Below, piece after piece: positions 1 through 64,000 of a stretch of 64,000 nucleotides of DNA. Each line of letters starts with the position of its first letter. Position 1 is the first letter of the stretch. Below the pieces are notes generated by a model. That model worked only from the letters and a program-made list of their open reading frames with translations. It did not search any database and was not told where the DNA came from. A program made the translations under genes and the position numbers. Source of the DNA: Pacificibacter marinus (GTDB taxonomy: Bacteria; Pseudomonadota; Alphaproteobacteria; Rhodobacterales; Rhodobacteraceae); contig NZ_JAHKPK010000025.1 in the NCBI RefSeq assembly GCF_018860665.1, positions 100,279-164,278 of the forward strand, given 5' to 3'.

Positions 1-783
1 AATGGCAAACGCGCGCAGTGTTTTGGCGGCGCGAAAAACCATATGATCATCATGCCGGACGCGGATCTCGACAAAGCATCTGACGCATTGATCGGCGCTG
101 GTTTTGGCGCGGCAGGCGAACGCTGTATGGCGATTTCTGTGGCTGTGCCCGTGGGCAAAGACACGGCTGACAAACTCGTTGCGAAATTGCTGCCCAAAAT
201 CGAAGCCTTGAAAGTCGGTCCTTATACGGCGGGCGACGACGTGGATTATGGGCCTGTGATCACCTCCGCATCCTTGGAACGCATCACAGGCCTTATCGCC
301 TCTGGTGTTGAGCAAGGCGCGACGCTGGCCATCGACGGGCGTGATTTCGCGTTACAAGGCTATGAGAACGGCTATTTCATCGGCCCAACACTGTTTGATG
401 ACGTGACCCCGGACATGGACATCTACAAAGAAGAAATCTTTGGCCCTGTATTGACCACAGTGCGCGCAGACAATTACGAAGACGCGCTCAAACTGGTCAT
501 GGACAACCAATACGGCAACGGCACCGCGATCTATACCGCTGACGGTGACACAGCGCGTGATTTTGCGTCTCGTGTCAATGTGGGCATGGTGGGCATCAAC
601 TTCCCGATCCCAGTGCCTTTGTCTTACTTTTCGTTCGGCGGCTGGAAAAAATCAGCCTTTGGCGATTTGAACCAATACGGTCCTGACGCGTTCAAGTTCT
701 ACACCAAGACGAAAACCGTCACATCCCGTTGGTATTCTGGCATCAAAGATGGCGCTGCGTTGAATTTCAAAGCGCTCGATTAA
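1..783 (+). CDS. mmsA: Methylmalonate-semialdehyde dehydrogenase (acylating), 3' part only
   Basis: Open from the first base of the window in frame 1, so the 5' half lies outside; about 260 of roughly 500 residues are present. The fragment carries the C-terminal half of an aldehyde dehydrogenase: GAKNHMIIMPDAD, then the catalytic cysteine in GERCMA (codon at 124-126), EEIFGPVL, and the C-terminal PIPVPLSYFSFGG segment typical of the CoA-acylating MmsA subfamily. The known reaction is NAD- and CoA-dependent oxidative decarboxylation of (methyl)malonate semialdehyde to propionyl- or acetyl-CoA in valine, inositol or beta-alanine breakdown. The gene is followed by a terminator, so it ends its transcription unit. 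Confidence 0.9.
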   Translation, partial: NGKRAQCFGGAKNHMIIMPDADLDKASDALIGAGFGAAGERCMAISVAVPVGKDTADKLVAKLLPKIEALKVGPYTAGDDVDYGPVITSASLERITGLIASGVEQGATLAIDGRDFALQGYENGYFIGPTLFDDVTPDMDIYKEEIFGPVLTTVRADNYEDALKLVMDNQYGNGTAIYTADGDTARDFASRVNVGMVGINFPIPVPLSYFSFGGWKKSAFGDLNQYGPDAFKFYTKTKTVTSRWYSGIKDGAALNFKALD

Positions 784-812
784 GCGCTAAACTACACAAA
801 TACGATTAATGA

Positions 813-841
813 GGCGGGTTGTCGTTAGAAAGCCCGCCCTT
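813..841 (+). terminator. Rho-independent terminator after mmsA
   Basis: GC-rich 8-bp stem (813-820 pairing with 831-838, one G-U) with a 10-nt loop, followed by CTTTTCT. It lies 30 nt after the mmsA stop. Confidence 0.7.
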
Positions 842-878
842 TTCTATTCAATTTCCAACATTCGTTTCAAAACAGGAT

Positions 879-906
879 TTCAGCTGAACTTGGTGACCTT
901 GTCACA
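879..906. promoter_or_regulatory. Palindromic operator candidates upstream of the DUF2892 gene
   Basis: Two adjacent dyads lie 55-82 bp before the DUF2892 start: the perfect 10-bp palindrome TTCAGCTGAA (879-888) and GTGAC-CTT-GTCAC (893-905), flanked by G and A. The second resembles a Crp-family half-site pair but with shorter spacing. The convergent neighbour encodes a Crp/Fnr protein, so it is a plausible target. No binding evidence exists beyond symmetry. Confidence 0.35.
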
Positions 907-960
907 GACAGCCCCGCGCCACTTATGCGATGTTCAATAAAACATCAGGGGAGTTACACC

Positions 961-1164
961 ATGTTTTCTAAGAATGTCGGCAAGATTGACCGTATCATCC
1001 GCATCGTCGTCGGAGTCGCGCTTTTGGCTGGGTTTGTGATCAACGCAGACGCAGCTTACCGCTGGCTCTACCTCATCGGTATCGTGCCCTTGGTCACGGG
1101 TTTGATGAGCAGTTGCGCTTTGTATTCCCTCATCGGGATCAACACCTGTAAAATCAAAAAATAA
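961..1164 (+). CDS. DUF2892 (YgaP-like) small inner-membrane protein
   Basis: 67 residues. The start at 961 is preferred over an in-frame ATG at 925 because AGGGGAG precedes it at good spacing and the protein then begins MFSKNVGKIDRIIRI, the family N-terminus. Two hydrophobic segments (about residues 14-28 and 34-52) flank a short acidic turn; SSCALYSLIGINTC near the end carries two cysteines. This domain is often found fused to or beside rhodaneses, as in E. coli YgaP. Its molecular role is not established. It converges on a Crp/Fnr gene and lies near the sox locus, which fits sulfur stress or persulfide handling, but that is inference. Confidence 0.8.
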   Translation: MFSKNVGKIDRIIRIVVGVALLAGFVINADAAYRWLYLIGIVPLVTGLMSSCALYSLIGINTCKIKK

Positions 1165-1183
1165 AGGCTCAACGCGCTTTGCG

Positions 1184-1840
1184 CTACCCTGCTTCAGACA
1201 GGGTTTCCAAAGCGCTGCGATCCGTCAACGTGACTGCGCCTCGGGCGGTGGAAACCCATCCGCGGCGCTGGAACTCTTGCAATTGCCGCGAAATCACTTC
1301 GCGTGCTGTGCCCAGCTCTGCGGCCAGTTGCGCATGGGTCGCTGACAACTTGTCATCTGGTCCTGCCAGTTCCACCAGTTTATGCGCCAGACGAATATCG
1401 ACCTTTTGAAAGGCTATTTCTTCGATCACATGGAACAAATCAGTAATGCGGCGCGAATAAGCTGAGAACACGAAATTCCGGAACGATTTCGAGCCAGCCA
1501 CAAGATCATCAAACACAATACGCGGAATCGCTACCGCTTTGACGTCGGTCTCTGCAATGCCTTCGGCGGCGTAGTTTTCATAGGCCAACAGACAGGCTGT
1601 CGTCAGCACACAGCTTTCGCCCGCATGTACGCGGTACAGGACAATCTCGCGCCCGCCTTCTGTAATCTGTTGCACACGCACGACGCCGTCCAGCAACAGC
1701 AATAGGTTTTCAGGCGAATTCCCAGGGCCAAACAGCACGGTTTTTTGGGGCAGATTCACGATCTGAGATTTCGACACCAAGGTGTTGCGCAAGCTGTCCT
1801 CAAGCTGAGACAGCCCTGCAAATCTATCAATCCAGTCCAT
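1184..1840 (-). CDS. Crp/Fnr-family transcriptional regulator with Cys-x5-Cys
   Basis: 218 residues. The N-terminal cyclic-nucleotide-binding-like beta-roll spans about residues 25-115, followed by the dimer helix and a C-terminal winged helix (about 165-205, with TAREVISRQLQEF as recognition helix). It lacks the N-terminal four-cysteine Fe-S set of FNR. Instead it has only two cysteines, C77 and C83, in GESCVLTTACLL inside the sensing domain, which suggests thiol or persulfide sensing (inference). DUF302 lies 54 bp upstream on the same strand and the DUF2892 gene converges on it. The ligand is unknown. Confidence 0.85.
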   Translation of the reverse strand: MDWIDRFAGLSQLEDSLRNTLVSKSQIVNLPQKTVLFGPGNSPENLLLLLDGVVRVQQITEGGREIVLYRVHAGESCVLTTACLLAYENYAAEGIAETDVKAVAIPRIVFDDLVAGSKSFRNFVFSAYSRRITDLFHVIEEIAFQKVDIRLAHKLVELAGPDDKLSATHAQLAAELGTAREVISRQLQEFQRRGWVSTARGAVTLTDRSALETLSEAG

Positions 1841-1894
1841 AGTCGCCTTTGCCTTTGTGCATAACCAAAACGGCTATGTTCATTGCCTTGTTGT

Positions 1895-2329
1895 TTAAAA
1901 CGACGTGGCCTCTGTCACAATTTCAGTCAACAAGTCTTCAACCATTTGCATCGGGCCTTCGGGATAGTCACGATGACCTATTGTCACCTTACCTGCTTGG
2001 TCGGCAACGAAAATAGAAAATGGACAATGTACGATGTTCATCGGGTCCGCTTCCATCACCTTGCGCGACACTACGGCTGAGCAAAATAAAAATATATCTG
2101 CGTTGTCGAACAGAACCACATCAGACCCCACGGTCTCACGGGTGCGTTCCAACATTTCGCCTGTGTGCGAGCGGTAGTCGATCACCAAACCTTTTGACAC
2201 GATGGCGTCTTCAACCGCGAATGCCGCGTCCTCGAACGTGCCATCGTAGTCATATAAAATCGCCTCACCGGCGCTGGCTTGTGAGGCAATTCCGAAACTC
2301 AGAACGAGAGCTAACAGATTATTTCTCAT
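1895..2329 (-). CDS. DUF302-family periplasmic protein
   Basis: 144 residues from the ATG at 2329, which follows AAAGGA; an upstream in-frame start at 2410 would add 27 unlike residues that overlap the sox terminator. A signal peptide (about 1-21, ending ASQASA) is followed by a DUF302 domain with FLFCSAVVSRKVMEADPMNIVHCPFSIFVAD. The fold is known but the function is not. DUF302 genes commonly sit near sulfur oxidation and heavy-metal genes. It lies directly downstream of the sox operon terminator and upstream of the Crp/Fnr gene on the same strand. Confidence 0.8.
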   Translation of the reverse strand: MRNNLLALVLSFGIASQASAGEAILYDYDGTFEDAAFAVEDAIVSKGLVIDYRSHTGEMLERTRETVGSDVVLFDNADIFLFCSAVVSRKVMEADPMNIVHCPFSIFVADQAGKVTIGHRDYPEGPMQMVEDLLTEIVTEATSF

Positions 2330-2347
2330 GACAAAATCCTTTCTAGC

Positions 2348-2367
2348 TTGATCATAGCATAGATCAA
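2348..2367. promoter_or_regulatory. Inverted repeat TTGATC-N8-GATCAA upstream of the DUF302 gene
   Basis: Perfect 6-bp arms separated by 8 bp, 19 bp before the DUF302 start and just after the sox terminator. Spacing excludes a standard FNR box (TTGAT-N4-ATCAA). It is a candidate operator for a local regulator. Confidence 0.35.
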
Positions 2368-2381
2368 CGCTGCAAACGAAT

Positions 2382-2404
2382 AAAGGCGGCATCACGCCGC
2401 CTTT
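2382..2404 (-). terminator. Terminator of the soxXYZABCD operon
   Basis: Perfect 9-bp stem AAAGGCGGC/GCCGCCTTT (2382-2390 with 2396-2404), 5-nt loop, ending in TTTATT on the minus strand, 20 nt after the soxD stop. Confidence 0.8.
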
Positions 2405-2424
2405 GTCCAAAGATCGCTCAAAAA

Positions 2425-3480
2425 TTACTGCGACACAGATTTCAAATATTCAATCACAGATGCAATTTCACTGTCCTTTTTCAGGCCTGCAAAACTCATC
2501 TTTGTTTTCTTGAACACGGATTTCGGTTTGGCCAAGAACTCTGATATCAAAGCCTCATCCCAAACACGGCCTGCGTCTTTTGCCGCCAATAGGTCATTGG
2601 AATATTTAAACCCATCCACATGGGCGACGGATGCCCCAACCACGCCGTTCAACATCGGCCCGACCCTGTTTTTTGCGCCCTCGCCCACTTGGTGACAGGC
2701 TTTGCATTTTTTAAAGACCTTTTCACCAGCTGCCGCCAGATCGGCGTCAAAGGCTGCGATGACCGCTGGAGATTCTTCAGTCGTGACAGGAGCCACCTCA
2801 ACAGCGGCTTCTTGCACCGGTTCAACCACGGTGTCAGGCGTGTCTTCTATTGGCGTCACATCCAACACAGCGGCGCGCATGGTGATCTCGACCGTATCTT
2901 TACAATTCTCATAACAGGCCGTCTCAGATGTAAAATGCGCGTATTCGGTGACAGTGCGGTCATCGACGATAAAACCGCCAGCATTCGGCATTTCAACGTC
3001 AAGAAAGTTCTCATTCGAGAGGACAAAATCGTCATCCACCAGATCGTTGGAATACAGTATATAGGCGACCATGGCATAGACATCGTCATCCGATAGGGTC
3101 TGCGCCCCGCCGAAGGGCATAGAACGGCGGATATAATCGTAAGTTGTTGACAGATATGGCCAATATGACCCTATCGTTTTCACGGGGTCTTCGCGATCCA
3201 AGGTGTTCATGCCCCCCGAAAGCTTAGGCCAATTGTCCACGCCTTCGGCAAACTCACCGTGGCAACTTGCACAAGTCTCAGAGAAAATCTCTTCGCCATA
3301 TTCAACAGAGCCAGATCCAACAGGCAGCCCCGTGCCATCGGGCGCGATGTCTTTGTCCCAAGCCGCGATTTCCTCAGGCAGTGCGACACGCCCCACCCCA
3401 AGGCCTGCGGCCAGAACGGGCGCGCTAAGGCAGCCAGTGGTGATCGCCGTTACAAGTGCCAGTTTAAGATACTTCGACAT
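2425..3480 (-). CDS. soxD: SoxD, diheme cytochrome c subunit of sulfane dehydrogenase SoxCD
   Basis: 351 residues from the ATG at 3480; the longer frame to 3636 lies inside soxC and is not used. Signal peptide (about 1-24), then two c-type heme sites, CASCH at 70-74 in the N-terminal SoxD domain and CKACH at 259-263 in a cytochrome-c2-like C-terminal domain with a KMSFAGL methionine ligand. A Pro/Glu/Val-rich linker (about 205-245) joins them. SoxD accepts electrons from the molybdoprotein SoxC, which oxidises the SoxY-bound sulfane sulfur in the periplasm. The soxC stop overlaps its start by 17 bp, so translation is probably coupled. Confidence 0.95.
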   Translation of the reverse strand: MSKYLKLALVTAITTGCLSAPVLAAGLGVGRVALPEEIAAWDKDIAPDGTGLPVGSGSVEYGEEIFSETCASCHGEFAEGVDNWPKLSGGMNTLDREDPVKTIGSYWPYLSTTYDYIRRSMPFGGAQTLSDDDVYAMVAYILYSNDLVDDDFVLSNENFLDVEMPNAGGFIVDDRTVTEYAHFTSETACYENCKDTVEITMRAAVLDVTPIEDTPDTVVEPVQEAAVEVAPVTTEESPAVIAAFDADLAAAGEKVFKKCKACHQVGEGAKNRVGPMLNGVVGASVAHVDGFKYSNDLLAAKDAGRVWDEALISEFLAKPKSVFKKTKMSFAGLKKDSEIASVIEYLKSVSQ

Positions 3481-4759
3481 TTTCGGCCTCCCCGTTTGCT
3501 TTGACCCACCACGTTTGAATGCAGTTGTTATGATAAACCGAATTGAGCCCACGCACCTCGCGCAGCTGCGTTTTAGTCGGTTGCACATAGCCGGTGTCGT
3601 CATGGGCGCGGCTTTGCAGATACATTTCTGAGCCATCCCAATCGATATCCAAATAGAACCGTGTCAGCGCCATCGGCTGACCGGGGGCGGCCAAACGGGC
3701 CTTTTGCCACGTTTTGCCGCCATCAATCGTCACATCAACCCCAATGATGGCCCCACGGCCAGACCACGCTAGACCTGTGATCACCAAAGGCCCTTTGCCA
3801 TGCGCGATCGGCGCTTGTGGACTGGGCGAGGTAACGACAGATTTGGCATCCATCACCCATGTCCATTTGCGCGCTGTGCCGTCTTCTAATGTGTCAGTGT
3901 ATTTCGACGTTTCTTCACGCGATTCAATGGCTTGATCGGTGATCTCAATACGGCGCAACCATTTGATCCACATATTGCCTTCCCAACCGGGCACGACCAA
4001 ACGCACCGGATAGCCGTGCTCTTTACGCAGGGCTTCGCCATTGGCTTTGAAGGCTATCATCACATCATCAAGCGCCTTTTCCAGCGGAATAGAGCGCCCG
4101 TTTGATGAGGCATCTGCCCCCTCGACGTAAACCCATTTGTCTTTGAAATCACCTGCGGCAGTCAGGCCCGCCTCGTTCAGCAAGCTACGCAAAGATACGC
4201 CCGAATATTCCATATTATGGATCATGCCATGGGTGAACTGCGCGCCATTCAACTGCGCGCCCGCCCATTCCATGCCAGTGTTGGCAGCACATTCCAAAAA
4301 GAACGTCTTGTTGATGCGGGGGAAGCGTTCCAAATCGGCATAGGTGAACACAAGCGGAGTATCGACCAATCCGTGGATCATCAAGCGATAGTCACTTTTG
4401 CTCAGCTCAATCGCCCCAGAGTGATGCCGTTCAAACGCGCAGCCTTGGGGCGTGATCGTGCCATCAAGGGCATGAATAGGGGTAAAATTGATCGATGAAA
4501 TCGTGTCTGCCGTGAGCCAAGCCACATTGCGACGGATCACATCGCTTTCAAATTCGATGGGCAATCCGTAAGGCGTCGCATCAACCCCATCCCCCGTGCC
4601 TGAAGCCCAATCTTGAACCTCGGTGATCAGTGGATCGGGGATATCTTGACCACTGGCGGCACTGGCGGCAAGCCCCGCGCCCGTGGCCGCCGCCCCACGC
4701 AAAAACGCGCGCCGCGATGGGGCTTGAATTAGTGTCGTTTCAATCCGTTTGTCAGTCAT
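3464..4759 (-). CDS. soxC: SoxC, molybdenum-cofactor sulfane dehydrogenase subunit
   Basis: 431 residues from the ATG at 4759 behind GGGAG; an upstream ATG at 4792 is less likely. A Tat signal is visible (SRRAFLRG, 15-22), so the folded Mo protein is exported. The sulfite-oxidase fold follows, with the molybdenum ligand C157 in FLECAANTG and the C-terminal Mo-co dimerisation domain (about 300-420). With SoxD it removes six electrons from the sulfane sulfur on SoxY, so its presence predicts complete oxidation of thiosulfate to sulfate without stored sulfur globules (established for SoxCD-containing bacteria). Confidence 0.96.
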   Translation of the reverse strand: MTDKRIETTLIQAPSRRAFLRGAAATGAGLAASAASGQDIPDPLITEVQDWASGTGDGVDATPYGLPIEFESDVIRRNVAWLTADTISSINFTPIHALDGTITPQGCAFERHHSGAIELSKSDYRLMIHGLVDTPLVFTYADLERFPRINKTFFLECAANTGMEWAGAQLNGAQFTHGMIHNMEYSGVSLRSLLNEAGLTAAGDFKDKWVYVEGADASSNGRSIPLEKALDDVMIAFKANGEALRKEHGYPVRLVVPGWEGNMWIKWLRRIEITDQAIESREETSKYTDTLEDGTARKWTWVMDAKSVVTSPSPQAPIAHGKGPLVITGLAWSGRGAIIGVDVTIDGGKTWQKARLAAPGQPMALTRFYLDIDWDGSEMYLQSRAHDDTGYVQPTKTQLREVRGLNSVYHNNCIQTWWVKANGEAENVEVS

Positions 4760-4854
4760 GGGGATGTCTCCCTTATGCATTCTTTCATTCAACTATGTGA
4801 ATGAAACTGAGGTTTAAAAACCGCCCTGCCAGATCGGCAAGACGGCCAATAGAT

Positions 4855-6552
4855 TTAAGCGCCGACGACTTTCACCGAGGTGTTCTCGGTCGGGTGCACG
4901 GTGCCAATTTTGCGAATATGATCTTCGACCACATTCCAGATTTCGGGACCTTCAGTGCCCTCATTGACGGATGCCCAGCCCGCAACGACATATGATTTCG
5001 AAGGGTCCAGTTGCTCACCGGTTTTCAGCATAGTGATGTCCGAAATTCGCGACCCCTGCGGTTTGGTCACATCGATACGGTAGCCAAGCCCACCAAGGCG
5101 CACCATATCGCCACCCTGCTGATAATAGGGGTCAGGATTAAAGATATTATCGGCCACATCTTCCATGATCGTTTTGATCAATTCACCTGTCATTTCAGTG
5201 CGATAAACATTGGGGTAAGTCATTGAGGTGGTGTTAAAGATGTCCTCGCGGGTGATCTGATCGCCGGGCATCAATGACGGCCCCCAACGCACGCCAGGGC
5301 TGAGCGCGATGTCAGCCTCGCGTTCAGACAACAGCGCGTCACAAATCAGATCATCCCATGTGCCGTTGAAATTGCCACGACGGTACAAAACGCCATCAGT
5401 TTCGCCAATCACTTCGGACATGGCTGCCTCATATGGGGCGCGCTGTGCGTCGATCAATTCGGTGACAGCTTTGTCAGGCTCGATCACGTCAGAGAAAATA
5501 GGGATCAACTTATGTCGGAAGCCCATCATCCGGCCATCGCGCACATCCAAATCCACACGAGACACAAATTTTCCGTTGGACCCAGAGGCGACGATGATCG
5601 TCTCGCCCACCAAAACAGGTTCCGGCAAGGCGTCATGGGTGTGCCCCGACAAGACAACATCGATGCCTTTGACCAGTCCAGCCATTTTTTTGTCCACGTC
5701 AAAGCCGTTGTGCGACAACAGAACCACCAATTCGGCCCCCTGCCCACGCACCTCGTCAACGACCTCTTGCATGCGCTCTGTGCGGATGCCGAATGAATAT
5801 TCGGGGAACATCCAACCGGGGTTGGCGATGGGCATGTAAGGAAAAGCCTGCCCGATGACAGCGATTTTCACCCCGCCACGTACGAAGAATTTGTAAGGCT
5901 CGAAATCCTCGGCAGGCTCGTCCCATTCCGCGTCATAGATATTGGCACCCAAGGCAGCGAACGGCAAGTCCTGCACAATATCGCGCACACGATCAGACCC
6001 CAGTGTGAATTCCCAGTGAAAGGTCATCGCATCAGGTTTCAGCGCGTTCATCACATTGACCATGTCTTGGCCTTCGGTGTGATAACAGGTGTAGGACCCA
6101 TGCCATGTGTCCCCTCCATCCAGCAGCAACGCATCGGGGCGCGCAGCGCGGATCGAATTGATCACGGTCGACACGCGGTCTAAACCGCCCACTTTGCCAT
6201 AGGTCTGTCCCAAAGCTGCGAAATCATCGGACGTCAGCGCATAATGAGACGCTGATCCGTCATCGATGCCGTAAAGCTTGCGAAAATCCGCACCGGTGAT
6301 ATGCGGCACTTGGCCTTTGTTGTCGCCCACACCGATATTGATGCTGGGTTCGCGAAAATGGATCGGTTTAAGCTGCGCATGGATGTCGGTCACATGAATC
6401 AAAGACACATTGCCAAAAGTGTCAAAATCCAACAACTGATCTTGGGTCAAAAGCTGTTGCGCAGCCAAACGCGACCAATCGCCAAATCCTGACGCACCAA
6501 CCACGGCAGAAGCGGCCATGGACACCTGAAGAAAATCACGACGATTGATCAT
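4855..6552 (-). CDS. soxB: SoxB, dimanganese thiosulfohydrolase
   Basis: 565 residues from the ATG at 6552, which follows CGGAG. A Tat-like signal (MINRRDFLQV) precedes a calcineurin-type metallophosphatase domain with DIHAQ (D56, H58), LDGGDTWHGS (D148), LSHNGFD and SGHTHDALP, then a 5'-nucleotidase C-terminal domain (about 370-530). SoxB hydrolyses the terminal sulfonate from the SoxY-bound cysteine intermediates to release sulfate in the periplasm. The gene is 95 bp downstream of soxC's partner region and separated from soxA by a strong hairpin, so its expression may be set lower than that of soxXYZA. Confidence 0.96.
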   Translation of the reverse strand: MINRRDFLQVSMAASAVVGASGFGDWSRLAAQQLLTQDQLLDFDTFGNVSLIHVTDIHAQLKPIHFREPSINIGVGDNKGQVPHITGADFRKLYGIDDGSASHYALTSDDFAALGQTYGKVGGLDRVSTVINSIRAARPDALLLDGGDTWHGSYTCYHTEGQDMVNVMNALKPDAMTFHWEFTLGSDRVRDIVQDLPFAALGANIYDAEWDEPAEDFEPYKFFVRGGVKIAVIGQAFPYMPIANPGWMFPEYSFGIRTERMQEVVDEVRGQGAELVVLLSHNGFDVDKKMAGLVKGIDVVLSGHTHDALPEPVLVGETIIVASGSNGKFVSRVDLDVRDGRMMGFRHKLIPIFSDVIEPDKAVTELIDAQRAPYEAAMSEVIGETDGVLYRRGNFNGTWDDLICDALLSEREADIALSPGVRWGPSLMPGDQITREDIFNTTSMTYPNVYRTEMTGELIKTIMEDVADNIFNPDPYYQQGGDMVRLGGLGYRIDVTKPQGSRISDITMLKTGEQLDPSKSYVVAGWASVNEGTEGPEIWNVVEDHIRKIGTVHPTENTSVKVVGA

Positions 6553-6620
6553 ATTTGGCTCCGAAAATCGCAAGGGTCGCGCGCGACCTCTTATGCGTAA
6601 ACTTGAATATATAATTAGAA

Positions 6621-6659
6621 AGAAGACCCCGCTCAGACATATCTCTGGCGGGGTCTTCT
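6621..6659 (-). terminator. Intra-operon hairpin between soxA and soxB
   Basis: Perfect 12-bp stem (6621-6632 with 6648-6659), 15-nt loop. In the minus direction it is followed by TTCTAATTATATT, an imperfect U tract. It looks like a partial terminator or mRNA-end stabiliser that would let soxXYZA be expressed above soxBCD. Confidence 0.65.
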
Positions 6660-6664
6660 ATGAC

Positions 6665-7525
6665 TTAGTTGCGCACAGACGGTCCCTCGACCGACAGTCC
6701 ATTGCCACGTGACGCGACATACAACTCAAGTGCAACGAACTCAGGCGAACCAGCGTTAAAGGTCTCGGCGCGCGTGTCGCGGATACAGCCTTTAAAGCGT
6801 GAATGCGACCCGTTGAGCTTGGTGTTTTTCAAACGATATGTTGGAAAACCGTTGATCTGACCTTGCGACAGATGATCGGCGCGGATCATATTGCCATAAT
6901 TGTCTTCGTGACAATTGGCACAAGACAATTCAAGCTGACCAAAACGCGTGTAATACATCTCTTTGCCCTGCTCCCATGTGGATTGAGCAGGCCCATCGAT
7001 CGCAACATTGATCGGTGTGCCGCGCGCCGCAACCGCAAGCATAGCTTCAAAATTCAACATTGCAGCGCTGTCGTACTTCTCTGGCTCCGCACCCATTTGC
7101 GTCGTCAAACAATCGTTGATCTGCATCTGAATAGTACGAACTTCGCCCGCGCTTTCATTCCATTTCGGATATGTGGCACGCACTGTGGACAGGCTTTCAG
7201 GACCGTTATGACAATCAGCGCAGGCTTTGCCCTCTGACCCCATAACCGTCTCAAATTGGTCAAGGCCAACTTCAGCGCCCAACATGCCGGGATTGTCAAA
7301 ATCATCCATTTGCATCGCTTGCGTCCCATCCGAACGAAAGCGCCATCCAGATAGAATTTCGTCAAGACTGTCTGACAAATGGGCTGGCGCGGCGGTTTTG
7401 GTAACGATCTCTAGCTCGCCATTGATGACCAGTTCGGCCTCTTCATCTGCAAGCACAGGTGCTGCAAATACCAAAGCCGAAAGCGCCGCCGTGCCAAGCA
7501 CTCTGCTAAGCAATTTCGTTTTCAT
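6665..7525 (-). CDS. soxA: SoxA, diheme cytochrome c subunit of SoxAX
   Basis: 286 residues with a signal peptide (about 1-26). Two heme-binding sites are present, CADCH (102-106) and CANCH (202-206), so this is the diheme SoxA type. C247 in KGCIRDTR is the position of the cysteine persulfide heme ligand at the active site. SoxAX oxidatively joins thiosulfate to the SoxY C-terminal cysteine. A strong GGGAGGAG site precedes the start and soxZ lies 26 bp upstream. Confidence 0.96.
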   Translation of the reverse strand: MKTKLLSRVLGTAALSALVFAAPVLADEEAELVINGELEIVTKTAAPAHLSDSLDEILSGWRFRSDGTQAMQMDDFDNPGMLGAEVGLDQFETVMGSEGKACADCHNGPESLSTVRATYPKWNESAGEVRTIQMQINDCLTTQMGAEPEKYDSAAMLNFEAMLAVAARGTPINVAIDGPAQSTWEQGKEMYYTRFGQLELSCANCHEDNYGNMIRADHLSQGQINGFPTYRLKNTKLNGSHSRFKGCIRDTRAETFNAGSPEFVALELYVASRGNGLSVEGPSVRN

Positions 7526-7551
7526 GCGTGTCTCCTCCCTAAGCGCTTGGT

Positions 7552-7881
7552 TTATGCGATTGCGATAGCTTTAGCGTCTTCATAGATATCGCCGTCATCG
7601 TCATACCAAGTGAATTTAAATTCGCCAGCTTCGGGAACCAAAGCGTCGAATTCGAAATATGGATTGGTCGAAATGGCCGCTTCCATTTTAATATCGATCA
7701 CGGACTGACCGTTGAAATCGCAGGTAAAACGGTTGATGATCGAACGCGGAATGATGTTGCCATCACCGTCTTTGCGTTGACCAGATTCCATGATGTGAGA
7801 GATGAGTGTCTTGATGGTGATTGTCTCGCCAGCTGCTGCCGACTTGGGGACTTTCACGCGGGGTTTTACACCTGATGCCAT
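7552..7881 (-). CDS. soxZ: SoxZ, sulfur carrier partner subunit
   Basis: 109 residues with no signal peptide, as usual because SoxZ is co-exported with Tat-borne SoxY. The immunoglobulin-like SoxZ fold is recognisable by PRVKVPKSA at the start, HIMESGQRKD and the C-terminal FKFTWYDDDGDIYEDAK. It forms the SoxYZ heterodimer that carries the oxidation intermediates between SoxAX, SoxB and SoxCD. GGAGACC precedes the ATG and soxY ends 30 bp upstream. Confidence 0.96.
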   Translation of the reverse strand: MASGVKPRVKVPKSAAAGETITIKTLISHIMESGQRKDGDGNIIPRSIINRFTCDFNGQSVIDIKMEAAISTNPYFEFDALVPEAGEFKFTWYDDDGDIYEDAKAIAIA

Positions 7882-7911
7882 TGATAGGGTCTCCTAGATT
7901 AGTCGGTTAAG

Positions 7912-8328
7912 TTAGCCGCCGCAGCCGCCGATGGTTACTTTGACAGTGCTCGATGCTTTCACAAAAGAACCATCTGCCATTTTGGCAATCGCAACAACGT
8001 CTTGCGTCCCCGCCAAACGCATCCGCGTAGACGCAGATTGCGACCCAGCCAATGGACCAAAGTTAAAGGTCGCCACGCCAGGTGTCGGGTTTGCGGTCGC
8101 CAAAACCATAATAGAAACGGCCCCAGGCGCATCAACTGACACAGGCACAGTGTTGCCGTTTTCAGCAATCTCAGGTGCGGTCAAAGTGATACCACCAGAA
8201 CCGATTTCTGCACCACCCGTAAAGGCGGCAATCGCATCGTCAGCGGCAGCAACAGCGCGCAAAGGCAATAATGAAGCAGCCGTCGCCCCAAGCCCAAGCG
8301 CAAGAGCGTCACGTCGTGTGAGATTCAT
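7912..8328 (-). CDS. soxY: SoxY, covalent sulfur carrier protein
   Basis: 138 residues. A Tat signal (TRRDALALG) is followed by an Ig-like domain and the diagnostic C-terminal GGCGG arm (134-138), whose cysteine carries thiosulfate-derived sulfur on a flexible swinging arm. The protein acts in the periplasm with SoxZ. GAGGAG precedes the start, and the gene lies 37 bp after soxX. Confidence 0.97.
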   Translation of the reverse strand: MNLTRRDALALGLGATAASLLPLRAVAAADDAIAAFTGGAEIGSGGITLTAPEIAENGNTVPVSVDAPGAVSIMVLATANPTPGVATFNFGPLAGSQSASTRMRLAGTQDVVAIAKMADGSFVKASSTVKVTIGGCGG

Positions 8329-8365
8329 AGTGTTCTCCTCAAAAATTCCAGCCAGCTCAAAGCGA

Positions 8366-8839
8366 TTACTCGTCTTTCAGCGTCATAAGGTAGGCGACCA
8401 CATCTTCGATCTGCTGCGCACTCAAAAGCGGTGGCAAATCTCCTGTTGCGGCTTTGCCTGTGTAGGCATCGCCCGGACGAATGTAGCCATTTGTTTTATA
8501 AAAAGCGGGCATGATTGTGCCCTCAAAGGTCATCTTGGCGTTGGCCACGATGCCCCTGACTTCAGCTTCTTCCCAACGCGATCCCACACCATCAAGCATG
8601 GGGCCGATTTCGCCGTGGAAAGAGATGTCGTCATAAGCCTCAGCCGCGTGACACGCCACGCAGTTGCCGAGACTTTTAGATGTCAAGATTTCGCGTCCCT
8701 TTTCAGCGTTGCCAGCAACACCAGTCAAAGAGTCTGCGATTGCGCCATCAACATAGGCAACGTCATTTGGCGTTACCTCTGCGAGTGCGGCACCAGCCGT
8801 TAGGCCAAGTACGACGAGTGTCGTTGCGATGCGTTTCAT
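8366..8839 (-). CDS. soxX: SoxX, monoheme cytochrome c subunit of SoxAX
   Basis: 157 residues: signal peptide (1-20), one heme site CVACH (60-64) and a likely axial methionine M110 in TIMPAFY. It transfers electrons released when SoxA attaches thiosulfate to SoxY. It is the first gene of the soxXYZABCD unit, with a GGGAGGAG site and a 147-bp control region upstream that contains a SoxR-type operator. Confidence 0.95.
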   Translation of the reverse strand: MKRIATTLVVLGLTAGAALAEVTPNDVAYVDGAIADSLTGVAGNAEKGREILTSKSLGNCVACHAAEAYDDISFHGEIGPMLDGVGSRWEEAEVRGIVANAKMTFEGTIMPAFYKTNGYIRPGDAYTGKAATGDLPPLLSAQQIEDVVAYLMTLKDE

Positions 8840-8908
8840 GTCTCCTCCCTAGAAAGACTTGTGTATTGTCAGATACCGTAGACCAGCATTTCGCATTGGC
8901 GCAAGAAC

Positions 8909-8928
8909 AAATTCAAAAAACAGAATTT
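8909..8928. promoter_or_regulatory. Candidate SoxR operator in the soxW-soxX control region
   Basis: Inverted repeat AAATTC-N8-GAATTT (8909-8914 with 8923-8928). Its core fits ATTC-N8-GAAT, the motif I recall for the persulfide-responsive ArsR-type repressor SqrR and relatives. On the minus strand it overlaps or follows the AT-rich -10-like ATTAAAAT, where a repressor would block soxX transcription. The window encodes a SoxR of this family at 11457-11822. Confidence 0.6.
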
Positions 8929-8986
8929 TAATATTTGTAAAAGCGATCAAATCGCAAAACGGACGAAGGATGTTATCTTATTAGAA

Positions 8987-9592
8987 TCATTGAGCGTCAA
9001 GGCGCAGTGTACCTGCCTTTTGCTGCTGTGCCACGCGGTCTGCATGATATTTTTGAAAGGGCACATCGGTGTCATAGCCCTGCTCAAGCACCCAAGCCAT
9101 CATATTATAGGTGGTCATACGGCCAAAAGCGCCGGGCACAGTGGACACAGCCGCCTCAGGCGCGCTTAACCCCTTAGGGACCTCTTGGGGAAAGAAAAAG
9201 GTCGTGGGCGTAAACAAAGCCCGCCATTTTTGCACCATGTCCTTTTCGGACAAGACCTCCCCATCGAAATCAGTCACCTCTACGTCGCCAAACATGTTGA
9301 TCTGAACGACAAAGAAATTGTCCTCGATCATTTGCGTCACTTCCGGATCGGGAAACACCTCTTCGTGCATTTTGGTGCAATAGATGCAGCCACGCTGCTC
9401 GATCATCACCATCAAGCGCTTGCCCTCGGCTGTGGCCTCTTCCAAATCTTCACGCAGGTCTTTGAACGTTTCGCGCAGCCATGGCGCTTTGTGCAAACCG
9501 TCATCCCCCAATACGGCGGCAAAAGCTGGGGTTAATGTGCAGGCAAAACCAAGCGCGAGCGCGCCAAAGGTGCGACGTGAGATATGAAACAT
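8987..9592 (-). CDS. soxW: SoxW, periplasmic thioredoxin-like protein
   Basis: 201 residues with an N-terminal export signal (about 1-26). A thioredoxin fold follows, with the redox pair C69-IY-C72 in QRGCIYCTKM and a cis-proline region FTPTTFFF. In Paracoccus-type sox loci SoxW is reduced by the membrane protein SoxV and takes part in keeping SoxYZ in an active thiol state. The start lies 1 bp after the soxV stop, so the two are translationally coupled. The 147-bp gap before soxX suggests a separate promoter for the structural operon. Confidence 0.88.
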   Translation of the reverse strand: MFHISRRTFGALALGFACTLTPAFAAVLGDDGLHKAPWLRETFKDLREDLEEATAEGKRLMVMIEQRGCIYCTKMHEEVFPDPEVTQMIEDNFFVVQINMFGDVEVTDFDGEVLSEKDMVQKWRALFTPTTFFFPQEVPKGLSAPEAAVSTVPGAFGRMTTYNMMAWVLEQGYDTDVPFQKYHADRVAQQQKAGTLRLDAQ

Positions 9593-9593
9593 T

Positions 9594-10349
9594 TTATAGG
9601 CTCCCAGTTGATCCGATTTTGGTGAAGGCCGGAAAGGTTTCCAACATCCAAGCCGCGATCATATTGACAGAATTGGTTAGAATAAGAATGGCGAAGACAA
9701 TCAAAAATGCCCCCATGAGTTTTTCAACCTTGGGCAAATGACGTCTGAATTTAGCCGCGAATTTCAAAAATGGCTTGATAAACACAGCCGCCACAACAAA
9801 CGGCAGGGTCATCCCGACGCCGAAAACCAGCATCATGATCAAGCCCTTCACAGCGGTTTCTTCAACCGAAGCGGTAAAGACCACCGCCGTCAAAACACCG
9901 CCCACGCAAGGCGTCCAGCCCGCAGCAAAGGCCAGCCCGACAACGTAAGAGCCAAACACGCTCATGTTCGAGGTATCGCCCGCATCCATCTGGAACTGGC
10001 GATTTAAAATGCCAATTCGAATAACACCTAAGAAATGCAGCCCCATGACAAACACGATGCCACTGGCGAGGATGCGAAACAGATCTTGTTGGCCGCGAAA
10101 CACCTGCGAAAAGGAAAACGCGGCAGCACCAAGAGCGACAAAAACCGTGATAATACCAAGCGAAAACATGATAGATGATATGACAGCACGCTTGCGCAGG
10201 CCTGGCGCCAATTGACCATCCTCAGAGATTTCTCCCATCGATGTACCCGCCATATAGGACAGGTAAAACGGCACGATGGGCAGAATGCAGGGCGAAAAAA
10301 ACACAATCAGCCCCCCTAGAAAAGCGGAGACCACCGTCACATCTAACAT
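9594..10349 (-). CDS. soxV: SoxV, CcdA/DsbD-family thiol-electron transporter
   Basis: 251 residues with six predicted membrane segments. The redox cysteines are C21 in FFSPCILPIVPFYL and C148 in AAGWTPCVGG, both hallmark positions of the CcdA family. It carries reducing equivalents from cytoplasmic thioredoxin across the inner membrane to periplasmic SoxW and so to SoxYZ. It is divergent from soxS, and GAGGGAGGA precedes the ATG. A ccdA annotation would also fit by family, but the context decides for soxV. Confidence 0.92.
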   Translation of the reverse strand: MLDVTVVSAFLGGLIVFFSPCILPIVPFYLSYMAGTSMGEISEDGQLAPGLRKRAVISSIMFSLGIITVFVALGAAAFSFSQVFRGQQDLFRILASGIVFVMGLHFLGVIRIGILNRQFQMDAGDTSNMSVFGSYVVGLAFAAGWTPCVGGVLTAVVFTASVEETAVKGLIMMLVFGVGMTLPFVVAAVFIKPFLKFAAKFRRHLPKVEKLMGAFLIVFAILILTNSVNMIAAWMLETFPAFTKIGSTGSL

Positions 10350-10408
10350 ATTATTCCTCCCTCGGCCTTACCTGCGCGAGGTGTTTTGCGCAGTGAAAAC
10401 CTTGTGTT

Positions 10409-10429
10409 ATTCACATATTCAAATTATGT
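10409..10429. promoter_or_regulatory. Imperfect SoxR-type site and dyad in the soxV-soxS control region
   Basis: ATTC-N8-AAAT (10409-10424), one base from ATTC-N8-GAAT, overlaps the dyad ACATA-N7-TATGT (10413-10429). It lies midway between the divergent soxV and soxS starts, where SoxR is expected to act. Weaker than the soxW-soxX site. Confidence 0.4.
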
Positions 10430-10492
10430 TGATTGTTAAGCAGACGTCAACAAACATTCTTTGCAATCAAATCCAGTGGTCTCGACATCCTT

Positions 10493-10915
10493 ATGCAAAC
10501 ACGTCGTTTCATTCTAGCCCGTTTTTTGTGCATCCCCCTTGTGATGTTCTTTGGCGCAGCTGCCGCAGATCAAGCCGAGAAAATGGCCCCCCTTTCAAAA
10601 ACCAGTACGCAGCTGATCATGGTGGAACAGGACGGATGCATCTATTGCGCGCGCTGGAATGCAGAAATCTCTGACATCTATCCCAAAACGCCAGAGGGCA
10701 AATTTGCCCCGCTGCGCCGCATGGATCTGCGCGCCGAGCCTCCAAAAGACATCACATTCAAAGGGCCACTCGCGATCACGCCCACATTTGTTTTGGTCGA
10801 AAACGGTGTCGAACAAGCACGGATCGAGGGCTACGGCGGCGATGAAATGTTTTGGGCGATGCTGACTGTGACGTTGCAAAACCACAGCGACTTCGGCGAG
10901 GAAGCCACTGAATAA
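10493..10915 (+). CDS. soxS: SoxS, periplasmic thioredoxin-like protein
   Basis: 140 residues from the ATG at 10493; the upstream TTG/ATG frame from 10433 would run through the control region. An export signal (about 1-25, RRFILARFL...) precedes a thioredoxin-like domain with the redox pair C49-IY-C52 in EQDGCIYCARW and ITPTFVLVENG. In Paracoccus pantotrophus SoxS reactivates the SoxYZ carrier and is needed for full expression of the sox genes. It opens the rightward unit soxS-hbpS-soxR-soxT. Confidence 0.87.
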   Translation: MQTRRFILARFLCIPLVMFFGAAAADQAEKMAPLSKTSTQLIMVEQDGCIYCARWNAEISDIYPKTPEGKFAPLRRMDLRAEPPKDITFKGPLAITPTFVLVENGVEQARIEGYGGDEMFWAMLTVTLQNHSDFGEEATE

Positions 10916-10946
10916 AAATAGAAATAATAAACGGGAGGACACTGAT

Positions 10947-11438
10947 ATGAAACGCATTTTCACCGCCTTTGCCCTAATGACTGCGACGGCATACCCAAGC
11001 TTTGCCCAAGACGATGACGCCTTTGTCACCTTCAAAGTGCTCAAACCCGAAGTGGCCCGCGTGGCCGCGATGGAAAGCTGCCGCGAACAGGGCTATCAGG
11101 TCGGCGTTATGGTTGTTGACCGCTTTGGTATCCCGCAAGTGTATCTGCGCGACCGCTATGCAGGTTTGCACGTGTTCGAGACCGCGCGCCGCAAAGCTTG
11201 GACGGCCGTGTCTTTTCGCACCTCGACATTAGACCTTGCCACCATCACGGCCCCAGGCGAGATGATGGCGGGCATCCGCGAACTGTCAGAACCCCTCGCG
11301 CTTGGTGGCGGGCTGATGATCGAAGCCGCGGGTTCTATTGTCGCGGGTATTGGTGTATCAGGGGCACCAGGGCCGGATATTGACGAGCGCTGTGCTCAAG
11401 ACGGGATTGATGCGATATTGGATGATATCGCGTTTTAA
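10947..11438 (+). CDS. GlcG/HbpS-family heme-binding-like periplasmic protein
   Basis: 163 residues: signal peptide (about 1-20, ending SFA) and a GlcG/HbpS domain with VGVMVVDRFGIPQVYLRD, a conserved basic ARRKAWTA helix, ALGGGLMI and IVAGIGVSGAPGPDIDE near the C-terminus. HbpS binds heme and senses redox stress in Streptomyces; the role in a sox locus is not known to me. It sits between soxS and soxR (31 and 18 bp gaps) and follows a strong GGGAGGA site, so it is surely co-expressed with them. The C-terminal cysteine in DERCAQDGID is typical of the family. Confidence 0.8.
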   Translation: MKRIFTAFALMTATAYPSFAQDDDAFVTFKVLKPEVARVAAMESCREQGYQVGVMVVDRFGIPQVYLRDRYAGLHVFETARRKAWTAVSFRTSTLDLATITAPGEMMAGIRELSEPLALGGGLMIEAAGSIVAGIGVSGAPGPDIDERCAQDGIDAILDDIAF

Positions 11439-11456
11439 CAATAAGGGACTGGGGCG

Positions 11457-11822
11457 ATGACCTCTTCTTTGCCAGTGTTTTCGGACGATCTATCTGACGC
11501 AGAACTCGACAAAATGATGTCGAGTGCCTGTGACGCTTCAAACTTGCTCAAAGCGCTGTCTCACGAGGGGCGCTTGATGATTTTGTGTCACCTCGTCACG
11601 GGGGAAAAATCGGTCACAGAGTTGGAAGACCTGCTATCTGCCCGCCAAGCTGCCGTCAGCCAACAACTGGCAAGGCTACGCCTTGAAGGGCTTGTGACCC
11701 CACGGCGCGACGGCAAAGCAATTTATTATTCCTTGACCGATGATCGCCCCAAACGCATCCTTGAAGTTATCTACGACCTGTTTTGTGGCGCAGATAACGG
11801 TGCGGAAAAGCGCGGCAACTAG
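11457..11822 (+). CDS. soxR: SoxR, ArsR-family thiol-responsive repressor
   Basis: 121 residues with an ArsR winged helix-turn-helix (about 28-95; ARQAAVSQQLARLR is the recognition helix). Cysteines are C25, C44 in LMILCHL and C110 in YDLFCGAD. The C44/C110 pair matches the positions of the dithiol of SqrR/BigR, where polysulfide crosslinking releases DNA (established for those relatives). Metal-site residues of ArsR or SmtB are absent. It probably represses soxV, soxS and soxX; candidate operators lie at 8909-8928 and 10409-10429. Confidence 0.9.
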   Translation: MTSSLPVFSDDLSDAELDKMMSSACDASNLLKALSHEGRLMILCHLVTGEKSVTELEDLLSARQAAVSQQLARLRLEGLVTPRRDGKAIYYSLTDDRPKRILEVIYDLFCGADNGAEKRGN

Positions 11823-11852
11823 CCCCGCCTCTCCCACCGATAGGGAGGACAT

Positions 11853-12902
11853 ATGCTTGATATTTTAAGTCCGGGCGCATTGGCGGCCCTGATCGGCTGT
11901 GCTGGAGGCATTGGACTTGGCTTGGCTGCGCGGCTTGGGCGTTTTTGCTCTATGGGTGCAATTGAGGATGCCTTATACCAAGGCTCATATATCCGTGCGC
12001 GCCAATGGGGTGTGGCGATTGGCGTGGCAATCATCGGTGTATTCACTCTTATCGGGCTTTCTGGCTTTGACCCAACGGCGTCCCATTTCTTAGCATTGCG
12101 ATGGTCCCCTGCGGCGTCCATTCTGGGCGGGTTGATGTTCGGATACGGCATGGCCTTGGCCGGCAACTGCGGCTTTGGGGCATTGGCGCGCCTTGGCGGC
12201 GGCGACCTGCGCAATTTCGTCATCGTGATCGTCATGGGGCTGTTCAGTTATATGGCGTTGAACGGGCCACTGGCAGAGCTGCGCGTTGTTTTATTTCCGC
12301 CTGCGCCCGCGCAAAACCCTGCTGGCATCGCGCATTGGCTCAATGGGTACGGCGTGCCTTTGGTGCCTGCAGGACTAAGCATCGGCCTTGCCGTTCTTAT
12401 CCTTGCGCTGAGTTCAAAATCGTTCGTGTCTGACCCAAAATCCATTCTGTGGGGCGGCATTGTTGGCTTGGCAATCACCTCTGGCTGGGCAGGCACTGCT
12501 TGGCTGTCACATCTTACGTTTGAGGCCGTCCCCCTTGCGTCCCATTCCTTTGCCGCGCCCATTGGCGATACGCTGTTTTTTCTGATGATGTCTTCGGCCA
12601 CGACGCCAAGCTTTGGTATTGGATCTGTGGCGGGTGTGTTGATCGGTGCGGCCATTGGGTCGCGGATCAAAGGTCATTTCAGATGGGAGGCCTGCGATGA
12701 TCCACGCGAATTGAAACGCCAAATTGGCGGGGCAGCTTTGATGGGTGTCGGCGCGGTTTTGGCCTTTGGTTGCACCATCGGGCAAGGCATTTCCGCCATG
12801 TCAGTGCTGGCCTTTTCGGCCCCCATCACAGTGGTGGCCATTATCGCTGGCGCCGCATTGGGCCTGCGACACCTGATTTACGGCTTTTCACCCGTCACCT
12901 GA
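11853..12902 (+). CDS. soxT: SoxT, YeeE/YedE-family sulfur-compound transporter
   Basis: 349 residues, about nine to ten membrane segments, in two YeeE/YedE (DUF395) repeats. Conserved cysteines occur in LGRFCSMGAIED, LAGNCGFGALARLGGG and AFGCTIGQGIS, corresponding to the thiosulfate-passing cysteines of the TsuA/YeeE family. SoxT proteins are encoded beside soxR and are proposed to import a sulfur compound for transport or for signalling to SoxR. It ends the rightward sox unit; its TGA abuts the stop of the convergent glycerate kinase gene with no terminator between. Confidence 0.85.
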   Translation: MLDILSPGALAALIGCAGGIGLGLAARLGRFCSMGAIEDALYQGSYIRARQWGVAIGVAIIGVFTLIGLSGFDPTASHFLALRWSPAASILGGLMFGYGMALAGNCGFGALARLGGGDLRNFVIVIVMGLFSYMALNGPLAELRVVLFPPAPAQNPAGIAHWLNGYGVPLVPAGLSIGLAVLILALSSKSFVSDPKSILWGGIVGLAITSGWAGTAWLSHLTFEAVPLASHSFAAPIGDTLFFLMMSSATTPSFGIGSVAGVLIGAAIGSRIKGHFRWEACDDPRELKRQIGGAALMGVGAVLAFGCTIGQGISAMSVLAFSAPITVVAIIAGAALGLRHLIYGFSPVT

Positions 12903-14159
12903 TCAACGCCGCATAAGCACCTGAAGATCAGCGACATTCGTGCCCGTCGCGCCGATTTTCAACAGATCTCCCGCCGCCTCAAGTCCGTGATAGCTGTCGT
13001 TGCGCGCCAAGATATCATTGAGGTCCACACCTGCCGATTTGAGGCGCGCAAGCGTTGATCCATCCACAAGACCGCCCGCCGCATCCGTTGGGCCATCGCG
13101 TCCATCGGTGCCTCCAGACAAGAACACATAGTCGTCAAGCCCACGTTCACCGGCAAGCTTTGCCACACGCAGCGCCAATTCCTGATTGCGTCCGCCAAGC
13201 CCTCGGCCAGCAAGTTTTACAGTAGTCTCGCCACCGAACAGAAATATGCCGGGCTCGCTGGCACAGTCTAAAATCACATGGGCTGCGGCGTCCACGTCAC
13301 CCTCAAGAGGCGTTGGAAACAGGTGAACCCCCTGCCCCACACCGCCGCAAGCACGCGCCATCGCCGCGACAGACCGCGCGTTCGATCCAATCAAAATGGT
13401 TTCACTATCAGGCAACGGTCCAAGGTCTGGCTCGACCTGCAATAAATGTTTGCGCACAGATTCAGGCAATCTGTTCCAAACCTGCAATGACTTCAAAGCT
13501 GCGACAGCATCCGCGCGCGTTCCAATAGGCGACACAGATGGGCCAGAGGCAATGGCACGCAAATCGTCATCCACCACATCGGACAGAACCAAAGTGGTGA
13601 CAAACGACGGGCTGGCCGCACGCAAAAGTCCGCCACCTTTAAGACGCGACAGCTGCTGGCGGATCAAATTCATCGTGACGATATCAGCCCCAGAGGCGAG
13701 CAAAAGCGCATTCACTGCGGCCTTGTCTTCTAGGTTGACCCCCATAACGGGCGCGGGCAGCAAAGCAGACCCACCGCCAGAAATCAAAGCGATAACATCG
13801 CCTTGGGCCATGCTCAGCACGCTCTCAACCCGCTGGGCGGCACGTGCACCTTCAACATCAGGGACAGGATGCGCGGCTCCACGGACTTCAGCGCCATCAA
13901 GGGGTTCCGCGTTCTCGTAATTGGTCACGACCAAAACAGTTTCAGCCTGGACATGTTTCATAGCAGCCTGCGCCATCGTGCGCGCAGCCTTACCAACGGC
14001 AACGATGGCAGGGCGTACAAAAGTACGGTTTTTCAAGGCCTCTTCGACAGCACTGGCCGGATCGGCTTCACCAACTCCCGCCATAAACACTTCAAAAGCA
14101 CGTTCGCGCATTTCGGAAAAATTCAAGGGCGTCGTCGGGGCGTTCATATCAATCTGCAT
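12903..14159 (-). CDS. Glycerate 2-kinase (MOFRL/TtuD family)
   Basis: 418 residues. The N-terminal DUF4147 domain (about 15-250) has VAVGKAA, LISGGGSALLPAP and LSRLKGGGL; the C-terminal MOFRL domain (about 300-410) has FGGETTVKL, GGRNQELAL and SGGTDGRDGPTDAAGG. The family phosphorylates D-glycerate to 2-phosphoglycerate with ATP; older annotations call it hydroxypyruvate reductase TtuD. ATG at 14147 is an alternative start. It converges end to end with soxT and is probably unrelated to sulfur oxidation. Confidence 0.88.
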   Translation of the reverse strand: MQIDMNAPTTPLNFSEMRERAFEVFMAGVGEADPASAVEEALKNRTFVRPAIVAVGKAARTMAQAAMKHVQAETVLVVTNYENAEPLDGAEVRGAAHPVPDVEGARAAQRVESVLSMAQGDVIALISGGGSALLPAPVMGVNLEDKAAVNALLLASGADIVTMNLIRQQLSRLKGGGLLRAASPSFVTTLVLSDVVDDDLRAIASGPSVSPIGTRADAVAALKSLQVWNRLPESVRKHLLQVEPDLGPLPDSETILIGSNARSVAAMARACGGVGQGVHLFPTPLEGDVDAAAHVILDCASEPGIFLFGGETTVKLAGRGLGGRNQELALRVAKLAGERGLDDYVFLSGGTDGRDGPTDAAGGLVDGSTLARLKSAGVDLNDILARNDSYHGLEAAGDLLKIGATGTNVADLQVLMRR

Positions 14160-14234
14160 ACTCTAATTATCACATGCAAGTGCACCCGCGTCCAGCAGCT
14201 TGCAATACGACGTGACACAGGCCAGTTTAAACCC

Positions 14235-14810
14235 ATGACACATGACATGAATGCACCACATCCCGCAGACCTTGCACAATTTTCAACCATTGCATGGTCC
14301 GCATTGGTCCCACAGATCGTCGCGGACAAGCGCAAAGCGCAAGTTGCGACACTGTCGACCGTCGGTCAAGGTGGTGCACCCGCAGCCCGCAGTGTCGTTT
14401 TGCGTGCCAGTGACAGGTCACGTGCATCTGTTGATATATTCACGGATGCCGCGACCCCAAAATGCGCTGAAATCACCAATGACCCCCGCGCGGCGCTCAC
14501 CCTTTGGCGTGAGGATTTACAACTACAATTGCGTCTGTCTGGCACGATCGAGATTGTTGAGGGGCTTGAGGCGCAAGCCGCATGGTCGGCCTTACCCGAT
14601 CTGGCCTTGCCCAACTATGGCGTGACCCCGCCCCCGGGATCAGACATTCCAACAGCCACATCCTATGCGCGCCAGCCTGATCAGGCTCGCTTCGCAATCC
14701 TACGTATGACCTTGTTCGACATGGATGTGGTGTCTTTGGCTGCGCCTGTTCATACCCGCGCATACTATGAGCGCCGCGATGGCTGGCGCGGTGTGTGGCG
14801 CGCGCCTTAA
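14235..14810 (+). CDS. Pyridoxamine 5'-phosphate oxidase-like flavin-binding protein
   Basis: 191 residues from ATG 14235; an ATG at 14247 is also possible and neither has a clear ribosome site. The split-barrel FMN-binding fold is indicated by STVGQGGAPAARSVVLR near the start (about 40-56), FTDAATPKCAEI, AALTLWRED and YARQPDQARFAILRMTLFDMDVV. It resembles the alphaproteobacterial pyridoxamine-phosphate-oxidase-like proteins rather than canonical PdxH, so substrate is uncertain. It is divergent from the glycerate kinase gene across 75 bp. Confidence 0.75.
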   Translation: MTHDMNAPHPADLAQFSTIAWSALVPQIVADKRKAQVATLSTVGQGGAPAARSVVLRASDRSRASVDIFTDAATPKCAEITNDPRAALTLWREDLQLQLRLSGTIEIVEGLEAQAAWSALPDLALPNYGVTPPPGSDIPTATSYARQPDQARFAILRMTLFDMDVVSLAAPVHTRAYYERRDGWRGVWRAP

Positions 14811-14973
14811 GCCTGCGCCGCATTCTCACCGCCAGCACACATCAATAAGCGCGCTTAGGCCAGCGTTACAATAACGGTTTGACTGACAAAATCTGCCCTG
14901 AATAAAGAACAAACATGTCTATTCGCATGATTGGTCAACTTAGAGGTAAATGAGGGGATAAGGCCATGCCTAA

Positions 14974-15028
14974 ACCTTTGTTATATCTCTTATTCATAAG
15001 AGCAAAGGTAATTTACTGGAAAGTAAAT
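14974..15028. repeat. Nested hairpins downstream of tRNA-Leu
   Basis: Two dyads: ATTTACT-GGAA-AGTAAAT (15011-15028, touching the tRNA 3' end) and a larger element with outer ACCTTTG/CAAAGGT (14974-14980, 15003-15009) around inner CTCTTAT/ATAAGAG. They are probably transcript-end structures for the minus-strand tRNA. Confidence 0.5.
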
Positions 15029-15114
15029 GGTGCGGTCGAGAAGACTCGAACTTCCACGGGTGTTACCCCACAGCGACCTCAACGCTGCGCGTCTACCAAT
15101 TCCGCCACGACCGC
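15028..15114 (-). tRNA. tRNA-Leu (anticodon GAG)
   Basis: Read on the minus strand: acceptor arm GCGGTCG/CGACCGC, D-arm with GGTAGACG, anticodon stem CAGCG/CGCTG around loop TTGAGGT (anticodon GAG), a variable arm of class II length, T-arm GTTCGAGTC, discriminator A and encoded CCA. About 87 nt including CCA. It reads the CUC/CUU leucine codons. Confidence 0.97.
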
Positions 15115-15447
15115 ACAGTCTTGACTTGGTGAGGCGTATCTAACGAAGGTGCGGATGGATGGAAAGGCCAAAAATGATCTTTGTAGGAAAAAAATGACAA
15201 GCCAATGACGCCACCAAATGTCATCGTCTTTTCGACCTGATGTGGATTTAGGCAAACCCTTTTGGGTCGAAGTGTTTGGGCGCAAGAGATTGAGCTCCAT
15301 TGCCTGCGGACCCGAATGAATGAGCATTGCAGCCGAGAAACGTGCTGGCGCGAAAGCTGCGATCAAAATTTCGGATGGGCGTGACATTCCAATGCCAAGC
15401 ACCTATGTCCCTGTGCTCAAGGAGGCAGGGTTTTGCCCTGATACACT
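15115..15447. other. Intergenic region between tRNA-Leu and lipB
   Basis: 333 bp. It should hold the tRNA-Leu promoter at its left end and the lipB promoter at its right, but no consensus box stands out. A 52-codon plus-strand frame (15320-15478) runs into lipB; it has no recognised family. Confidence 0.5.
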
Positions 15448-16113
15448 ATGGTTGAATGGAAAATCTCAGACGGCTTGACCGATTACGACACGGCGCTGGC
15501 CGCTATGGAAGCGCGTGCGGATGCGATTGCCAAGGGTGAAGAGGATGAGCTGATATGGTTGGTCGAACACCCGCCTTTGTACACAGCCGGCACATCCGCC
15601 AAGATCGAAGATCTCGTGCAACCAGATCGCTTCCCTGTTTATAACACGCGGCGCGGCGGGCAATATACCTATCACGGGCCTGGGCAACGGGTCGCATACG
15701 CTATGCTTGACCTGAACAAACGCGGGCGCGATGTGCGCAAATTTGTACATGACATGGAAACATGGGTGATCGCGGCCTTGGCGGAATTCAATATCAAAGG
15801 TGAAATTCGTGAGGGGCGTGTCGGCGTTTGGGTTGAACGCGACGACAAACCGCTGACCGTGACGGGCAAGAAGGCCGAAGACAAAGTGGCCGCAATCGGG
15901 TTGCGCATTCGAAAATGGGTGTCATTTCATGGATTGTCGATCAACGTCGAGCCGGACCTGTCGCATTTCGATGGCATCGTGCCTTGTGGCATCACAGAAT
16001 ATGGCGTGACGTCTTTGGTGGATTTGGGCCTGCCGGTCACCATGGATGATGTGGATATAGCCTTGCGTCGTGCCTTTGACGATGTGTTCGGAGATGCGCC
16101 AGACCCGCAGTAA
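15448..16113 (+). CDS. lipB: Octanoyl-[acyl carrier protein]:protein N-octanoyltransferase
   Basis: 221 residues, the usual LipB length. Motifs: [13 protein letters not shown] (about 68-80), the catalytic lysine K146 in [10 protein letters not shown] and the catalytic cysteine C180 in [14 protein letters not shown]. LipB moves octanoate from acyl carrier protein to lipoyl domains of pyruvate and 2-oxoglutarate dehydrogenases, the first step of protein lipoylation. It acts in the cytoplasm. The spacing from the nearest AGGAGG is too long (about 24 nt), so ribosome recruitment is unclear, but the N-terminus fits the family. Confidence 0.95.
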
Positions 16114-16264
16114 AAACCGAAAAAAGCCGCGCTATCGTATCGCTTATTCACAAATAATGCCCAAGAACGGCGCCAAACGCGCCCTGCGACAATCTCGAAC
16201 TCGCATCTTAAGATACAAGCGCTATTGTCTATACAACCGTAAACGACTCACGTTGGAGATTCCG

Positions 16265-16726
16265 ATGACTAAGATGTTCGCTCTCACTGCCGCTGCCCTT
16301 TTAGCCACGACATCTGCCTATGCAGGTGACGCCGTCAAAGGCGAAAAAGATATGAAAAAATGTAAAGCCTGTCACACGGTCGAAAATGGCGATGACGTGA
16401 TTTTCAAAGGCGGCAAAACCGGTCCGAACCTTTATGGCGTGATCGGGCGTACAGCTGGAACAGAAGAAAGCTTTACAAAATACGGTGACGACTTGGTTGC
16501 GGTCGGTGCGGCAGGTCTGGTTTGGACCGAAGAGCTTTTGGTTGAATATGTGCAAGATCCAAAAAAATTCTTGAGCGCGCAGCTTGATACGGCGGCAAAA
16601 TCCAAAATGTCGTTCAAACTCAAAGACGCCTCAGACGTTGCCGCTTACTTGGCGTCCGTTGGACCCGCTGTCGAAGAGATGCCAGTGGAAGACATGCCAA
16701 CAGAAGACGCGGCCCCTGCCGAGTAA
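16265..16726 (+). CDS. cycA: Cytochrome c2 (soluble c-type cytochrome)
   Basis: 153 residues from the ATG at 16265; an upstream frame from 16070 overlaps lipB and is not used. Signal peptide (1-20), heme site CKACH (33-37), GPNLYGVIGR and a KMSFKL methionine ligand match Rhodobacter cytochrome c2. An acidic tail of about 20 residues (EEMPVEDMPTEDAAPAE) extends beyond the standard fold. It shuttles electrons in the periplasm from the bc1 complex, and probably from the sox system, to terminal oxidase. The aa3 oxidase gene ctaD follows. Confidence 0.85.
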   Translation: MTKMFALTAAALLATTSAYAGDAVKGEKDMKKCKACHTVENGDDVIFKGGKTGPNLYGVIGRTAGTEESFTKYGDDLVAVGAAGLVWTEELLVEYVQDPKKFLSAQLDTAAKSKMSFKLKDASDVAAYLASVGPAVEEMPVEDMPTEDAAPAE

Positions 16727-16751
16727 GAAGGCCTCACACAGATAGATTTTG

Positions 16752-16781
16752 AAACGCTGCCCTTCGGGGCGGCGTTTTTTT
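16752..16781 (+). terminator. Terminator after cytochrome c2
   Basis: 11-bp stem (16752-16762 with 16767-16777, one T-G) closed by a TTCG tetraloop and followed by a run of T. Confidence 0.9.
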
Positions 16782-17087
16782 ATGGCGCATCGATTCCCCG
16801 AATGCTTGCGCATAGCGCTATGTCCCCCCAAGACACCACGGCACAAACCACCAGATCACAGCCCTCTATCGAAAGCCATGCCCCTCGCAACACGCGTCGA
16901 ATCCCCGTGAGGCGGCAGCCGGTATCAAAATTCAAGCCACATGAGACACTTTTTCACCCCATGGGGCGCGTTGACACATTGCCCCAGCGATATATTGCCT
17001 TTAAGACCATACGCAATTCCGTGTGGTGACTCTGTTTGGTTGCAGCGCGGATTAACGCATAGCTTAAGCATAAATCGGGAGGACCGC
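16782..17087 (+). promoter_or_regulatory. ctaD upstream region with weak promoter candidate
   Basis: 306 bp without a gene. TTGACA at 16971-16976 is a good -35 box, but the nearest -10 candidates are TATATT at 14 bp or TATTGC at 16 bp spacing, so it is uncertain. The rest shows nothing recognised. Confidence 0.35.
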
Positions 17088-18779
17088 ATGGCAGACGCAG
17101 CCATTCACGGCCACGAACATGAAGACAACCGCGACTTCTTTACGCGCTGGTTCATGTCAACGAACCACAAGGATATCGGCATCCTTTACCTCATCACCGC
17201 TGCGGTGGTGGGCTTTATCTCTGTCGCCCTCACAGTTTACATGCGCCTTGAGCTCATGGAACCGGGTGTGCAATTCATGTGTCTTGATGAGGCCGGCAAC
17301 GCAGCCGCGCGCCTGATCTCTGGCTTTGGCGGCGACGAATGTGCGCCAAACGGGCACCTTTGGAACGTTATGATCACCTACCACGGTGTTTTGATGATGT
17401 TCTTTGTGGTTATTCCAGCGCTCTTTGGCGGTTTCGGTAACTACTTTATGCCGCTGCAAATCGGCGCGCCGGACATGGCCTTCCCACGCTTGAACAACCT
17501 GTCTTACTGGATGTACGTTTGTGGTGTTGCTTTGGGCATCGCGTCCTTGTTCGCCCCTGGCGGCAATGGTCAAGCGGGCTCCGGCGTTGGTTGGGTTCTC
17601 TACCCACCTTTGTCCACCTCTGAAGCGGGCTATTCCATGGATCTCGCGATCTTTGCGGTCCACGTTTCAGGTGCCTCGTCCATCCTTGGCGCGATCAACA
17701 TGATCACGACATTCATGAACATGCGCACACCAGGCATGACATTGTTCAAGGTTCCATTGTTTGCTTGGTCGATCTTTGTGACCTCTTGGTTGATCCTTTT
17801 GTCTTTGCCTGTTTTGGCGGGCGCGATCACCATGTTGCTGACAGACCGCAACTTTGGCACATCCTTCTTCCAACCTGGCGGCGGCGGCGACCCGATTTTG
17901 TACCAACACATCCTGTGGTTCTTCGGACACCCAGAAGTGTACATCATCATTTTGCCCGGCTTTGGCTTGATCTCTCACATCATCGCAACCTTTGCCCGCA
18001 AACCCGTGTTCGGCTACTTGCCGATGGTTTGGGCGCTGATCGCGATTGGTGGTCTTGGCTTTGTTGTGTGGGCGCACCACATGTACACAGTCGGCATGTC
18101 GCTCAGCCAACAGACATACTTCATGATGGCAACCATGGTTATCGCCGTGCCAACAGGGGTTAAAATCTTCTCTTGGATCGCCACCATGTGGGGCGGGTCG
18201 ATCGAATTCAAAGCGCCTATGGTTTGGGCTTTTGGCTTCCTCTTCCTCTTCACCGTTGGCGGCGTGACAGGCATTATCTTGTCCCAAGCGGGCGTGGACC
18301 GTGCTTACCATGATACATACTACGTTGTGGCGCACTTCCACTACGTGATGTCCTTGGGTGCGATCTTCTCGATCTTTGCCGGTATCTACTTTTACTTCGG
18401 TAAAATGTCTGGCCGTCACTACCCTGAATGGGCTGCACATCTGCACTTCTGGATGATGTTCATCGGCGCAAACTTGACCTTCTTCCCACAACACTTCTTG
18501 GGTCGCCAAGGCATGCCACGTCGCTACATCGATTACCCAGAAGCCTTCTCGCTTTGGAACAAAGTCTCTTCTTACGGTGCATTCTTGTCCTTTGCGTCAT
18601 TCATCTTCTTTATCGGCATCGTGATCTACTCCCTTAAATGGGGCAAACGCGTCACCGAAAACAATTACTGGAATGAATACGCAGATACACTCGAATGGAC
18701 CCTACCGTGCCCACCACCTGAGCACACATTCGAGACCCTGCCAAAACAAGAAGACTGGGACAAAGCGCCAGCGCACTAA
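17088..18779 (+). CDS. ctaD: Cytochrome c oxidase subunit I, aa3 type
   Basis: 563 residues from the ATG at 17088 behind GGGAGGA; longer in-frame starts lack family similarity. Twelve membrane segments. Heme and copper ligands are visible: the heme a histidine in [12 protein letters not shown], the CuB/Tyr motif [17 protein letters not shown] with two CuB histidines, and [13 protein letters not shown] with heme a3 and heme a ligands. The FGHPEVY tyrosine places it in the A family. It is the catalytic subunit reducing oxygen to water in the inner membrane. Other cta genes are not adjacent, which is usual in Rhodobacterales. Confidence 0.97.
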
Positions 18780-18797
18780 TCCCTCTTTGATCTAAAC

Positions 18798-18827
18798 AAA
18801 GGCCCCGCAGATGTTGCGGGGCCTTTT
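18798..18827 (+). terminator. Terminator after ctaD
   Basis: Perfect 12-bp stem (18798-18809 with 18815-18826), 5-nt loop, ending in TTTT. It is symmetric and may also serve the convergent MerR gene. Confidence 0.9.
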
Positions 18828-18864
18828 GTCTTTATGGGTCACAGGTGTTGGTTCAGCTTAACAG

Positions 18865-19284
18865 TTACTCGTGATCCGTCACGCAAGCCCCATGATCCCC
18901 TAAACTGCTCAGCACATAACAGTCTCCAGTCGTCCCCTGCCCTGTGCAACCGTCCGATATCCGCGTCAGCTCTTGCTCCAACCTTTGCAATCGCACGATC
19001 TTGTCTTTCACCAATTGCCGTTGCGCTCGCGCCAATTCACCTGCCTCTGCACAAGACCTATCGGGGTGCTCTTGCAACGCGATCAAGTTCGCGATGCCAT
19101 CCAACGAGAACCCAAGCTGACGCGCATGTTTCACGAACGCCAACCGTTCCAAATCACTGTCCCGATAGCGCCGCTGATTACCCGCACTACGTTCGGCCTC
19201 ATTCAAAATTCCGATCTCTTCGTAATAGCGAATGGTTGGGACTTTGACCCCAGAGCGTTTGGACAGCATTCCGATAGACAACAT
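18865..19284 (-). CDS. MerR-family heavy-metal-responsive regulator (ZntR/CadR/PbrR-like)
   Basis: 139 residues. The N-terminal MerR helix-turn-helix (1-70, GVKVPTIRYYEEIG) is followed by a coiled coil and a metal loop. Cysteines C78, C113 and C122 align with the Zn/Cd/Pb site of ZntR and CadR (C79, C114, C124); C134 lies in the tail. It is divergent from a cation efflux gene, and the dyad between them has MerR geometry. This predicts Zn, Cd or Pb induction of the transporter. The exact metal cannot be told from sequence. Confidence 0.88.
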   Translation of the reverse strand: MLSIGMLSKRSGVKVPTIRYYEEIGILNEAERSAGNQRRYRDSDLERLAFVKHARQLGFSLDGIANLIALQEHPDRSCAEAGELARAQRQLVKDKIVRLQRLEQELTRISDGCTGQGTTGDCYVLSSLGDHGACVTDHE

Positions 19285-19293
19285 AAAAACCTC

Positions 19294-19324
19294 TTGAACC
19301 TCTAGTCACTAGAGAGATTAGACA
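19294..19324 (+). promoter_or_regulatory. MerR-type promoter/operator with 19-bp spacer
   Basis: TTGAAC (-35) and TAGACA (-10) are separated by 19 bp that contain the palindrome CTCTAGT-C-ACTAGAG (19300-19314). The over-long spacer with an embedded dyad is the hallmark of promoters untwisted by activated MerR proteins, and the sequence resembles CadR/PbrR sites. It faces the CDF gene. Confidence 0.8.
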
Positions 19325-19354
19325 TACTGCAGACAAAAGAAAAGGACGACTCAC

Positions 19355-19975
19355 ATGTCTGCATGTTGCGATAACAAGGCCAAATTTGATGGGCTATCAA
19401 AAGATTACAAACGCCGCCTTTGGGCCGTCGTGGCCATAAACGCTGTGATGTTCGGTGTTGAAATGAGCGCAGGGCAAGCTGCCGGATCACAAGCCTTACA
19501 AGCCGATGCTTTGGATTTTCTTGCAGATGCCGCCACATATGGGCTATCTTTGGCGGTGATCGGCGCGGCAATTTCGGTGCGCGCTTGGGCTGCTTTTGCT
19601 AAAGGGATCAGCCTGTTATTGATGGGGATTTGGGTGTTCTCTATGACGGCCTATCAATTTCTTTTCTTAGAGCTGCCCATGGCCCCGCTGATGGGAAGTA
19701 TCGGCTTCTTAGCGCTCGCAGCCAATCTGGTCAGCGTTATGCTTTTGGTGAAATACAAAGACGGCGACGCCAATGTGCGCTCTGTTTGGCTGTGTTCGCG
19801 CAACGACGCCATCGGTAATATCGCAGTGATGATTGCAGCTGCGGCGGTCTGGATCACCCAAACTGCATGGCCTGATTTGGTCGTCGCCCTGTTGATGGCA
19901 GGGTTATTTCTGTCATCTGCGTGGCAAATTCTGCATCAATCAGTTACCGAATTACGGCAGCACCGGCATAGCTAA
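19355..19975 (+). CDS. Cation diffusion facilitator (CDF) metal-efflux protein, short form
   Basis: 206 residues with about six membrane segments. The CDF metal site is seen as QADALDFLADA (in place of HxxxD, position 1 varies) and RNDAIGN. The C-terminal cytoplasmic dimerisation domain is missing, so the gene encodes a membrane-domain-only CDF. MSACCDN at the start gives a possible metal-binding N-terminus. Its promoter has MerR geometry, and the neighbour is a ZntR/CadR-like regulator. Proton-coupled Zn/Cd export is the likely role. Confidence 0.82.
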   Translation: MSACCDNKAKFDGLSKDYKRRLWAVVAINAVMFGVEMSAGQAAGSQALQADALDFLADAATYGLSLAVIGAAISVRAWAAFAKGISLLLMGIWVFSMTAYQFLFLELPMAPLMGSIGFLALAANLVSVMLLVKYKDGDANVRSVWLCSRNDAIGNIAVMIAAAAVWITQTAWPDLVVALLMAGLFLSSAWQILHQSVTELRQHRHS

Positions 19976-19987
19976 AACTTGCACAGG

Positions 19988-20011
19988 GCCTCACAACGAT
20001 GTGGGGCTTTT
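19988..20011 (+). terminator. Terminator after the CDF gene
   Basis: 7-bp stem GCCTCAC/GTGGGGC (one T-G), 6-nt loop, followed by TTTT. Confidence 0.65.
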
Positions 20012-20067
20012 CATTCACGATAAAACCGATACAACCATAAGTAACACGAGGAACGTCGAAAACAGTT

Positions 20068-20757
20068 ATGCTCACACCATTTGGCACCAATATTTGGATC
20101 GCAAAAGGGCCAGTTCTGTCAACGGCAGGGTTTAAATACCCGACACGCTGCGCCATTGTCCGGCTTAGTGACGGCAACTTGGTGATTTGGTCGCCAGTCA
20201 CTTTAACGCCGGACCTTAAAGAAGCCGTAGATGCCCTTGGTCCTGTTAAAGCCTTGATTGCACCGAATTCGTTTCATCACGTGTTCTTCAAAGATTGGGC
20301 TCTCGCTTACCCATCAGCCAAATGTTTTGCTGCTCCGCGTCTTGAGAAAAAACGCTCAGACATCAATTTCGATGCAACCCTGACCGATGCCCCTGATGTG
20401 ATCTGGATGGGTGAGCTGGCGCAGGTGATTATGCGCGGCAATATGGTGACCGACGAAGTGGTATTTTTTCACAAGGCCAGCGGCACAGTGTTGTTCACCG
20501 ATATTTTGCAACAGTTCGACAAAGGCTGGTTCACCGGATGGCGTGCCATCGTCGCGCGATTGGATTTGATGGAAGGCACAGAACCCCAAGTGCCACGCAA
20601 ATTTCGCTTGGCGTTTCGGGATCGCGACGCGGCCAGAGCGGCTGTGAAAACCATTCTTGGTTGGCCCGCCACGCAGGTGCTTATGGCACATGGGCGCCCT
20701 GTAACCAAAGACGCAAACCGCTTTCTGAAACGCGCTTTCGCTTGGCTTATGGCCTAG
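20068..20757 (+). CDS. DUF4336 domain protein (metallo-beta-lactamase-like fold)
   Basis: 229 residues matching DUF4336: MLTPFGTNIWIAKGPV at the start, VIWSPVTLTPDLKEAV, IAPNSFHHVFFKDW and a C-terminal QVLMAHGRPVTKD. The family is related to metallo-beta-lactamases but the zinc motif HxHxDH is reduced to the single HH. No function is established. The ribosome site is weak; the N-terminus still fits the family. It is probably co-transcribed with the DUF2244 gene 22 bp downstream. Confidence 0.75.
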   Translation: MLTPFGTNIWIAKGPVLSTAGFKYPTRCAIVRLSDGNLVIWSPVTLTPDLKEAVDALGPVKALIAPNSFHHVFFKDWALAYPSAKCFAAPRLEKKRSDINFDATLTDAPDVIWMGELAQVIMRGNMVTDEVVFFHKASGTVLFTDILQQFDKGWFTGWRAIVARLDLMEGTEPQVPRKFRLAFRDRDAARAAVKTILGWPATQVLMAHGRPVTKDANRFLKRAFAWLMA

Positions 20758-20779
20758 TCAGGACCGTGGACAAAATCAT

Positions 20780-21316
20780 ATGCCTTATGAATGGACACCA
20801 GATCATCAAACGCTCGGGACTTTGCCTGATCAAGCCACGACTGAGCCATTGATACGTTTGGATATTTGGCCACATCGTTCCATGCCAAACGCAGGCTTCA
20901 AAGCCGCCATTTGGGTGATGTTCTTGGCGGGTTGTTTGCCTGTACTTGCGTTTATCGGCACAGCGGCGTTTTGGGTCTTATTGGCGGGCCTCCTGATCAC
21001 ACTGGCTGCTCTATGGACGGCTTTGCGCCTTTCAGATCGCGAACGCCTGCGCGAAGAGCTGTTGATCTGGCCTGACAAGGTGATCTTGACCCATTGGACA
21101 ACAAAGAACTTGCGCAAAGAGTGGCAAGCCAATCCCTATTGGATCAAACTACATCTGCGCGCAGAGGGCGGTCCCGTCAACCAATATTTGACCCTATACA
21201 GCAGCACGACAGACAAGGGGCGCGCCGTCGAATTGGCCGCATTTTTATCACCAGAAGAGCGCCAAACCCTGCACCAGAATTTGACCTATGTCTTGAGCCA
21301 ACTCAAATCCAGGTAG
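20780..21316 (+). CDS. DUF2244 membrane protein
   Basis: 178 residues. Two membrane segments (about 40-80, VMFLAGCLPVLAFIGTAAFWVLLAGLL is broken by a short turn) lie between an N-terminal cytosolic strand and a C-terminal soluble domain with EELLIWPDKVILTHW and WQANPYWIKLHL. DUF2244 is widespread in alphaproteobacteria, often near respiratory oxidase genes. Its role is not known. Confidence 0.75.
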   Translation: MPYEWTPDHQTLGTLPDQATTEPLIRLDIWPHRSMPNAGFKAAIWVMFLAGCLPVLAFIGTAAFWVLLAGLLITLAALWTALRLSDRERLREELLIWPDKVILTHWTTKNLRKEWQANPYWIKLHLRAEGGPVNQYLTLYSSTTDKGRAVELAAFLSPEERQTLHQNLTYVLSQLKSR

Positions 21317-21340
21317 GGCATAATCCGACCTTATGATTGC

Positions 21341-21598
21341 CTATGCCGCCTCAGACTGTTCCGCGTGAATCATCGCCATTTCAGCCAGTTCATCTGCGGT
21401 CAAATGGTCAAACATTTGGCGTGGCAATCCCTCCAATCGTTGCGGGGTCTCAGCATCTATTTTAGCCAAATACGCAACTTCTGCAGCCTGGCGGGTTTCA
21501 AGCAAAGATGAAATCAAACGTGTCGTCACAGAATCCTCCCAAATCAAATGCAGGGCCAAAACATAAGCCCCCAATTCGATTGAGGATGTCCGAGACAT
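21341..21598 (-). CDS. Small hypothetical protein
   Basis: 85 residues from ATG 21598; a TTG at 21613 would add five. It is mostly helical and acidic at the C-terminus (TADELAEMAMIHAEQSEAA). No domain recognised. It converges on DUF2244 and is followed upstream by a terminator hairpin, so it has its own promoter. Codon use resembles its neighbours. Confidence 0.5.
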   Translation of the reverse strand: MSRTSSIELGAYVLALHLIWEDSVTTRLISSLLETRQAAEVAYLAKIDAETPQRLEGLPRQMFDHLTADELAEMAMIHAEQSEAA

Positions 21599-21650
21599 CT
21601 TAATAAACCGCAAATATAAAAAAGACGCTCCTGATGAGGCGGCAAACGCA

Positions 21651-21679
21651 AAAGACCGCCGAAGCTCGGCGGTCTTTTC
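21651..21679 (-). terminator. Terminator after yqeY
   Basis: Perfect 13-bp stem (21651-21663 with 21667-21679) with a 3-nt loop and T run. It lies 50 nt after the yqeY stop. Confidence 0.88.
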
Positions 21680-21729
21680 AATTTGTCATTTATCTAAGCA
21701 AAGCGCACTCAAAAGCGCATTTTTGCGAA

Positions 21730-22188
21730 TTAAGCCAATTTTTCTTTCACGCGCGGCCCAACAGCACCAAAATCAATCTGACCGGTGTACTTGCTTTTCA
21801 GCGCGCCCATCACCTTGCCCATGTCGCGGATCGACTCAGCACCAGAGGTCGAAATCGCATCATCGATCGCTTGTGAAACCTCAGCATCGGTCAATTGACG
21901 TGGCAAAAAATCACCAATCACGATGATCTCAGCGCGTTCTTTTTCGGCCATTTCAATGCGGCCGCCTTCGTCAAATGCGCGAGCGCTTTCTTTGCGCTGC
22001 TTGACCATTTTCTCAAGAATACCAAGGACATCTGCATCAGATACCCCTGCATCATTGCCTTCACTGCGCAGCGCGATATCGCGATCTTTGATCGCAGCGC
22101 TGATCAACCGCAATGTCGACAGGCGTGCTGCGTCTTTGTCTTTCATAGCCGCCTTTAAAGCCGTGCTAAGTCGCGTTCTTATATCCAT
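21730..22188 (-). CDS. GatB/YqeY domain protein
   Basis: 152 residues from ATG 22188 behind GGGATGAG; the frame is open further to 22254 without homology. The single YqeY domain resembles the tail domain of the tRNA amidotransferase subunit GatB, with KSKYTGQIDFGAVGPRVKEKLA at the end. The MDIRTRLSTALKAAMKDKD start is typical. Proteins of this family may associate with tRNA or aminoacyl-tRNA metabolism; the function is not established. It is divergent from carA. Confidence 0.88.
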   Translation of the reverse strand: MDIRTRLSTALKAAMKDKDAARLSTLRLISAAIKDRDIALRSEGNDAGVSDADVLGILEKMVKQRKESARAFDEGGRIEMAEKERAEIIVIGDFLPRQLTDAEVSQAIDDAISTSGAESIRDMGKVMGALKSKYTGQIDFGAVGPRVKEKLA

Positions 22189-22323
22189 TGGTGTCTCATC
22201 CCCTGAGCCATTGCAAGTCCTCACCCTACCCAAAAGAGCGGCAATTAACAACATCTTAACTCAAAGGGTAACCCATTGAAAAATATAGACAACAGAAACT
22301 TCACGGAAAATAGCAACACGCGC

Positions 22324-22352
22324 TTGACGCCCCCCGCTGCTTTCCTTAGTTT
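22324..22352 (+). promoter_or_regulatory. Candidate carA promoter
   Basis: TTGACG-N17-TAGTTT (22324-22329 and 22347-22352), about 37 bp before the carA start. Spacing is ideal, and the -10 is only a partial match. Confidence 0.4.
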
Positions 22353-22388
22353 CCCGACAATTTTGGGCCTTTTAAGGGGAGTCGTGCC

Positions 22389-23552
22389 ATGACCACCGTA
22401 CACTCAACTGCGAAACCGACAGCATGCTTGGCGCTTGCAGACGGCACTGTTTTCTACGGCAAAGGGTTCGGGGCCACAGGCACCACCACCGCCGAGTTGT
22501 GTTTCAACACCGCCATGACCGGCTATCAAGAAATCATGACAGACCCGTCTTACGCGGGTCAAGTCGTGACTTTTACGTTTCCACATATCGGCAACACCGG
22601 TGTAAACGCGGAAGATGACGAAACGTCCGATCCCGTCGCTGCAGGCATGGTGGTCAAATGGGACCCCACAGACCCATCGAATTGGCGCACAGAAAACGAG
22701 CTAAGCCCATGGTTGTCTGCACGCGGACGTATCGGCATGGGCGGCATTGACACCCGCCGGCTGACCCGCGCGATCCGCCAACAAGGTGCACCGCACGTCG
22801 CCATGGCCCACGATCCTGAAGGCAACTTTGACATCGCAGCACTGGTACAAATGGCGCGTGATTTCAAAGGGTTGGAGGGCACCGATTTGGCCAAAGACGT
22901 CACTTGCAAACAATCCTATGTATGGGACGAAATGCGGTGGGCTTGGCCTGATGGTTTCCCAAAACGCACCAGCAAAGGCTTTAAGGTCGTGGCCATCGAT
23001 TTTGGGGCCAAACGCAATATTCTACGCTGCCTCGCCTCTGCCGGTTGCGATGTCACCGTCCTACCGGCCTCTGCCACGGCAGAAGAGGTGCTTGCACACG
23101 CGCCAGACGGCGTTTTCTTGTCCAATGGCCCCGGTGACCCTGCAGCGACCGGCGTCTATGCCGTTCCGATGATCAAAGCTGTCTTGGCCGCTGATATCCC
23201 TGTGTTTGGCATCTGTCTTGGTCACCAAATGCTGGCATTGGCGCTTGGGGCCAAAACCGTCAAGATGAATCACGGCCACCACGGTGCAAACCACCCTGTA
23301 AAAGATAAAGACACAGGCAAGGTTGAAATCACATCAATGAACCACGGTTTTGCTGTGGATGCGCAAACATTGCCCGCAGGTGTTGTCGAAACACATGTCT
23401 CATTGTTTGATGGGTCTAACTGTGGGATCAAGGTTTCTGGAAAACCTGTATTTTCAGTTCAGTACCACCCAGAGGCCTCCCCTGGTCCGATGGACAGCTA
23501 CTACCTGTTTGAACGCTTTGCAGAGGCTATGACAGCCCGCGCGGCAGCTTAA
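22389..23552 (+). CDS. carA: Carbamoyl-phosphate synthase small (glutaminase) subunit
   Basis: 387 residues, standard length. The N-terminal CPSase small-chain domain (about 10-145, MTGYQEIMTDPSYAGQ) is followed by a class I glutamine amidotransferase domain with the nucleophile C276 in FGICLGHQM, SNGPGDP and the His-Glu pair in VQYHPEASPGP. It supplies ammonia to CarB for carbamoyl phosphate, the precursor of arginine and pyrimidines. carB is not adjacent. AAGGGGAG precedes the ATG. Confidence 0.97.
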   Translation: MTTVHSTAKPTACLALADGTVFYGKGFGATGTTTAELCFNTAMTGYQEIMTDPSYAGQVVTFTFPHIGNTGVNAEDDETSDPVAAGMVVKWDPTDPSNWRTENELSPWLSARGRIGMGGIDTRRLTRAIRQQGAPHVAMAHDPEGNFDIAALVQMARDFKGLEGTDLAKDVTCKQSYVWDEMRWAWPDGFPKRTSKGFKVVAIDFGAKRNILRCLASAGCDVTVLPASATAEEVLAHAPDGVFLSNGPGDPAATGVYAVPMIKAVLAADIPVFGICLGHQMLALALGAKTVKMNHGHHGANHPVKDKDTGKVEITSMNHGFAVDAQTLPAGVVETHVSLFDGSNCGIKVSGKPVFSVQYHPEASPGPMDSYYLFERFAEAMTARAAA

Positions 23553-23573
23553 ACCACTGATTATATTTCGATG

Positions 23574-23600
23574 AAGCCGGCTTTCTAAGTCGGCTTTTTT
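23574..23600 (+). terminator. Terminator after carA
   Basis: Stem AAGCCGGCTT/AAGTCGGCTT (one G-T) around the triloop TCT, then TTTTTT, 20 nt after the carA stop. Confidence 0.85.
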
Positions 23601-23660
23601 CGTAAAACATGCGAAACAATCCATATCTATCGCAGTTTAGGAACCATCTCCTCACCAAAC

Positions 23661-23690
23661 ATGGTTAATAATTAACGGGCCATTAACCAT
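23661..23690. promoter_or_regulatory. CtrA box and larger palindrome upstream of the glycosyltransferase gene
   Basis: TTAA-N7-TTAA (23672-23675, 23683-23686) is a perfect full CtrA site. It lies inside the inverted repeat ATGGTTAAT/ATTAACCAT (23661-23669, 23682-23690). The box is 63 bp before the start at 23750, so CtrA probably regulates this gene. Confidence 0.65.
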
Positions 23691-23749
23691 CTTAGGTCAT
23701 CCTAGCGTAGGGACAAAATCCCTCGCTCGGACTGGATTTTTGGTGGGAC

Positions 23750-26332
23750 ATGACGCAACTGCGGCACGGTATATTTAAAGCTTCTCCCTTTAGGGACGCG
23801 GGCCCACAGGCGTTTCGAGCCTCAAACAACGCCAGCCGAACACCAATCGGGCAAATGCTTGTCGATATAGGCGCGCTGACCGCGCAAGATTTGGTTCGCG
23901 CCACTGCGATGCGTCAACGCCATGATGCGCGGATCGGCGATATTTTGTTGGCGCATGGCATGGTGAACGAAACGACTCTATACGCCATTTTGGCCAAGCA
24001 ATATGGCGCGGAAGTCGCGAATTTCGACGCCCATGCCGCAGATGTACGCTTGATTGATGCGCTTGGGGCCGACGAATGCTTGCGCAAAGGGCTCCTGCCG
24101 TGGCGTCGCGTTGGCTCAACCGTGCTTATCGCATCCTGCCGCCCCGAACAATTCGAAGACATGCGCCCCCGTCTGACGGCGCTGTTTGGGCCTGTGCGCA
24201 TGGCGGTGATTTCAGAAACAACGATGCATGAGGCTTTGATGCAATCGCGTCAACGCAAGCTTGCAAAGGCCGCAGAGACCCGCGTTGCAGCTCATGAAAG
24301 CTGTCGCGAACTTGATATTGCCCGCCTCACCCGTGTGATGTCGGCCATTGGTTTCGTTGTCATTGCCGCGACAGTTGCCTTTCCACATGCGATGTTTTTG
24401 GCTCTGGTGTGCTGGGCCATTTTGGTCCTTGTCATCACATCTATCTTGAAACTTGCGGCCGCGTTTGCACAGGCGCGTGTGTCGCAAAAACGCCAATCTA
24501 CCTTTAGCACGACACGGCGTACGCAAAAATTACCCACCGTGTCGGTGATGGTACCGCTGTTTCATGAACGCGAGATTGCAGGACGGCTGGTCAAGCGCCT
24601 GTCAAAACTGACCTATCCGCGCGAACTTTTGGACATTTGCCTTGTGGTTGAGGAAGATGACACCATCACCCAAGACGCCGTCGCGCGTACAGACCTGCCC
24701 CGTTGGATGCGGATGATTGTTGTGCCCCGTGGCGGCGTCAAAACCAAACCGCGGGCGTTGAACTTTGCACTCGATTTTTGCCGTGGCACACTTATTGGCA
24801 TCTATGATGCAGAAGACGCACCCGAGCCGGACCAAATCCACAAAGTGGCGCATCATTTTGCCCAAGCGCCCCCCGATGTGGCCTGCGTGCAAGGTATTCT
24901 GGATTTTTACAACGCCCGCACCAACTGGCTTGCACGGTGTTTTACCGTTGAATATGCCTCTTGGTTTCGCATTATTTTGCCTGGGTATGAACGCCTTGGG
25001 CTGGTCGTACCATTGGGGGGGACAACTTTGTTTTTCCGCCGTGAAGCCATTGAAAAGCTTGGCGGTTGGGATGCTCATAATGTGACAGAGGATGCAGATC
25101 TGGGCATTCGATTGGCCCGCCATGGCTATCGCACCGAGCTTATTCGTACCGTCACCGACGAAGAGGCAAATTGCCGGTTGTGGCCATGGATCAAACAGCG
25201 ATCACGCTGGCTCAAAGGCTATGCGATGACTTGGGCGATGCATATGCGCAATCCACGCAAATTATTGGCAGATTTGGGCTGGTGGAAATTCTTTGGCGTA
25301 CAGGTTTTGTTCTTTGGGGCTTTGTCCAATTTCTTACTTGCGCCGCTGCTGTGGTCGTTTTGGTCTATGCCGCTCGGACTGCATCATCCGTTACAAGACG
25401 TCGTGCCAAACGGAACTTTCTTGGCATTGGGCGCTTTGTTTTTAATGTCAGAAGTGATCACCGTCGCAATTGGCATGCTGGCCACCTCAACGCCGAAACA
25501 CAAAGGGCTTTGGAAATGGGTGCCCACATTGCATTTCTATTATCCACTGGGCACTCTGGCCGCGATCAAAGGGTTGTGGGAAGTGGTCACGCGACCATAT
25601 TATTGGGATAAAACCGCCCATGGTTTGCATGATCTGATTGCAGATCCAGATCACCAAGACAACGTCTCCCCCCAAGTTGAACAAAAGCCGAAGATATCTG
25701 TCCAAGATGCAGGCAGCGCAACCGGCGACCAACTGAATGTTGACGCTTTTGCGGTGACACAGAGCGCACAAACCCATTCGGATGCGACGGTTCTACACTC
25801 TACTGCGCCCTTGGTTTTAAAGCCCTGCAACCGTGTTGCCATAGGGGACGTGCCATATAAATTAACGCAGGCCAATCGCGTTGATCCACCGACTTTCAAA
25901 CACGCGTCAGGGTTTCGTGAAGCCCGCGCAGATTTTGACAATATGCCAGCGGCAACACCTAGGCAGCGACGCCTGACCTTTGGATTGAATTTGGCATATG
26001 ATGTGAAAGACATCGTGCCAGTGTCAGAGCCAGTGCAAAACGACGCAGGCTTCACTGGTGCGAACAGTGATCTGTCACCTGTACGCCCAGCGCCAAAACG
26101 TCATGGCTCCGACACATCGGCACATGAAAACCCAATCGCCACCGGCCAGAATATTATGCCAAAATTGCTGCAAAATCTACCGCGCCCAGTCGCGGACAAC
26201 GCACAAATGGCGCCCGATATGGCGCATACGGCGGCGTTTTCAGACACACCCGAGTGGTTGCCTGTATCGCCCCGTCAAAAACTCCGTCGTTTAAAACGCG
26301 CAATCAACGGCCTGAGCCCAAAGCGGAAATAA
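23750..26332 (+). CDS. MshEN domain-family 2 glycosyltransferase fusion, membrane protein
   Basis: 860 residues. Residues 30-170 form an MshEN/GspE N-terminal-like domain with tandem motifs PIGQMLVDIG...RQ (32-56) and RIGDILLAHG...KQ (61-84), the layout of c-di-GMP-binding MshEN domains. Membrane segments occur at about 197-240. The processive GT2 domain (262-490) carries DAED (353-356), TEDAD (446-450) and QRSRW (483-487). Further membrane segments lie at about 505-610. A disordered Pro/Ala/Thr-rich tail (about 630-835) ends in a basic stretch. It resembles cellulose-synthase-like and NfrB-like enzymes. The product polysaccharide is unknown. A CtrA box precedes it. Confidence 0.85.
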   Translation: MTQLRHGIFKASPFRDAGPQAFRASNNASRTPIGQMLVDIGALTAQDLVRATAMRQRHDARIGDILLAHGMVNETTLYAILAKQYGAEVANFDAHAADVRLIDALGADECLRKGLLPWRRVGSTVLIASCRPEQFEDMRPRLTALFGPVRMAVISETTMHEALMQSRQRKLAKAAETRVAAHESCRELDIARLTRVMSAIGFVVIAATVAFPHAMFLALVCWAILVLVITSILKLAAAFAQARVSQKRQSTFSTTRRTQKLPTVSVMVPLFHEREIAGRLVKRLSKLTYPRELLDICLVVEEDDTITQDAVARTDLPRWMRMIVVPRGGVKTKPRALNFALDFCRGTLIGIYDAEDAPEPDQIHKVAHHFAQAPPDVACVQGILDFYNARTNWLARCFTVEYASWFRIILPGYERLGLVVPLGGTTLFFRREAIEKLGGWDAHNVTEDADLGIRLARHGYRTELIRTVTDEEANCRLWPWIKQRSRWLKGYAMTWAMHMRNPRKLLADLGWWKFFGVQVLFFGALSNFLLAPLLWSFWSMPLGLHHPLQDVVPNGTFLALGALFLMSEVITVAIGMLATSTPKHKGLWKWVPTLHFYYPLGTLAAIKGLWEVVTRPYYWDKTAHGLHDLIADPDHQDNVSPQVEQKPKISVQDAGSATGDQLNVDAFAVTQSAQTHSDATVLHSTAPLVLKPCNRVAIGDVPYKLTQANRVDPPTFKHASGFREARADFDNMPAATPRQRRLTFGLNLAYDVKDIVPVSEPVQNDAGFTGANSDLSPVRPAPKRHGSDTSAHENPIATGQNIMPKLLQNLPRPVADNAQMAPDMAHTAAFSDTPEWLPVSPRQKLRRLKRAINGLSPKRK

Positions 26333-26336
26333 ATTC

Positions 26337-27017
26337 TTAACGCTCTGTTTCCGCATCTATTTTAAGGCGCGTCACAAAGGCCTTGGAAATATGATTGCTT
26401 AAAGCGGCATGGGCGGCATTGCCATCACCAGCCTCAATCGCGGATACGATTTGATTGTGTTCATCGATGGCTTCTGCCCCACGTCCTTCGACGGCCAAAG
26501 AGGTCGTCGCCAAAAGCGCCATGGAGCGATGCACCAAATCCAACTGCTTGACCAAATAGCGATTGTGCGACGCCAAATGAATCTGTTTGTGAAACCGTCT
26601 GTTCGCCTTTGAAAGCGCATCAGGATCAGCGACCAAAGCGCGATCTTCATCGACCATATCACGCAGCACGCGGATTTCTTCCGGGGTGGCATGGCGCGCG
26701 GCCAATCGTGCGGCCAAACCTTCAAGTTCAGTACGCACCACGTAAAGATCAGCCATTTGATTGTGATCCAAGGAAGCCACAATCAATGAGCGCCCATCGC
26801 GGGTGAGCATAGATTGGGTTTCCAACCGTTGCAGCGCCTCGCGAATTGGGGTGCGCGACACACCAAAGCGTTCGGCAAGCTCGCTTTCAACCAAGCGATC
26901 ACCAGGGCGATAAATACCTGTATCGATGGCTTCCAAGATCAAACTATAGGCGTCTTTTTGTCCGACGGCCTGTCCAGAGATCTGGCCTGAAGCGTGATCT
27001 TTATGTGCATCTTTCAT
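26337..27017 (-). CDS. GntR-family (FadR/FCD) transcriptional regulator
   Basis: 226 residues from ATG 27017 behind AAAGGGGA; the upstream start at 27050 is weaker. The N-terminal winged helix (about 20-85) has LAERFGVSRTPIREALQRLE, followed by an all-helical FCD domain (about 95-220) with metal-binding-type positions R/D/H in LYVVRTELEG, RFHKQIHLASHN and EHNQIVSAI. FCD regulators sense small carboxylic acids. The target is not evident: neighbours are the glycosyltransferase (convergent) and a HAD phosphatase (divergent). Confidence 0.85.
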   Translation of the reverse strand: MKDAHKDHASGQISGQAVGQKDAYSLILEAIDTGIYRPGDRLVESELAERFGVSRTPIREALQRLETQSMLTRDGRSLIVASLDHNQMADLYVVRTELEGLAARLAARHATPEEIRVLRDMVDEDRALVADPDALSKANRRFHKQIHLASHNRYLVKQLDLVHRSMALLATTSLAVEGRGAEAIDEHNQIVSAIEAGDGNAAHAALSNHISKAFVTRLKIDAETER

Positions 27018-27131
27018 CGGCGTCCCCTTTACCGTACGAGGCTGCACCATAAACAGGCCCGTTGCGATGGTTCAAGCTTTAACAGGCTAAAGGGGCTTGT
27101 TTGATCCAAACCGCAGGCCTAACAAGGGGCC

Positions 27132-27782
27132 ATGGTGCAAAAACAATTCTCTCATGTGCGCACGTGGATCTTTGATCTCGACAACACGCTTTACCCGCCT
27201 GCAACCTCGTTGTTTCCGCAAATCGAGATCAAGATGACGGCGTTTATGATGCAAACTCTTGGCGTTTCCCACGCTGAGGCGAGCGCCCTGCGCACCACAT
27301 ATTGGCGTGATCATGGCACCACATTGGCAGGGCTGATGAAGCTGCACGGCGTAGAGCCCTATCCCTATTTGGAAGATGTGCACGACATTGATTTCACTGT
27401 ACTTGATCCTGCCCCAGAGCTGCGCAAAGCGATTGAGGCGCTCCCTGGACGCAAAATCATTTTTACAAATGGCACCGCGCCCTATGCAGGCGATGTGCTA
27501 GAGGCACGTGGGCTGTCTGGTGTGTTCGATGCCACCTACGGCGTTGAACACGCAAACTTTGAGCCAAAACCAAACGCTGATGCCTATACGCGTGTCATTG
27601 AACAAGACGGGCTGGATCCCACCGAAGCCGCGATGTTCGAAGATGATCCTCGCAACCTAGAAGTGCCACATGCCTTAGGCATGAAAACCGTCCACGTCGC
27701 CCCCAAAAATGAGATCACGGGGCGTGAGTATATTCATCACCATACGGATGATTTGGCGCGTTTTTTAGTCAGCACCCAATAA
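27132..27782 (+). CDS. HAD-superfamily pyrimidine 5'-nucleotidase-like hydrolase
   Basis: 216 residues. HAD motif I is DLDNTLYP (D15 nucleophile, D17), motif II FTNGT, motif III lysine in FEPKPN and motif IV FEDDPRNLEVPHALG. The combination and length match the alphaproteobacterial pyrimidine 5'-nucleotidase subfamily (SDT1-like), which removes phosphate from UMP or CMP. The exact substrate is not determined here. AAGGGG precedes the start. Confidence 0.88.
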   Translation: MVQKQFSHVRTWIFDLDNTLYPPATSLFPQIEIKMTAFMMQTLGVSHAEASALRTTYWRDHGTTLAGLMKLHGVEPYPYLEDVHDIDFTVLDPAPELRKAIEALPGRKIIFTNGTAPYAGDVLEARGLSGVFDATYGVEHANFEPKPNADAYTRVIEQDGLDPTEAAMFEDDPRNLEVPHALGMKTVHVAPKNEITGREYIHHHTDDLARFLVSTQ

Positions 27783-27943
27783 AAACGACGATAGATATAA
27801 TCCACAGGCCTTGCTGCTTTATGAGCATTTGAGTTCTATATCGCCAAGGTCTGAGGTTGTCATGCGACACCCCGCCACCCTGAAGTACTGACAGTCTTTC
27901 GTTAAAAGCTGACTTTGAAATACATCATTGACGGAGAGTCAGA

Positions 27944-28168
27944 ATGACGCACGCGCAGACCAGCCCTTTGACAGACACTGAACACCATGATGAGAAATAT
28001 ATCGCAACACCGCGTCAAGTTGCTATGACGCTGACGATCATCAGCCTCCTTGGTGCAGTCATTGCTGGGGCCATCGCGCTGTTTGGCTGGCCTGTTCTGG
28101 GTCTTGTGGCCTTGGCCTGTGTGCCAATCGTTTTTGTCTGCTTGATTCTTTTGACCGTCGGCAAATAG
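27944..28168 (+). CDS. Small two-helix membrane protein, unknown
   Basis: 74 residues. A polar N-terminus (1-25) precedes two adjacent hydrophobic segments (about 28-46 and 49-70) and a short VGK end. GGAGAG sits at proper spacing before the ATG. No family recognised with certainty. Its neighbours give no functional hint. Confidence 0.65.
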   Translation: MTHAQTSPLTDTEHHDEKYIATPRQVAMTLTIISLLGAVIAGAIALFGWPVLGLVALACVPIVFVCLILLTVGK

Positions 28169-28303
28169 AACTTTCCTCTGACACCACCCTGAGACAGGCT
28201 GCCGCTTGGACATTGCATGGATTTGCGCCTATCACTTGGGCTCAGACTTGCACTGACGCCAAGACTTGCAACATTTGCGCCACCATGCGCGAAGGAATAA
28301 CCC

Positions 28304-29530
28304 ATGACCCAGACAGCTCAGAAACCCAACCGCCCCAAAGTCGATGTGCTTGTTGTTGGCGGGGGCATTTCAGGCATGATTGCGGCGGCGGCTTTTGGCG
28401 CCTCTGGGTTTAAAACCTTGATGATTGACCCTGTTCCGCCTGTGATCGTAGGCGATGAGGTTGGCACTGATTTACGCTCGACCGCATTTTTACGCCCTGC
28501 GCGCGATCTGTTTGAAAAAATTGGCGTTTGGGACCAGCTTGCCCCCCATGCCACACCGCTTGAGGGTCTGCGCATTGTCGACACTACTGACGGCCCAGAC
28601 GGGCCTGTGTTGCGCAACGAGCGTCAGTTTGAAGGGCGTGAAACAGCCGACGAACCCTTCGGGTGGAATTTTCTCAACTGGCACATGCGGCGCGAATTGA
28701 TGCGCATTTTGCCGAACATCCCACAAACCGAAATCCGCTATGGCGTTGGGTTCAAATCCATGTTGACCCGCACGGGGTCTGCCATTGTTACATTGACGGA
28801 CGGCGCGTCGGTTGAGGCGAAATTGGTTGTGGCCGCCGACGGGCGCGACTCGTCTGTGCGCACAGCCGCAGGGGTCGGAGTGTCCACCACGCGCTATGGG
28901 CAAAAATCGCTGGCCTTTACAGCCTTTCACGACGTGCCACACGGCAATCTATCGACCGAGATTTACCGCGATGGGGGCCCTTTCACCATGGTGCCGTTGA
29001 AAGACATAGACGGCAGGCCAGCCTCCGCCATCGTTTGGATGAACAAAGGCCCTAAGGCGATTGAGCTTTTGAACATGGATATACCTGCCTTTAACGCAGA
29101 GATGACGGATCGCTCGGCGGGGCTTTATGGCAATCTTGAACTGGCCTCACAGCGCGGGGTCTTTCCCATCATCACCCAAGTGGCGGATCAATTGTCCGCA
29201 CAGCGAGTCGCGATTATCGCGGAAGCCGCACATGTGCTGCCCCCGATTGGCGCGCAAGGTTTGAACACATCGCTGAACGATCTGGCCGAACTGTTGACAC
29301 TGTGCGAGGCCAATGGCGGCGATATAGGTCATACTGCCATGCTTGACGCCTATGCGCGCAGCCGACACCGCGACATCACCGCCCGCGCCCGCGTCGTGGA
29401 TCTGTTCAACCGTGTGGTGCAATCCGAAGACAGCATTTTGCAATCTGTGCGCCTGCTGGGTCTCAAAGCCGTTCATGATATCAAGCCTGTACGAATGGGT
29501 GTCATGCGTGCAGGGCTTGGGCCACTTTAA
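28304..29530 (+). CDS. UbiH/COQ6-family FAD-dependent monooxygenase
   Basis: 408 residues. The dinucleotide-binding GGGISGMIAAAA opens the protein, VVAADGRDSSVR supplies the DG motif, and AEAAHVLPPIGAQGLN is the second FAD motif (the usual GD is AE here, as in the UbiH-like branch of alphaproteobacteria). It is probably a ubiquinone ring hydroxylase, a membrane-associated step in ubiquinone synthesis. Which ring position is modified cannot be told. AAGGA precedes the ATG. Confidence 0.82.
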   Translation: MTQTAQKPNRPKVDVLVVGGGISGMIAAAAFGASGFKTLMIDPVPPVIVGDEVGTDLRSTAFLRPARDLFEKIGVWDQLAPHATPLEGLRIVDTTDGPDGPVLRNERQFEGRETADEPFGWNFLNWHMRRELMRILPNIPQTEIRYGVGFKSMLTRTGSAIVTLTDGASVEAKLVVAADGRDSSVRTAAGVGVSTTRYGQKSLAFTAFHDVPHGNLSTEIYRDGGPFTMVPLKDIDGRPASAIVWMNKGPKAIELLNMDIPAFNAEMTDRSAGLYGNLELASQRGVFPIITQVADQLSAQRVAIIAEAAHVLPPIGAQGLNTSLNDLAELLTLCEANGGDIGHTAMLDAYARSRHRDITARARVVDLFNRVVQSEDSILQSVRLLGLKAVHDIKPVRMGVMRAGLGPL

Positions 29531-29561
29531 AACCCACGCCTCACCAAAGCTCATGCTTGAG

Positions 29562-29602
29562 ACGCGACTGGATGCCATCCTATTCAGCCAGAACAGTCGC
29601 GT
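29562..29602. repeat. Inverted repeat after the UbiH-like gene
   Basis: 9-bp arms ACGCGACTG/CAGTCGCGT with a 23-nt loop. No T run follows, so it may be an mRNA-end structure rather than a terminator. The rest of the 29531-29801 interval shows no gene. Confidence 0.4.
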
Positions 29603-29801
29603 ATTTGCGCAAAAGCCACGCTTTTCCCACGACATGCGACAGGATCGGCAAGCCGCTAGACAAATTAACACTTTTAGCCTTAACCTTAACCCTTAGACGC
29701 GTGGTGCTGCGCAAAGGGTCTCGGTAGAAGACCTGTAGCCCATAGATAAGCGTCATCTTGAGGCAGCGGGTGTCAAAACCCAAGACATACAGGCAAAGCA
29801 T

Positions 29802-30905
29802 ATGGCAACCGAAGAGATTCTCGTGATGGGCTCGTCCCTTCTCGACAACGTTTCTGTTAGTACAAACCACGGCGGCCAAAATGGCGGTCGCGTGATGATC
29901 AAAAACGGTGACACCGATTTTGATACAGACGATGTCATCGTCATTACAGTGGAAGACGTCTATAATGGTGAGGTGACAGGCCAAAGCAAGGTCGTGGGCA
30001 TCATCGTCTACGATTCCCCCACCGACTATGTAAATGGTACGGTGAAATACACCTATGAGCCTATGAACCCTGGACAATCGGCCACGATTCAAAGCGATCT
30101 TTCAGGGCTGGGCGATACATATCTGCGCTTTAACGCAAACGTGCTGGTCTCTTCTGATGGTGGCCCAAGTTTGAACAATGTATTGATTGCCCCAGGACAA
30201 GACCTCACAGACCTGCGCCCGATCATCCAGATCGACCATGAAACCGACATGGATTATGATGGCGATGGCGTGATCGACAAGATTGGCGATGGCAATTTCA
30301 ACGTCGACAACAACGTCTTTGCCGAAGATATCATCGGGGCTGCCGTATGCTTGACCCGCGGTACGCTGATCGACACTCCAAATGGCCCGAAATACATCGA
30401 GACCCTGAAAGCGGGCGACATGGTCAACACGCTCGACAATGGCCCGCAAGCCATTCGTTGGATCGGCGCGCGTACAATGCCCGCGCAAGCCGCGTTGGCG
30501 CCTGTGCTGATCAAAGCTGGTGCCATGGGCAATCTGCGTGATCTCAAAGTGTCGCAAAACCACCGCATGTTGGTGCGCGGCCCCCAAGCACAAATCCTGT
30601 TCGGTGAACGTGATGTTCTGGTCGCCGCCAAACATCTGGTCAACGACGATAAAATCCGCATCGTGAGCGGTGGAACAGTCGATTATTTCCACATGCTGTT
30701 TGACACACACCAGATCATCTTCGCCGAAAGTTGCCCCACTGAAAGCCTGTTTCCGGGTCAAGAGGCCCTCGATGCCGTGTCTGGTGATGCACGCGCAGAG
30801 ATTCTAACCATCTTCCCCGAACTGAGTGATGACAGCAGCACAGCTCAATTGTCACGTTATGAGTTGAAATCATGGGAAGCAGAAGCCCTCAAACGCGCTG
30901 TTTAG
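29802..30905 (+). CDS. Hint-domain (Hedgehog/intein-like) protein
   Basis: 367 residues. An N-terminal beta-rich, Asp/Gly-rich region (1-180; DYDGDGVIDKIGDGN is calcium-loop-like) precedes a Hint_2 domain (about 181-330) that begins with the nucleophile-position C183 in AVCLTRGTLIDTP and includes SQNHRMLVRG and FHMLFDTHQIIFAES. Such proteins are abundant in roseobacters and are often secreted. No classical signal peptide is visible, and type I secretion is possible because of the Asp/Gly repeats. Autoprocessing has not been shown for this type. Confidence 0.8.
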   Translation: MATEEILVMGSSLLDNVSVSTNHGGQNGGRVMIKNGDTDFDTDDVIVITVEDVYNGEVTGQSKVVGIIVYDSPTDYVNGTVKYTYEPMNPGQSATIQSDLSGLGDTYLRFNANVLVSSDGGPSLNNVLIAPGQDLTDLRPIIQIDHETDMDYDGDGVIDKIGDGNFNVDNNVFAEDIIGAAVCLTRGTLIDTPNGPKYIETLKAGDMVNTLDNGPQAIRWIGARTMPAQAALAPVLIKAGAMGNLRDLKVSQNHRMLVRGPQAQILFGERDVLVAAKHLVNDDKIRIVSGGTVDYFHMLFDTHQIIFAESCPTESLFPGQEALDAVSGDARAEILTIFPELSDDSSTAQLSRYELKSWEAEALKRAV

Positions 30906-31001
30906 CCAATATTACTGACGGCGGCGGGCGGGCATAGGCCTTGCCCCCCGCCCTGCCATATCTTAGAACGCGGATGAACCTGATTTACCGGAGCCCGCGT
31001 C

Positions 31002-32516
31002 ATGCTTGACACCATTCAATACACAAGTCCAAAGCCCAAAGTGATTGCGGGTGCAAAACACGACTGGGAACTGGTCATCGGTCTTGAAATTCACGCTCAG
31101 GTGCAAAGCAACGCCAAGCTGTTTTCCGGCGCCTCTACGCAATTCGGTGCAGAGCCCAACTCGAACGTGGCTTTCGTTGACAGCGCCATGCCCGGCATGC
31201 TGCCAGTGATCAACGAATACTGTGTCGAACAAGCGGTGCGTACAGGTCTTGGCCTGAAAGCCAAAATCAACCTGTTCTCAGCCTTTGATCGCAAAAACTA
31301 TTTTTATCCTGATTTGCCCCAAGGGTACCAAATTTCGCAGCTCTATCACCCCATCGTGGGCGAAGGCGAAGTTCTGGTTGATATGGAACCCGGTGTGGCA
31401 CGCAAAGTGCGCATCGAGCGCATCCACTTGGAACAAGACGCGGGTAAATCCATCCACGATATGGACCCGACCATGTCGTTCGTCGACCTCAACCGCACCG
31501 GTGTTGCATTGATGGAAATCGTATCGTTTCCAGATATTCGTGGCCCCGAAGAAGCCGCTGCCTATGTGTTGAAGCTGCGCCAAATTCTACGGTATTTGGG
31601 GACATGCGATGGCAACATGCAAAACGGCTCTATGCGTGCAGATGTGAACGTCTCTGTCTGCCGTGTTGGCCAATACGAGAAATTTGCAGAAACAGGTGAT
31701 TTCAGTCACTTGGGCACGCGTTGTGAGTTGAAAAACATGAACTCCACCCGCTTTATCCAAGCTGCAATCGACTATGAGGCGCGCCGCCAAATCGCCATCA
31801 TCGAAGACGGTGGAGAGATCAAGCAAGAAACACGCCTGTACGATGCGGACAAGAACGAAACCCGTTCTATGCGCTCTAAAGAAGAAGCGCACGATTACCG
31901 TTACTTCCCTGATCCCGATCTTTTGCCTTTGGAAATCGAACAGGCTTGGGTGGATGACATCAAAGCCAGCTTGCCTGAATTGCCAGACGAGAAAAAAGCC
32001 CGTTTTGTGATCGAATTTGGCCTGTCCGAATATGACGCATCGGTCTTGACCGCAGACACCGCCAATGCCGCTTATTTTGAACGCGTGGCAGAGGGCACAG
32101 ACGGCAAACTGGCCGCCAACTGGGTGATCAACGAATTGTTTGGTCGTTTGAAAAAAGACGACAAAGACATTGCAGACAGCCCTGTGTCAGCCGAACAGCT
32201 TGGCGGCGTGGTCAAATTGATCAAATCCGGCGACATCTCTGGCAAAATCGCCAAAGACCTGTTCGAGATCGTCTACACTGAAGGCGGCGATCCAGCACAG
32301 ATCGTCGAAGAGCGCGGCATGAAACAGGTCACAGACATGGGCGCCATCGAAGCGGCTGTGGACGCAGCTATCGCAGCCAATCCTGCACAGGTCGAAAAAG
32401 CCAAACAAAACCCCAAACTGGTTGGGTTCTTTGTGGGTCAGGTGATGAAAGCGTCAGGCGGCAAAGCCAACCCTGCAGCGGTGAACGAATTGGTTGTGAA
32501 AAAGCTTGGGCTTTAA
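31002..32516 (+). CDS. gatB: Aspartyl/glutamyl-tRNA amidotransferase subunit B
   Basis: 504 residues, standard length. GLEIHAQV near residue 30, [33 protein letters not shown] and [15 protein letters not shown] identify the kinase/cradle domain; the C-terminal YqeY-like tail domain spans about 350-500. GatB activates mischarged Glu-tRNA(Gln) or Asp-tRNA(Asn) for amidation with GatA and GatC. gatA and gatC are not adjacent. GGAG precedes the start. Confidence 0.98.
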
Positions 32517-32548
32517 CCAAACCCGAACTTTACGATCATGAAAATTGA

Positions 32549-32582
32549 AAAACGGGGCGCTCATCGGAGGCCTCGTTTTTTT
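32549..32582 (+). terminator. Terminator after gatB
   Basis: 10-bp stem AAAACGGGGC with GCCTCGTTTT (one G-T), 11-nt loop, and a T7 run. Confidence 0.85.
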
Positions 32583-32685
32583 ACGCGTTAACAGAAGTTT
32601 GCGATCATTAGCAAAAACGCAAACCTTTTCATGCAATACACAGTCCATTAAGGTCTAACTAAGCCAGCCAATAACGGAGCCTTCC

Positions 32686-33093
32686 ATGTCAGCCTACGAG
32701 TACCGCGTCATCCCTGCCCCACGCCGAGGCGAAAAAGCCAAGGGCATCAAAACCCCTGAGGCCCGCATGGCACAGGCTATGGAAACCCGCCTGAATGCCC
32801 TTGGTGAAGAGGGCTGGGAATATCTGCGCTCTGATGTTGTGCCCATGGAAGAACGTGCAGGGCTGACCTCCAAAACCGTAAGCTACCACACCGTATTGAT
32901 TTTCCGCCGCGACGCCGATTTCGGTATGTTCACGGAAGAAAACAAAGGCTTCGGCACCTTTGCCCAAGAGGACGCCGACGCGTTGGCCGCCGCCGAAGAA
33001 GCCGAAGCTTTGGCGGATGACGCCACAGCACAGGCCGCAACACAGACGGAAACCAACGACAACGACGATCAAACCGATGCAGAGCGCGCCTAG
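32686..33093 (+). CDS. DUF4177 domain protein
   Basis: 135 residues. The N-terminal DUF4177 domain (about 1-80) has YEYRVIPAPRRG, ETRLNALGEEGWEYL and TVLIFRR. A low-complexity acidic/alanine tail follows (about 95-135). The family is small and of unknown function. GGAG precedes the ATG. It converges on bolA with 6 bp between the genes. Confidence 0.8.
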   Translation: MSAYEYRVIPAPRRGEKAKGIKTPEARMAQAMETRLNALGEEGWEYLRSDVVPMEERAGLTSKTVSYHTVLIFRRDADFGMFTEENKGFGTFAQEDADALAAAEEAEALADDATAQAATQTETNDNDDQTDAERA

Positions 33094-33099
33094 ATCACA

Positions 33100-33357
33100 T
33101 TAAACGTCCAAATCAAGTGCCAGTGCATGAATGCGCGGCACGATATCGCCAAGCGCCTTATGCACGGCACGATGTCGCGCCACGCGGGACAGCCCGTCAA
33201 AGGCGGCGGAGCGGATCAAAACGTTGAAATGCGTTTCGCCGTCGCCACCAGGATTGCCCGAATGCCCCGCATGCGAGGCACTGTCATCGACCACTTCCAA
33301 GCGTGTCGGCGAAAAAGCGTCGGTCAATCGTGATTTCATGTCATCTGAGATCGACAT
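33100..33357 (-). CDS. BolA-family protein
   Basis: 85 residues. The BolA fold is recognised by RLTDAFSPTRLEVVDDSASHAGH, the GETHFNVLIRSAAFDGLSRVARHR core and the ALGDIVPRIHALAL end. Histidines in SHAGH and VARHRAVH are the glutaredoxin/iron-sulfur partner residues of this family. It is likely BolA1-type with a role in iron-sulfur trafficking or stress. It is divergent from the J-domain gene, a neighbour pairing that is conserved upstream of cobS in related bacteria. Confidence 0.92.
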   Translation of the reverse strand: MSISDDMKSRLTDAFSPTRLEVVDDSASHAGHSGNPGGDGETHFNVLIRSAAFDGLSRVARHRAVHKALGDIVPRIHALALDLDV

Positions 33358-33430
33358 TTAGGCTTTCTCCTCTTTCCAAATTCTCCATATCGTCTATGGT
33401 CTTTTGCCTGAGTCTAGAAGGTTAAACCAC

Positions 33431-34069
33431 ATGCAAAAAGACGATCCCTTTGGTTTCGATATGTCCGCAGCGAAGGACAAACAAAAGCGTCGCGGCGGAC
33501 GCCGCGGCATGTCAGGTGCGTTCGAGACCTCGAAAAGAGAGTGCGAACACGAAGGATGTACCGAAGCCGGTCAATACCGCGCCCCGCGCTCCCCTGATCA
33601 TTTGGATGAATTCAAATGGTTCTGCAAAGAACATGTTCGGGCTTATAACCTGAAATGGAATTTTTTCGACAATGCAACGCCAGAAGAAATAGACGAACAG
33701 CATAAGGCATCGGAAACGGGTGAACGCCCGACCAAGCCTTTTGGCCGTAAAGTCACCAGCGAAGAACGCGCTTGGGCGCGTCTCGGCGTGGATGATCCGC
33801 ATCAAGTTTTGGGTGAAAACGCCACACAAAACCCCGGACGAAGCGACCCCGGTGCCTCAACCCGCAAACTGCCACCCCTTGAGCGTCAAGCGATTGAGAT
33901 TCTGGAAGTCAAAGATCACTGGACCAAGGCCGAGATCAAAAAGCAGTACCGCAGCTTGATCAAAGTCTTGCACCCAGACGTCAACGGCGGCGACCGATCA
34001 CAAGAAGAACAGCTGCAACAAGTTGTTTGGGCATGGGATCAAGTCAAAGAAAGCCGCTGGTTCAAGTAA
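33431..34069 (+). CDS. J-domain (DnaJ-like) protein with N-terminal Cys/His cluster
   Basis: 212 residues from ATG 33431; a GTG/ATG further upstream is less favoured. The J-domain is at the C-terminus (about 152-212), with HPD at 181-183 in LIKVLHPDVNGG. The N-terminal half holds C38, C43, C65 and H68 in CEHEGC and WFCKEH, a likely zinc site. A short alphaproteobacterial J-protein of this layout is usually encoded between bolA and cobS. It should stimulate DnaK on a specific client, which is not known. Confidence 0.88.
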   Translation: MQKDDPFGFDMSAAKDKQKRRGGRRGMSGAFETSKRECEHEGCTEAGQYRAPRSPDHLDEFKWFCKEHVRAYNLKWNFFDNATPEEIDEQHKASETGERPTKPFGRKVTSEERAWARLGVDDPHQVLGENATQNPGRSDPGASTRKLPPLERQAIEILEVKDHWTKAEIKKQYRSLIKVLHPDVNGGDRSQEEQLQQVVWAWDQVKESRWFK

Positions 34070-34106
34070 GCCACCGATTTTAAGTCAGCTTGGCGCATCA
34101 GATACT

Positions 34107-34137
34107 AAAAAGGCCGCTCCATTTGGGCGGCCTTTTT
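34107..34137 (+). terminator. Bidirectional terminator between the J-domain and DUF808 genes
   Basis: Perfect 11-bp stem AAAAAGGCCGC/GCGGCCTTTTT (34107-34117 with 34127-34137), 9-nt loop. It serves both convergent genes. Confidence 0.9.
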
Positions 34138-34162
34138 GCATAGTCATACAACATGCATGAAA

Positions 34163-35137
34163 TCAGTGATGCGTGTTTTCTTTTCCCGTCAGTTTGGCAA
34201 TCGCCGGATCAATGATCTTCGCCACCAAAGGGATCAGCAGCAGGCCGACGATCAGCCCGAAAATCCCATCAAAGAACGCGGTGACAAACCATGTGACAAA
34301 TCCCGTGGCACGACCGACCATATGCGCAGCCCCCTCGGCCAGGTCATGAATACTTTGATAAGGTTCATGCAGTCCAAATGCGTGCAGACCATGAATCACA
34401 ATAGACCCGCCAACCCAAATCATCGCGGCGGTGCCAATGATCAGCAACGCCCTCATCAGATAAGGCATGAATTTCACGATCCCGTGGCCTAAAGCCCGCG
34501 TCACCCCCAAGCGCCCAACCCGCGCCAACCACAGACCAACATCATCGGCTTTCACGATCAGCGCCACAGCGCCATAAACAGCGACCGTGATAAATATCCC
34601 AGCAAGGCCCAAAGCCCCCGCTTTGAACCAAATCGATCCCTCTGGATCAATGCCCGACAAAATGATTGTCATGATCTCAGCCGATAAAATAAAATCTGTT
34701 TTCACGGCACCGGCCACCTTGGACTCTTCCAAATGAACCGGATCGCCCTCGCCCGCTTTTTGTCCATCCGCATAGGGCGCATGAGGCTTGAACAGGTGAT
34801 AGACTTTTTCAGCCCCCTCAAAACACAAATACCCCCCGCCCAGCATCAGGAGCGGCGTGATCAACCACGGTGCAAAGGTCGACAGCAGCAAAGCCGCAGG
34901 CAACAAAATGATCAGCTTGTTCTTGATCGATCCCCAAGCGATTTTGCCAACGATGGGCAACTCACGCGCAGGCTGAAACCCTTGCACATATTTGGGCGTC
35001 ACGGCAGCGTCATCAATCACAGCGCCTGCAGCCTTGCTTGAGGCTTTCAGCGCCTGAGTTGCGATATCATCTACATTGGCGGCCGCCACTTTGGCGATCC
35101 CTGCCACGTCATCCAATAGGGCCAACAAGCCACTCAT
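34163..35137 (-). CDS. DUF808 (YedI-like) inner-membrane protein
   Basis: 324 residues from ATG 35137, behind GAGGAC. The family start MSGLLALLDDVAGIAKVAA is exact. About seven membrane segments follow, with KVAGAVKTDFILSAEIMTIIL and LPIVGKIAWGSIKNK as family blocks. E. coli YedI belongs to it; the function is unknown. It sits on the minus strand inside what is elsewhere a plus-strand bolA/J-domain/cobS neighbourhood, next to a fasciclin gene on the same strand. Confidence 0.87.
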   Translation of the reverse strand: MSGLLALLDDVAGIAKVAAANVDDIATQALKASSKAAGAVIDDAAVTPKYVQGFQPARELPIVGKIAWGSIKNKLIILLPAALLLSTFAPWLITPLLMLGGGYLCFEGAEKVYHLFKPHAPYADGQKAGEGDPVHLEESKVAGAVKTDFILSAEIMTIILSGIDPEGSIWFKAGALGLAGIFITVAVYGAVALIVKADDVGLWLARVGRLGVTRALGHGIVKFMPYLMRALLIIGTAAMIWVGGSIVIHGLHAFGLHEPYQSIHDLAEGAAHMVGRATGFVTWFVTAFFDGIFGLIVGLLLIPLVAKIIDPAIAKLTGKENTHH

Positions 35138-35229
35138 ATATTCGTCCTCACGCTTTGGTTGCCTCATATGTAGTGGCGCGCGCGACCAGAGGCAAATGAT
35201 CCTCAAGGTTTGTCTCGTTTTTGCCCATA

Positions 35230-35257
35230 AAAAAGGGCGCCCTGTAAAGGACGCCCC
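35230..35257 (-). terminator. Terminator after the fasciclin gene
   Basis: 9-bp stem (35235-35243 with 35248-35256, one T-G), GTAA loop, followed on the minus strand by six T. Confidence 0.88.
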
Positions 35258-35289
35258 ATATCACTCGTTAAAAAACTGTCGTCGTCAGC

Positions 35290-35856
35290 TTACATCGCTG
35301 GCAACATCACCGCGTCGATCACGTGGATCACGCCGTTTGATTGCTTCACGTCAGCAATGGTGACGGAAGCCATATTGCCGTTTTCGTCTTCCAACATCAT
35401 CACGCCATCAACGTAAGAGGCTTGCAATGTACAGCCGCCCAAAGTTGGCACGGGGTGCTTGCCGCCATCGTCTGCGATCATGCCTTGCAATGCGTCTGCC
35501 ATCACGGCTTTGCCGACAACGTGGCAGGTCAGGATCGTGGTCAATTGGTCAATGTTTTCAGGCATCAACAATGTTTCAACGGTGCCCTCTGGCAGCGCTG
35601 CGAAAGCTGAGTTCACAGGAGCGAACACCGTAAACGGGCCGTCGCCTGCCAATGTGTCAACCAAACCAGCTGCAGTCACAGCCGCGACCAAAGTTGTGTG
35701 ATCGGCAGAGTTTACGGCGTTCTCAACGATATTTTTATCGGCAAACATTTCAGCGCCGCCAACCATCGGGTTTTCACCATGGTGATCGGCGTAAGCGGCG
35801 CCAGCTGTCAAAGCGATTGCAGTTGTAGCCGAAAGAAGTGTTTTTGCGAAAGTCAT
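35290..35856 (-). CDS. Secreted fasciclin-domain protein
   Basis: 188 residues from ATG 35856, which follows ACGGAGA; the frame upstream to 36018 is not homologous. Signal peptide (1-23, ending AYA), then one FAS1 domain with TTLVAAVTAAGLVDTLAGDGPFTVFAPVNSAFAAL and the C-terminal GVIHVIDAVMLP. Bacterial single-FAS1 proteins are periplasmic or exported adhesion/stress proteins. Two cysteines (in TCHVVGKA and GGCTLQAS) could form a disulfide. It has its own terminator and promoter region. Confidence 0.92.
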   Translation of the reverse strand: MTFAKTLLSATTAIALTAGAAYADHHGENPMVGGAEMFADKNIVENAVNSADHTTLVAAVTAAGLVDTLAGDGPFTVFAPVNSAFAALPEGTVETLLMPENIDQLTTILTCHVVGKAVMADALQGMIADDGGKHPVPTLGGCTLQASYVDGVMMLEDENGNMASVTIADVKQSNGVIHVIDAVMLPAM

Positions 35857-36119
35857 GATGTTTCTCCGTTGGGTGTCAAAACCCTCGTCCATTTTGGCGA
35901 GGTTACAATGGGTACGGAGCCCCTTTGACTTTGGACCATTTAAAATCATCACATGATGGTCACGTTGAATTGAGATCAAAATGTGATCCAAAGGCAGCGC
36001 TGCACCGTATGTGCACAATCATGTTTATAGCGATTGATCCCCTGCGCGCCCCTTGCACCCACGCGTTGAAAAGGGCAAGAAGGCACAAAGACACAACAGC
36101 TATCAGAACAGGCCACACC

Positions 36120-37088
36120 ATGGATGCGAATGCAAAACCTACCGAAGTGATTTCAGTCCGCGATGTTTTTGGTATCGACACGGATATGACCGTCAAAGGG
36201 TTTGCGGATCGCACCGACCGCGTGCCTGAGGTCGACAGCACTTATAAATTTGACCCGGACACCACGATGGCGATTTTGGCGGGATTTTCGCACAATCGTC
36301 GCGTGATGATCCAAGGCTACCACGGCACGGGCAAATCCACTCACATCGAACAGGTGGCAGCGCGCCTCAACTGGCCCTCCGTGCGTGTGAACCTTGATAG
36401 CCATATTTCGCGTATCGATTTGATCGGCAAAGACGCGATCAAATTGCGCGATGGCAAACAGGTCACGGAATTCCATGAAGGAATCTTGCCTTGGGCCCTG
36501 CGCAACCCTGTTGCGATTGTATTCGACGAATATGACGCGGGCCGCGCAGATGTGATGTTCGTGATCCAGCGGATTTTGGAAACAGACGGCAAATTGACCT
36601 TGCTTGATCAAAACGAAATCATCACGCCGAACCCCTATTTCCGTTTGTTCGCGACAGCAAACACAGTGGGCCTTGGCGACACAACCGGTCTGTATCACGG
36701 CACGCAACAGATCAACCAAGCGCAGATGGACCGTTGGTCTTTGGTGGCAACGCTCAACTACCTAAACCATGATGCGGAAACCAACATCGTTTTGTCCAAG
36801 ACCCCGCATTACAACACCGAAAAAGGCCGCAAACAGATCAGCCAAATGGTGACAACGGCTGCGCTGACACGCACGGCCTTTATGAACGGCGACCTGTCCA
36901 CCGTGATGTCACCGCGCACCGTGATCACTTGGGCGCAAAATGCAGAGATTTTCCGCGATGTGGGCTATGCCTTCCGCCTGACATTCCTCAACAAATGTGA
37001 TGAACTTGAGCGTCAGACAGTGGCCGAGATTTACCAGCGCTGCTTTGACGAAGAATTGCCTGAATCAGCTGTCAGCATGACAATGTAA
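36120..37088 (+). CDS. cobS: Cobaltochelatase subunit CobS (AAA+ ATPase)
   Basis: 322 residues from ATG 36120; no upstream start gives family similarity. Walker A is GYHGTGKST (66-74), Walker B is IVFDEYD, and sensor regions are [14 protein letters not shown]. CobS and CobT form the chaperone-like ATPase that drives cobalt insertion into hydrogenobyrinate diamide by CobN in aerobic cobalamin synthesis. cobT follows 233 bp downstream, after a hairpin. Confidence 0.96.
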
Positions 37089-37138
37089 GCCAGTGCTCGC
37101 TGCGGCAACGACTTGAATAAGACAGTTATGAAATGACA

Positions 37139-37167
37139 AAAGAGGGATGCATTTTGCGTCCCTCTTT
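37139..37167 (+). terminator. Hairpin between cobS and cobT
   Basis: 12-bp stem (37139-37150 with 37156-37167, one T-G), loop ATTTT, flanked by A and T runs. It looks like a bidirectional terminator; cobT then needs its own promoter or read-through. Confidence 0.75.
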
Positions 37168-37321
37168 AATTTTAACGCAGATGCCACATAATTTCGAAAT
37201 CCAACTGACGTGATTGTTTGTTGGATCTGCGGCTTGCCCCGTCCAAATTGCAGTCGATTTTGCACCCGTGACGCCCCGCTTTCTCTTGCCCGCCGCCGCG
37301 CAGAGTGATTTAACACGAGGC

Positions 37322-39196
37322 ATGATAAAGCCCAGCGACAACCCCGCAGATCCGTTCAAAAAGGCCCTAGCAGAGGCCACCAAAGTCTTGGCCAATGATT
37401 CCGATTTGACCATCACCTATTCTATGGATCCATCGGGCCTGACACCTGACACAGTGCGGTTGCCGCAGATTTCGCGTCGGGTGACCCGTGACGAGGTGTT
37501 GATCGCACGCGGCACGGCTGACGCCTTGGCTTTACGGCACAAATTTCACAACGACAGCACCTTCAATCGCTATGCGCCTCAAGGGCAAATGGCGTTCGAC
37601 ATCTATGACGCGCTGGAAACCGCACGGGTCGAAGCCGTCGGCGCGCGCCACATGCCGGGCACCAGCAAAAACATCGATGCGAAAATCGGCAACGATGCGA
37701 TGCGCCGTGGCTATGACGGGGTGAAATCCACCGATGATGCGCCTCTGGCTCAGGCTATGGGCTATTACATGCGCCACCTCACAACAGGGCGCGATCTGCC
37801 CGCCGGTGCGCAAAACGTGATGGAGATTTGGCGCAATTTCATCGAACAGCAAACAACCGGCGCATTTGATGATCTTGACAGTTTTTTGGACGACCAGCGC
37901 GCTTTTGCCCGCCTTGCGCGCCGCCTGATCGAAGACCTCGGCTACGGCGATCAACTGGGGGACGACCCAGATGAATTGGATTCTGACGAAGACCAAAACG
38001 CTGAAAACGACGAAGACCAAGACGACGTCGAATCCGAGGGCGAAGATCAAGAGCAAGAAGACGATCAAGAGGCCGCGCCAGAGAGCGCTCAAGAGGAACA
38101 ACAAGACGCCTCTGAGGCCACAGTGTCGTCAGACGATATGGCCCAAGAAGAATACGCCGACGAGATGGAAATGCCCAACGAGGAGGCCGAAGCCGAGCCC
38201 CCTCAATCGGCCCCTGTGTCTGACGCCGATCCAAATTACCAAGTCTTTTCAACAAAATATGACGAAGAAATCACAGCCGAAGACTTGGCTGAACCCGCTG
38301 AGCTGGAACGTCTGCGCGCCTATTTGGACCAACAGCTTGAGCCTTTGAAAGGCGCTGTATCGCGCTTGGCCAACAAATTGCAACGCCGCTTGCAGGCCCA
38401 GCAAAACCGGTCATGGGAATTTGATTTAGAGGAAGGCACATTGGACGCTGGCCGCTTGGCCCGCGTGATTGCCAACCCCACCACACCTTTGTCGTTCAAG
38501 CACGAAAAAGACACTGAGTTCCGCGACACCGTCGTGACCATTTTGCTCGACAATTCAGGCTCAATGCGCGGACGCCCGATTTCAATCGCGGCGATCTGTG
38601 CCGATGTGCTGTCGCGCACGCTGGAACGCTGCTCGGTCAAAGTCGAAGTGCTCGGGTTCACCACCCGCGCGTGGAAAGGCGGGCAAAGCCGCGAAGAATG
38701 GCTGGCCCATGGTCGCCCGCAAATGCCCGGTCGTTTGAACGATCTGCGCCACATCATTTACAAAAATGCAGACGCGCCGATGCGCCGCACACGGGCCAAT
38801 TTGGGTCTGATGATGAAAGAAGGCTTGCTGAAAGAAAACATCGATGGCGAAGCGCTTGAATGGGCGCACCGCAGGATGATGGCACGCCCTGAGGCGCGTA
38901 AAATCTTGATGGTGATCTCTGACGGTGCCCCTGTGGATGACAGCACCCTATCAGTGAATCCTGCGAATTATTTGGAAAAGCATCTGCGCGATGTGATTGA
39001 ATTGGTTGAAAAACGCAAACAGGTCGAACTGATCGCGGTCGGCATCGGCCATGATGTGACCCGTTATTACGAACGCGCTGTAACCATCACAGACGTGGAA
39101 CAATTGGCCGGAGCGATGACCGAACAGTTGGCGTCTTTGTTCGACACAGATCCACGCGCAAGAGCCCGTTTTGCTGGCATTCGCAAAGCCATGTAA
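37322..39196 (+). CDS. cobT: Cobaltochelatase subunit CobT
   Basis: 624 residues from ATG 37322 behind CGAGG; the frame extends upstream without family similarity. The N-terminal CobT domain (about 1-215) is followed by a very acidic Asp/Glu/Gln-rich linker (about 217-310) and a von Willebrand A domain whose MIDAS motif is DNSGSM at 410-415. It partners with CobS in a two-ring complex with CobN. The acidic linker is a family feature. The end (FAGIRKAM) is typical. Confidence 0.96.
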
Positions 39197-39275
39197 GACA
39201 CGCGATCCACAGGTGATATTAATAATACGTGAATGATGCCGACGCCTCATGGCGCCCAAGACAAGGATCTATGAG

Positions 39276-41063
39276 ATGTTTCAAAGCTATGATGTCACAA
39301 GCAGCCCCGAGCAAGCCGCCCCGCGCGTCACAGCCCTGCGCGTCGCCATGGCAGATGCGGGGTTAGATGCCTTTATCGTGCCGCGCGCCGATGCACACCA
39401 AGGCGAATATGTTGCCCCTTGCGATGATCGTCTCGCTTGGTTGACGGGTTTCACAGGCTCGGCAGGGTTTTGCGTTGTTGCGCGCAATGCCGCGGCCATG
39501 TTCACCGATGGGCGTTACACCGTACAAGTGCGCGCACAATGTGATGCAGAGATTTTTGACTATGTTGATTGGCCCGCCACGTCACTTGGCACATGGATCG
39601 CCTCGCGCGATGCTGAAATCATCGGCTTTGACCCGTGGCTGCACACAGAACAAGACATCATCGCCCTGCGCAAAGCGCTTGAGCCCAGCGGCAAAACCGT
39701 TGTGGCCACCAGCAATGTGATCGACAAAATCTGGACAGACCGCCCCGCACGCCCCAACGCTCCCGTGATGTCTTTACCGATCGAGTTGACGGGGCGACGT
39801 TCAGAAGACAAGTTTGCGATGATCATTGAAGCCCTGAAGGATGCTGGGGCCGATACCGTTGTCTTCACCCTGCCTGACAGTTTATCTTGGTTGCTCAATA
39901 TTCGCGGAGCTGATGTGGCACATAATCCTGTGGTGCAGGCTTTTGCCACGCTGAACGTAGAGGGTAAGATGCATCTGTTTGATGAGGCCTCTAAATATGA
40001 CAGCCTTGGCCCTGATCCGCGCATCACAATCGCGCCCCGCTCAGAATTTCAAACCTATTTGAAAACACTTGAAGGCAGAGTTCTGATCGATCCGGCCTCA
40101 GCACCTTACGCCTTGCGCAGCTTGATCGAGGACGCAGGGGCCACGATTGTCACCGGCAAAGACCCCTGCATCATGCCCAAGGCTTGTAAAACCGAAGCCG
40201 AAATCGCAGGCGCGCGCGAGGCGCATCTGCGTGATGGTGCTGCCATGGTTGAATTTTTGGCTTGGCTCGACGCGCAAGACCCAAGCACACTGTCTGAGAT
40301 TTCAGCTGCCACAGCGCTTGAAGGGTTCCGTGCCGCCACCAACCAGCTCAAAGATATTTCCTTTGAGACCATTAGTGGTTCTGGGCCAAATGGCGCCATC
40401 GTCCATTACCGCGTCAACACTGATACAGATCGCCCGTTGTCCGAAAGTGAAATTCTATTGATCGACAGCGGCGGGCAATATGTTGATGGCACAACGGATA
40501 TCACCCGCACGGTATCTCTGGGGCATCCCAAAGCCGAAGAACGCGCCTCCTTTACTGCCGTGCTACAAGGCATGATCGCAATTTCAACCGCGCGCTTTCC
40601 ACGCGGTGTCGCGGGCGCGCATTTGGATGCGCTGGCTCGCGCGCCTTTGTGGCGCATGGGGCGTGATTATGACCACGGTACAGGCCACGGCGTTGGTGCC
40701 TATTTGTCTGTGCATGAAGGCCCGCAGCGTATTTCGCGGGCATCTCTTTTGGCCTTGCAAGAAGGCATGATCCTGTCCAATGAACCAGGGTATTATAAGG
40801 CCGGTGCCTATGGCATTCGCATTGAAAACCTGATCGTCGTGCGCAAGGCTGGTGAAATTTCAGGCAGCGATGCCCGCGACATGTTGGATTTCGAAACCCT
40901 GACCTTTGTGCCAATTGACCGCGACATGATAAACGCCGATGAATTGGCACCATGGGAACGCGATTGGCTTGACGGGTATCACGCGCAGGTCTGGGATGTT
41001 ATTTCCCCCCGCGTGAGCGAGGCCGCGCGCGAGTGGTTGCGACAGGCAACCGCTGCATTGTGA
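39276..41063 (+). CDS. pepP: Xaa-Pro aminopeptidase (M24B)
   Basis: 595 residues from ATG 39276 behind AAGGA; the start at 39249 is also in frame. Two N-terminal creatinase-like domains (about 20-300) precede a pita-bread M24 catalytic domain with metal ligands in LLIDSGGQYVDGTTDITRT, the HGTGHGVGAYLSVHEGP histidines, NEPGYY and GIRIENL. It removes N-terminal residues next to proline using two metals. The long three-domain form is common in alphaproteobacteria. Confidence 0.93.
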   Translation: MFQSYDVTSSPEQAAPRVTALRVAMADAGLDAFIVPRADAHQGEYVAPCDDRLAWLTGFTGSAGFCVVARNAAAMFTDGRYTVQVRAQCDAEIFDYVDWPATSLGTWIASRDAEIIGFDPWLHTEQDIIALRKALEPSGKTVVATSNVIDKIWTDRPARPNAPVMSLPIELTGRRSEDKFAMIIEALKDAGADTVVFTLPDSLSWLLNIRGADVAHNPVVQAFATLNVEGKMHLFDEASKYDSLGPDPRITIAPRSEFQTYLKTLEGRVLIDPASAPYALRSLIEDAGATIVTGKDPCIMPKACKTEAEIAGAREAHLRDGAAMVEFLAWLDAQDPSTLSEISAATALEGFRAATNQLKDISFETISGSGPNGAIVHYRVNTDTDRPLSESEILLIDSGGQYVDGTTDITRTVSLGHPKAEERASFTAVLQGMIAISTARFPRGVAGAHLDALARAPLWRMGRDYDHGTGHGVGAYLSVHEGPQRISRASLLALQEGMILSNEPGYYKAGAYGIRIENLIVVRKAGEISGSDARDMLDFETLTFVPIDRDMINADELAPWERDWLDGYHAQVWDVISPRVSEAAREWLRQATAAL

Positions 41064-41123
41064 CATATACCTGTTAAGACTGGTCTGCTAGAATAAACTA
41101 AATTTGAACGAGGGGGACAGATA

Positions 41124-41465
41124 ATGACTGACCATATACACATTCGCGTGGCACCTGGGACTTGGGTTGTGCGTGCAGGCGGTGCCGTTTTGGGCGAAAC
41201 AAATGCGGCATTGGAACTGACCGAAGGTGATTACCCGCCCGTGATTTATTTTCCACGCGACGCACTGGCCATGGCATTTTTGGACGCGTCTGACACGACG
41301 TCCACCTGCCCGCACAAAGGCGTCGCCTCGCATTTTTCGATTCAAACCAAGTCTGTTTTGATTAAAGATGCCGCTTGGTCATATGAATCCCCCACAGCGG
41401 GTATCGAGCGCATCAAAGATTACATTGCGTTTTATCCGCAAAAAGCCGCAGTAGAGATGCTCTAA
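41124..41465 (+). CDS. DUF427 domain protein
   Basis: 113 residues. The DUF427 core is seen in VVRAGGAVLGETNAALELTEG, YFPRDALAMAFL, TSTCPHKGVASHFSI and the ending AWSYESPTAGIERIKDYIAFYP. The single conserved cysteine lies in the TCPHKG motif. The family has a double-psi-like beta fold with unassigned function. GAGGGGG precedes the ATG and a terminator follows. Confidence 0.87.
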   Translation: MTDHIHIRVAPGTWVVRAGGAVLGETNAALELTEGDYPPVIYFPRDALAMAFLDASDTTSTCPHKGVASHFSIQTKSVLIKDAAWSYESPTAGIERIKDYIAFYPQKAAVEML

Positions 41466-41492
41466 TCTATTTTGAACATGGCTATAGGTATG

Positions 41493-41519
41493 AAAAGGCG
41501 CTCTCGGTGGCGCCTTTTT
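41493..41519 (+). terminator. Terminator after the DUF427 gene
   Basis: 9-bp stem AAAAGGCGC/GCGCCTTTT (41493-41501 with 41510-41518), 8-nt loop, T run. It also lies just beyond the end of the convergent CLC gene. Confidence 0.85.
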
Positions 41520-41561
41520 CATGCCGGTTTTATTTTTATGTCGTCCAAAACAAACGCCCGA

Positions 41562-43247
41562 TCAGCTATGCTCTTCAGCAGCGGTCTCGGCCAAAGCCTT
41601 GCTAAACACTCGCAAAGCATCGACGTGAAATAGCGCACCATGCAATTCAGGCTCGCTGCCCTCAAGCAACGTCACAACGGGAATAAACACCAAATTATGT
41701 GCCTCAAAGATCGGCATCGCGGTCTTAAGTGTCGCATTTGGCGAAATATAAAGCCCCTTTTTGATCAGTCTTTTACACTCGTCTTCTTTGGCGGCCCGTG
41801 CTGCATCTGGTGCGCGATAGCACTGATGCACCCGTACAGTGGCCAATAAATAAGCCTGCGGACCTGCGGCCAAATGCACGCCCCGGCGTTCTAACAGTGT
41901 CAAAAAGAACGACCGATCCACAAGCTTTGACGCAATGGCCGTGGATAAGGACACAGCCACCATCACAGCCAGCCCCGTTTGCCAATCGCCCGTCAGCTCA
42001 AACACAATCAATGTTGTCGAAATCGGCGCGCCCAAAACGGCAGCGGCCACTGCGCCCATGCCCGCCAAAGCATAAAGCGTCACAGTGCCAGACACATCAG
42101 GGAACACGGCCGTGGCGATCAAACCAAATGCCAAACCAGACATAGCGCCGACCATCAACGCAGGGGAAAATACGCCCCCCCCCATACGCCCCGCCATGGT
42201 GATGGCGACGGCTGCCACTTTGATCACGGTGAAGACGATGGCCTGCCAGATCAACAATTGCCCCGTCAATGCAGCCGATGTGGTCTCGTATCCAACCCCA
42301 ATCACATGGGGAAACACAATCGCCAAAAGCCCCAACATCAGCCCAGCCAACGCGGGGCGAAACACCGGCGGAAGATGTATTTTTTCCACCACCCAAGTTC
42401 CAAAATCATCGGCCATAAAAATAGACCGCATCATCAACACAGCGATCAACCCGCAAACGCAGCCCAACAACATAAAGGCGGGCAGCTCGACGTAAAATGA
42501 CAGCGCCCCTTCAGCCGCCAAGGTGAATTCGGTCACATCGCCAAATTCCAACCTGTTGATCACAGTGCCCGCAACGGCAGCGATAGCAATCGGTGCAAAA
42601 GCGTGAACGGCGAAATGGCGCAAGATGACTTCAAGCGCGAAAAGCGCCCCCGCAATAGGCGCATTGAACGAGGCAGACACTGCCCCCGCAACCGCACAGC
42701 CCAAAAGATCGCGCCCCGTGAGGCCGCTGGCGTGGATTCGATTGGACACCCAACTTGAAATCACGGCAGCCAAATGCACCACGGGGCCCTCACGCCCTGT
42801 CGACCCGCCTGTCGACAAGGTGATCAAAGACGCCGCAGCCGAGGCCAAGCCCGCGCGTTTTTCAACGCGTCCTTGATTCAGCGCAGCCCCCTCGATCACA
42901 TCCGCGACCGAGCGCACGCGCCCATCAGGCGTGAACCAATTGAGAATAACCCCAACGACCAAACCGCCCATCACAGGTAAAGACAGCACCCAAAACCACG
43001 GCAGATCTCTGGCCGCACTGTGCAAGATGTGTAGATCATCCACCCCATAGAAAAACGACTGCAAAGCGTTGATCCACTTGCGAAAAAATAACGCAGCAAA
43101 GCCCGAGGCCACGCCGATCAAAAGTGCTATGAACCAAAACTGCACCTGTGACGGGCCGCGCAGGCGCATCAACTGCAACGCCGATTTGAAGCCGCTACAC
43201 ATGTCACGCCACGCTTTATGTGGGTAGGATGAATTGTCATCGGCCAT
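41562..43247 (-). CDS. CLC-family chloride channel/transporter with C-terminal CBS-like region
   Basis: 561 residues with the CLC membrane domain (about 35-440): GSTGREGP at 149-156 with gating E153, GAVSASFNAPIAGALFALEV and GRMGGGVFSPALMVGA. A C-terminal soluble region (about 460-550) resembles one and a half CBS modules. At the position of the internal proton glutamate (E203 in E. coli ClC-ec1) the residue is V207, next to a conserved E206. Valine here is typical of channel-type CLCs, so coupling to protons may be lost. Function in anion balance or acid tolerance. Confidence 0.88.
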   Translation of the reverse strand: MADDNSSYPHKAWRDMCSGFKSALQLMRLRGPSQVQFWFIALLIGVASGFAALFFRKWINALQSFFYGVDDLHILHSAARDLPWFWVLSLPVMGGLVVGVILNWFTPDGRVRSVADVIEGAALNQGRVEKRAGLASAAASLITLSTGGSTGREGPVVHLAAVISSWVSNRIHASGLTGRDLLGCAVAGAVSASFNAPIAGALFALEVILRHFAVHAFAPIAIAAVAGTVINRLEFGDVTEFTLAAEGALSFYVELPAFMLLGCVCGLIAVLMMRSIFMADDFGTWVVEKIHLPPVFRPALAGLMLGLLAIVFPHVIGVGYETTSAALTGQLLIWQAIVFTVIKVAAVAITMAGRMGGGVFSPALMVGAMSGLAFGLIATAVFPDVSGTVTLYALAGMGAVAAAVLGAPISTTLIVFELTGDWQTGLAVMVAVSLSTAIASKLVDRSFFLTLLERRGVHLAAGPQAYLLATVRVHQCYRAPDAARAAKEDECKRLIKKGLYISPNATLKTAMPIFEAHNLVFIPVVTLLEGSEPELHGALFHVDALRVFSKALAETAAEEHS

Positions 43248-43349
43248 CGGATTCGCCGGTCCTATCTGCTGTCCGCATTGTCACTTGCGCTTTTCACATT
43301 GGCACTGCACCCTAAAGACATAACAGCCCCACCAGCAAACGAGCCCCTA

Positions 43350-44720
43350 ATGATCACAGACACTCAATTTACCGAACTTTCTCTCGTTCTAGAGGGTCGC
43401 GTGACTCGTTCCAAGTCCGATCTTGATTTACATGGCCAATCCGAGACGTGGTTTGCAAATGCGGCCCCTGATGCTGTGGCCTATCCGCATACGACGGCAG
43501 AAGTCAGCGCGCTGATGAAGATATGTCACGCGCAGGCGATTCCTGTCATCGGCTGGGGCACCGGCACCTCGCTTGAGGGGCAAAGTTTAGCAGTGCATGG
43601 CGGGTTATGTGTTGATTTTTCAAAGATGAACGCGATCCTAAAGGTTCATGATGCGGATATGGACGTCACGGTGCAACCCGGCGTGACCCGTGAACAGTTG
43701 AACACTGATCTTCGCTCCACCGGTTTGATGTTTCCCGTTGATCCCGGCGCCAATGCATCGCTTGGCGGCATGGCGATGACGCGGGCCTCTGGCACCACCG
43801 CCGTGCGCTATGGCACGATGCGCGACAATGTCATTGGACTCGAAGTGGTTTTGGCCGATGGCACGATCATTCACACCGGATCGCGGGCACGCAAATCGTC
43901 CAGCGGTTACGACCTAACTGCGCTTTTCGTCGGCTCCGAGGGCACCCTTGGCCTTGTTACCGAACTCACACTGCGTTTGCATGGACAGCCTGAGACGATC
44001 AATGCGGCGGTCTGCGCCTTTGATGATTTGGACAGTGCTGTGAACGCGGTGATGGCGACGATCCAAATGGGCATTCCCATGGCGCGTATCGAATTTTTGG
44101 ACAGCAAAAGTGTTGAAGCGGTGAACGCCTACGCTGGGACGACTTATCCTTTGATGCCTCATTTGTTCGTTGAATTTCACGGCTCTGAGGTGGGCGTCGC
44201 CGATCAAGTGGCGATGTTTGGCGAAATCGTTCAGGATTTTGGCGCATCCGGTTTTGACTGGGCCGCGAAACTTGAGGACCGCAACGCGCTCTGGACACTG
44301 CGCCACAACGCATTCTATGCCTGTTTGGCATTGAAAAAGGGATGTATTTCCGTTGTCACGGACATTTGCGTGCCGATCTCAAAACTGGCCGAAGCCGTCC
44401 GCGAGACGGCGGATGACATCGCGAAATCCTTTATTGACGGGCCCATTTTGGGTCACGTAGGGGATGGCAACTTTCATTCGGTCTTGCTGGTTGAGCCCGA
44501 CAACGAATTGGAGCTGGCCGAGGCCAAACGATTGGCGCACCGCATGGCATTGCGCGCGCTCAAACTCGGCGGGACGGTCACTGGCGAACATGGGATCGGG
44601 CTTGGCAAAAAAGATTTCATGACGCGCGAACACGGGGCCGAGGCTTGGGCCGCCATGGGAGCGTTGAAAGCGGCACTTGATCCAAAAAATATCATGAACC
44701 CTGGAAAGCTTGTGCCGTAA
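43350..44720 (+). CDS. FAD-linked 2-hydroxyacid dehydrogenase (D-lactate/glycolate oxidase family)
   Basis: 456 residues from ATG 43350; the TTG at 43278 overlaps the CLC promoter region. An FAD_binding_4 domain (about 40-180) has GWGTGTSLEG and the GANASLGGMAMTRASGTTAVRYGTM block; the FAD-oxidase C domain (about 215-455) ends with GTVTGEHGIGLGKKDFM and LDPKNIMNPGKL. The best fit is the mitochondrial-type cytochrome-linked D-lactate dehydrogenase (Dld) or GlcD. The substrate is not decided by sequence alone. It converges on recN 16 bp away. Confidence 0.88.
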   Translation: MITDTQFTELSLVLEGRVTRSKSDLDLHGQSETWFANAAPDAVAYPHTTAEVSALMKICHAQAIPVIGWGTGTSLEGQSLAVHGGLCVDFSKMNAILKVHDADMDVTVQPGVTREQLNTDLRSTGLMFPVDPGANASLGGMAMTRASGTTAVRYGTMRDNVIGLEVVLADGTIIHTGSRARKSSSGYDLTALFVGSEGTLGLVTELTLRLHGQPETINAAVCAFDDLDSAVNAVMATIQMGIPMARIEFLDSKSVEAVNAYAGTTYPLMPHLFVEFHGSEVGVADQVAMFGEIVQDFGASGFDWAAKLEDRNALWTLRHNAFYACLALKKGCISVVTDICVPISKLAEAVRETADDIAKSFIDGPILGHVGDGNFHSVLLVEPDNELELAEAKRLAHRMALRALKLGGTVTGEHGIGLGKKDFMTREHGAEAWAAMGALKAALDPKNIMNPGKLVP

Positions 44721-44736
44721 ATCTTGGGGCCAAGCT

Positions 44737-46389
44737 CTAGCCGTCGAGCAAAGCCTGTGCTGCCGCGCGCGCTGGGTCTGTGACTGTATCACCCGACAAC
44801 ATCCGCGCGATTTCATCGATACGATCTTGGTCGATCAGCGGCACCACTTCGGACAATGTCATGCCATTCTCGACCCGTTTTGCCACACGCCAATGATGTG
44901 CGCCCAAAGCGGCCACTTGCGGCGAGTGAGTGACGACAAGCACTTGTCCGTCAGCGGCCAAGGCTTTCAGGCGACGCCCGACAGCATCCGCCGTGGCCCC
45001 GCCAACGCCACGATCAATCTCATCAAAGATCATCGTCACGTCAGACTGATCACGCGTCAGACAGACTTTGAGCGCCAGCAAAAATCGTGACAACTCGCCA
45101 CCTGATGCAATCTTATTGAGCGGCCCCGCAGGGGCACCGGGATTGGTCGCGACAGTGAACGACACGGCATCTTGTCCGTCAGGGCCAGCGTCGCCAGCAT
45201 CAACCAGCGTGGCAAAAACCGCGCGCTCCATTTTGAGTGGCGCAAGTTCGGCCCCCATCAACGCATCCAATTCTTTGGCGGCTGCGACGCGCGCTTTGGT
45301 CAAGGCACTTGCAGCCTGCGTGTAAAGAGCCTCCGCGTCTTTCAATTCTTGTTCGAGACGGATCAAATCATCCGCCCCACCATCAAGCGATTTAAGTTTG
45401 CTGCGCAATGTATCGGCGAAAGGCCCCAAGTCATCTGCCAGAACGTTGTGCTTGCGTGCGAGGCCGCGAATGGCAAACAGGCGTTCTTCGATGCTTTCCA
45501 ACTCATGCGGATTGAACTGCAGGGCCTCCATACAGTCCTCGACACCCGATTGCGCTTCGGCCAATTCATTAAGGGTGCGATTGAGCCCCTCAATCGGGGC
45601 ATCCAGACGCCCATCGGCTTTGTCAGCGGCGCCCTCTAACCAGCGCAGCGCATCAATCAAAGCGCCCTCTGCAGCATCATAAGACATGGCTTGATGCGCC
45701 TTGGAAATATCGACAGCAATCTTTTCAGCCGATTGCATCAAGCGACGCTCGGCATCAAGTTTGGCTTCTTCGCCAGCTTCTGGGTTGATTTTATCCAGTT
45801 CGCCCACAGCGTGGCGCAAAAATTCTTCTTCAGCCTTCAGCGCGACCTGTTGATCTTTCGCCACTTTCAAGGACTTGCGGATGACCGCCAGCGTTTTCCA
45901 TGCTTTGCGGGTTTTCTCGAGCTTGGCATCCAATGAACCGAAAGTGTCGAGCAACACACGGTGACCACGAGGGTTCAACAAGCCACGATCATCGTGTTGG
46001 CCGTGCAATTCCACCAACAATTCAGACAAGCGCCGCAGCACATCGCCAGAGACACGACGATCATTGATCCATGCGGTTTTGCGACCATCTGCGGTGTTGA
46101 TACGGCGCAAAATCAATTCGCCATCGCTGGTGTCGATGCCTGCCTCATCCAAGATCGCTTGTGCGACAGGCCCCTGTGGCACATCAAATTCAGCGATCAC
46201 TTCGCCTTGTTTGGCCCCAGCACGAACAAGTTCGGCGCGACCACGCCAGCCCAGAACAAAACCAAGACTGTCGAGCAAGATGGATTTACCCGCGCCAGTC
46301 TCGCCCGTGAGCACGTTGAGACCAGGCTGAAACGACAGTTCCAACCGATCGATAATCAACATGTCACGGATATCGAGACTTCTTAGCAT
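44737..46389 (-). CDS. recN: DNA repair ATPase RecN
   Basis: 550 residues. Walker A is GETGAGKSIL near residue 32; a central coiled-coil region (about 150-350) separates it from the signature and Walker B region IASGGELSRFLLALK...MIFDEIDRGVGG and the D-loop histidine ATHSPQVA-like VVTHSPQVAALGAHH. It is an SMC-like protein acting at double-strand breaks. It forms the downstream end of the division cluster after bamD, with 19 bp between the two genes. Conserved placement in Rhodobacterales. Confidence 0.97.
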   Translation of the reverse strand: MLRSLDIRDMLIIDRLELSFQPGLNVLTGETGAGKSILLDSLGFVLGWRGRAELVRAGAKQGEVIAEFDVPQGPVAQAILDEAGIDTSDGELILRRINTADGRKTAWINDRRVSGDVLRRLSELLVELHGQHDDRGLLNPRGHRVLLDTFGSLDAKLEKTRKAWKTLAVIRKSLKVAKDQQVALKAEEEFLRHAVGELDKINPEAGEEAKLDAERRLMQSAEKIAVDISKAHQAMSYDAAEGALIDALRWLEGAADKADGRLDAPIEGLNRTLNELAEAQSGVEDCMEALQFNPHELESIEERLFAIRGLARKHNVLADDLGPFADTLRSKLKSLDGGADDLIRLEQELKDAEALYTQAASALTKARVAAAKELDALMGAELAPLKMERAVFATLVDAGDAGPDGQDAVSFTVATNPGAPAGPLNKIASGGELSRFLLALKVCLTRDQSDVTMIFDEIDRGVGGATADAVGRRLKALAADGQVLVVTHSPQVAALGAHHWRVAKRVENGMTLSEVVPLIDQDRIDEIARMLSGDTVTDPARAAAQALLDG

Positions 46390-46408
46390 GGTAACGTCAA
46401 GCCACCGA

Positions 46409-47245
46409 TCAGAGCCATTCGCCGCGCACCATTTGGCGGTAAACGGCGCTCAACCAATTGTTGCCCAAAGATTTGACCTCAAGCCCCTGCCCCGTCAACA
46501 AGGCATAGCTGTCCGCATACCATTGGGTGGATTTATAGTTGTGACCCAGAATCGCGCCTGCGGTTTGCGCCTCTTCGGTCAGCCCCAAGGCAAGGTAGGA
46601 TTCGACCAGACGGTGCAAAGCCTCAGCCGTGTGCTGTGTGGTTTGGAATTGCTCAACGACGACACGGAACCGGTTGGTGGCTGCCGTGTAATGTTTGCGT
46701 TTCAGATAGTAACGCCCGATTTCCATTTCTTTGGCTGCCAAATGATCAAACGCCAAATCAAACTTCAAAATCGCCGACCGCGCATATTCGCTTTCGGGGA
46801 ATTGTTCGATCACGACGCGCAGGGCTTGCAGCGCTTGGAATGTCAGACCTTGATCGCGGCCGACGTCATCGATTTGGTCGTAATAGGACAAGGCCAATAG
46901 GTAATGCGCATAGGCGGCATCGGCATCTGTTGGATAGAAATCAATGAAACGTTGGGCTGCGAGACGTGCGGGTTCGTAATCGCGATCACGGTGATAGGAA
47001 AAGGCTTCCATAATCAACGCGCGCTTGGCCCATGACGAATAGGGGTAAAGCCGTTCAATTTCGCCAAAATGATGCGCCGCCGTATCAAAATCATTGGTGC
47101 TGATTTCATATTCTGCGCGCTTGTAGATTTCTTCAGCAGAATAGCCTTCAAGATCACGCGTGGGCGCGACATCTCCACAAGCTGTTAAGACTGCCACTGA
47201 GAAAACTGCTGCCACTTTGAGGCCGCTATACAGTGCTGCACGCAT
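46409..47245 (-). CDS. bamD: Outer-membrane assembly lipoprotein BamD
   Basis: 278 residues from ATG 47245; the frame to 47485 overlaps lpxC and is excluded. The lipoprotein signal ends in the lipobox LTAC with C23 as the lipidated residue. Five TPR-like helices follow (about 38-240), with YPYSSWAKRALIMEAF, RFIDFYPTDADAAYAHYLLALSYYDQI and YLKRKHYTAATNRF. With BamA it folds outer-membrane proteins. It is 136 bp from lpxC and directly upstream of recN. Confidence 0.95.
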   Translation of the reverse strand: MRAALYSGLKVAAVFSVAVLTACGDVAPTRDLEGYSAEEIYKRAEYEISTNDFDTAAHHFGEIERLYPYSSWAKRALIMEAFSYHRDRDYEPARLAAQRFIDFYPTDADAAYAHYLLALSYYDQIDDVGRDQGLTFQALQALRVVIEQFPESEYARSAILKFDLAFDHLAAKEMEIGRYYLKRKHYTAATNRFRVVVEQFQTTQHTAEALHRLVESYLALGLTEEAQTAGAILGHNYKSTQWYADSYALLTGQGLEVKSLGNNWLSAVYRQMVRGEWL

Positions 47246-47381
47246 GAACGTTCCACCTTCGTCAAATATCGTGCCCGCGAACGCGAGCGATGGATCAACT
47301 CCTAGCACAGAATTTTTCGGTGCAAAACGCCTTTGGTGCGGAAAATTAAGAAGTGAAGAGTTGGTGGCGAAAACCAGCGGA

Positions 47382-48323
47382 TCACGCGCAGTAAGCGAGA
47401 TCCAAAGCTGTGACACCTGCCCCGGGCAAAGTTTGCGCTGTCGCTTCGTCAACAGAGACAAAAGCCCATGCGCCGGGTGTTGCAAAAACCTTGCGCAACA
47501 AAGCGTTTGTCATCGCATGCCCTGAGCGTACGCCAACGTAACGCCCAAGAATCGGTGCACCCGCAAGCGCCAAGTCCCCCAAAGCATCCAACATTTTGTG
47601 GCGGACAGGTTCATCTTCGTGGCGCAGACCAGCCACCCCACCTTCGACCTTAGCGCCATCAAACACGATGGCGTTTTCACCGGGAACTCCCCCAAGCGCA
47701 AGACCGTTGGATTGCATCCAATCCACCTCGGCTTTGCGGCAAAATGTACGGCAGTTCGACAATTCACGAATGAAAGCCCCGTTGGCCATCACAAGATTTT
47801 TACTTTGCACGCCAATCGCCGCGTCTTCAAAATCGATATGAAAATCAATTTCCAAGGTCTCTGCGGCTTCCAAACGCGCTGTCGCATCGCCAAGGATGAC
47901 CTCAACAGGTTTCAAAATCTTCAAGGCACGGCTTGGCCCCTCTTGGCGTGACAGGCCTGCGTCCAGAATAGCGGAGACAAAAGGCGCAGCAGACCCGTCC
48001 TCGATTGGCACTTCGGGTCCGTTGACATGCACAAGAGCATTGGTCACGCCACAGCCAGCAAGCGCCGCCATGATGTGTTCAATTGTTGAAATCTCAACGC
48101 CATCATCATTGCGGATCAGCGTGCACAGTTTGGAAGGCACGACAGAATCCCAACGCGCAGCAATCGAGGCGTTACGGGTATCCGTGACATCGGCGGCGAT
48201 ATCGGACCGTACAAAGGAAATGCCAGAGTTTGCGCGTGCAGGTTCAATCGTCATCCGCACCGGCGCACCAGAGTGAAGGCCTACGCCATCAAAGGTAATT
48301 GTCTTGGCAACTGTCTTTTGCAC
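47382..48323 (-). CDS. lpxC: UDP-3-O-acyl-N-acetylglucosamine deacetylase
   Basis: 313 residues from a GTG at 48323 behind GAGG; a TTG at 48335 would leave no room for a ribosome site. Zinc ligands are H83 in STIEHIMAAL, H242 and D246 in RHKMLDALGD; the catalytic base region is E82 and H269 in SGHAM. LpxC performs the committed step of lipid A synthesis. It lies downstream of ftsZ, a conserved position in the alphaproteobacterial cluster, after the ftsZ terminator. Confidence 0.96.
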   Translation of the reverse strand: MQKTVAKTITFDGVGLHSGAPVRMTIEPARANSGISFVRSDIAADVTDTRNASIAARWDSVVPSKLCTLIRNDDGVEISTIEHIMAALAGCGVTNALVHVNGPEVPIEDGSAAPFVSAILDAGLSRQEGPSRALKILKPVEVILGDATARLEAAETLEIDFHIDFEDAAIGVQSKNLVMANGAFIRELSNCRTFCRKAEVDWMQSNGLALGGVPGENAIVFDGAKVEGGVAGLRHEDEPVRHKMLDALGDLALAGAPILGRYVGVRSGHAMTNALLRKVFATPGAWAFVSVDEATAQTLPGAGVTALDLAYCA

Positions 48324-48529
48324 GCTGTGCCTCAATCCTTAGTTCGTTTACTGTGGCCCCCGTCAAATCGACGCACACCAACGCAGCAAAACTTGTTGAG
48401 ACTTGGTTAAGCATCTTTGGACAACCACTCAACTCAATCTTTGTAACGGAATGTAACATAGCCCCCGCGCCACGGGCGACAAATCGCGCACACTCGTGCT
48501 GCATCGCAGCAAGCAATTGATAAATAAGA
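48324..48529 (-). promoter_or_regulatory. lpxC upstream region
   Basis: About 200 bp between the ftsZ terminator and lpxC. It must hold the lpxC promoter, but no consensus pair is clear. A 75-codon frame here (48289-48516) overlaps lpxC and has no family match. Confidence 0.35.
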
Positions 48530-48555
48530 AAAAGGCCGGAATAAACCGGCCTTTT
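48530..48555 (-). terminator. Terminator after ftsZ
   Basis: Perfect 10-bp stem AAAAGGCCGG/CCGGCCTTTT with AATAAA loop, 66 nt after the ftsZ stop. Confidence 0.9.
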
Positions 48556-48621
48556 AAAACTCTATGTAATACAAATTGTGATCACGCTAATGCAGGAAAA
48601 CCCCGCATCTCGCGAAAACTA

Positions 48622-50286
48622 TCAGTTTGCCTGACGACGCAGGAACGCTGGGATTTCAATCTTCTCTTGTTCAGGATTCGGATCCTGATCTTCGTCGTAA
48701 GACTGATGCACTTGTGGCTGGCGGCTCGGTTGAGCCGCTTGGCGCGCAACAGGCGCAGCGTGACGAGGCTGTTCAGCTTGCGCCTCTTCCGCGCCATTTC
48801 CAGTCATACGACCAATCAAAGAATTGATACCAAAACGGCCCTGCTTGGGTTGCTCAGGCGCGCCAAAACTGCGCGATTGCGGACCTGGATGCTGGACTTG
48901 AGGTTGCTGCGGTTGACGGTGCATTGGCGCTTCAGGGCGCTTAGACACAGCCGCTTGCAAACGTGACATCGCCTCAGGAGAAGGCACACCCGCAGATGGC
49001 GCGCGTGGCGCAACATAGGCGTCCGCTTCCGGTTCATGCATAGAGGGCTGATAGGTTGGCTCCGGACGCGGCTGATAGGCAGGCGCAGGCATTTCATCGG
49101 CGGTATCAAACAGCTCTTCGGCTTGCTCTTCTGCCGCAGCAGCATGGGCGTCAAAGACATCCAAAGTGGGTTGTGCAGGCGCTTGCTGCTGGACTGGTGC
49201 CTCTTGCGGCTCTGGCTGTGCAACAGGTGCAGGTGCAGCTTCGACTGCAGCAATAGCAGCCGCAGGAGCGAGAGGCTCAGCCAGACGACGACGTGGCGTT
49301 GGCATATCAGCTGAGCTTGGTGCCGCATCGATACCTGTGGCCACAACAGACACACGCATTTTGCCCCCCAAGGACGGATCCATAGTAGAGCCGACGATGA
49401 TGTTGGCTTCTGGATCGACTTCTTCGCGGATGCGGTTGGCGGCTTCGTCGAGTTCGAACAAGGTCAAATCGTCGCCGCCGGTGATGTTGATCAGAACGCC
49501 TTTGGCGCCCATCAGTGACATCTCGTCGAGCAATGGGTTTGCGATGGCTTTTTCTGCCGCTTGGATCGCGCGATCTTCGCCCTCTGCCTCGCCTGTGCCC
49601 ATCATAGCTTTGCCCATCTCGTCCATCACAGCGCGAACATCTGCAAAGTCGAGGTTGATCAGACCGGGGCGAACCATCAAATCAGTCACACCCTTCACGC
49701 CTTGGTACAACACGTCATCGGCCATAGAAAAGGCATCGGTGAAGGTCGTCTTCTCATTGGCAAGACGGAACAGGTTTTGGTTCGGAATGATGATCAATGT
49801 GTCGACCATCTTTTGCAACGCTTCAACACCTTCATCGGCTTGGCGCATCCGTTTGTTGCCTTCAAACTGGAAAGGCTTGGTTACGACACCAACGGTCAAA
49901 ACGCCCAACTCACGCGCGGCTTGCGCGATGATTGGGGCTGCACCCGTGCCCGTGCCACCGCCCATACCAGCCGTAATGAAACACATGTGAGCGCCAGCAA
50001 GGTGATCAACAATGGCTTCGATGCTCTCTTCAGCTGCGGCGGCACCAACAGTGGGGCGCGCGCCAGCACCGAGACCTTCGGTCACTTTGATGCCGATTTG
50101 AATTTTTGCTGCGGCGTTGGAATGCTGCAAAGCCTGTGCGTCGGTGTTCGCAACAACGAATTCAACGCCTTCAAGCTCTTTTTCAATCATGTTGTTGACC
50201 GCATTACCACCGGCGCCGCCGACGCCAAACACTGTAATACGAGGTTTCAACTCTTCCCGCTCGGGCATTGTGAGGTTCAAAGCCAT
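48622..50286 (-). CDS. ftsZ: Cell division GTPase FtsZ
   Basis: 554 residues. The GTPase domain (about 15-320) has [12 protein letters not shown], the tubulin signature [10 protein letters not shown] and [12 protein letters not shown]7 loop [10 protein letters not shown] is intact. The long Gln/Pro/Ala-rich linker (about 325-540) and the C-terminal peptide [10 protein letters not shown] are typical of Rhodobacterales FtsZ. It polymerises into the division ring. A 469-bp region with several hairpins separates it from ftsA, so it probably has its own promoter. Confidence 0.97.
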
Positions 50287-50755
50287 GATCTACCGCCTGT
50301 TTTATCTGTTTACGAGGCAGCGCGCTGTCCCACACACTTGCCCTTTGACTGTCCCTGCCCAACATTGCGCCGGACAAATCTTACCTATTCACCATCCATC
50401 CTATGGGTTTTCGACAGCGGCGTCACCCAAAAAACACAGTCGAGACACAAAATGTGGTAGAATATTACATAAAGTTAGGCGGTATTTTGCGCACCCCCTC
50501 TATATTTGGGGTCAAAGACGTCAAAATACCCTAGCCGCAAAACACTCTTGCGGAGAAAACGGGGCTAAACCCCGCAAACGTTAACACTTTTGTCAAAGCA
50601 CTGCTCGGCACCTGACACGAATCTGACGATCTCGATCCTTAGGATTCTCTGATCAGCCCTCATAGGGTCACTTCGTAACACGATGTTAATATGAAACAGC
50701 GCGCGTGCAAACCTATTTCACACACGCACCAATCACAATTCAGCTTTTGCAAACC
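50287..50755 (-). promoter_or_regulatory. ftsA-ftsZ intergenic leader
   Basis: 469 bp with no gene. On the plus strand, CGGGG-CTAAA-CCCCG (about 50560-50574) sits within the wider pair TTGCGG/CCGCAA, so two foldings compete. TTGACA on the minus strand near 50598 and several A/T-rich -10-like sequences are possible ftsZ promoter parts; none has ideal spacing. No CtrA TTAA-N7-TTAA box was found here. Confidence 0.45.
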
Positions 50756-52087
50756 TTACCAATTTTCTTTGAACCAACGCACTGCGCGCTTCAAAGAACG
50801 CGCAGGATAGCGCTCAGCCGGAATTTCAAAGTCCCACCATTCATCTTGCGGGTTCGCAGCAAAAAGGCATAGCCCAACAGCAGAGGCAAAAGCTGCACCC
50901 GTTGCTGCCTGCGGCAGACCTTGAACGCGCAAAGGCCGACCAATGCGCACCTGTTGCCCCAGAATTTTCGGCGCCAACCCATCAAGACCAGGGATCTGAC
51001 TTGCCCCCCCTGTCAAAACGATCTGTTGGCTTGGCAGGTGTTCAAACCCAGCCGCATCCAAACAATCGCGCACGCCTTCGAGAATTTCTTCAACACGCGG
51101 ACGGATGATGCCGATAAGTTCAGCACGTGACACAGTACGACGATCGCGCTCCCAATCGCCGCTGTCGCCGCCAATCTCGATCATTTCGCGATCATCCATT
51201 CCAGTGGCGACAACACCACCATAAAAGGTCTTGATCCGCTCCGCCGTCGCGTTTGGAATTTGCAGACCCATCGCAATGTCTGAAGTCACTTGATCCCCGC
51301 CCATGCGCACGGAATCGGCATAGATCATGTGTTTTTTCATAAAGATCGACACATCCGAAGCACCGCCACCAAGATCGACACAGGCCGCGCCCAACTCTTG
51401 TTCATCCTCGACCAAAGCCGACACGCCCGCCATATAAGCAGAGGACGCAATGCCCGCCACTTCAAGATCGCAACGCTTAATACAATACAAAAGGTTCTGG
51501 ATCGTCGCCGTATCGACAGTCAACATGTGCATATCAACCGCCAAAGTGGACCCAATCTGACCACGTGGATCAGCCATGCCCGAGCGGTGGTCCAGCGCAA
51601 AATTTACCGGTTGCGCGTGGATGACTTCGCGATGCGCACCGTAATCTGGCACATCGCTAGAGGCCAGAACCCGCGCCACATCTTGTTCCGACACGGACTC
51701 ACCTTCGAGATCAACCTGGCCTGCCAAGCCATAAGAGCGCGGCGCGCCCCCAGAGAAACAGGCGATCACGTGATCCACACGGGTCTGCGCCATTTTCTGT
51801 GCGGCTTGCACGGCAGTCCGAATGGCGCGTTCTGTTTCACCCATGGCGTCAATTTCGCCAAATTTCACACCGCGAGACCGCGTTGTCGCAGCGCCAATCA
51901 CCCGAAACCCTGACTGACCCGCAAGCGTGCCAACACCGTCAGCCCCGACGAATTTGTCACCATCAAAGCGCAAAACAAGACAGGCAATCTTTGATGTGCC
52001 CACGTCCAGAATAGCGATGACACCGCGTTGGATAGCCGCTTTGCGCATATTGCGCATGGCGCGTTGAGCAGAGTAAAGATCGGTCAT
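50756..52087 (-). CDS. ftsA: Cell division actin-like protein FtsA
   Basis: 443 residues from ATG 52087 behind GGAG; the frame reaches upstream into ftsQ. The ATPase phosphate-1 motif is LDVGTSKIACLV, the phosphate-2 motif VDLGGGASDVSIF, and the adenosine motif LTGGASQIPGLD. The SHS2/1C domain lies at about 105-190. The C-terminal RAVRWFKENW is the amphipathic membrane-binding helix. It tethers FtsZ to the membrane. It follows ftsQ by 16 bp. Confidence 0.97.
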   Translation of the reverse strand: MTDLYSAQRAMRNMRKAAIQRGVIAILDVGTSKIACLVLRFDGDKFVGADGVGTLAGQSGFRVIGAATTRSRGVKFGEIDAMGETERAIRTAVQAAQKMAQTRVDHVIACFSGGAPRSYGLAGQVDLEGESVSEQDVARVLASSDVPDYGAHREVIHAQPVNFALDHRSGMADPRGQIGSTLAVDMHMLTVDTATIQNLLYCIKRCDLEVAGIASSAYMAGVSALVEDEQELGAACVDLGGGASDVSIFMKKHMIYADSVRMGGDQVTSDIAMGLQIPNATAERIKTFYGGVVATGMDDREMIEIGGDSGDWERDRRTVSRAELIGIIRPRVEEILEGVRDCLDAAGFEHLPSQQIVLTGGASQIPGLDGLAPKILGQQVRIGRPLRVQGLPQAATGAAFASAVGLCLFAANPQDEWWDFEIPAERYPARSLKRAVRWFKENW

Positions 52088-52103
52088 AGTAAAAACACTC
52101 CGG

Positions 52104-53069
52104 TTATAGCCCCTGAAGACGGCGGAATTCATCACGTGCGGCGTCTGAAATCCGCAATGTGTGCCGGTCCGGGTTACGCATATCGACGGCGCGCACATCG
52201 CGCGCCAATAGATCTTGGGCTTGATCCAAGGCAATCACTTGGGCCAGCGCCGCAAAAGGATTGGTCTCGGGCAGCATAATGACTTGGTCGTTGTCCAAAA
52301 TGATATCCCAACGACGTTCGCCGACTCGCACGATACCACGCATCCTGTCCATCAAAGGCTCGGCTGCTTTAAGCAAACCTAAAGCTTGGGCCACTTCGCG
52401 CTCAGCCCCCTCGCCCGCGATCAGCGGCAAATCAGGGCGATCCAAGCGAGAAGCCAAAGCGGAAACCCGATGCCCATCAACATCAAGCAGTTCAAGCCCT
52501 TGCGGACCACGCCACACGACGGAGGGCACACGTTCGGTGATATCCACCTGCAAAATCCCGCCAGCGCGCACACGCAAACCGACACTCGCAACGGCATCCA
52601 GACCTTCGATCTGATCAAGCATTCCATTCAGGTCGAGATCAAATGAGGAAATCGGAAAATCGACAGGGGCCACTTCGCGAATGTCGGCAGACAAATCGGG
52701 AGAAGCGCCATCGATCGCCATCATCTTGACCATAAACTCTGGGCGGTTTTGCAGCTCGGCTTTCATCACATCATACTGATCAGCGATGATTTGGCGGTTG
52801 TCCTCATTGGAGACCCAAACCCCAACGACCGCCACAAGAACCGCAAGGGGGGCCAATTTGCGCATCGCAAAGCGAAACGACGGGGTCAACCACAAGCGGC
52901 TCATCTTATAGGCGGCACGGGAGGGAGCTGGATCACGTGGGCGCGGCGCAGCACTTTCGCTTACGCCTGTGCGCGCTCGGATCACCCGCGCCACAGCCTC
53001 GGATACGCGGACGGACCCTCCGGCAGACGCAGGTTTGGCAAAGGTCAATGGATCTACAGGACGCGTCAT
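52104..53069 (-). CDS. ftsQ: Cell division protein FtsQ
   Basis: 321 residues from ATG 53069 behind CGGAGG, which overlaps the stop of the preceding ddl-relic frame by the ATGA junction. A cytoplasmic basic N-terminus (1-65) precedes one membrane span (about 72-88), a POTRA domain (about 105-175, MAIDGASPDLSADIREVA) and the FtsQ domain (about 180-300, ITERVPSVVWRG). It belongs to the FtsQLB divisome subcomplex. The upstream position normally held by ddl is degraded. Confidence 0.95.
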   Translation of the reverse strand: MTRPVDPLTFAKPASAGGSVRVSEAVARVIRARTGVSESAAPRPRDPAPSRAAYKMSRLWLTPSFRFAMRKLAPLAVLVAVVGVWVSNEDNRQIIADQYDVMKAELQNRPEFMVKMMAIDGASPDLSADIREVAPVDFPISSFDLDLNGMLDQIEGLDAVASVGLRVRAGGILQVDITERVPSVVWRGPQGLELLDVDGHRVSALASRLDRPDLPLIAGEGAEREVAQALGLLKAAEPLMDRMRGIVRVGERRWDIILDNDQVIMLPETNPFAALAQVIALDQAQDLLARDVRAVDMRNPDRHTLRISDAARDEFRRLQGL

Positions 53070-53320
53070 TTGACCTCCGACATTAAAGACTGAGGCTGCG
53101 ATAAGGCAAAAACTGACAAAAACTGGTGCGATAAAACATAAACTGTATCGGCGACACAAATCCGCTGACGCAGCACTGCGCCTGAGTCTGAACCGACATC
53201 TTTTCTCACTATGCCCCTAAGCGCGGCAGCGCCAATACGCCACGACGACAACGACGCCTCGCGTTCAAACGAAGCCACGTCAATCGATACCGCCACTTTT
53301 CGGGGTGTCCTGCTCGACAT
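53066..53320 (-). pseudogene. ddl: Relic of D-alanine--D-alanine ligase gene ddl
   Basis: An 84-codon frame from ATG 53320 (TTG at 53389 extends it by 23 codons), ending in an ATGA overlap with ftsQ, which is the ancestral ddl slot. Residues 1-20 (SSRTPRKVAV...FEREASLSS) match the Ddl N-terminus (VAVLMGG-x-S-x-EREVSLSSG), followed by AAALRG and KDVGSDSGAVL at the right places. The glycine-rich loop is destroyed. After about codon 55 nothing matches, and the whole ATP-grasp catalytic domain (about 250 residues) is missing. The 3' part contains two CAAAAACTG copies (53107-53115, 53117-53125) and TGCGATAA twice (53097, 53127). It cannot encode an active ligase. Confidence 0.6.
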
Positions 53321-53454
53321 ACCCACAAGTGCCTCATACTCCGGAACCTTTTTGGTCCCTGTGCTTTTTTTGAACCTTTTGCGGTTCAATTTATACTTAT
53401 CTCATAAGGGCTAAGCCCAAATCACCTCATTTGCAAAGAGGTCTTGCGAATCGT

Positions 53455-54405
53455 TTAACCAGTGGAGCACCCGCTGACAACAGGTTTGCCTAAAAATTCT
53501 CCGATGCGCTTAATTTCCCATCTTAGCGTAAGGCCTGAGTTTTGAAACACTTTTCTTCGCACCTCTTCGCCAAGGCTTTCCAAATCATGCGCAGTGGCAT
53601 CACCTGTATTGATCATAAAGTTAGAATGCATCGGGCTCATTTGTGCGCCACCGATGGAAAAACCACGTAGTCCCGCATCATCGATGACCTTCCATGCCTT
53701 CAAATCATGCACATCATCCGCCTGCCCTGTTGAGGAAAATCCAGCGGGGTTGCGAAAGGTCGATCCCGCAGAACGATCTTTGGTGGGCTGCGTCTCGTCG
53801 CGCTTTTTGAGCTGGGCCTGCATCCGCGCCTCAAGCTCGGTTGCATCGCCATTGCCAGCTTTAAATGTCGCTTCGATCAAAACCCAACCCTCTGGCAAGG
53901 TTGAGCCACGATATTCGAAATTCAAATCATCGGCGGTGAGCGTGACGATCTCGCCCCTGCGCGTGACCGCTTTCGCCGAGACAAAATGATCCGCCACATA
54001 AGATCCGTAACACCCCGCATTCATGCGTACAGCGCCACCGATAGCCCCTGGAATAGTACGCAAAAACGTCAAATCCAGCCCCTGTGCAGCCGCCTTGCGC
54101 GCCACATGGGCATCCAAGGCAGCCACGCCAGCCGTGACCAGATTGCCGTCAAAAGAAATGTCGTTAAACCCTCGTCCCATGCGGATCACCACAGCTCGGA
54201 TGCCCCCATCGCGCACGATCAAGTTCGACCCGACCCCCATGGGAAAGACATCAATAGTTTGATCCAGATTCTTAAGGAACGTTTGCAGATCATCGACATC
54301 CGCAGGCTGAAACAAAGCATCCGCTGGTCCGCCCACACGCAACCATGTCAAATCAGCCAAAGGACGGTTTTCAGTCAAAGTGCCACGCACATCAGGGAGA
54401 TTCAT
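53455..54405 (-). CDS. murB: UDP-N-acetylenolpyruvoylglucosamine reductase MurB
   Basis: 316 residues. The FAD-binding part (about 15-200) has [39 protein letters not shown] and [19 protein letters not shown]; the C-terminal domain has [19 protein letters not shown] and the catalytic region MHSNFMIN. MurB reduces the enolpyruvyl group to form UDP-MurNAc with NADPH. It is a type II-like short MurB, as in other alphaproteobacteria. Downstream the ddl slot is degraded. Confidence 0.96.
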
Positions 54406-54453
54406 AAAAACGCCTTATCGTTAAGGCCCGATGAAGTCAGGCCCTTGCCAGTA

Positions 54454-54705
54454 TTAGATTTGGGTAAGCTTTGCCTTGATCCAGCGCGCCAAATACCGCA
54501 ATGGCCACCGCAAAACAGACGCCCCCGCAGCAAGAACGACCAGCCCAACCCATGGGCCGTTTTCATAGGTGACAAAGCCCAAGATGGGAACCCCAACGGC
54601 GATCAAAGCATAAGCTGCACGCCAATGGGATGTGCGAGACGGCAGCATGGCGATGACATTCGCCACGATCGCCCAAAGGCAAGCAAGAATAAGGGATAGC
54701 GTCAT
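54454..54705 (-). CDS. DUF2484 small membrane protein, first copy
   Basis: 83 residues from ATG 54705 behind AGAGG; a GTG two codons upstream is possible. LILACLWAIVANVIAMLPS, a SHWRAAY turn, IAVGVPILGFVTYENGPWVGLVVLAAGASVLRW and a basic end match DUF2484, which is encoded between murC and murB in most Rhodobacterales. Three membrane segments. The position suggests a cell-wall or division role, but none is proven. Confidence 0.85.
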   Translation of the reverse strand: MTLSLILACLWAIVANVIAMLPSRTSHWRAAYALIAVGVPILGFVTYENGPWVGLVVLAAGASVLRWPLRYLARWIKAKLTQI

Positions 54706-54717
54706 AAGCACCTCTGT

Positions 54718-54963
54718 TCAGGTCCGAGTGATCCAACGTTTCAAGCCCAAGACAAGAGCTATCAACGGCTTGCGAAACATAGACACAGCAGCAAAAATAC
54801 AAACAACAACCGGCAGCGCGCCATAATCGCGCCCCAGCCATATCAAAAGTATGGGCAAGACGAGCAAAAGTCCTGCCCCAGGCAGAATCTGATACCTAAT
54901 TGGTAACGGTGAAAGCCCCATGGTGGCAAGCGCCCAAATGCACATCGCGGTGATTGAGGTCAA
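54718..54963 (-). CDS. DUF2484 small membrane protein, second diverged copy
   Basis: 81 residues from a TTG at 54963; ATG at 54945 is the alternative. Three membrane segments with the same spacing as the neighbouring DUF2484 copy (CIWALATMGLSPLPIRYQ, LLLVLPILLIWLGRDYGALPVVV, FRKPLIAL...RWI). Similarity is low but order, length and topology agree, so it is a diverged tandem duplicate. It lies 12 bp upstream of the first copy and 54 bp after murC. Confidence 0.65.
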   Translation of the reverse strand: MTSITAMCIWALATMGLSPLPIRYQILPGAGLLLVLPILLIWLGRDYGALPVVVCIFAAVSMFRKPLIALVLGLKRWITRT

Positions 54964-55017
54964 TGGATTGCCCCAAAGGCGTCACAATGGCGCTCAACAA
55001 ACCACATGAACATCACC

Positions 55018-56421
55018 CTAGTTCTTGGCAAGGCGTTCAGCCAGACCGTAAGCCCAAGTCGAAATCGTACCCGCGCCAAGGCAAACAACCATATCGCCGT
55101 CGCGGGCTTGTTCGCGCACCAGACGTTCCAAGTCTTCCTCAGAGGTCACAGCGCGAGCATGACGGTGCCCGTGACGGATCAGCCCTGCGACCAAATCGTC
55201 ACGGCCAGCGCCCTCAATCGGGTCTTCACCGGCCGAGAAAATATCCGCGATACCAACCACATCAGCCTCGTTGAAACAGGTGCAGAAATCCTCGAACAGC
55301 GAATGCAACCGACTAAAGCGGTGCGGTTGATGCACTGCAATCACGCGACCTTCAGTGGCTTGACGCGCGGCTTTGAGAACGGCTGCAATTTCCACAGGAT
55401 GGTGACCATAGTCATCAATAATGGTCACGCCTCCCACTTCGCCCACACGGGTAAAGCGGCGATTCACGCCGCCAAAGTTTGCCAAGGCTTCGCGGATTTC
55501 ATCTGGCTTCATCCCCAAATGACGCGCCACAGCCACAGCCGCCAAAGCGTTGGACACGTTGTGATCGCCTGGCATCGGTAGACTACAATCCTTGATCACG
55601 ATGTCATCTTGTTGCAGCGCTATATCGAAATGCGCCACGCCTTTTTTATAGGTCAGGTGGATCGCACGCACATCGGCTTGGGCGTTAAAGCCAAAGGTCA
55701 CAACGCGGCGGTCGGTGATTTTGCCCACCAGTGTTTGCACTTCGGGGTGATCGGTACAGCACACGGCCAGACCGTAAAACGGAATGTTGGACACGAAATC
55801 CAAAAAGCCTTGGCGCAGCGTATCGAAATCGCCCCAATGTTCCATGTGCTCAGGATCGATATTGGTGACAATCGCGATGGTTGCAGGCAGACGGTTGAAC
55901 GTGCCGTCACTCTCGTCCGCCTCGACAACCATCCAATCACTGGCCCCAACACGCGCATTAGACCCATAGGCATGAATGATGCCGCCGTTGATCACCGTGG
56001 GGTCGATGCCGCCTTGATCCAAAAGCGCTGCTACCATCGTTGTTGTGGTGGTTTTGCCATGGGTGCCAGCGACGGCGATATTGGATTTCAGCCGCATCAA
56101 TTCGGCCAGCATTTCAGCGCGGCGCACAACAGGCAAGCCCGTCAGACGCGCTGTGTCCAATTCAGGATTGCCCGGTTTGATCGCGGATGAAATCACCACG
56201 ACAGCCGCGCCCTCTAGGTTCTCGGCCTTTTGACCGACAAAGACTTTCGCCCCCAGCTCTTCCAAGCGTTTGGTAATCTTCGAACCCTTCAGATCAGAAC
56301 CCTGCACCGTATACCCATGATCCAAAAGAACCTCTGCGATCCCCGACATGCCGATACCGCCGATGCCAACAAAGTGAATGGGCCCCATTTCCGTGGGCAG
56401 CTTGGTTGCGGATGCGTTCAT
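55018..56421 (-). CDS. murC: UDP-N-acetylmuramate--L-alanine ligase MurC
   Basis: 467 residues from ATG 56421 behind AGAGAG. The N-terminal Rossmann domain has [16 protein letters not shown], the ATP loop is [13 protein letters not shown], and ESDGTF and [10 protein letters not shown] mark the central and C-terminal domains. It adds L-Ala to UDP-MurNAc, the first residue of the stem peptide. It follows murG by 52 bp in the dcw order. Confidence 0.97.
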
Positions 56422-56473
56422 GTCGTATCTCTCTTCTATCTCGGTGCGGCCTTGTTGGGTGTGGCCGACAAAA

Positions 56474-57565
56474 TTACTGGGCAAGCCGTGTTACAAGCTC
56501 TGCCAATTCATATGCCGCCTCTGGTTTGCCGACTGACAAAGCCGCCTGGCTCATGGTGGCTGCGCCTTCGGCATTGTCGAAAACCAAAGCGATTTGCGCG
56601 GCCAAACTTGCAGGCGTCAATTGGCTTTCAGGAATCATAATCGCAGCCCCAGCTTCGACCAGCCCACGCGCATTGGCAGTCTGATGGTCGCCCGTGGCGG
56701 CGGCAAACGGGATCAAAATAGAGGGGCGCCCAATCACGGAAATATCCGCAACAGTCGAAGCCCCAGAGCGCGCGATCACAAGCTGCGCTTCGGCCATACG
56801 ATTGGGCACATCATCAAAAAAGGGTCTGATATCCGCAGACATACCGTGCTGCATATAATGCTGCTCGACCCGTTCCACGTCTTCGGGGCGCGCTTGTTGG
56901 CTGACCCGCAGATGTTTGCGAATATGTTCGGGCAGGTTCGTGATTGCTTCTGGCACCACGTCTGACGTGATCCGCGCGCCTTGAGAGCCTCCCAGAACCA
57001 AGATTTCCATCGGGTAATCTCCGGGCGGAATATATGACGCGCCAGCACGTTCTAAAACAGCACCACGCACAGGGTTTCCCACATGCACGCCTTGCGACCC
57101 TTCGGGCAAATCCGTTGGCCAAACGCCGCAAGCAACCTGTGCAACCTTGGGGGCGAACACAGTGTTCACACGTCCCAAAACGCCGTTTTGTTCGTGGATC
57201 ATCCGCGGCAATTTCATCAAAGTCGCCGCCGCCACAGACGGAATAGCCGGATAGCCACCAAAGCCAATCACCACATTGGGGCGGTCTTTGCGAAACTTGA
57301 CCATAGCGCCCAGAACGCCGCCTGCGATTTTGAACGGCACGCCAAGCTTGGCCAAGATCCCGCCGCGCGCGAAGGTGCCTGAGGTCAGAACCTCGATCTC
57401 GACAGCCTCGGGAAAGCCGCCAGCATAGCGCGCGCCGCGCGGATCGGTCGTCAGCTTCACACGCCAGCCTTGGGCCAGCAGAACTTCGGCCAAAGATTGC
57501 GCCGGAAACATATGCCCGCCTGTGCCGCCAGCAGCGATCACGACAAGTGGAGAATAGCCAGACAT
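56474..57565 (-). CDS. murG: Lipid II synthase MurG
   Basis: 363 residues from ATG 57565 behind AAAGGGA. The glycine loop [15 protein letters not shown], the second loop [21 protein letters not shown] and the RSGAST...[10 protein letters not shown] region are the GT28 hallmarks. MurG transfers GlcNAc to lipid I on the inner membrane face. Its position between ftsW and murC is conserved. Confidence 0.97.
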
Positions 57566-57589
57566 AGAGTTCCCTTTCAAAGCGTCACC

Positions 57590-58756
57590 TTAGCGCCCAC
57601 GGCGGATCAACAAATCGCCGATCTCACCTTGGGGGCGCGTGCGGGTAAACGCCAAAAGCGCGCCAAGGGCAATACCAGATGCGATCACGGATGACCCTCC
57701 ATAGGACACAAACGGCAAGGTCATGCCCTTGGCAGGCAAAAGCCGCACCGCCACACCCATATTGATAAAGGCTTGTACCCCAAAGGCGCAGGCCAACCCT
57801 GTGCCTGCAAGACGGATAAAAGGATCGCGTTCACGCAGCAAACGCCACAAAGACCGCACGGTGATCGTGGCGTATAGGGCGATAATGACAATCACCAAAA
57901 TCGTCCCGTATTCTTCAGCGGCCACAGCGATGATGAAATCAGTATGCGCATCAGGCAAAGACCATTTCACAGTCCCCTCGCCCACGCCAACGCCGAAAAA
58001 ACCACCCTCGCGGATCGCGTTTGTGGCATAACCGATTTGGGTGGTCGGATCGATATCAGGATTTAAAAACCCATCAATACGCCGCGCAAAGTGCTCTGAC
58101 CCATTGTAAGCAAAAGTGCCGCCGAACACGACCAATGCGGCCAAACCAATCAGTAGAAACAAAGGCGCGCCGCCAACGAAATACATGACACCCCAGCTGA
58201 ACAGCACCAAACAGGCCTGCCCGAAATCAGGCTGCAAGGCCAGCATCATCACTATGACTACGGTCAGCATAAAGGAATACAAGCGCCCGGGTGGGCCACC
58301 AATCTCTAACGCTGCGGCGATCAACCAAGCCGAGGTGATCACAAACGCAGGTTTCAAAAATTCGGACGGCTGCACAGAGGCAAACCCGAACGAATACCAA
58401 CGCATAGCGCCTTTGCCAAAATCAGTGCCGAAAAACGGCAACAAAGCCAAGGCGATGAACGCCCCGACAAAGCCCACAACCGCGAAACGCCGCACCTTGT
58501 GCGGGTCCATCATGGTCACGAATATCATGGTGCTCAGCGCAATAAATCCAAAGAAAACTTGGCGTTGCACAAAATAAAAATAAGGAAGGTTGTTTTTCTC
58601 AGCCAAAGGCGGAGAGGCTGCCAAACCCAGTAAAATGCCGATACCAAACAACATAAAGACGCAAGATAGCGTCCATTTGTCGATCGTGCGCCACCAACGT
58701 GGAAGAACCGGCTCCCCTTCCCGTACGGGAATGGAACCATACACCATTTCTGTCAT
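57590..58756 (-). CDS. ftsW: Peptidoglycan glycosyltransferase FtsW
   Basis: 388 residues, ten membrane segments, SEDS family. FGKGAMRWYSFGFASVQPSEFLKPAFV holds the essential motif region, and the catalytic aspartate-type loop HTDFIIAVAAEEYG and PFVSYGGSS are intact. It polymerises septal glycan chains from lipid II with FtsI. The start at 58756 has GAGGC upstream. The next gene upstream, on the opposite strand, is a lactate dehydrogenase instead of murD directly. Confidence 0.96.
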   Translation of the reverse strand: MTEMVYGSIPVREGEPVLPRWWRTIDKWTLSCVFMLFGIGILLGLAASPPLAEKNNLPYFYFVQRQVFFGFIALSTMIFVTMMDPHKVRRFAVVGFVGAFIALALLPFFGTDFGKGAMRWYSFGFASVQPSEFLKPAFVITSAWLIAAALEIGGPPGRLYSFMLTVVIVMMLALQPDFGQACLVLFSWGVMYFVGGAPLFLLIGLAALVVFGGTFAYNGSEHFARRIDGFLNPDIDPTTQIGYATNAIREGGFFGVGVGEGTVKWSLPDAHTDFIIAVAAEEYGTILVIVIIALYATITVRSLWRLLRERDPFIRLAGTGLACAFGVQAFINMGVAVRLLPAKGMTLPFVSYGGSSVIASGIALGALLAFTRTRPQGEIGDLLIRRGR

Positions 58757-59010
58757 GGGATGCCTATGCCTCTACTGCCTTTGCCCGCTTTTGCGGATCT
58801 ATAGGACCAACCTAGCGGGCTTTGGCGTGTTTTGCTACAATAGATTGCATCTTGCCTTTTTTGCGGGCGATGTTCAGCCGATAGCCCCGTTACAGTCAAG
58901 ATCAGCGCCCTGCATCCCCTTGATCCGTGTCATTGCTCATAGGGCACGACATAATAAAGATTGGTGCGACACATCACATCCATAGGGACAATCGGTATGA
59001 GGCAATCACT

Positions 59011-59943
59011 ATGAAAATAGGCATCATCGGCGCAGGCATGGTCGGCTCGGCCGCAGGCTATGCCATCGCATTGAAAGGCACGGCCAGCGATATTATTTTT
59101 GTTGACCAAAACCCTGATCTTGCCCGCGCTCAGGCCCAAGACATCGCCCATGCCGTGCCGTTTTCATCCGCCACGCGGGTCTCGGCTGGCGATCACGCAG
59201 CCCTGCATGGTGCCGATGTGATCATCTTGGCCGCAGGCGTCGGGCAGAAACCCGGCGAAAGCCGACTTGATCTGTTGTCGCGCAACGCCGATGTGTTTCG
59301 ATCTATATTGTCGGACCTCAGCCCTATCGCGCCGCAGACCATTTTGCTGATCGCATCCAATCCCGTCGACATCATGACCCAGATCGCCACGCGCTTGAGC
59401 GGCCTTCCCGCCTCGCGAGTGATCGGGTCAGGCACCATTTTAGACAGCGCACGGTTTCGCCACCTGCTTGGCCTGCACCTTGGGATCGCGGCCCGTTCTG
59501 TGCATTCATATGTGCTGGGGGAACATGGCGACAGCGAAGTTCTGGCGTGGAGCTCGGCCCGCGTTGGCGCCTTGCCCCTTGCTGATTTTGCCGCCCAGCG
59601 TGGCGTGCCTTTGACTGATGATATCAAACGCCAGATCGACGACGGCGTGCGCGGTGCGGCTGAGACCATCATCAAAGGCAAAGGCGCCACATGGTATGGG
59701 ATCGGCGCAGGACTGGAACGCATCGTGCGCGCGATTGCCACCGACGAACAAGCGGTACTGTCCGTATCTTGCGTCACGCCGCAGATCGAAGGGGTTGATG
59801 ATATCGCCCTATCGATCCCGCGTATCGTCGGCGCGCGCGGCGCAGACACGGAAGTGTTCCCCGCGTTGAACAGCGCCGAACACAGCGCACTTGCGGCGTC
59901 AGCGCGCAAGCTCAAAGACACCTACGCAGCGCTGAAACTCTAA
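59011..59943 (+). CDS. ldh: L-lactate dehydrogenase (LDH/MDH superfamily)
   Basis: 310 residues from ATG 59011. The nucleotide loop is IGIIGAGMVGSAAG with acidic D32 for NAD. The substrate-specificity residue is Q79 in AGVGQKPGESRL (Q in lactate, R in malate dehydrogenases), the flanking R85 is kept, and the catalytic histidine is H172 in LGEHGDSEV. That favours L-lactate. It lies on the plus strand inside the minus-strand murein cluster, between ftsW and murD, converging with murD at 4 bp. The likely role is lactate/pyruvate conversion. Confidence 0.88.
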   Translation: MKIGIIGAGMVGSAAGYAIALKGTASDIIFVDQNPDLARAQAQDIAHAVPFSSATRVSAGDHAALHGADVIILAAGVGQKPGESRLDLLSRNADVFRSILSDLSPIAPQTILLIASNPVDIMTQIATRLSGLPASRVIGSGTILDSARFRHLLGLHLGIAARSVHSYVLGEHGDSEVLAWSSARVGALPLADFAAQRGVPLTDDIKRQIDDGVRGAAETIIKGKGATWYGIGAGLERIVRAIATDEQAVLSVSCVTPQIEGVDDIALSIPRIVGARGADTEVFPALNSAEHSALAASARKLKDTYAALKL

Positions 59944-59947
59944 GCCT

Positions 59948-61345
59948 TTACATCAGCGCATCAACCTGCGCGATGAAATCGTCACCGCGTTTCTCGAAAT
60001 TTGGATATTGATCAAAAGACGCCGCCGCAGGCGCCAGCAAAACCGTGTCCCCCACTTGTGCCTCAGCTGCTGCGCGGGCCACGGCAACCTCCATCGTGTC
60101 GCACAGCTCGTAAGGTGTGTCGCCCAACTGCAGCGCGAACTCTTTGGCGGAAAACCCGATCAAATACGCCTTAGCCACGGCGCCCAAATGCGCGGACAGC
60201 TCAGCGATACCACCATCTTTGCCCATTCCGCCTGCAATCCAGCGGATCGATTTGAACGCTTGCAAGGCCTTGGCCGCGGCATCGACATTTGTGGCTTTGG
60301 AATCATTCACAAAACGCACACCATCCTTTTCGCCCACCAGTTGCGATCGATGCGGCAGACCTTTGAAACTGTTCAAGGCTTCCGCGATCAATTTCGGCGA
60401 AGTGCCAATCGCGCGGCAAGCGGCATAGGCCGCGCAGGCGTTTTGATGGTTGTGCGCGCCGGGGAGCCCCGCGATCTCGCGCAGATCAACTGATCCCGCC
60501 TGACGGCCTTTGCGCCACTCGCTCAAGAACCCTTTGTGCGCGTAGATATTCCAGCCCGCACCTTTGAGCTTTTGGCCGCTGGAAATACGGATCAAACGCC
60601 CGTCAGCAAAGCTATCGACCAGTTGATTGGCCATATATTGCCCCTCGACCTCATCCACGCCGATGATGGCGCGGTCTGGTCCGCCTTCTGCAAACAAGCG
60701 CCGCTTGGCGGCGAAATAGCCGCCCATACCGCCGTGACGATCCAAATGATCGGGGGAAAGGTTTGTAAAGACAGCAATATCAGGCGTCATCGATCGCGCC
60801 AAATCTGTCTGGTAGCTTGAGAGCTCAAGCACGATCACTTCGCCGTCTTCCGGCTCGTCCAGATCCAGCACGCCGCGACCGATATTGCCCGCCAATTGCG
60901 CGGGCGTGCCAGTGGCAGTGAGAATATGATGGATCAGCGCCGATGTGGTGGATTTGCCGTTCGATCCAGTCACCGCGATGATGCGCGGCGGGGTGTCGTG
61001 GTCCATCCAATCGCCAGATCCAAACGAGCGGAAAAACACGCCGATGTCATTGTCCACTGGCACGCCCGCCGCCCATGCTGCTTGGGTGATTTTATTGGGC
61101 TCTGGATAGAGATGCGGAATTCCGGGCGACACAATGAGGGCGGCGATGCCATCAAAGGCCTCGTGCTTGCTCAAATCGCGCAGGGTATAGCCCTCGGCCT
61201 CAGCAGCCTCGCGCGCCTCGACACTGTCGTCCCAACAAATGGGTTCCGCCCCGCCCGCGACCAAAGCGCGTGCCGTGGCCATGCCAGACCGCCCAAGCCC
61301 CAAAACAGCTACATTCTGTCCGTCATATCCATAGACTGGAATCAT
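59948..61345 (-). CDS. murD: UDP-N-acetylmuramoyl-L-alanine--D-glutamate ligase MurD
   Basis: 465 residues from ATG 61345; a GTG at 61369 is less suited. The N-terminal domain has [17 protein letters not shown], the ATP loop is [24 protein letters not shown] and [11 protein letters not shown] are central, and FVNDSKATN and AGGMGKDGG lie in the C-terminal domain. It adds D-Glu to the stem peptide. mraY lies 244 bp upstream, after a terminator, and murD then needs its own promoter. Confidence 0.97.
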
Positions 61346-61532
61346 TGTATCACCCGCAAATTCTTTCACCGCATCATCGACGGTATGGGCGCAAATGGAA
61401 AGAGCACATCATTTGATTTCACTGCGCATCGTTAGGGCCAAGCGCGACCTTCAATTTGCTGCGAACAAATCATCGACAAGATCAACCTTGGGAGACGCAT
61501 CATTGCGTTTTTTAAAAAGCCTTTAAAAGAAA

Positions 61533-61557
61533 AGCCCTCACCCAATGGGTGAAGGCT
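61533..61557 (-). terminator. Terminator after mraY
   Basis: 11-bp stem with one mismatch (61533-61543 with 61547-61557), 3-nt loop, followed on the minus strand by TTTTCTTTT, 33 nt after the mraY stop. It splits the murein cluster into two units. Confidence 0.8.
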
Positions 61558-61589
61558 CTCATAACTTTGCGACAAAGAAAAGCGACGGC

Positions 61590-62672
61590 TTATCTAAGTT
61601 TCAGCGTCGCCAATCCGATCAAAGCCAGCACCAAAGAGATGATCCAAAAGCGGATCACGATGGTGGATTCGGCCCAGCCTTTTTTCTCGTAGTGGTGGTG
61701 GATCGGCGCCATCAGGAACACGCGTTTTCCGGTGCGTTTGAAGTACAGGACTTGGATGATCACAGACAGGGCTTCGACCACGAACAAGCCGCCGACGATG
61801 GCCAAAACGATCTCGTGTTTGGTGGCCACAGCGATGGCCCCCAAAGCGCCGCCAAGGGCCAAAGACCCTGTATCCCCCATGAACACAGCGGCGGGCGGGG
61901 CGTTGTACCACAAAAACCCAAGGCCGCCGCCGATCAGTGCTGAGGTAAAGATCAAAATCTCACCGGTGCCAGGCACATAATGCAGGCCAAGGTATTCGGT
62001 GTAATCCACACGGCCCACGACATAGGCGATCACGCCCAAAGTGCCAGCAGCGATCATCACCGGCATAATGGCCAGACCGTCCAAACCATCGGTAAGGTTC
62101 ACCGCATTGGCAGAGCCCACGATCACGATCACAGCGAAAGGCACAAAGGCAAAGGACATATTGATCAACACATCTTTAAACACAGGCAAAGCCAACTGGT
62201 TGGTCAAGGCTTCGGGGTGCAACCAAGACGCCCAGATGCCAGCAATGACTGCGATCACAAGACCAAGGATCAGGCGAATTTTGGACGACACCCCTTTGGT
62301 ATTGGCCTTAGAGACCTTGGCGAAATCATCTGCAAAGCCAATCGCGCCATAGGCAAAGGTCACGAACAGCACCAGCCAAACATAGCCGTTATCAAGTCGC
62401 GCCCAAAGCAAGGTAGAGGTCAGCAAAGCGGTCAAAATCAACAGCCCGCCCATGGTCGGCGTCCCCGCTTTGGCGAAATGGCTTTCAGGGCCATCATCGC
62501 GAATGGGCTGACCTTTGCCTTGGCGGCGACGCAGCATATCGATCAAAGGGCGGCCAAAGATGAAGCCGAAAATCAAAGCGGTGAAAAACGCCCCGCCTGC
62601 CCGCATGGTGATATAGCGAAACAAGTTAAAGAAATCACCGCCATCTGACAGTTCGGCCAACCAATATAACAT
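61590..62672 (-). CDS. mraY: Phospho-N-acetylmuramoyl-pentapeptide transferase MraY
   Basis: 360 residues, ten membrane segments, same length as E. coli MraY. The DD-type motif [21 protein letters not shown] and the histidine-rich loop [13 protein letters not shown], all essential for catalysis, are intact. It moves the UDP-MurNAc-peptide to undecaprenyl phosphate, giving lipid I. Its normal substrate is a pentapeptide with D-Ala-D-Ala, which MurF would add. The murF gene normally found just upstream is reduced to a relic here. Confidence 0.97.
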
Positions 62673-62701
62673 CTACTTTTTATCCCTAAAGTTTGGCCTG
62701 C

Positions 62702-62836
62702 CTAGATCAGCTTGGCCGCGTAGTATTTGATGAGCGGATGCCCCAAGTTTCGGATGCCGTCAACCACTGGCTGACATTTGTTCTTTTTGACTCTTCGATC
62801 AAATAATGTCCCCGAAAAAGCCCAAAACGAGGTCAC
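62702..62836 (-). pseudogene. murF: Likely relic of murF (tripeptide:D-Ala-D-Ala ligase gene)
   Basis: A 44-codon frame starting at a GTG that overlaps the murE stop by GTGA and ending 30 bp before mraY, exactly the slot of murF. The first five residues (VTSFW) may be the murF start. The second half RVKKNKCQPVVDGIRNLGHP resembles the MurF C-terminus (VKxSKxSxVVDAIRKLGHP pattern). All catalytic sequence (about 420 residues) between them is absent. It is too short to act. A chance frame cannot be excluded, but position, both junctions and C-terminal match agree. Confidence 0.45.
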
Positions 62837-64000
62837 AAAGCGCCATCCAAAGCTGCCACGCTGATCGAGGCTTGCTCAACATCATCAAATGGATAGACAA
62901 TATCGCCAACGATCTGCCCGCTTTCATGGCCTTTGCCACAAACGATCAAAGCATCACCTGATTGCAGAGCATCAACTCCGCGCAAAATCGCCTCTGAGCG
63001 GTCCGCCACCTCAAGCGCCTCAGGCGCGCCCTGCATCACAGCGGCGCGAATAACGGCTGGATCTTCGGAACGCGGATTGTCATCGGTGACGATCACCAAA
63101 TCAGCGTTTTCAGCCGCCGCCTGCCCCATCAACGGACGCTTGCCAGCATCACGATCCCCGCCAGCACCGATCACAGCAATCACCCGTCCCATCACATGGG
63201 GACGCAAGGCTTTGATCGCCGTGGAAACCGCATCAGGCGTATGCGCGTAATCAACAAATACCGTCCCGCCATTATCACGCGTCGCCGCGTGCTGCATGCG
63301 TCCGTGCACGCCGCTTAGTTCGGGCAGGCAAGAAAACACTTCCTCAGGATCGCCCCCACAGGCCATCACAAGCCCCGCGGCGGCCATTACATTTTCCGCT
63401 TGGAACCCACCGATCAGATCAAGCCGTACTTGGTAAATATTGCCAACAAAATCAACGCGCAAATCTTGACCTGTTGCATCGAAACGCTGGCCTAATATGC
63501 GCAAATCCGCCGCATCAGAACGCCCGATCCGCATGACATCGATCCCGCGCTCGGCACAAAGCGCCTCGACCTCCATGCCGCGTGCATCATCGATATTGAC
63601 CACAGCGACACCGTCTTCGGACAATACGCGCGTGAACAGCCCTGCTTTGGCAGCAAAATAGGCTTCGAATGTCTCATGGTAATCCAAATGGTCTTGGGTG
63701 AAATTGGTGAACCCAGCCGCCATAAGGCGCACGCCATCAAGGCGACGCTGTGACAATCCGTGGCTGGAAGCTTCCATCGCGCCATGAGTTATGCCCTCGA
63801 AAGCCGCATCATAAAGCATCTTGTGCAGGGTAATCGGTTCTGGCGTGGTGTTCGGGCTTGGGGTTTGCCAATCACCTTCGACACCCGTGGTGCCGATGTT
63901 GATTGCAGGGTGCCCCATCAACTGCCAAATCTGTCGGGTGAAATTCGTCACCGATGTTTTGCCATTCGTGCCCGTGACAGCTACCATCGCATTGGGTTGA
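62833..64000 (-). CDS. murE: UDP-MurNAc-L-Ala-D-Glu--2,6-diaminopimelate ligase MurE, N-terminus outside window
   Basis: 388 residues are readable from the window edge; about the first 100 are outside. The ATP loop is VTGTNGKTSVTNF, then TTPEP, MEASSHGL, NFTQDHLDYH and HGRMQ. The specificity motif DNPRSEDP is the meso-diaminopimelate signature, so the third stem residue should be meso-DAP. The C-terminal GKGHESGQI is complete. The stop overlaps a murF-relic frame. Confidence 0.96.
   Translation of the reverse strand, partial: QPNAMVAVTGTNGKTSVTNFTRQIWQLMGHPAINIGTTGVEGDWQTPSPNTTPEPITLHKMLYDAAFEGITHGAMEASSHGLSQRRLDGVRLMAAGFTNFTQDHLDYHETFEAYFAAKAGLFTRVLSEDGVAVVNIDDARGMEVEALCAERGIDVMRIGRSDAADLRILGQRFDATGQDLRVDFVGNIYQVRLDLIGGFQAENVMAAAGLVMACGGDPEEVFSCLPELSGVHGRMQHAATRDNGGTVFVDYAHTPDAVSTAIKALRPHVMGRVIAVIGAGGDRDAGKRPLMGQAAAENADLVIVTDDNPRSEDPAVIRAAVMQGAPEALEVADRSEAILRGVDALQSGDALIVCGKGHESGQIVGDIVYPFDDVEQASISVAALDGAL

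What the first reader, a model, noticed from the sequence alone, without database searches (positions are those of the whole stretch)
53066..62836. Both D-Ala-D-Ala steps, and only those, are missing from an otherwise complete murein cluster
Ddl makes D-Ala-D-Ala and MurF attaches it. murE, mraY, murD, ftsW, murG, murC, murB, ftsQ, ftsA and ftsZ look intact, yet exactly these two functionally linked genes are relics in two different places 9.5 kb apart. Independent loss of two essential genes is unlikely unless a replacement pair arose first. Possibilities: a ddl-murF pair elsewhere (acquired or relocated), a fused or non-homologous enzyme, or a stem peptide with a different terminus. That could alter sensitivity to D-cycloserine or glycopeptide-like compounds made by neighbours at sea. 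I know of no description of such paired decay in the dcw cluster.
Basis: inference. Interest (0 to 1): 0.92.

Follow-up and report, generated by a model that had tools for sequence, protein, structure and literature searches.

The report
Membrane gene trio replaces murF and ddl
A marine-type bacterium lost both genes for the D-Ala-D-Ala steps of cell-wall building and carries, elsewhere in its genome, an acquired three-gene set that appears to have taken over the job, with a membrane-bound enzyme in place of the usual soluble one.

Summary
The trio, or ABH-murF2 with Ddl elsewhere, recurs in Alpha- and Gammaproteobacteria, Bacteroidales, Melainabacteria, Clostridia, Chloroflexi and others, in some lineages at the ddl position inside dcw. 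In a class sample of 385 genomes, 4 of 23 MurF2-bearers have a canonical MurF match (1e-70) against 332 of 362 others (Fisher p = 1.7e-15). Canonical MurF in MurF2-bearers ranges from intact through eroded and truncated to undetected; a second Ddl is rare (3 of 53). MurF2 has the MurF middle and C-terminal domains, but membrane helices replace the UDP-MurNAc-binding N-terminal domain. Best reading: non-orthologous displacement of the D-Ala-D-Ala arm. Boldest: the dipeptide is added to a lipid-linked precursor, as MurT/GatD amidates lipid I/II. Substrate, Ddl2 product and ABH role are untested. Eight open-access paper searches showed no description in their listings.

The parts
62673..62832 (-). 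murF relic in the native murF slot between murE and mraY; murF 3'-end homology at about 62739-62801
   Evidence: score 41-61 vs shuffle maxima 29-33 for 5 congeners; similar in G010
53066..53320 (-). ddl stub: 84-codon open frame that begins like Ddl (MSSRTPRKVAV...) and ends at the likely ftsQ start
53160..53454 (-). ddl slot between murB and the listed ftsQ frame: relic plus upstream spacer
   Evidence: score 82-105 vs shuffle maxima 34-39 for 4 congeners
62833..63987 (-). murE; listed frame within the window, the gene runs past the window end (open frame of 498 aa in the genome)
61590..62672 (-). mraY, intact
59948..61369 (-). murD, intact
57590..58756 (-). ftsW, intact
56474..57580 (-). 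murG, intact
55018..56484 (-). murC, intact
53455..54405 (-). murB, intact
52104..53159 (-). ftsQ frame as listed (likely start at 53069), intact
50756..52234 (-). ftsA frame as listed, intact
48622..50286 (-). ftsZ, intact

Best explanation
The two dcw genes were displaced by a module, ddl2-ABH-murF2, on contig C32 (L016: ddl2 12190-13359 -, ABH 13470-14219 +, murF2 14216-15793 +), probably acquired by horizontal transfer. Shown: the module holds the genome's best Ddl and MurF matches; in the genomes sampled, MurF2 goes with lack, truncation or active-site erosion of canonical MurF and seldom with a second Ddl; in some lineages the module occupies the ddl position inside dcw. Inferred: Ddl2 makes the terminal D-Ala dipeptide or a close analogue; [quoted passage not shown] ABH, a serine hydrolase with an intact triad coupled to murF2, is a partner or editing enzyme. 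Because MurF2 lacks the domain that binds the uridine of UDP-MurNAc in Mur ligases, a lipid-linked substrate (lipid I or II carrying a tripeptide) is about as likely as the usual UDP-linked one, and I lean to it. The leftover ddl 5' and murF 3' ends may persist because they keep translational coupling to ftsQ and mraY.
For: Best MurF/Ddl matches of G000 lie within 3.5 kb on C32. ABH next to MurF2 on the same strand in 74 of 80 loci, median gap 2 bp, 34 overlapping; Ddl2 in 57, all three in 55. Class sample: canonical MurF (1e-70) in 4 of 23 MurF2-bearers vs 332 of 362 others, p=1.7e-15. Of 53 MurF2-bearing proteobacterial genomes (28 unnamed, 25 named; 3 evident duplicates removed) 43 have no full-length canonical MurF match and 50 have exactly one Ddl match at E<=1e-25, in 42 of these beside MurF2. 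Of the 10 full-length canonical MurFs, 5 have eroded motifs; 7 further genomes have shortened or motif-dead MurF frames in the murF slot or as a MurE fusion tail. Module at the ddl position of dcw in L057, L062, L065, and L060 without a recognised murB. MurF2 middle and C domains best match MurF; model pLDDT 94, residues 1-167 helical; PF01225 absent from 3 MurF2 scanned, present in 2 of 2 canonical controls. In residues 1-172, 12 positions are at least 85% conserved in 52 rows; seven are polar or basic (Q29, Q30, Y33, K93, T99, R101, R104). Precedent: MurT/GatD amidates lipid I/II but no UDP-linked precursor (PMC6085368, passages). ABH triad in 73 of 73 rows. C32 GC 52.6-52.9% vs 53.9% for the window.
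Against: No biochemistry. Four MurF2-bearing genomes keep a canonical MurF with intact motifs and a fifth nearly so; six Bacteroidales read keep a MurF-Alr fusion. Seven of 80 loci have no Ddl2 nearby despite more than 4 kb of flank on both sides, and 6 of 80 no ABH. In 8 of the 50 single-Ddl genomes the Ddl is not beside MurF2 and its type was not checked. MurF2 and Ddl2 of G000 score below the family cut-offs. 30 of 362 MurF2-free genomes also lack a canonical MurF match at 1e-70 and were not examined. Lipid-linked action rests on domain absence and analogy; mraY identity shows nothing unusual in G000/G010.
Confidence: 0.82

Rival explanations
1. MurF2 is a tethered but otherwise ordinary MurF that still uses UDP-MurNAc-tripeptide; the membrane helices only place it beside MraY.
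For: Middle and C domains are MurF-like; murE, mraY and murG are present and unremarkable.
Against: The uridine-binding domain is absent; a mere anchor need not keep conserved polar and basic residues.
Confidence: 0.4
2. The module makes a different stem terminus (D-Ala-D-X or a depsipeptide), perhaps first selected as evasion of an antibiotic.
For: All 45 Ddl2 aligned have PGS where the 4 congener Ddls have PGMT, near the second-substrate site (site recalled); a hydrolase is part of the module, loosely as VanX is of van clusters (recalled).
Against: A Lys-Tyr pair read as that of the omega loop is invariant in the 45 rows, as in D-Ala-D-Ala ligases (recalled); the D-Ala-D-Lac model scores 130.7 against a cut-off of 550 and D-Ala-D-Ser 111.7 against 520.
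Confidence: 0.2
3. Peptidoglycan of these species needs no D-Ala-D-Ala (tripeptide stems, L,D-crosslinks) and the module serves another polymer.
For: The module is on another contig than dcw in G000; no stem-peptide data exist.
Against: Anticorrelation with canonical MurF and position inside dcw in other lineages.
Confidence: 0.05
4. Assembly artefact or contamination.
For: Draft genome, 65 contigs, 95% complete.
Against: Relics and module also in G010; ddl relics in Pelagimonas, G134 and Actibacterium.
Confidence: 0.01

Closest known systems
Canonical MurF (TIGR01143)
   Same: Mur ligase middle and C-terminal domains; MurF entries of the PDB are the best sequence and fold matches
   Different: No PF01225 N-terminal domain; helical membrane domain instead; below the family cut-off (208.6 vs 288.6 bits)
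Canonical Ddl (TIGR01205)
   Same: Ddl N and C domains; conserved Lys-Tyr
   Different: PGS instead of PGxT in 45 of 45; longer; G000 Ddl2 below cut-off (230.4 vs 245.65), though module-type Ddls of Bacteroidales and Clostridia exceed it
MurT/GatD
   Same: A Mur ligase homologue working with a hydrolase-type partner on lipid I/II rather than UDP precursors (PMC6085368, passages seen)
   Different: Amidates D-Glu with glutamine-derived ammonia; GatD is a glutaminase, ABH an alpha/beta hydrolase; MurT has no such membrane domain (recalled)
VanHAX and glycopeptide-producer clusters with a second murF (recalled)
   Same: Ligase, murF and hydrolase genes grouped
   Different: van ligase models score far below cut-off; no VanH or VanX seen by eye next to the module

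Membership tests
Canonical MurF | Score over TIGR01143 cut-off | tested here: not met
   208.6 vs 288.6 bits
Canonical MurF | N-terminal UDP-MurNAc-binding domain (PF01225) | tested here: not met
   Absent in MurF2 of G000, L044 and L072, present in 2 of 2 canonical controls; no strand before residue 170 in the model
Canonical MurF | Mur ligase middle and C domains with P-loop and a DDxYNxN-like motif | tested here: met
[quoted passage not shown]
   No enzymology
Canonical Ddl | Ddl N and C domains (PF01820, PF07478) | tested here: met
Canonical Ddl | PGxT motif near the second D-Ala site | tested here: not met
   PGS in 45 of 45, PGxT in 0 of 45; 4 of 4 congener Ddls have PGMT
Canonical Ddl | Makes D-Ala-D-Ala | not testable with these tools
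   Specificity not shown
VanA-type D-Ala-D-Lac ligase | Score over D_ala_D_lac (NF000206) cut-off | tested here: not met
   130.7 vs 550
VanHAX system | VanH dehydrogenase and VanX dipeptidase with the ligase | tested here: inconclusive
   None recognised by eye among the longer ORFs of C32; no profile search, rest of genome not searched
MurT/GatD | Class I glutaminase partner | tested here: not met
   Partner is an Abhydrolase_1 protein with a Ser-Asp-His triad

The most novel reading that the evidence does not exclude
A second, membrane-stage way of finishing the peptidoglycan stem: MraY transfers a tripeptide precursor, and MurF2, partnered by ABH and fed by Ddl2, adds the terminal dipeptide to lipid I or II. 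The module has spread across phyla and repeatedly made the textbook MurF and Ddl dispensable, leaving pseudoenzymes, stubs or nothing.
Probability: 0.4. Interest if true: 0.95.

Novelty: new variant of a known kind. Interest (0 to 1): 0.87.

Why it matters
MurF and Ddl are commonly treated as universal, essential antibacterial targets. A module that displaces both in several lineages, with an enzyme lacking the usual UDP-precursor-binding domain, means the order and place of a core step of wall synthesis may not be universal. It makes a question testable: can D-Ala-D-Ala be added after MraY? It offers natural knock-outs of murF and ddl, and explains genomes that an annotation by family cut-offs would call incomplete.

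Tried and rejected
Assembly artefact or contamination: rejected. Genus-wide ancestral lack of the genes: rejected; MurF2 is in 2 of 20 genus genomes, the other 18 each have a second kind of MurF match of 50-80 bits, 6 of them checked in place. Plasmid carriage: no match to MurF2 or to the module in PLSDB. Defence system: none of the three proteins hits PADLOC. A mraY-specific change: none seen in an identity table; G000/G010 are a deep branch for all 9 genes compared. Two class-level hits, G530 and G740, were dropped before counting because they are fusion frames of 947 aa with a canonical MurF match of 1e-165 or better. One counted MurF2-bearer, G488, is 63% complete and its hit holds a stop. 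murF relics in other MurF2-bearing Rhodobacterales are uneven: Pelagimonas exceeds the shuffle maximum for 4 of 5 references, G134 is inconclusive, G287 and G127 show none, the Actibacterium site could not be tested; the ddl sites of G287 and G127 were not in the stretches read. The ddl start pattern that finds the stub frame in four genomes finds none in G134. The 151-152 aa frames in the murF slot of L056, L060 and L065 end like MurF, but the profile match is weak, 3.4, 5.8 and -1.4 bits. Alanine racemase, VanX and VanH were not searched genome-wide. The Ddl2 structure job had not finished at the last look. Paper searches were swamped by the muscle protein MuRF; one returned no paper. After re-checking, the conserved residues of the membrane domain are described as mostly, not only, polar or basic, and the odds of the lipid-linked reading were lowered from 0.42 to 0.40.
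Full report
What is there. The window is G000:C33:100279-164278 of a 3.89-Mb, 65-contig genome. On the minus strand lies a dcw cluster, murE--mraY-murD-ftsW-murG-murC-murB--ftsQ-ftsA-ftsZ. The bracketed places are the homes of murF and ddl in congeners: murF between murE and mraY (6 inspected), ddl between murB and ftsQ (4 whose stretch reached it). Here each holds only a relic, scoring above all 100 base shuffles against each of 5 murF and 4 ddl references, and sister species G010 has closely similar relics in both places.

The replacement. Whole-genome profile searches find no MurF or Ddl over the curated cut-offs in G000; the best match of each family sits on contig C32, at 29687-30739 and 27256-28344. 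The contig shows ddl2 (389 aa), divergent from an overlapping pair ABH (249 aa) and murF2 (525 aa). GC is close to the window's, and G010 has the same 8.2-kb block at 91.5% identity. MurF2 is absent from the other 18 genus genomes.

Distribution. They include Pelagimonas, Actibacterium, Pseudooceanicola, Croceicoccus, Kordiimonas, gammaproteobacterial, Bacteroidales, Obscuribacterales, Chamaesiphon, Clostridia, Chloroflexi and other records, many of them MAGs. ABH adjoins MurF2 on the same strand in 74 of 80 loci, median gap 2 bp, 34 overlapping; Ddl2 lies in 57 and all three in 55. Of the 23 loci without Ddl2, 7 have more than 4 kb on both sides; the cyanobacterial loci L087, L088 and L092 are among the 23. 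In the family sample 5 of 394 genomes carry MurF2, in the class sample 25 of 385, 23 after dropping two fusion frames. In 18 of 80 loci dcw genes lie within the flank; in L057, L062 and L065 (and L060, without a recognised murB) the module stands between ftsQ and murB/murC, the ddl position; in three of four Melainabacteria loci it follows murC-murB.

Displacement. In the class sample of 385 genomes a canonical MurF match at 1e-70 or better is found in 336: 4 of 23 MurF2-bearers (G572, G654, G675, G838) and 332 of 362 others, Fisher p = 1.7e-15. Relatedness is not corrected for, and the searches scored only the top 3 or 4 candidates per genome. Among 53 MurF2-bearing genomes, mostly alphaproteobacterial and chosen for having MurF2 (28 unnamed, 25 named, three evident duplicates removed), 10 have a full-length canonical MurF match. 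By eye, four of those have intact motifs (L161, L164, L165, L167), one is slightly changed (L162) and five are eroded at residues kept in the three controls (L163, L166, L168, L169, L170). Seven more genomes have a shortened or motif-dead MurF frame in the native slot or as the tail of a MurE fusion; the P-loop is lost in six and kept in L154, and the DDxYNxN motif is lost in all seven, while the first part stays alignable. Pfam's N-terminal Mur ligase domain is found in L156 and as a second stretch in L153 and L155, not in L062 or L157. Exactly one Ddl match at 1e-25 is found in 50 of the 53; in 42 of the 50 it lies beside MurF2, in 8 elsewhere, and I did not check the PGS motif in each. In 19 further MurF2-bearing genomes, mostly from other phyla, 15 have a single Ddl match; G092, G095, G105 and G106 have two. 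Six Bacteroidales MurF-Alr fusions were read; 5 lack the Asn of the DDSYN motif and 1 keeps it; of three further MurFs read with them two lack it and one keeps it. No Bacteroidales without MurF2 was read as a control.

Other Rhodobacterales repeat the window's pattern in part. A ddl 5' relic lies before ftsQ in Pelagimonas (74-84 vs shuffle maxima 35-40), G134 (125-137 vs 40-50) and Actibacterium (65-85 vs 38-43; 60 shuffles each); murF relics are less clear. In G000, G010, Pelagimonas and Actibacterium the ddl remnant is still an open frame (84, 84, 59, 51 codons) that reaches the ftsQ frame; no such frame was found in G134. In G000 its stop overlaps the likely ftsQ ATG. I infer a stub kept for translational coupling; chance openness of short frames is not excluded.

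How it probably works. MurF2: a profile search of solved structures ranks MurF entries first (about 1e-45 to 1e-37), ahead of MurC, MurD and MurE. An AlphaFold2 model of the Pelagimonas homologue (52-row alignment) has mean pLDDT 94, only helices up to residue 167, then a fold whose nine best PDB matches are MurF. PF01225 is missing. Hydropathy finds 2-5 membrane-like segments before the P-loop in 50 of 52 rows; the other 2 lack the P-loop pattern used as landmark, and 12 rows also show a segment after it. In residues 1-172, 12 positions are at least 85% conserved: Q29, Y33, T99 in 52 of 52, K93 and R101 in 51, Q30 in 48, R104 in 46, besides M1, L96, P147, A160 and I172. The polar and basic ones could form a binding site rather than a mere anchor. 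[quoted passage not shown] By analogy MurF2 may act on lipid-linked tripeptide. Ddl2 keeps the Ddl domains and a Lys-Tyr pair read as that of the omega loop but has PGS for PGxT in 45 of 45; what this means for specificity is recalled knowledge, not a test. ABH has Ser86, Asp197 and His225 in 73 of 73 rows that scored over 140 bits; its substrate is unknown, and its coupling to murF2 suggests a joint task or editing.

Origin. A quick tree places G000 and G010 with G134, G287 and Pelagimonas inside a 13-row clade (SH-aLRT 100) that also holds Hyphomonas, Croceicoccus and two gammaproteobacterial MAGs, as transfer would. MAG taxonomy can err.

Literature. Searches of the open-access library listed no paper that, by title and abstract, describes the module or paired murF-ddl loss. 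Only listings were seen, plus passages of PMC6085368 and PMC11915815. Subscription papers and preprints were not searched.

Noticed in passing
L172 (G063:C1:8001-27000) and L175:7805-8857: Actibacterium atlanticum lacks mraY between murE and murD (a TPR-like ORF is there); its only MraY-family match at 1e-20 is a 350-aa protein elsewhere scoring 120.6 vs a cut-off of 192. Possibly a further displaced step, or a draft-assembly gap.
   Followed up: partly
L056:9474-9932, L060:19336-19794, L065:20532-20987: Small 151-152 aa frames, alike by eye in L060 and L065, fill the murF slot and end like MurF; perhaps a late stage of murF erosion kept as a small protein (weak profile match).
   Followed up: partly
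window 58927-59943 +: An L-lactate dehydrogenase (TIGR01771, 325.6 bits) stands against the operon between murD and ftsW; homologues sit there in the 5 congeners read.
   Followed up: no
L033:6268-8602 (G010): IS21-like transposase genes (named by eye) lie about 3 kb from the module in the sister species.
   Followed up: no
G088, G089, G095, G096, G097, G099 (L072, L073, L087, L088, L089, L092): Melainabacteria, cyanobacterial and a deltaproteobacterial record show no canonical MurF among the listed hits while carrying MurF2 (list truncated at about 75 bits).
   Followed up: partly
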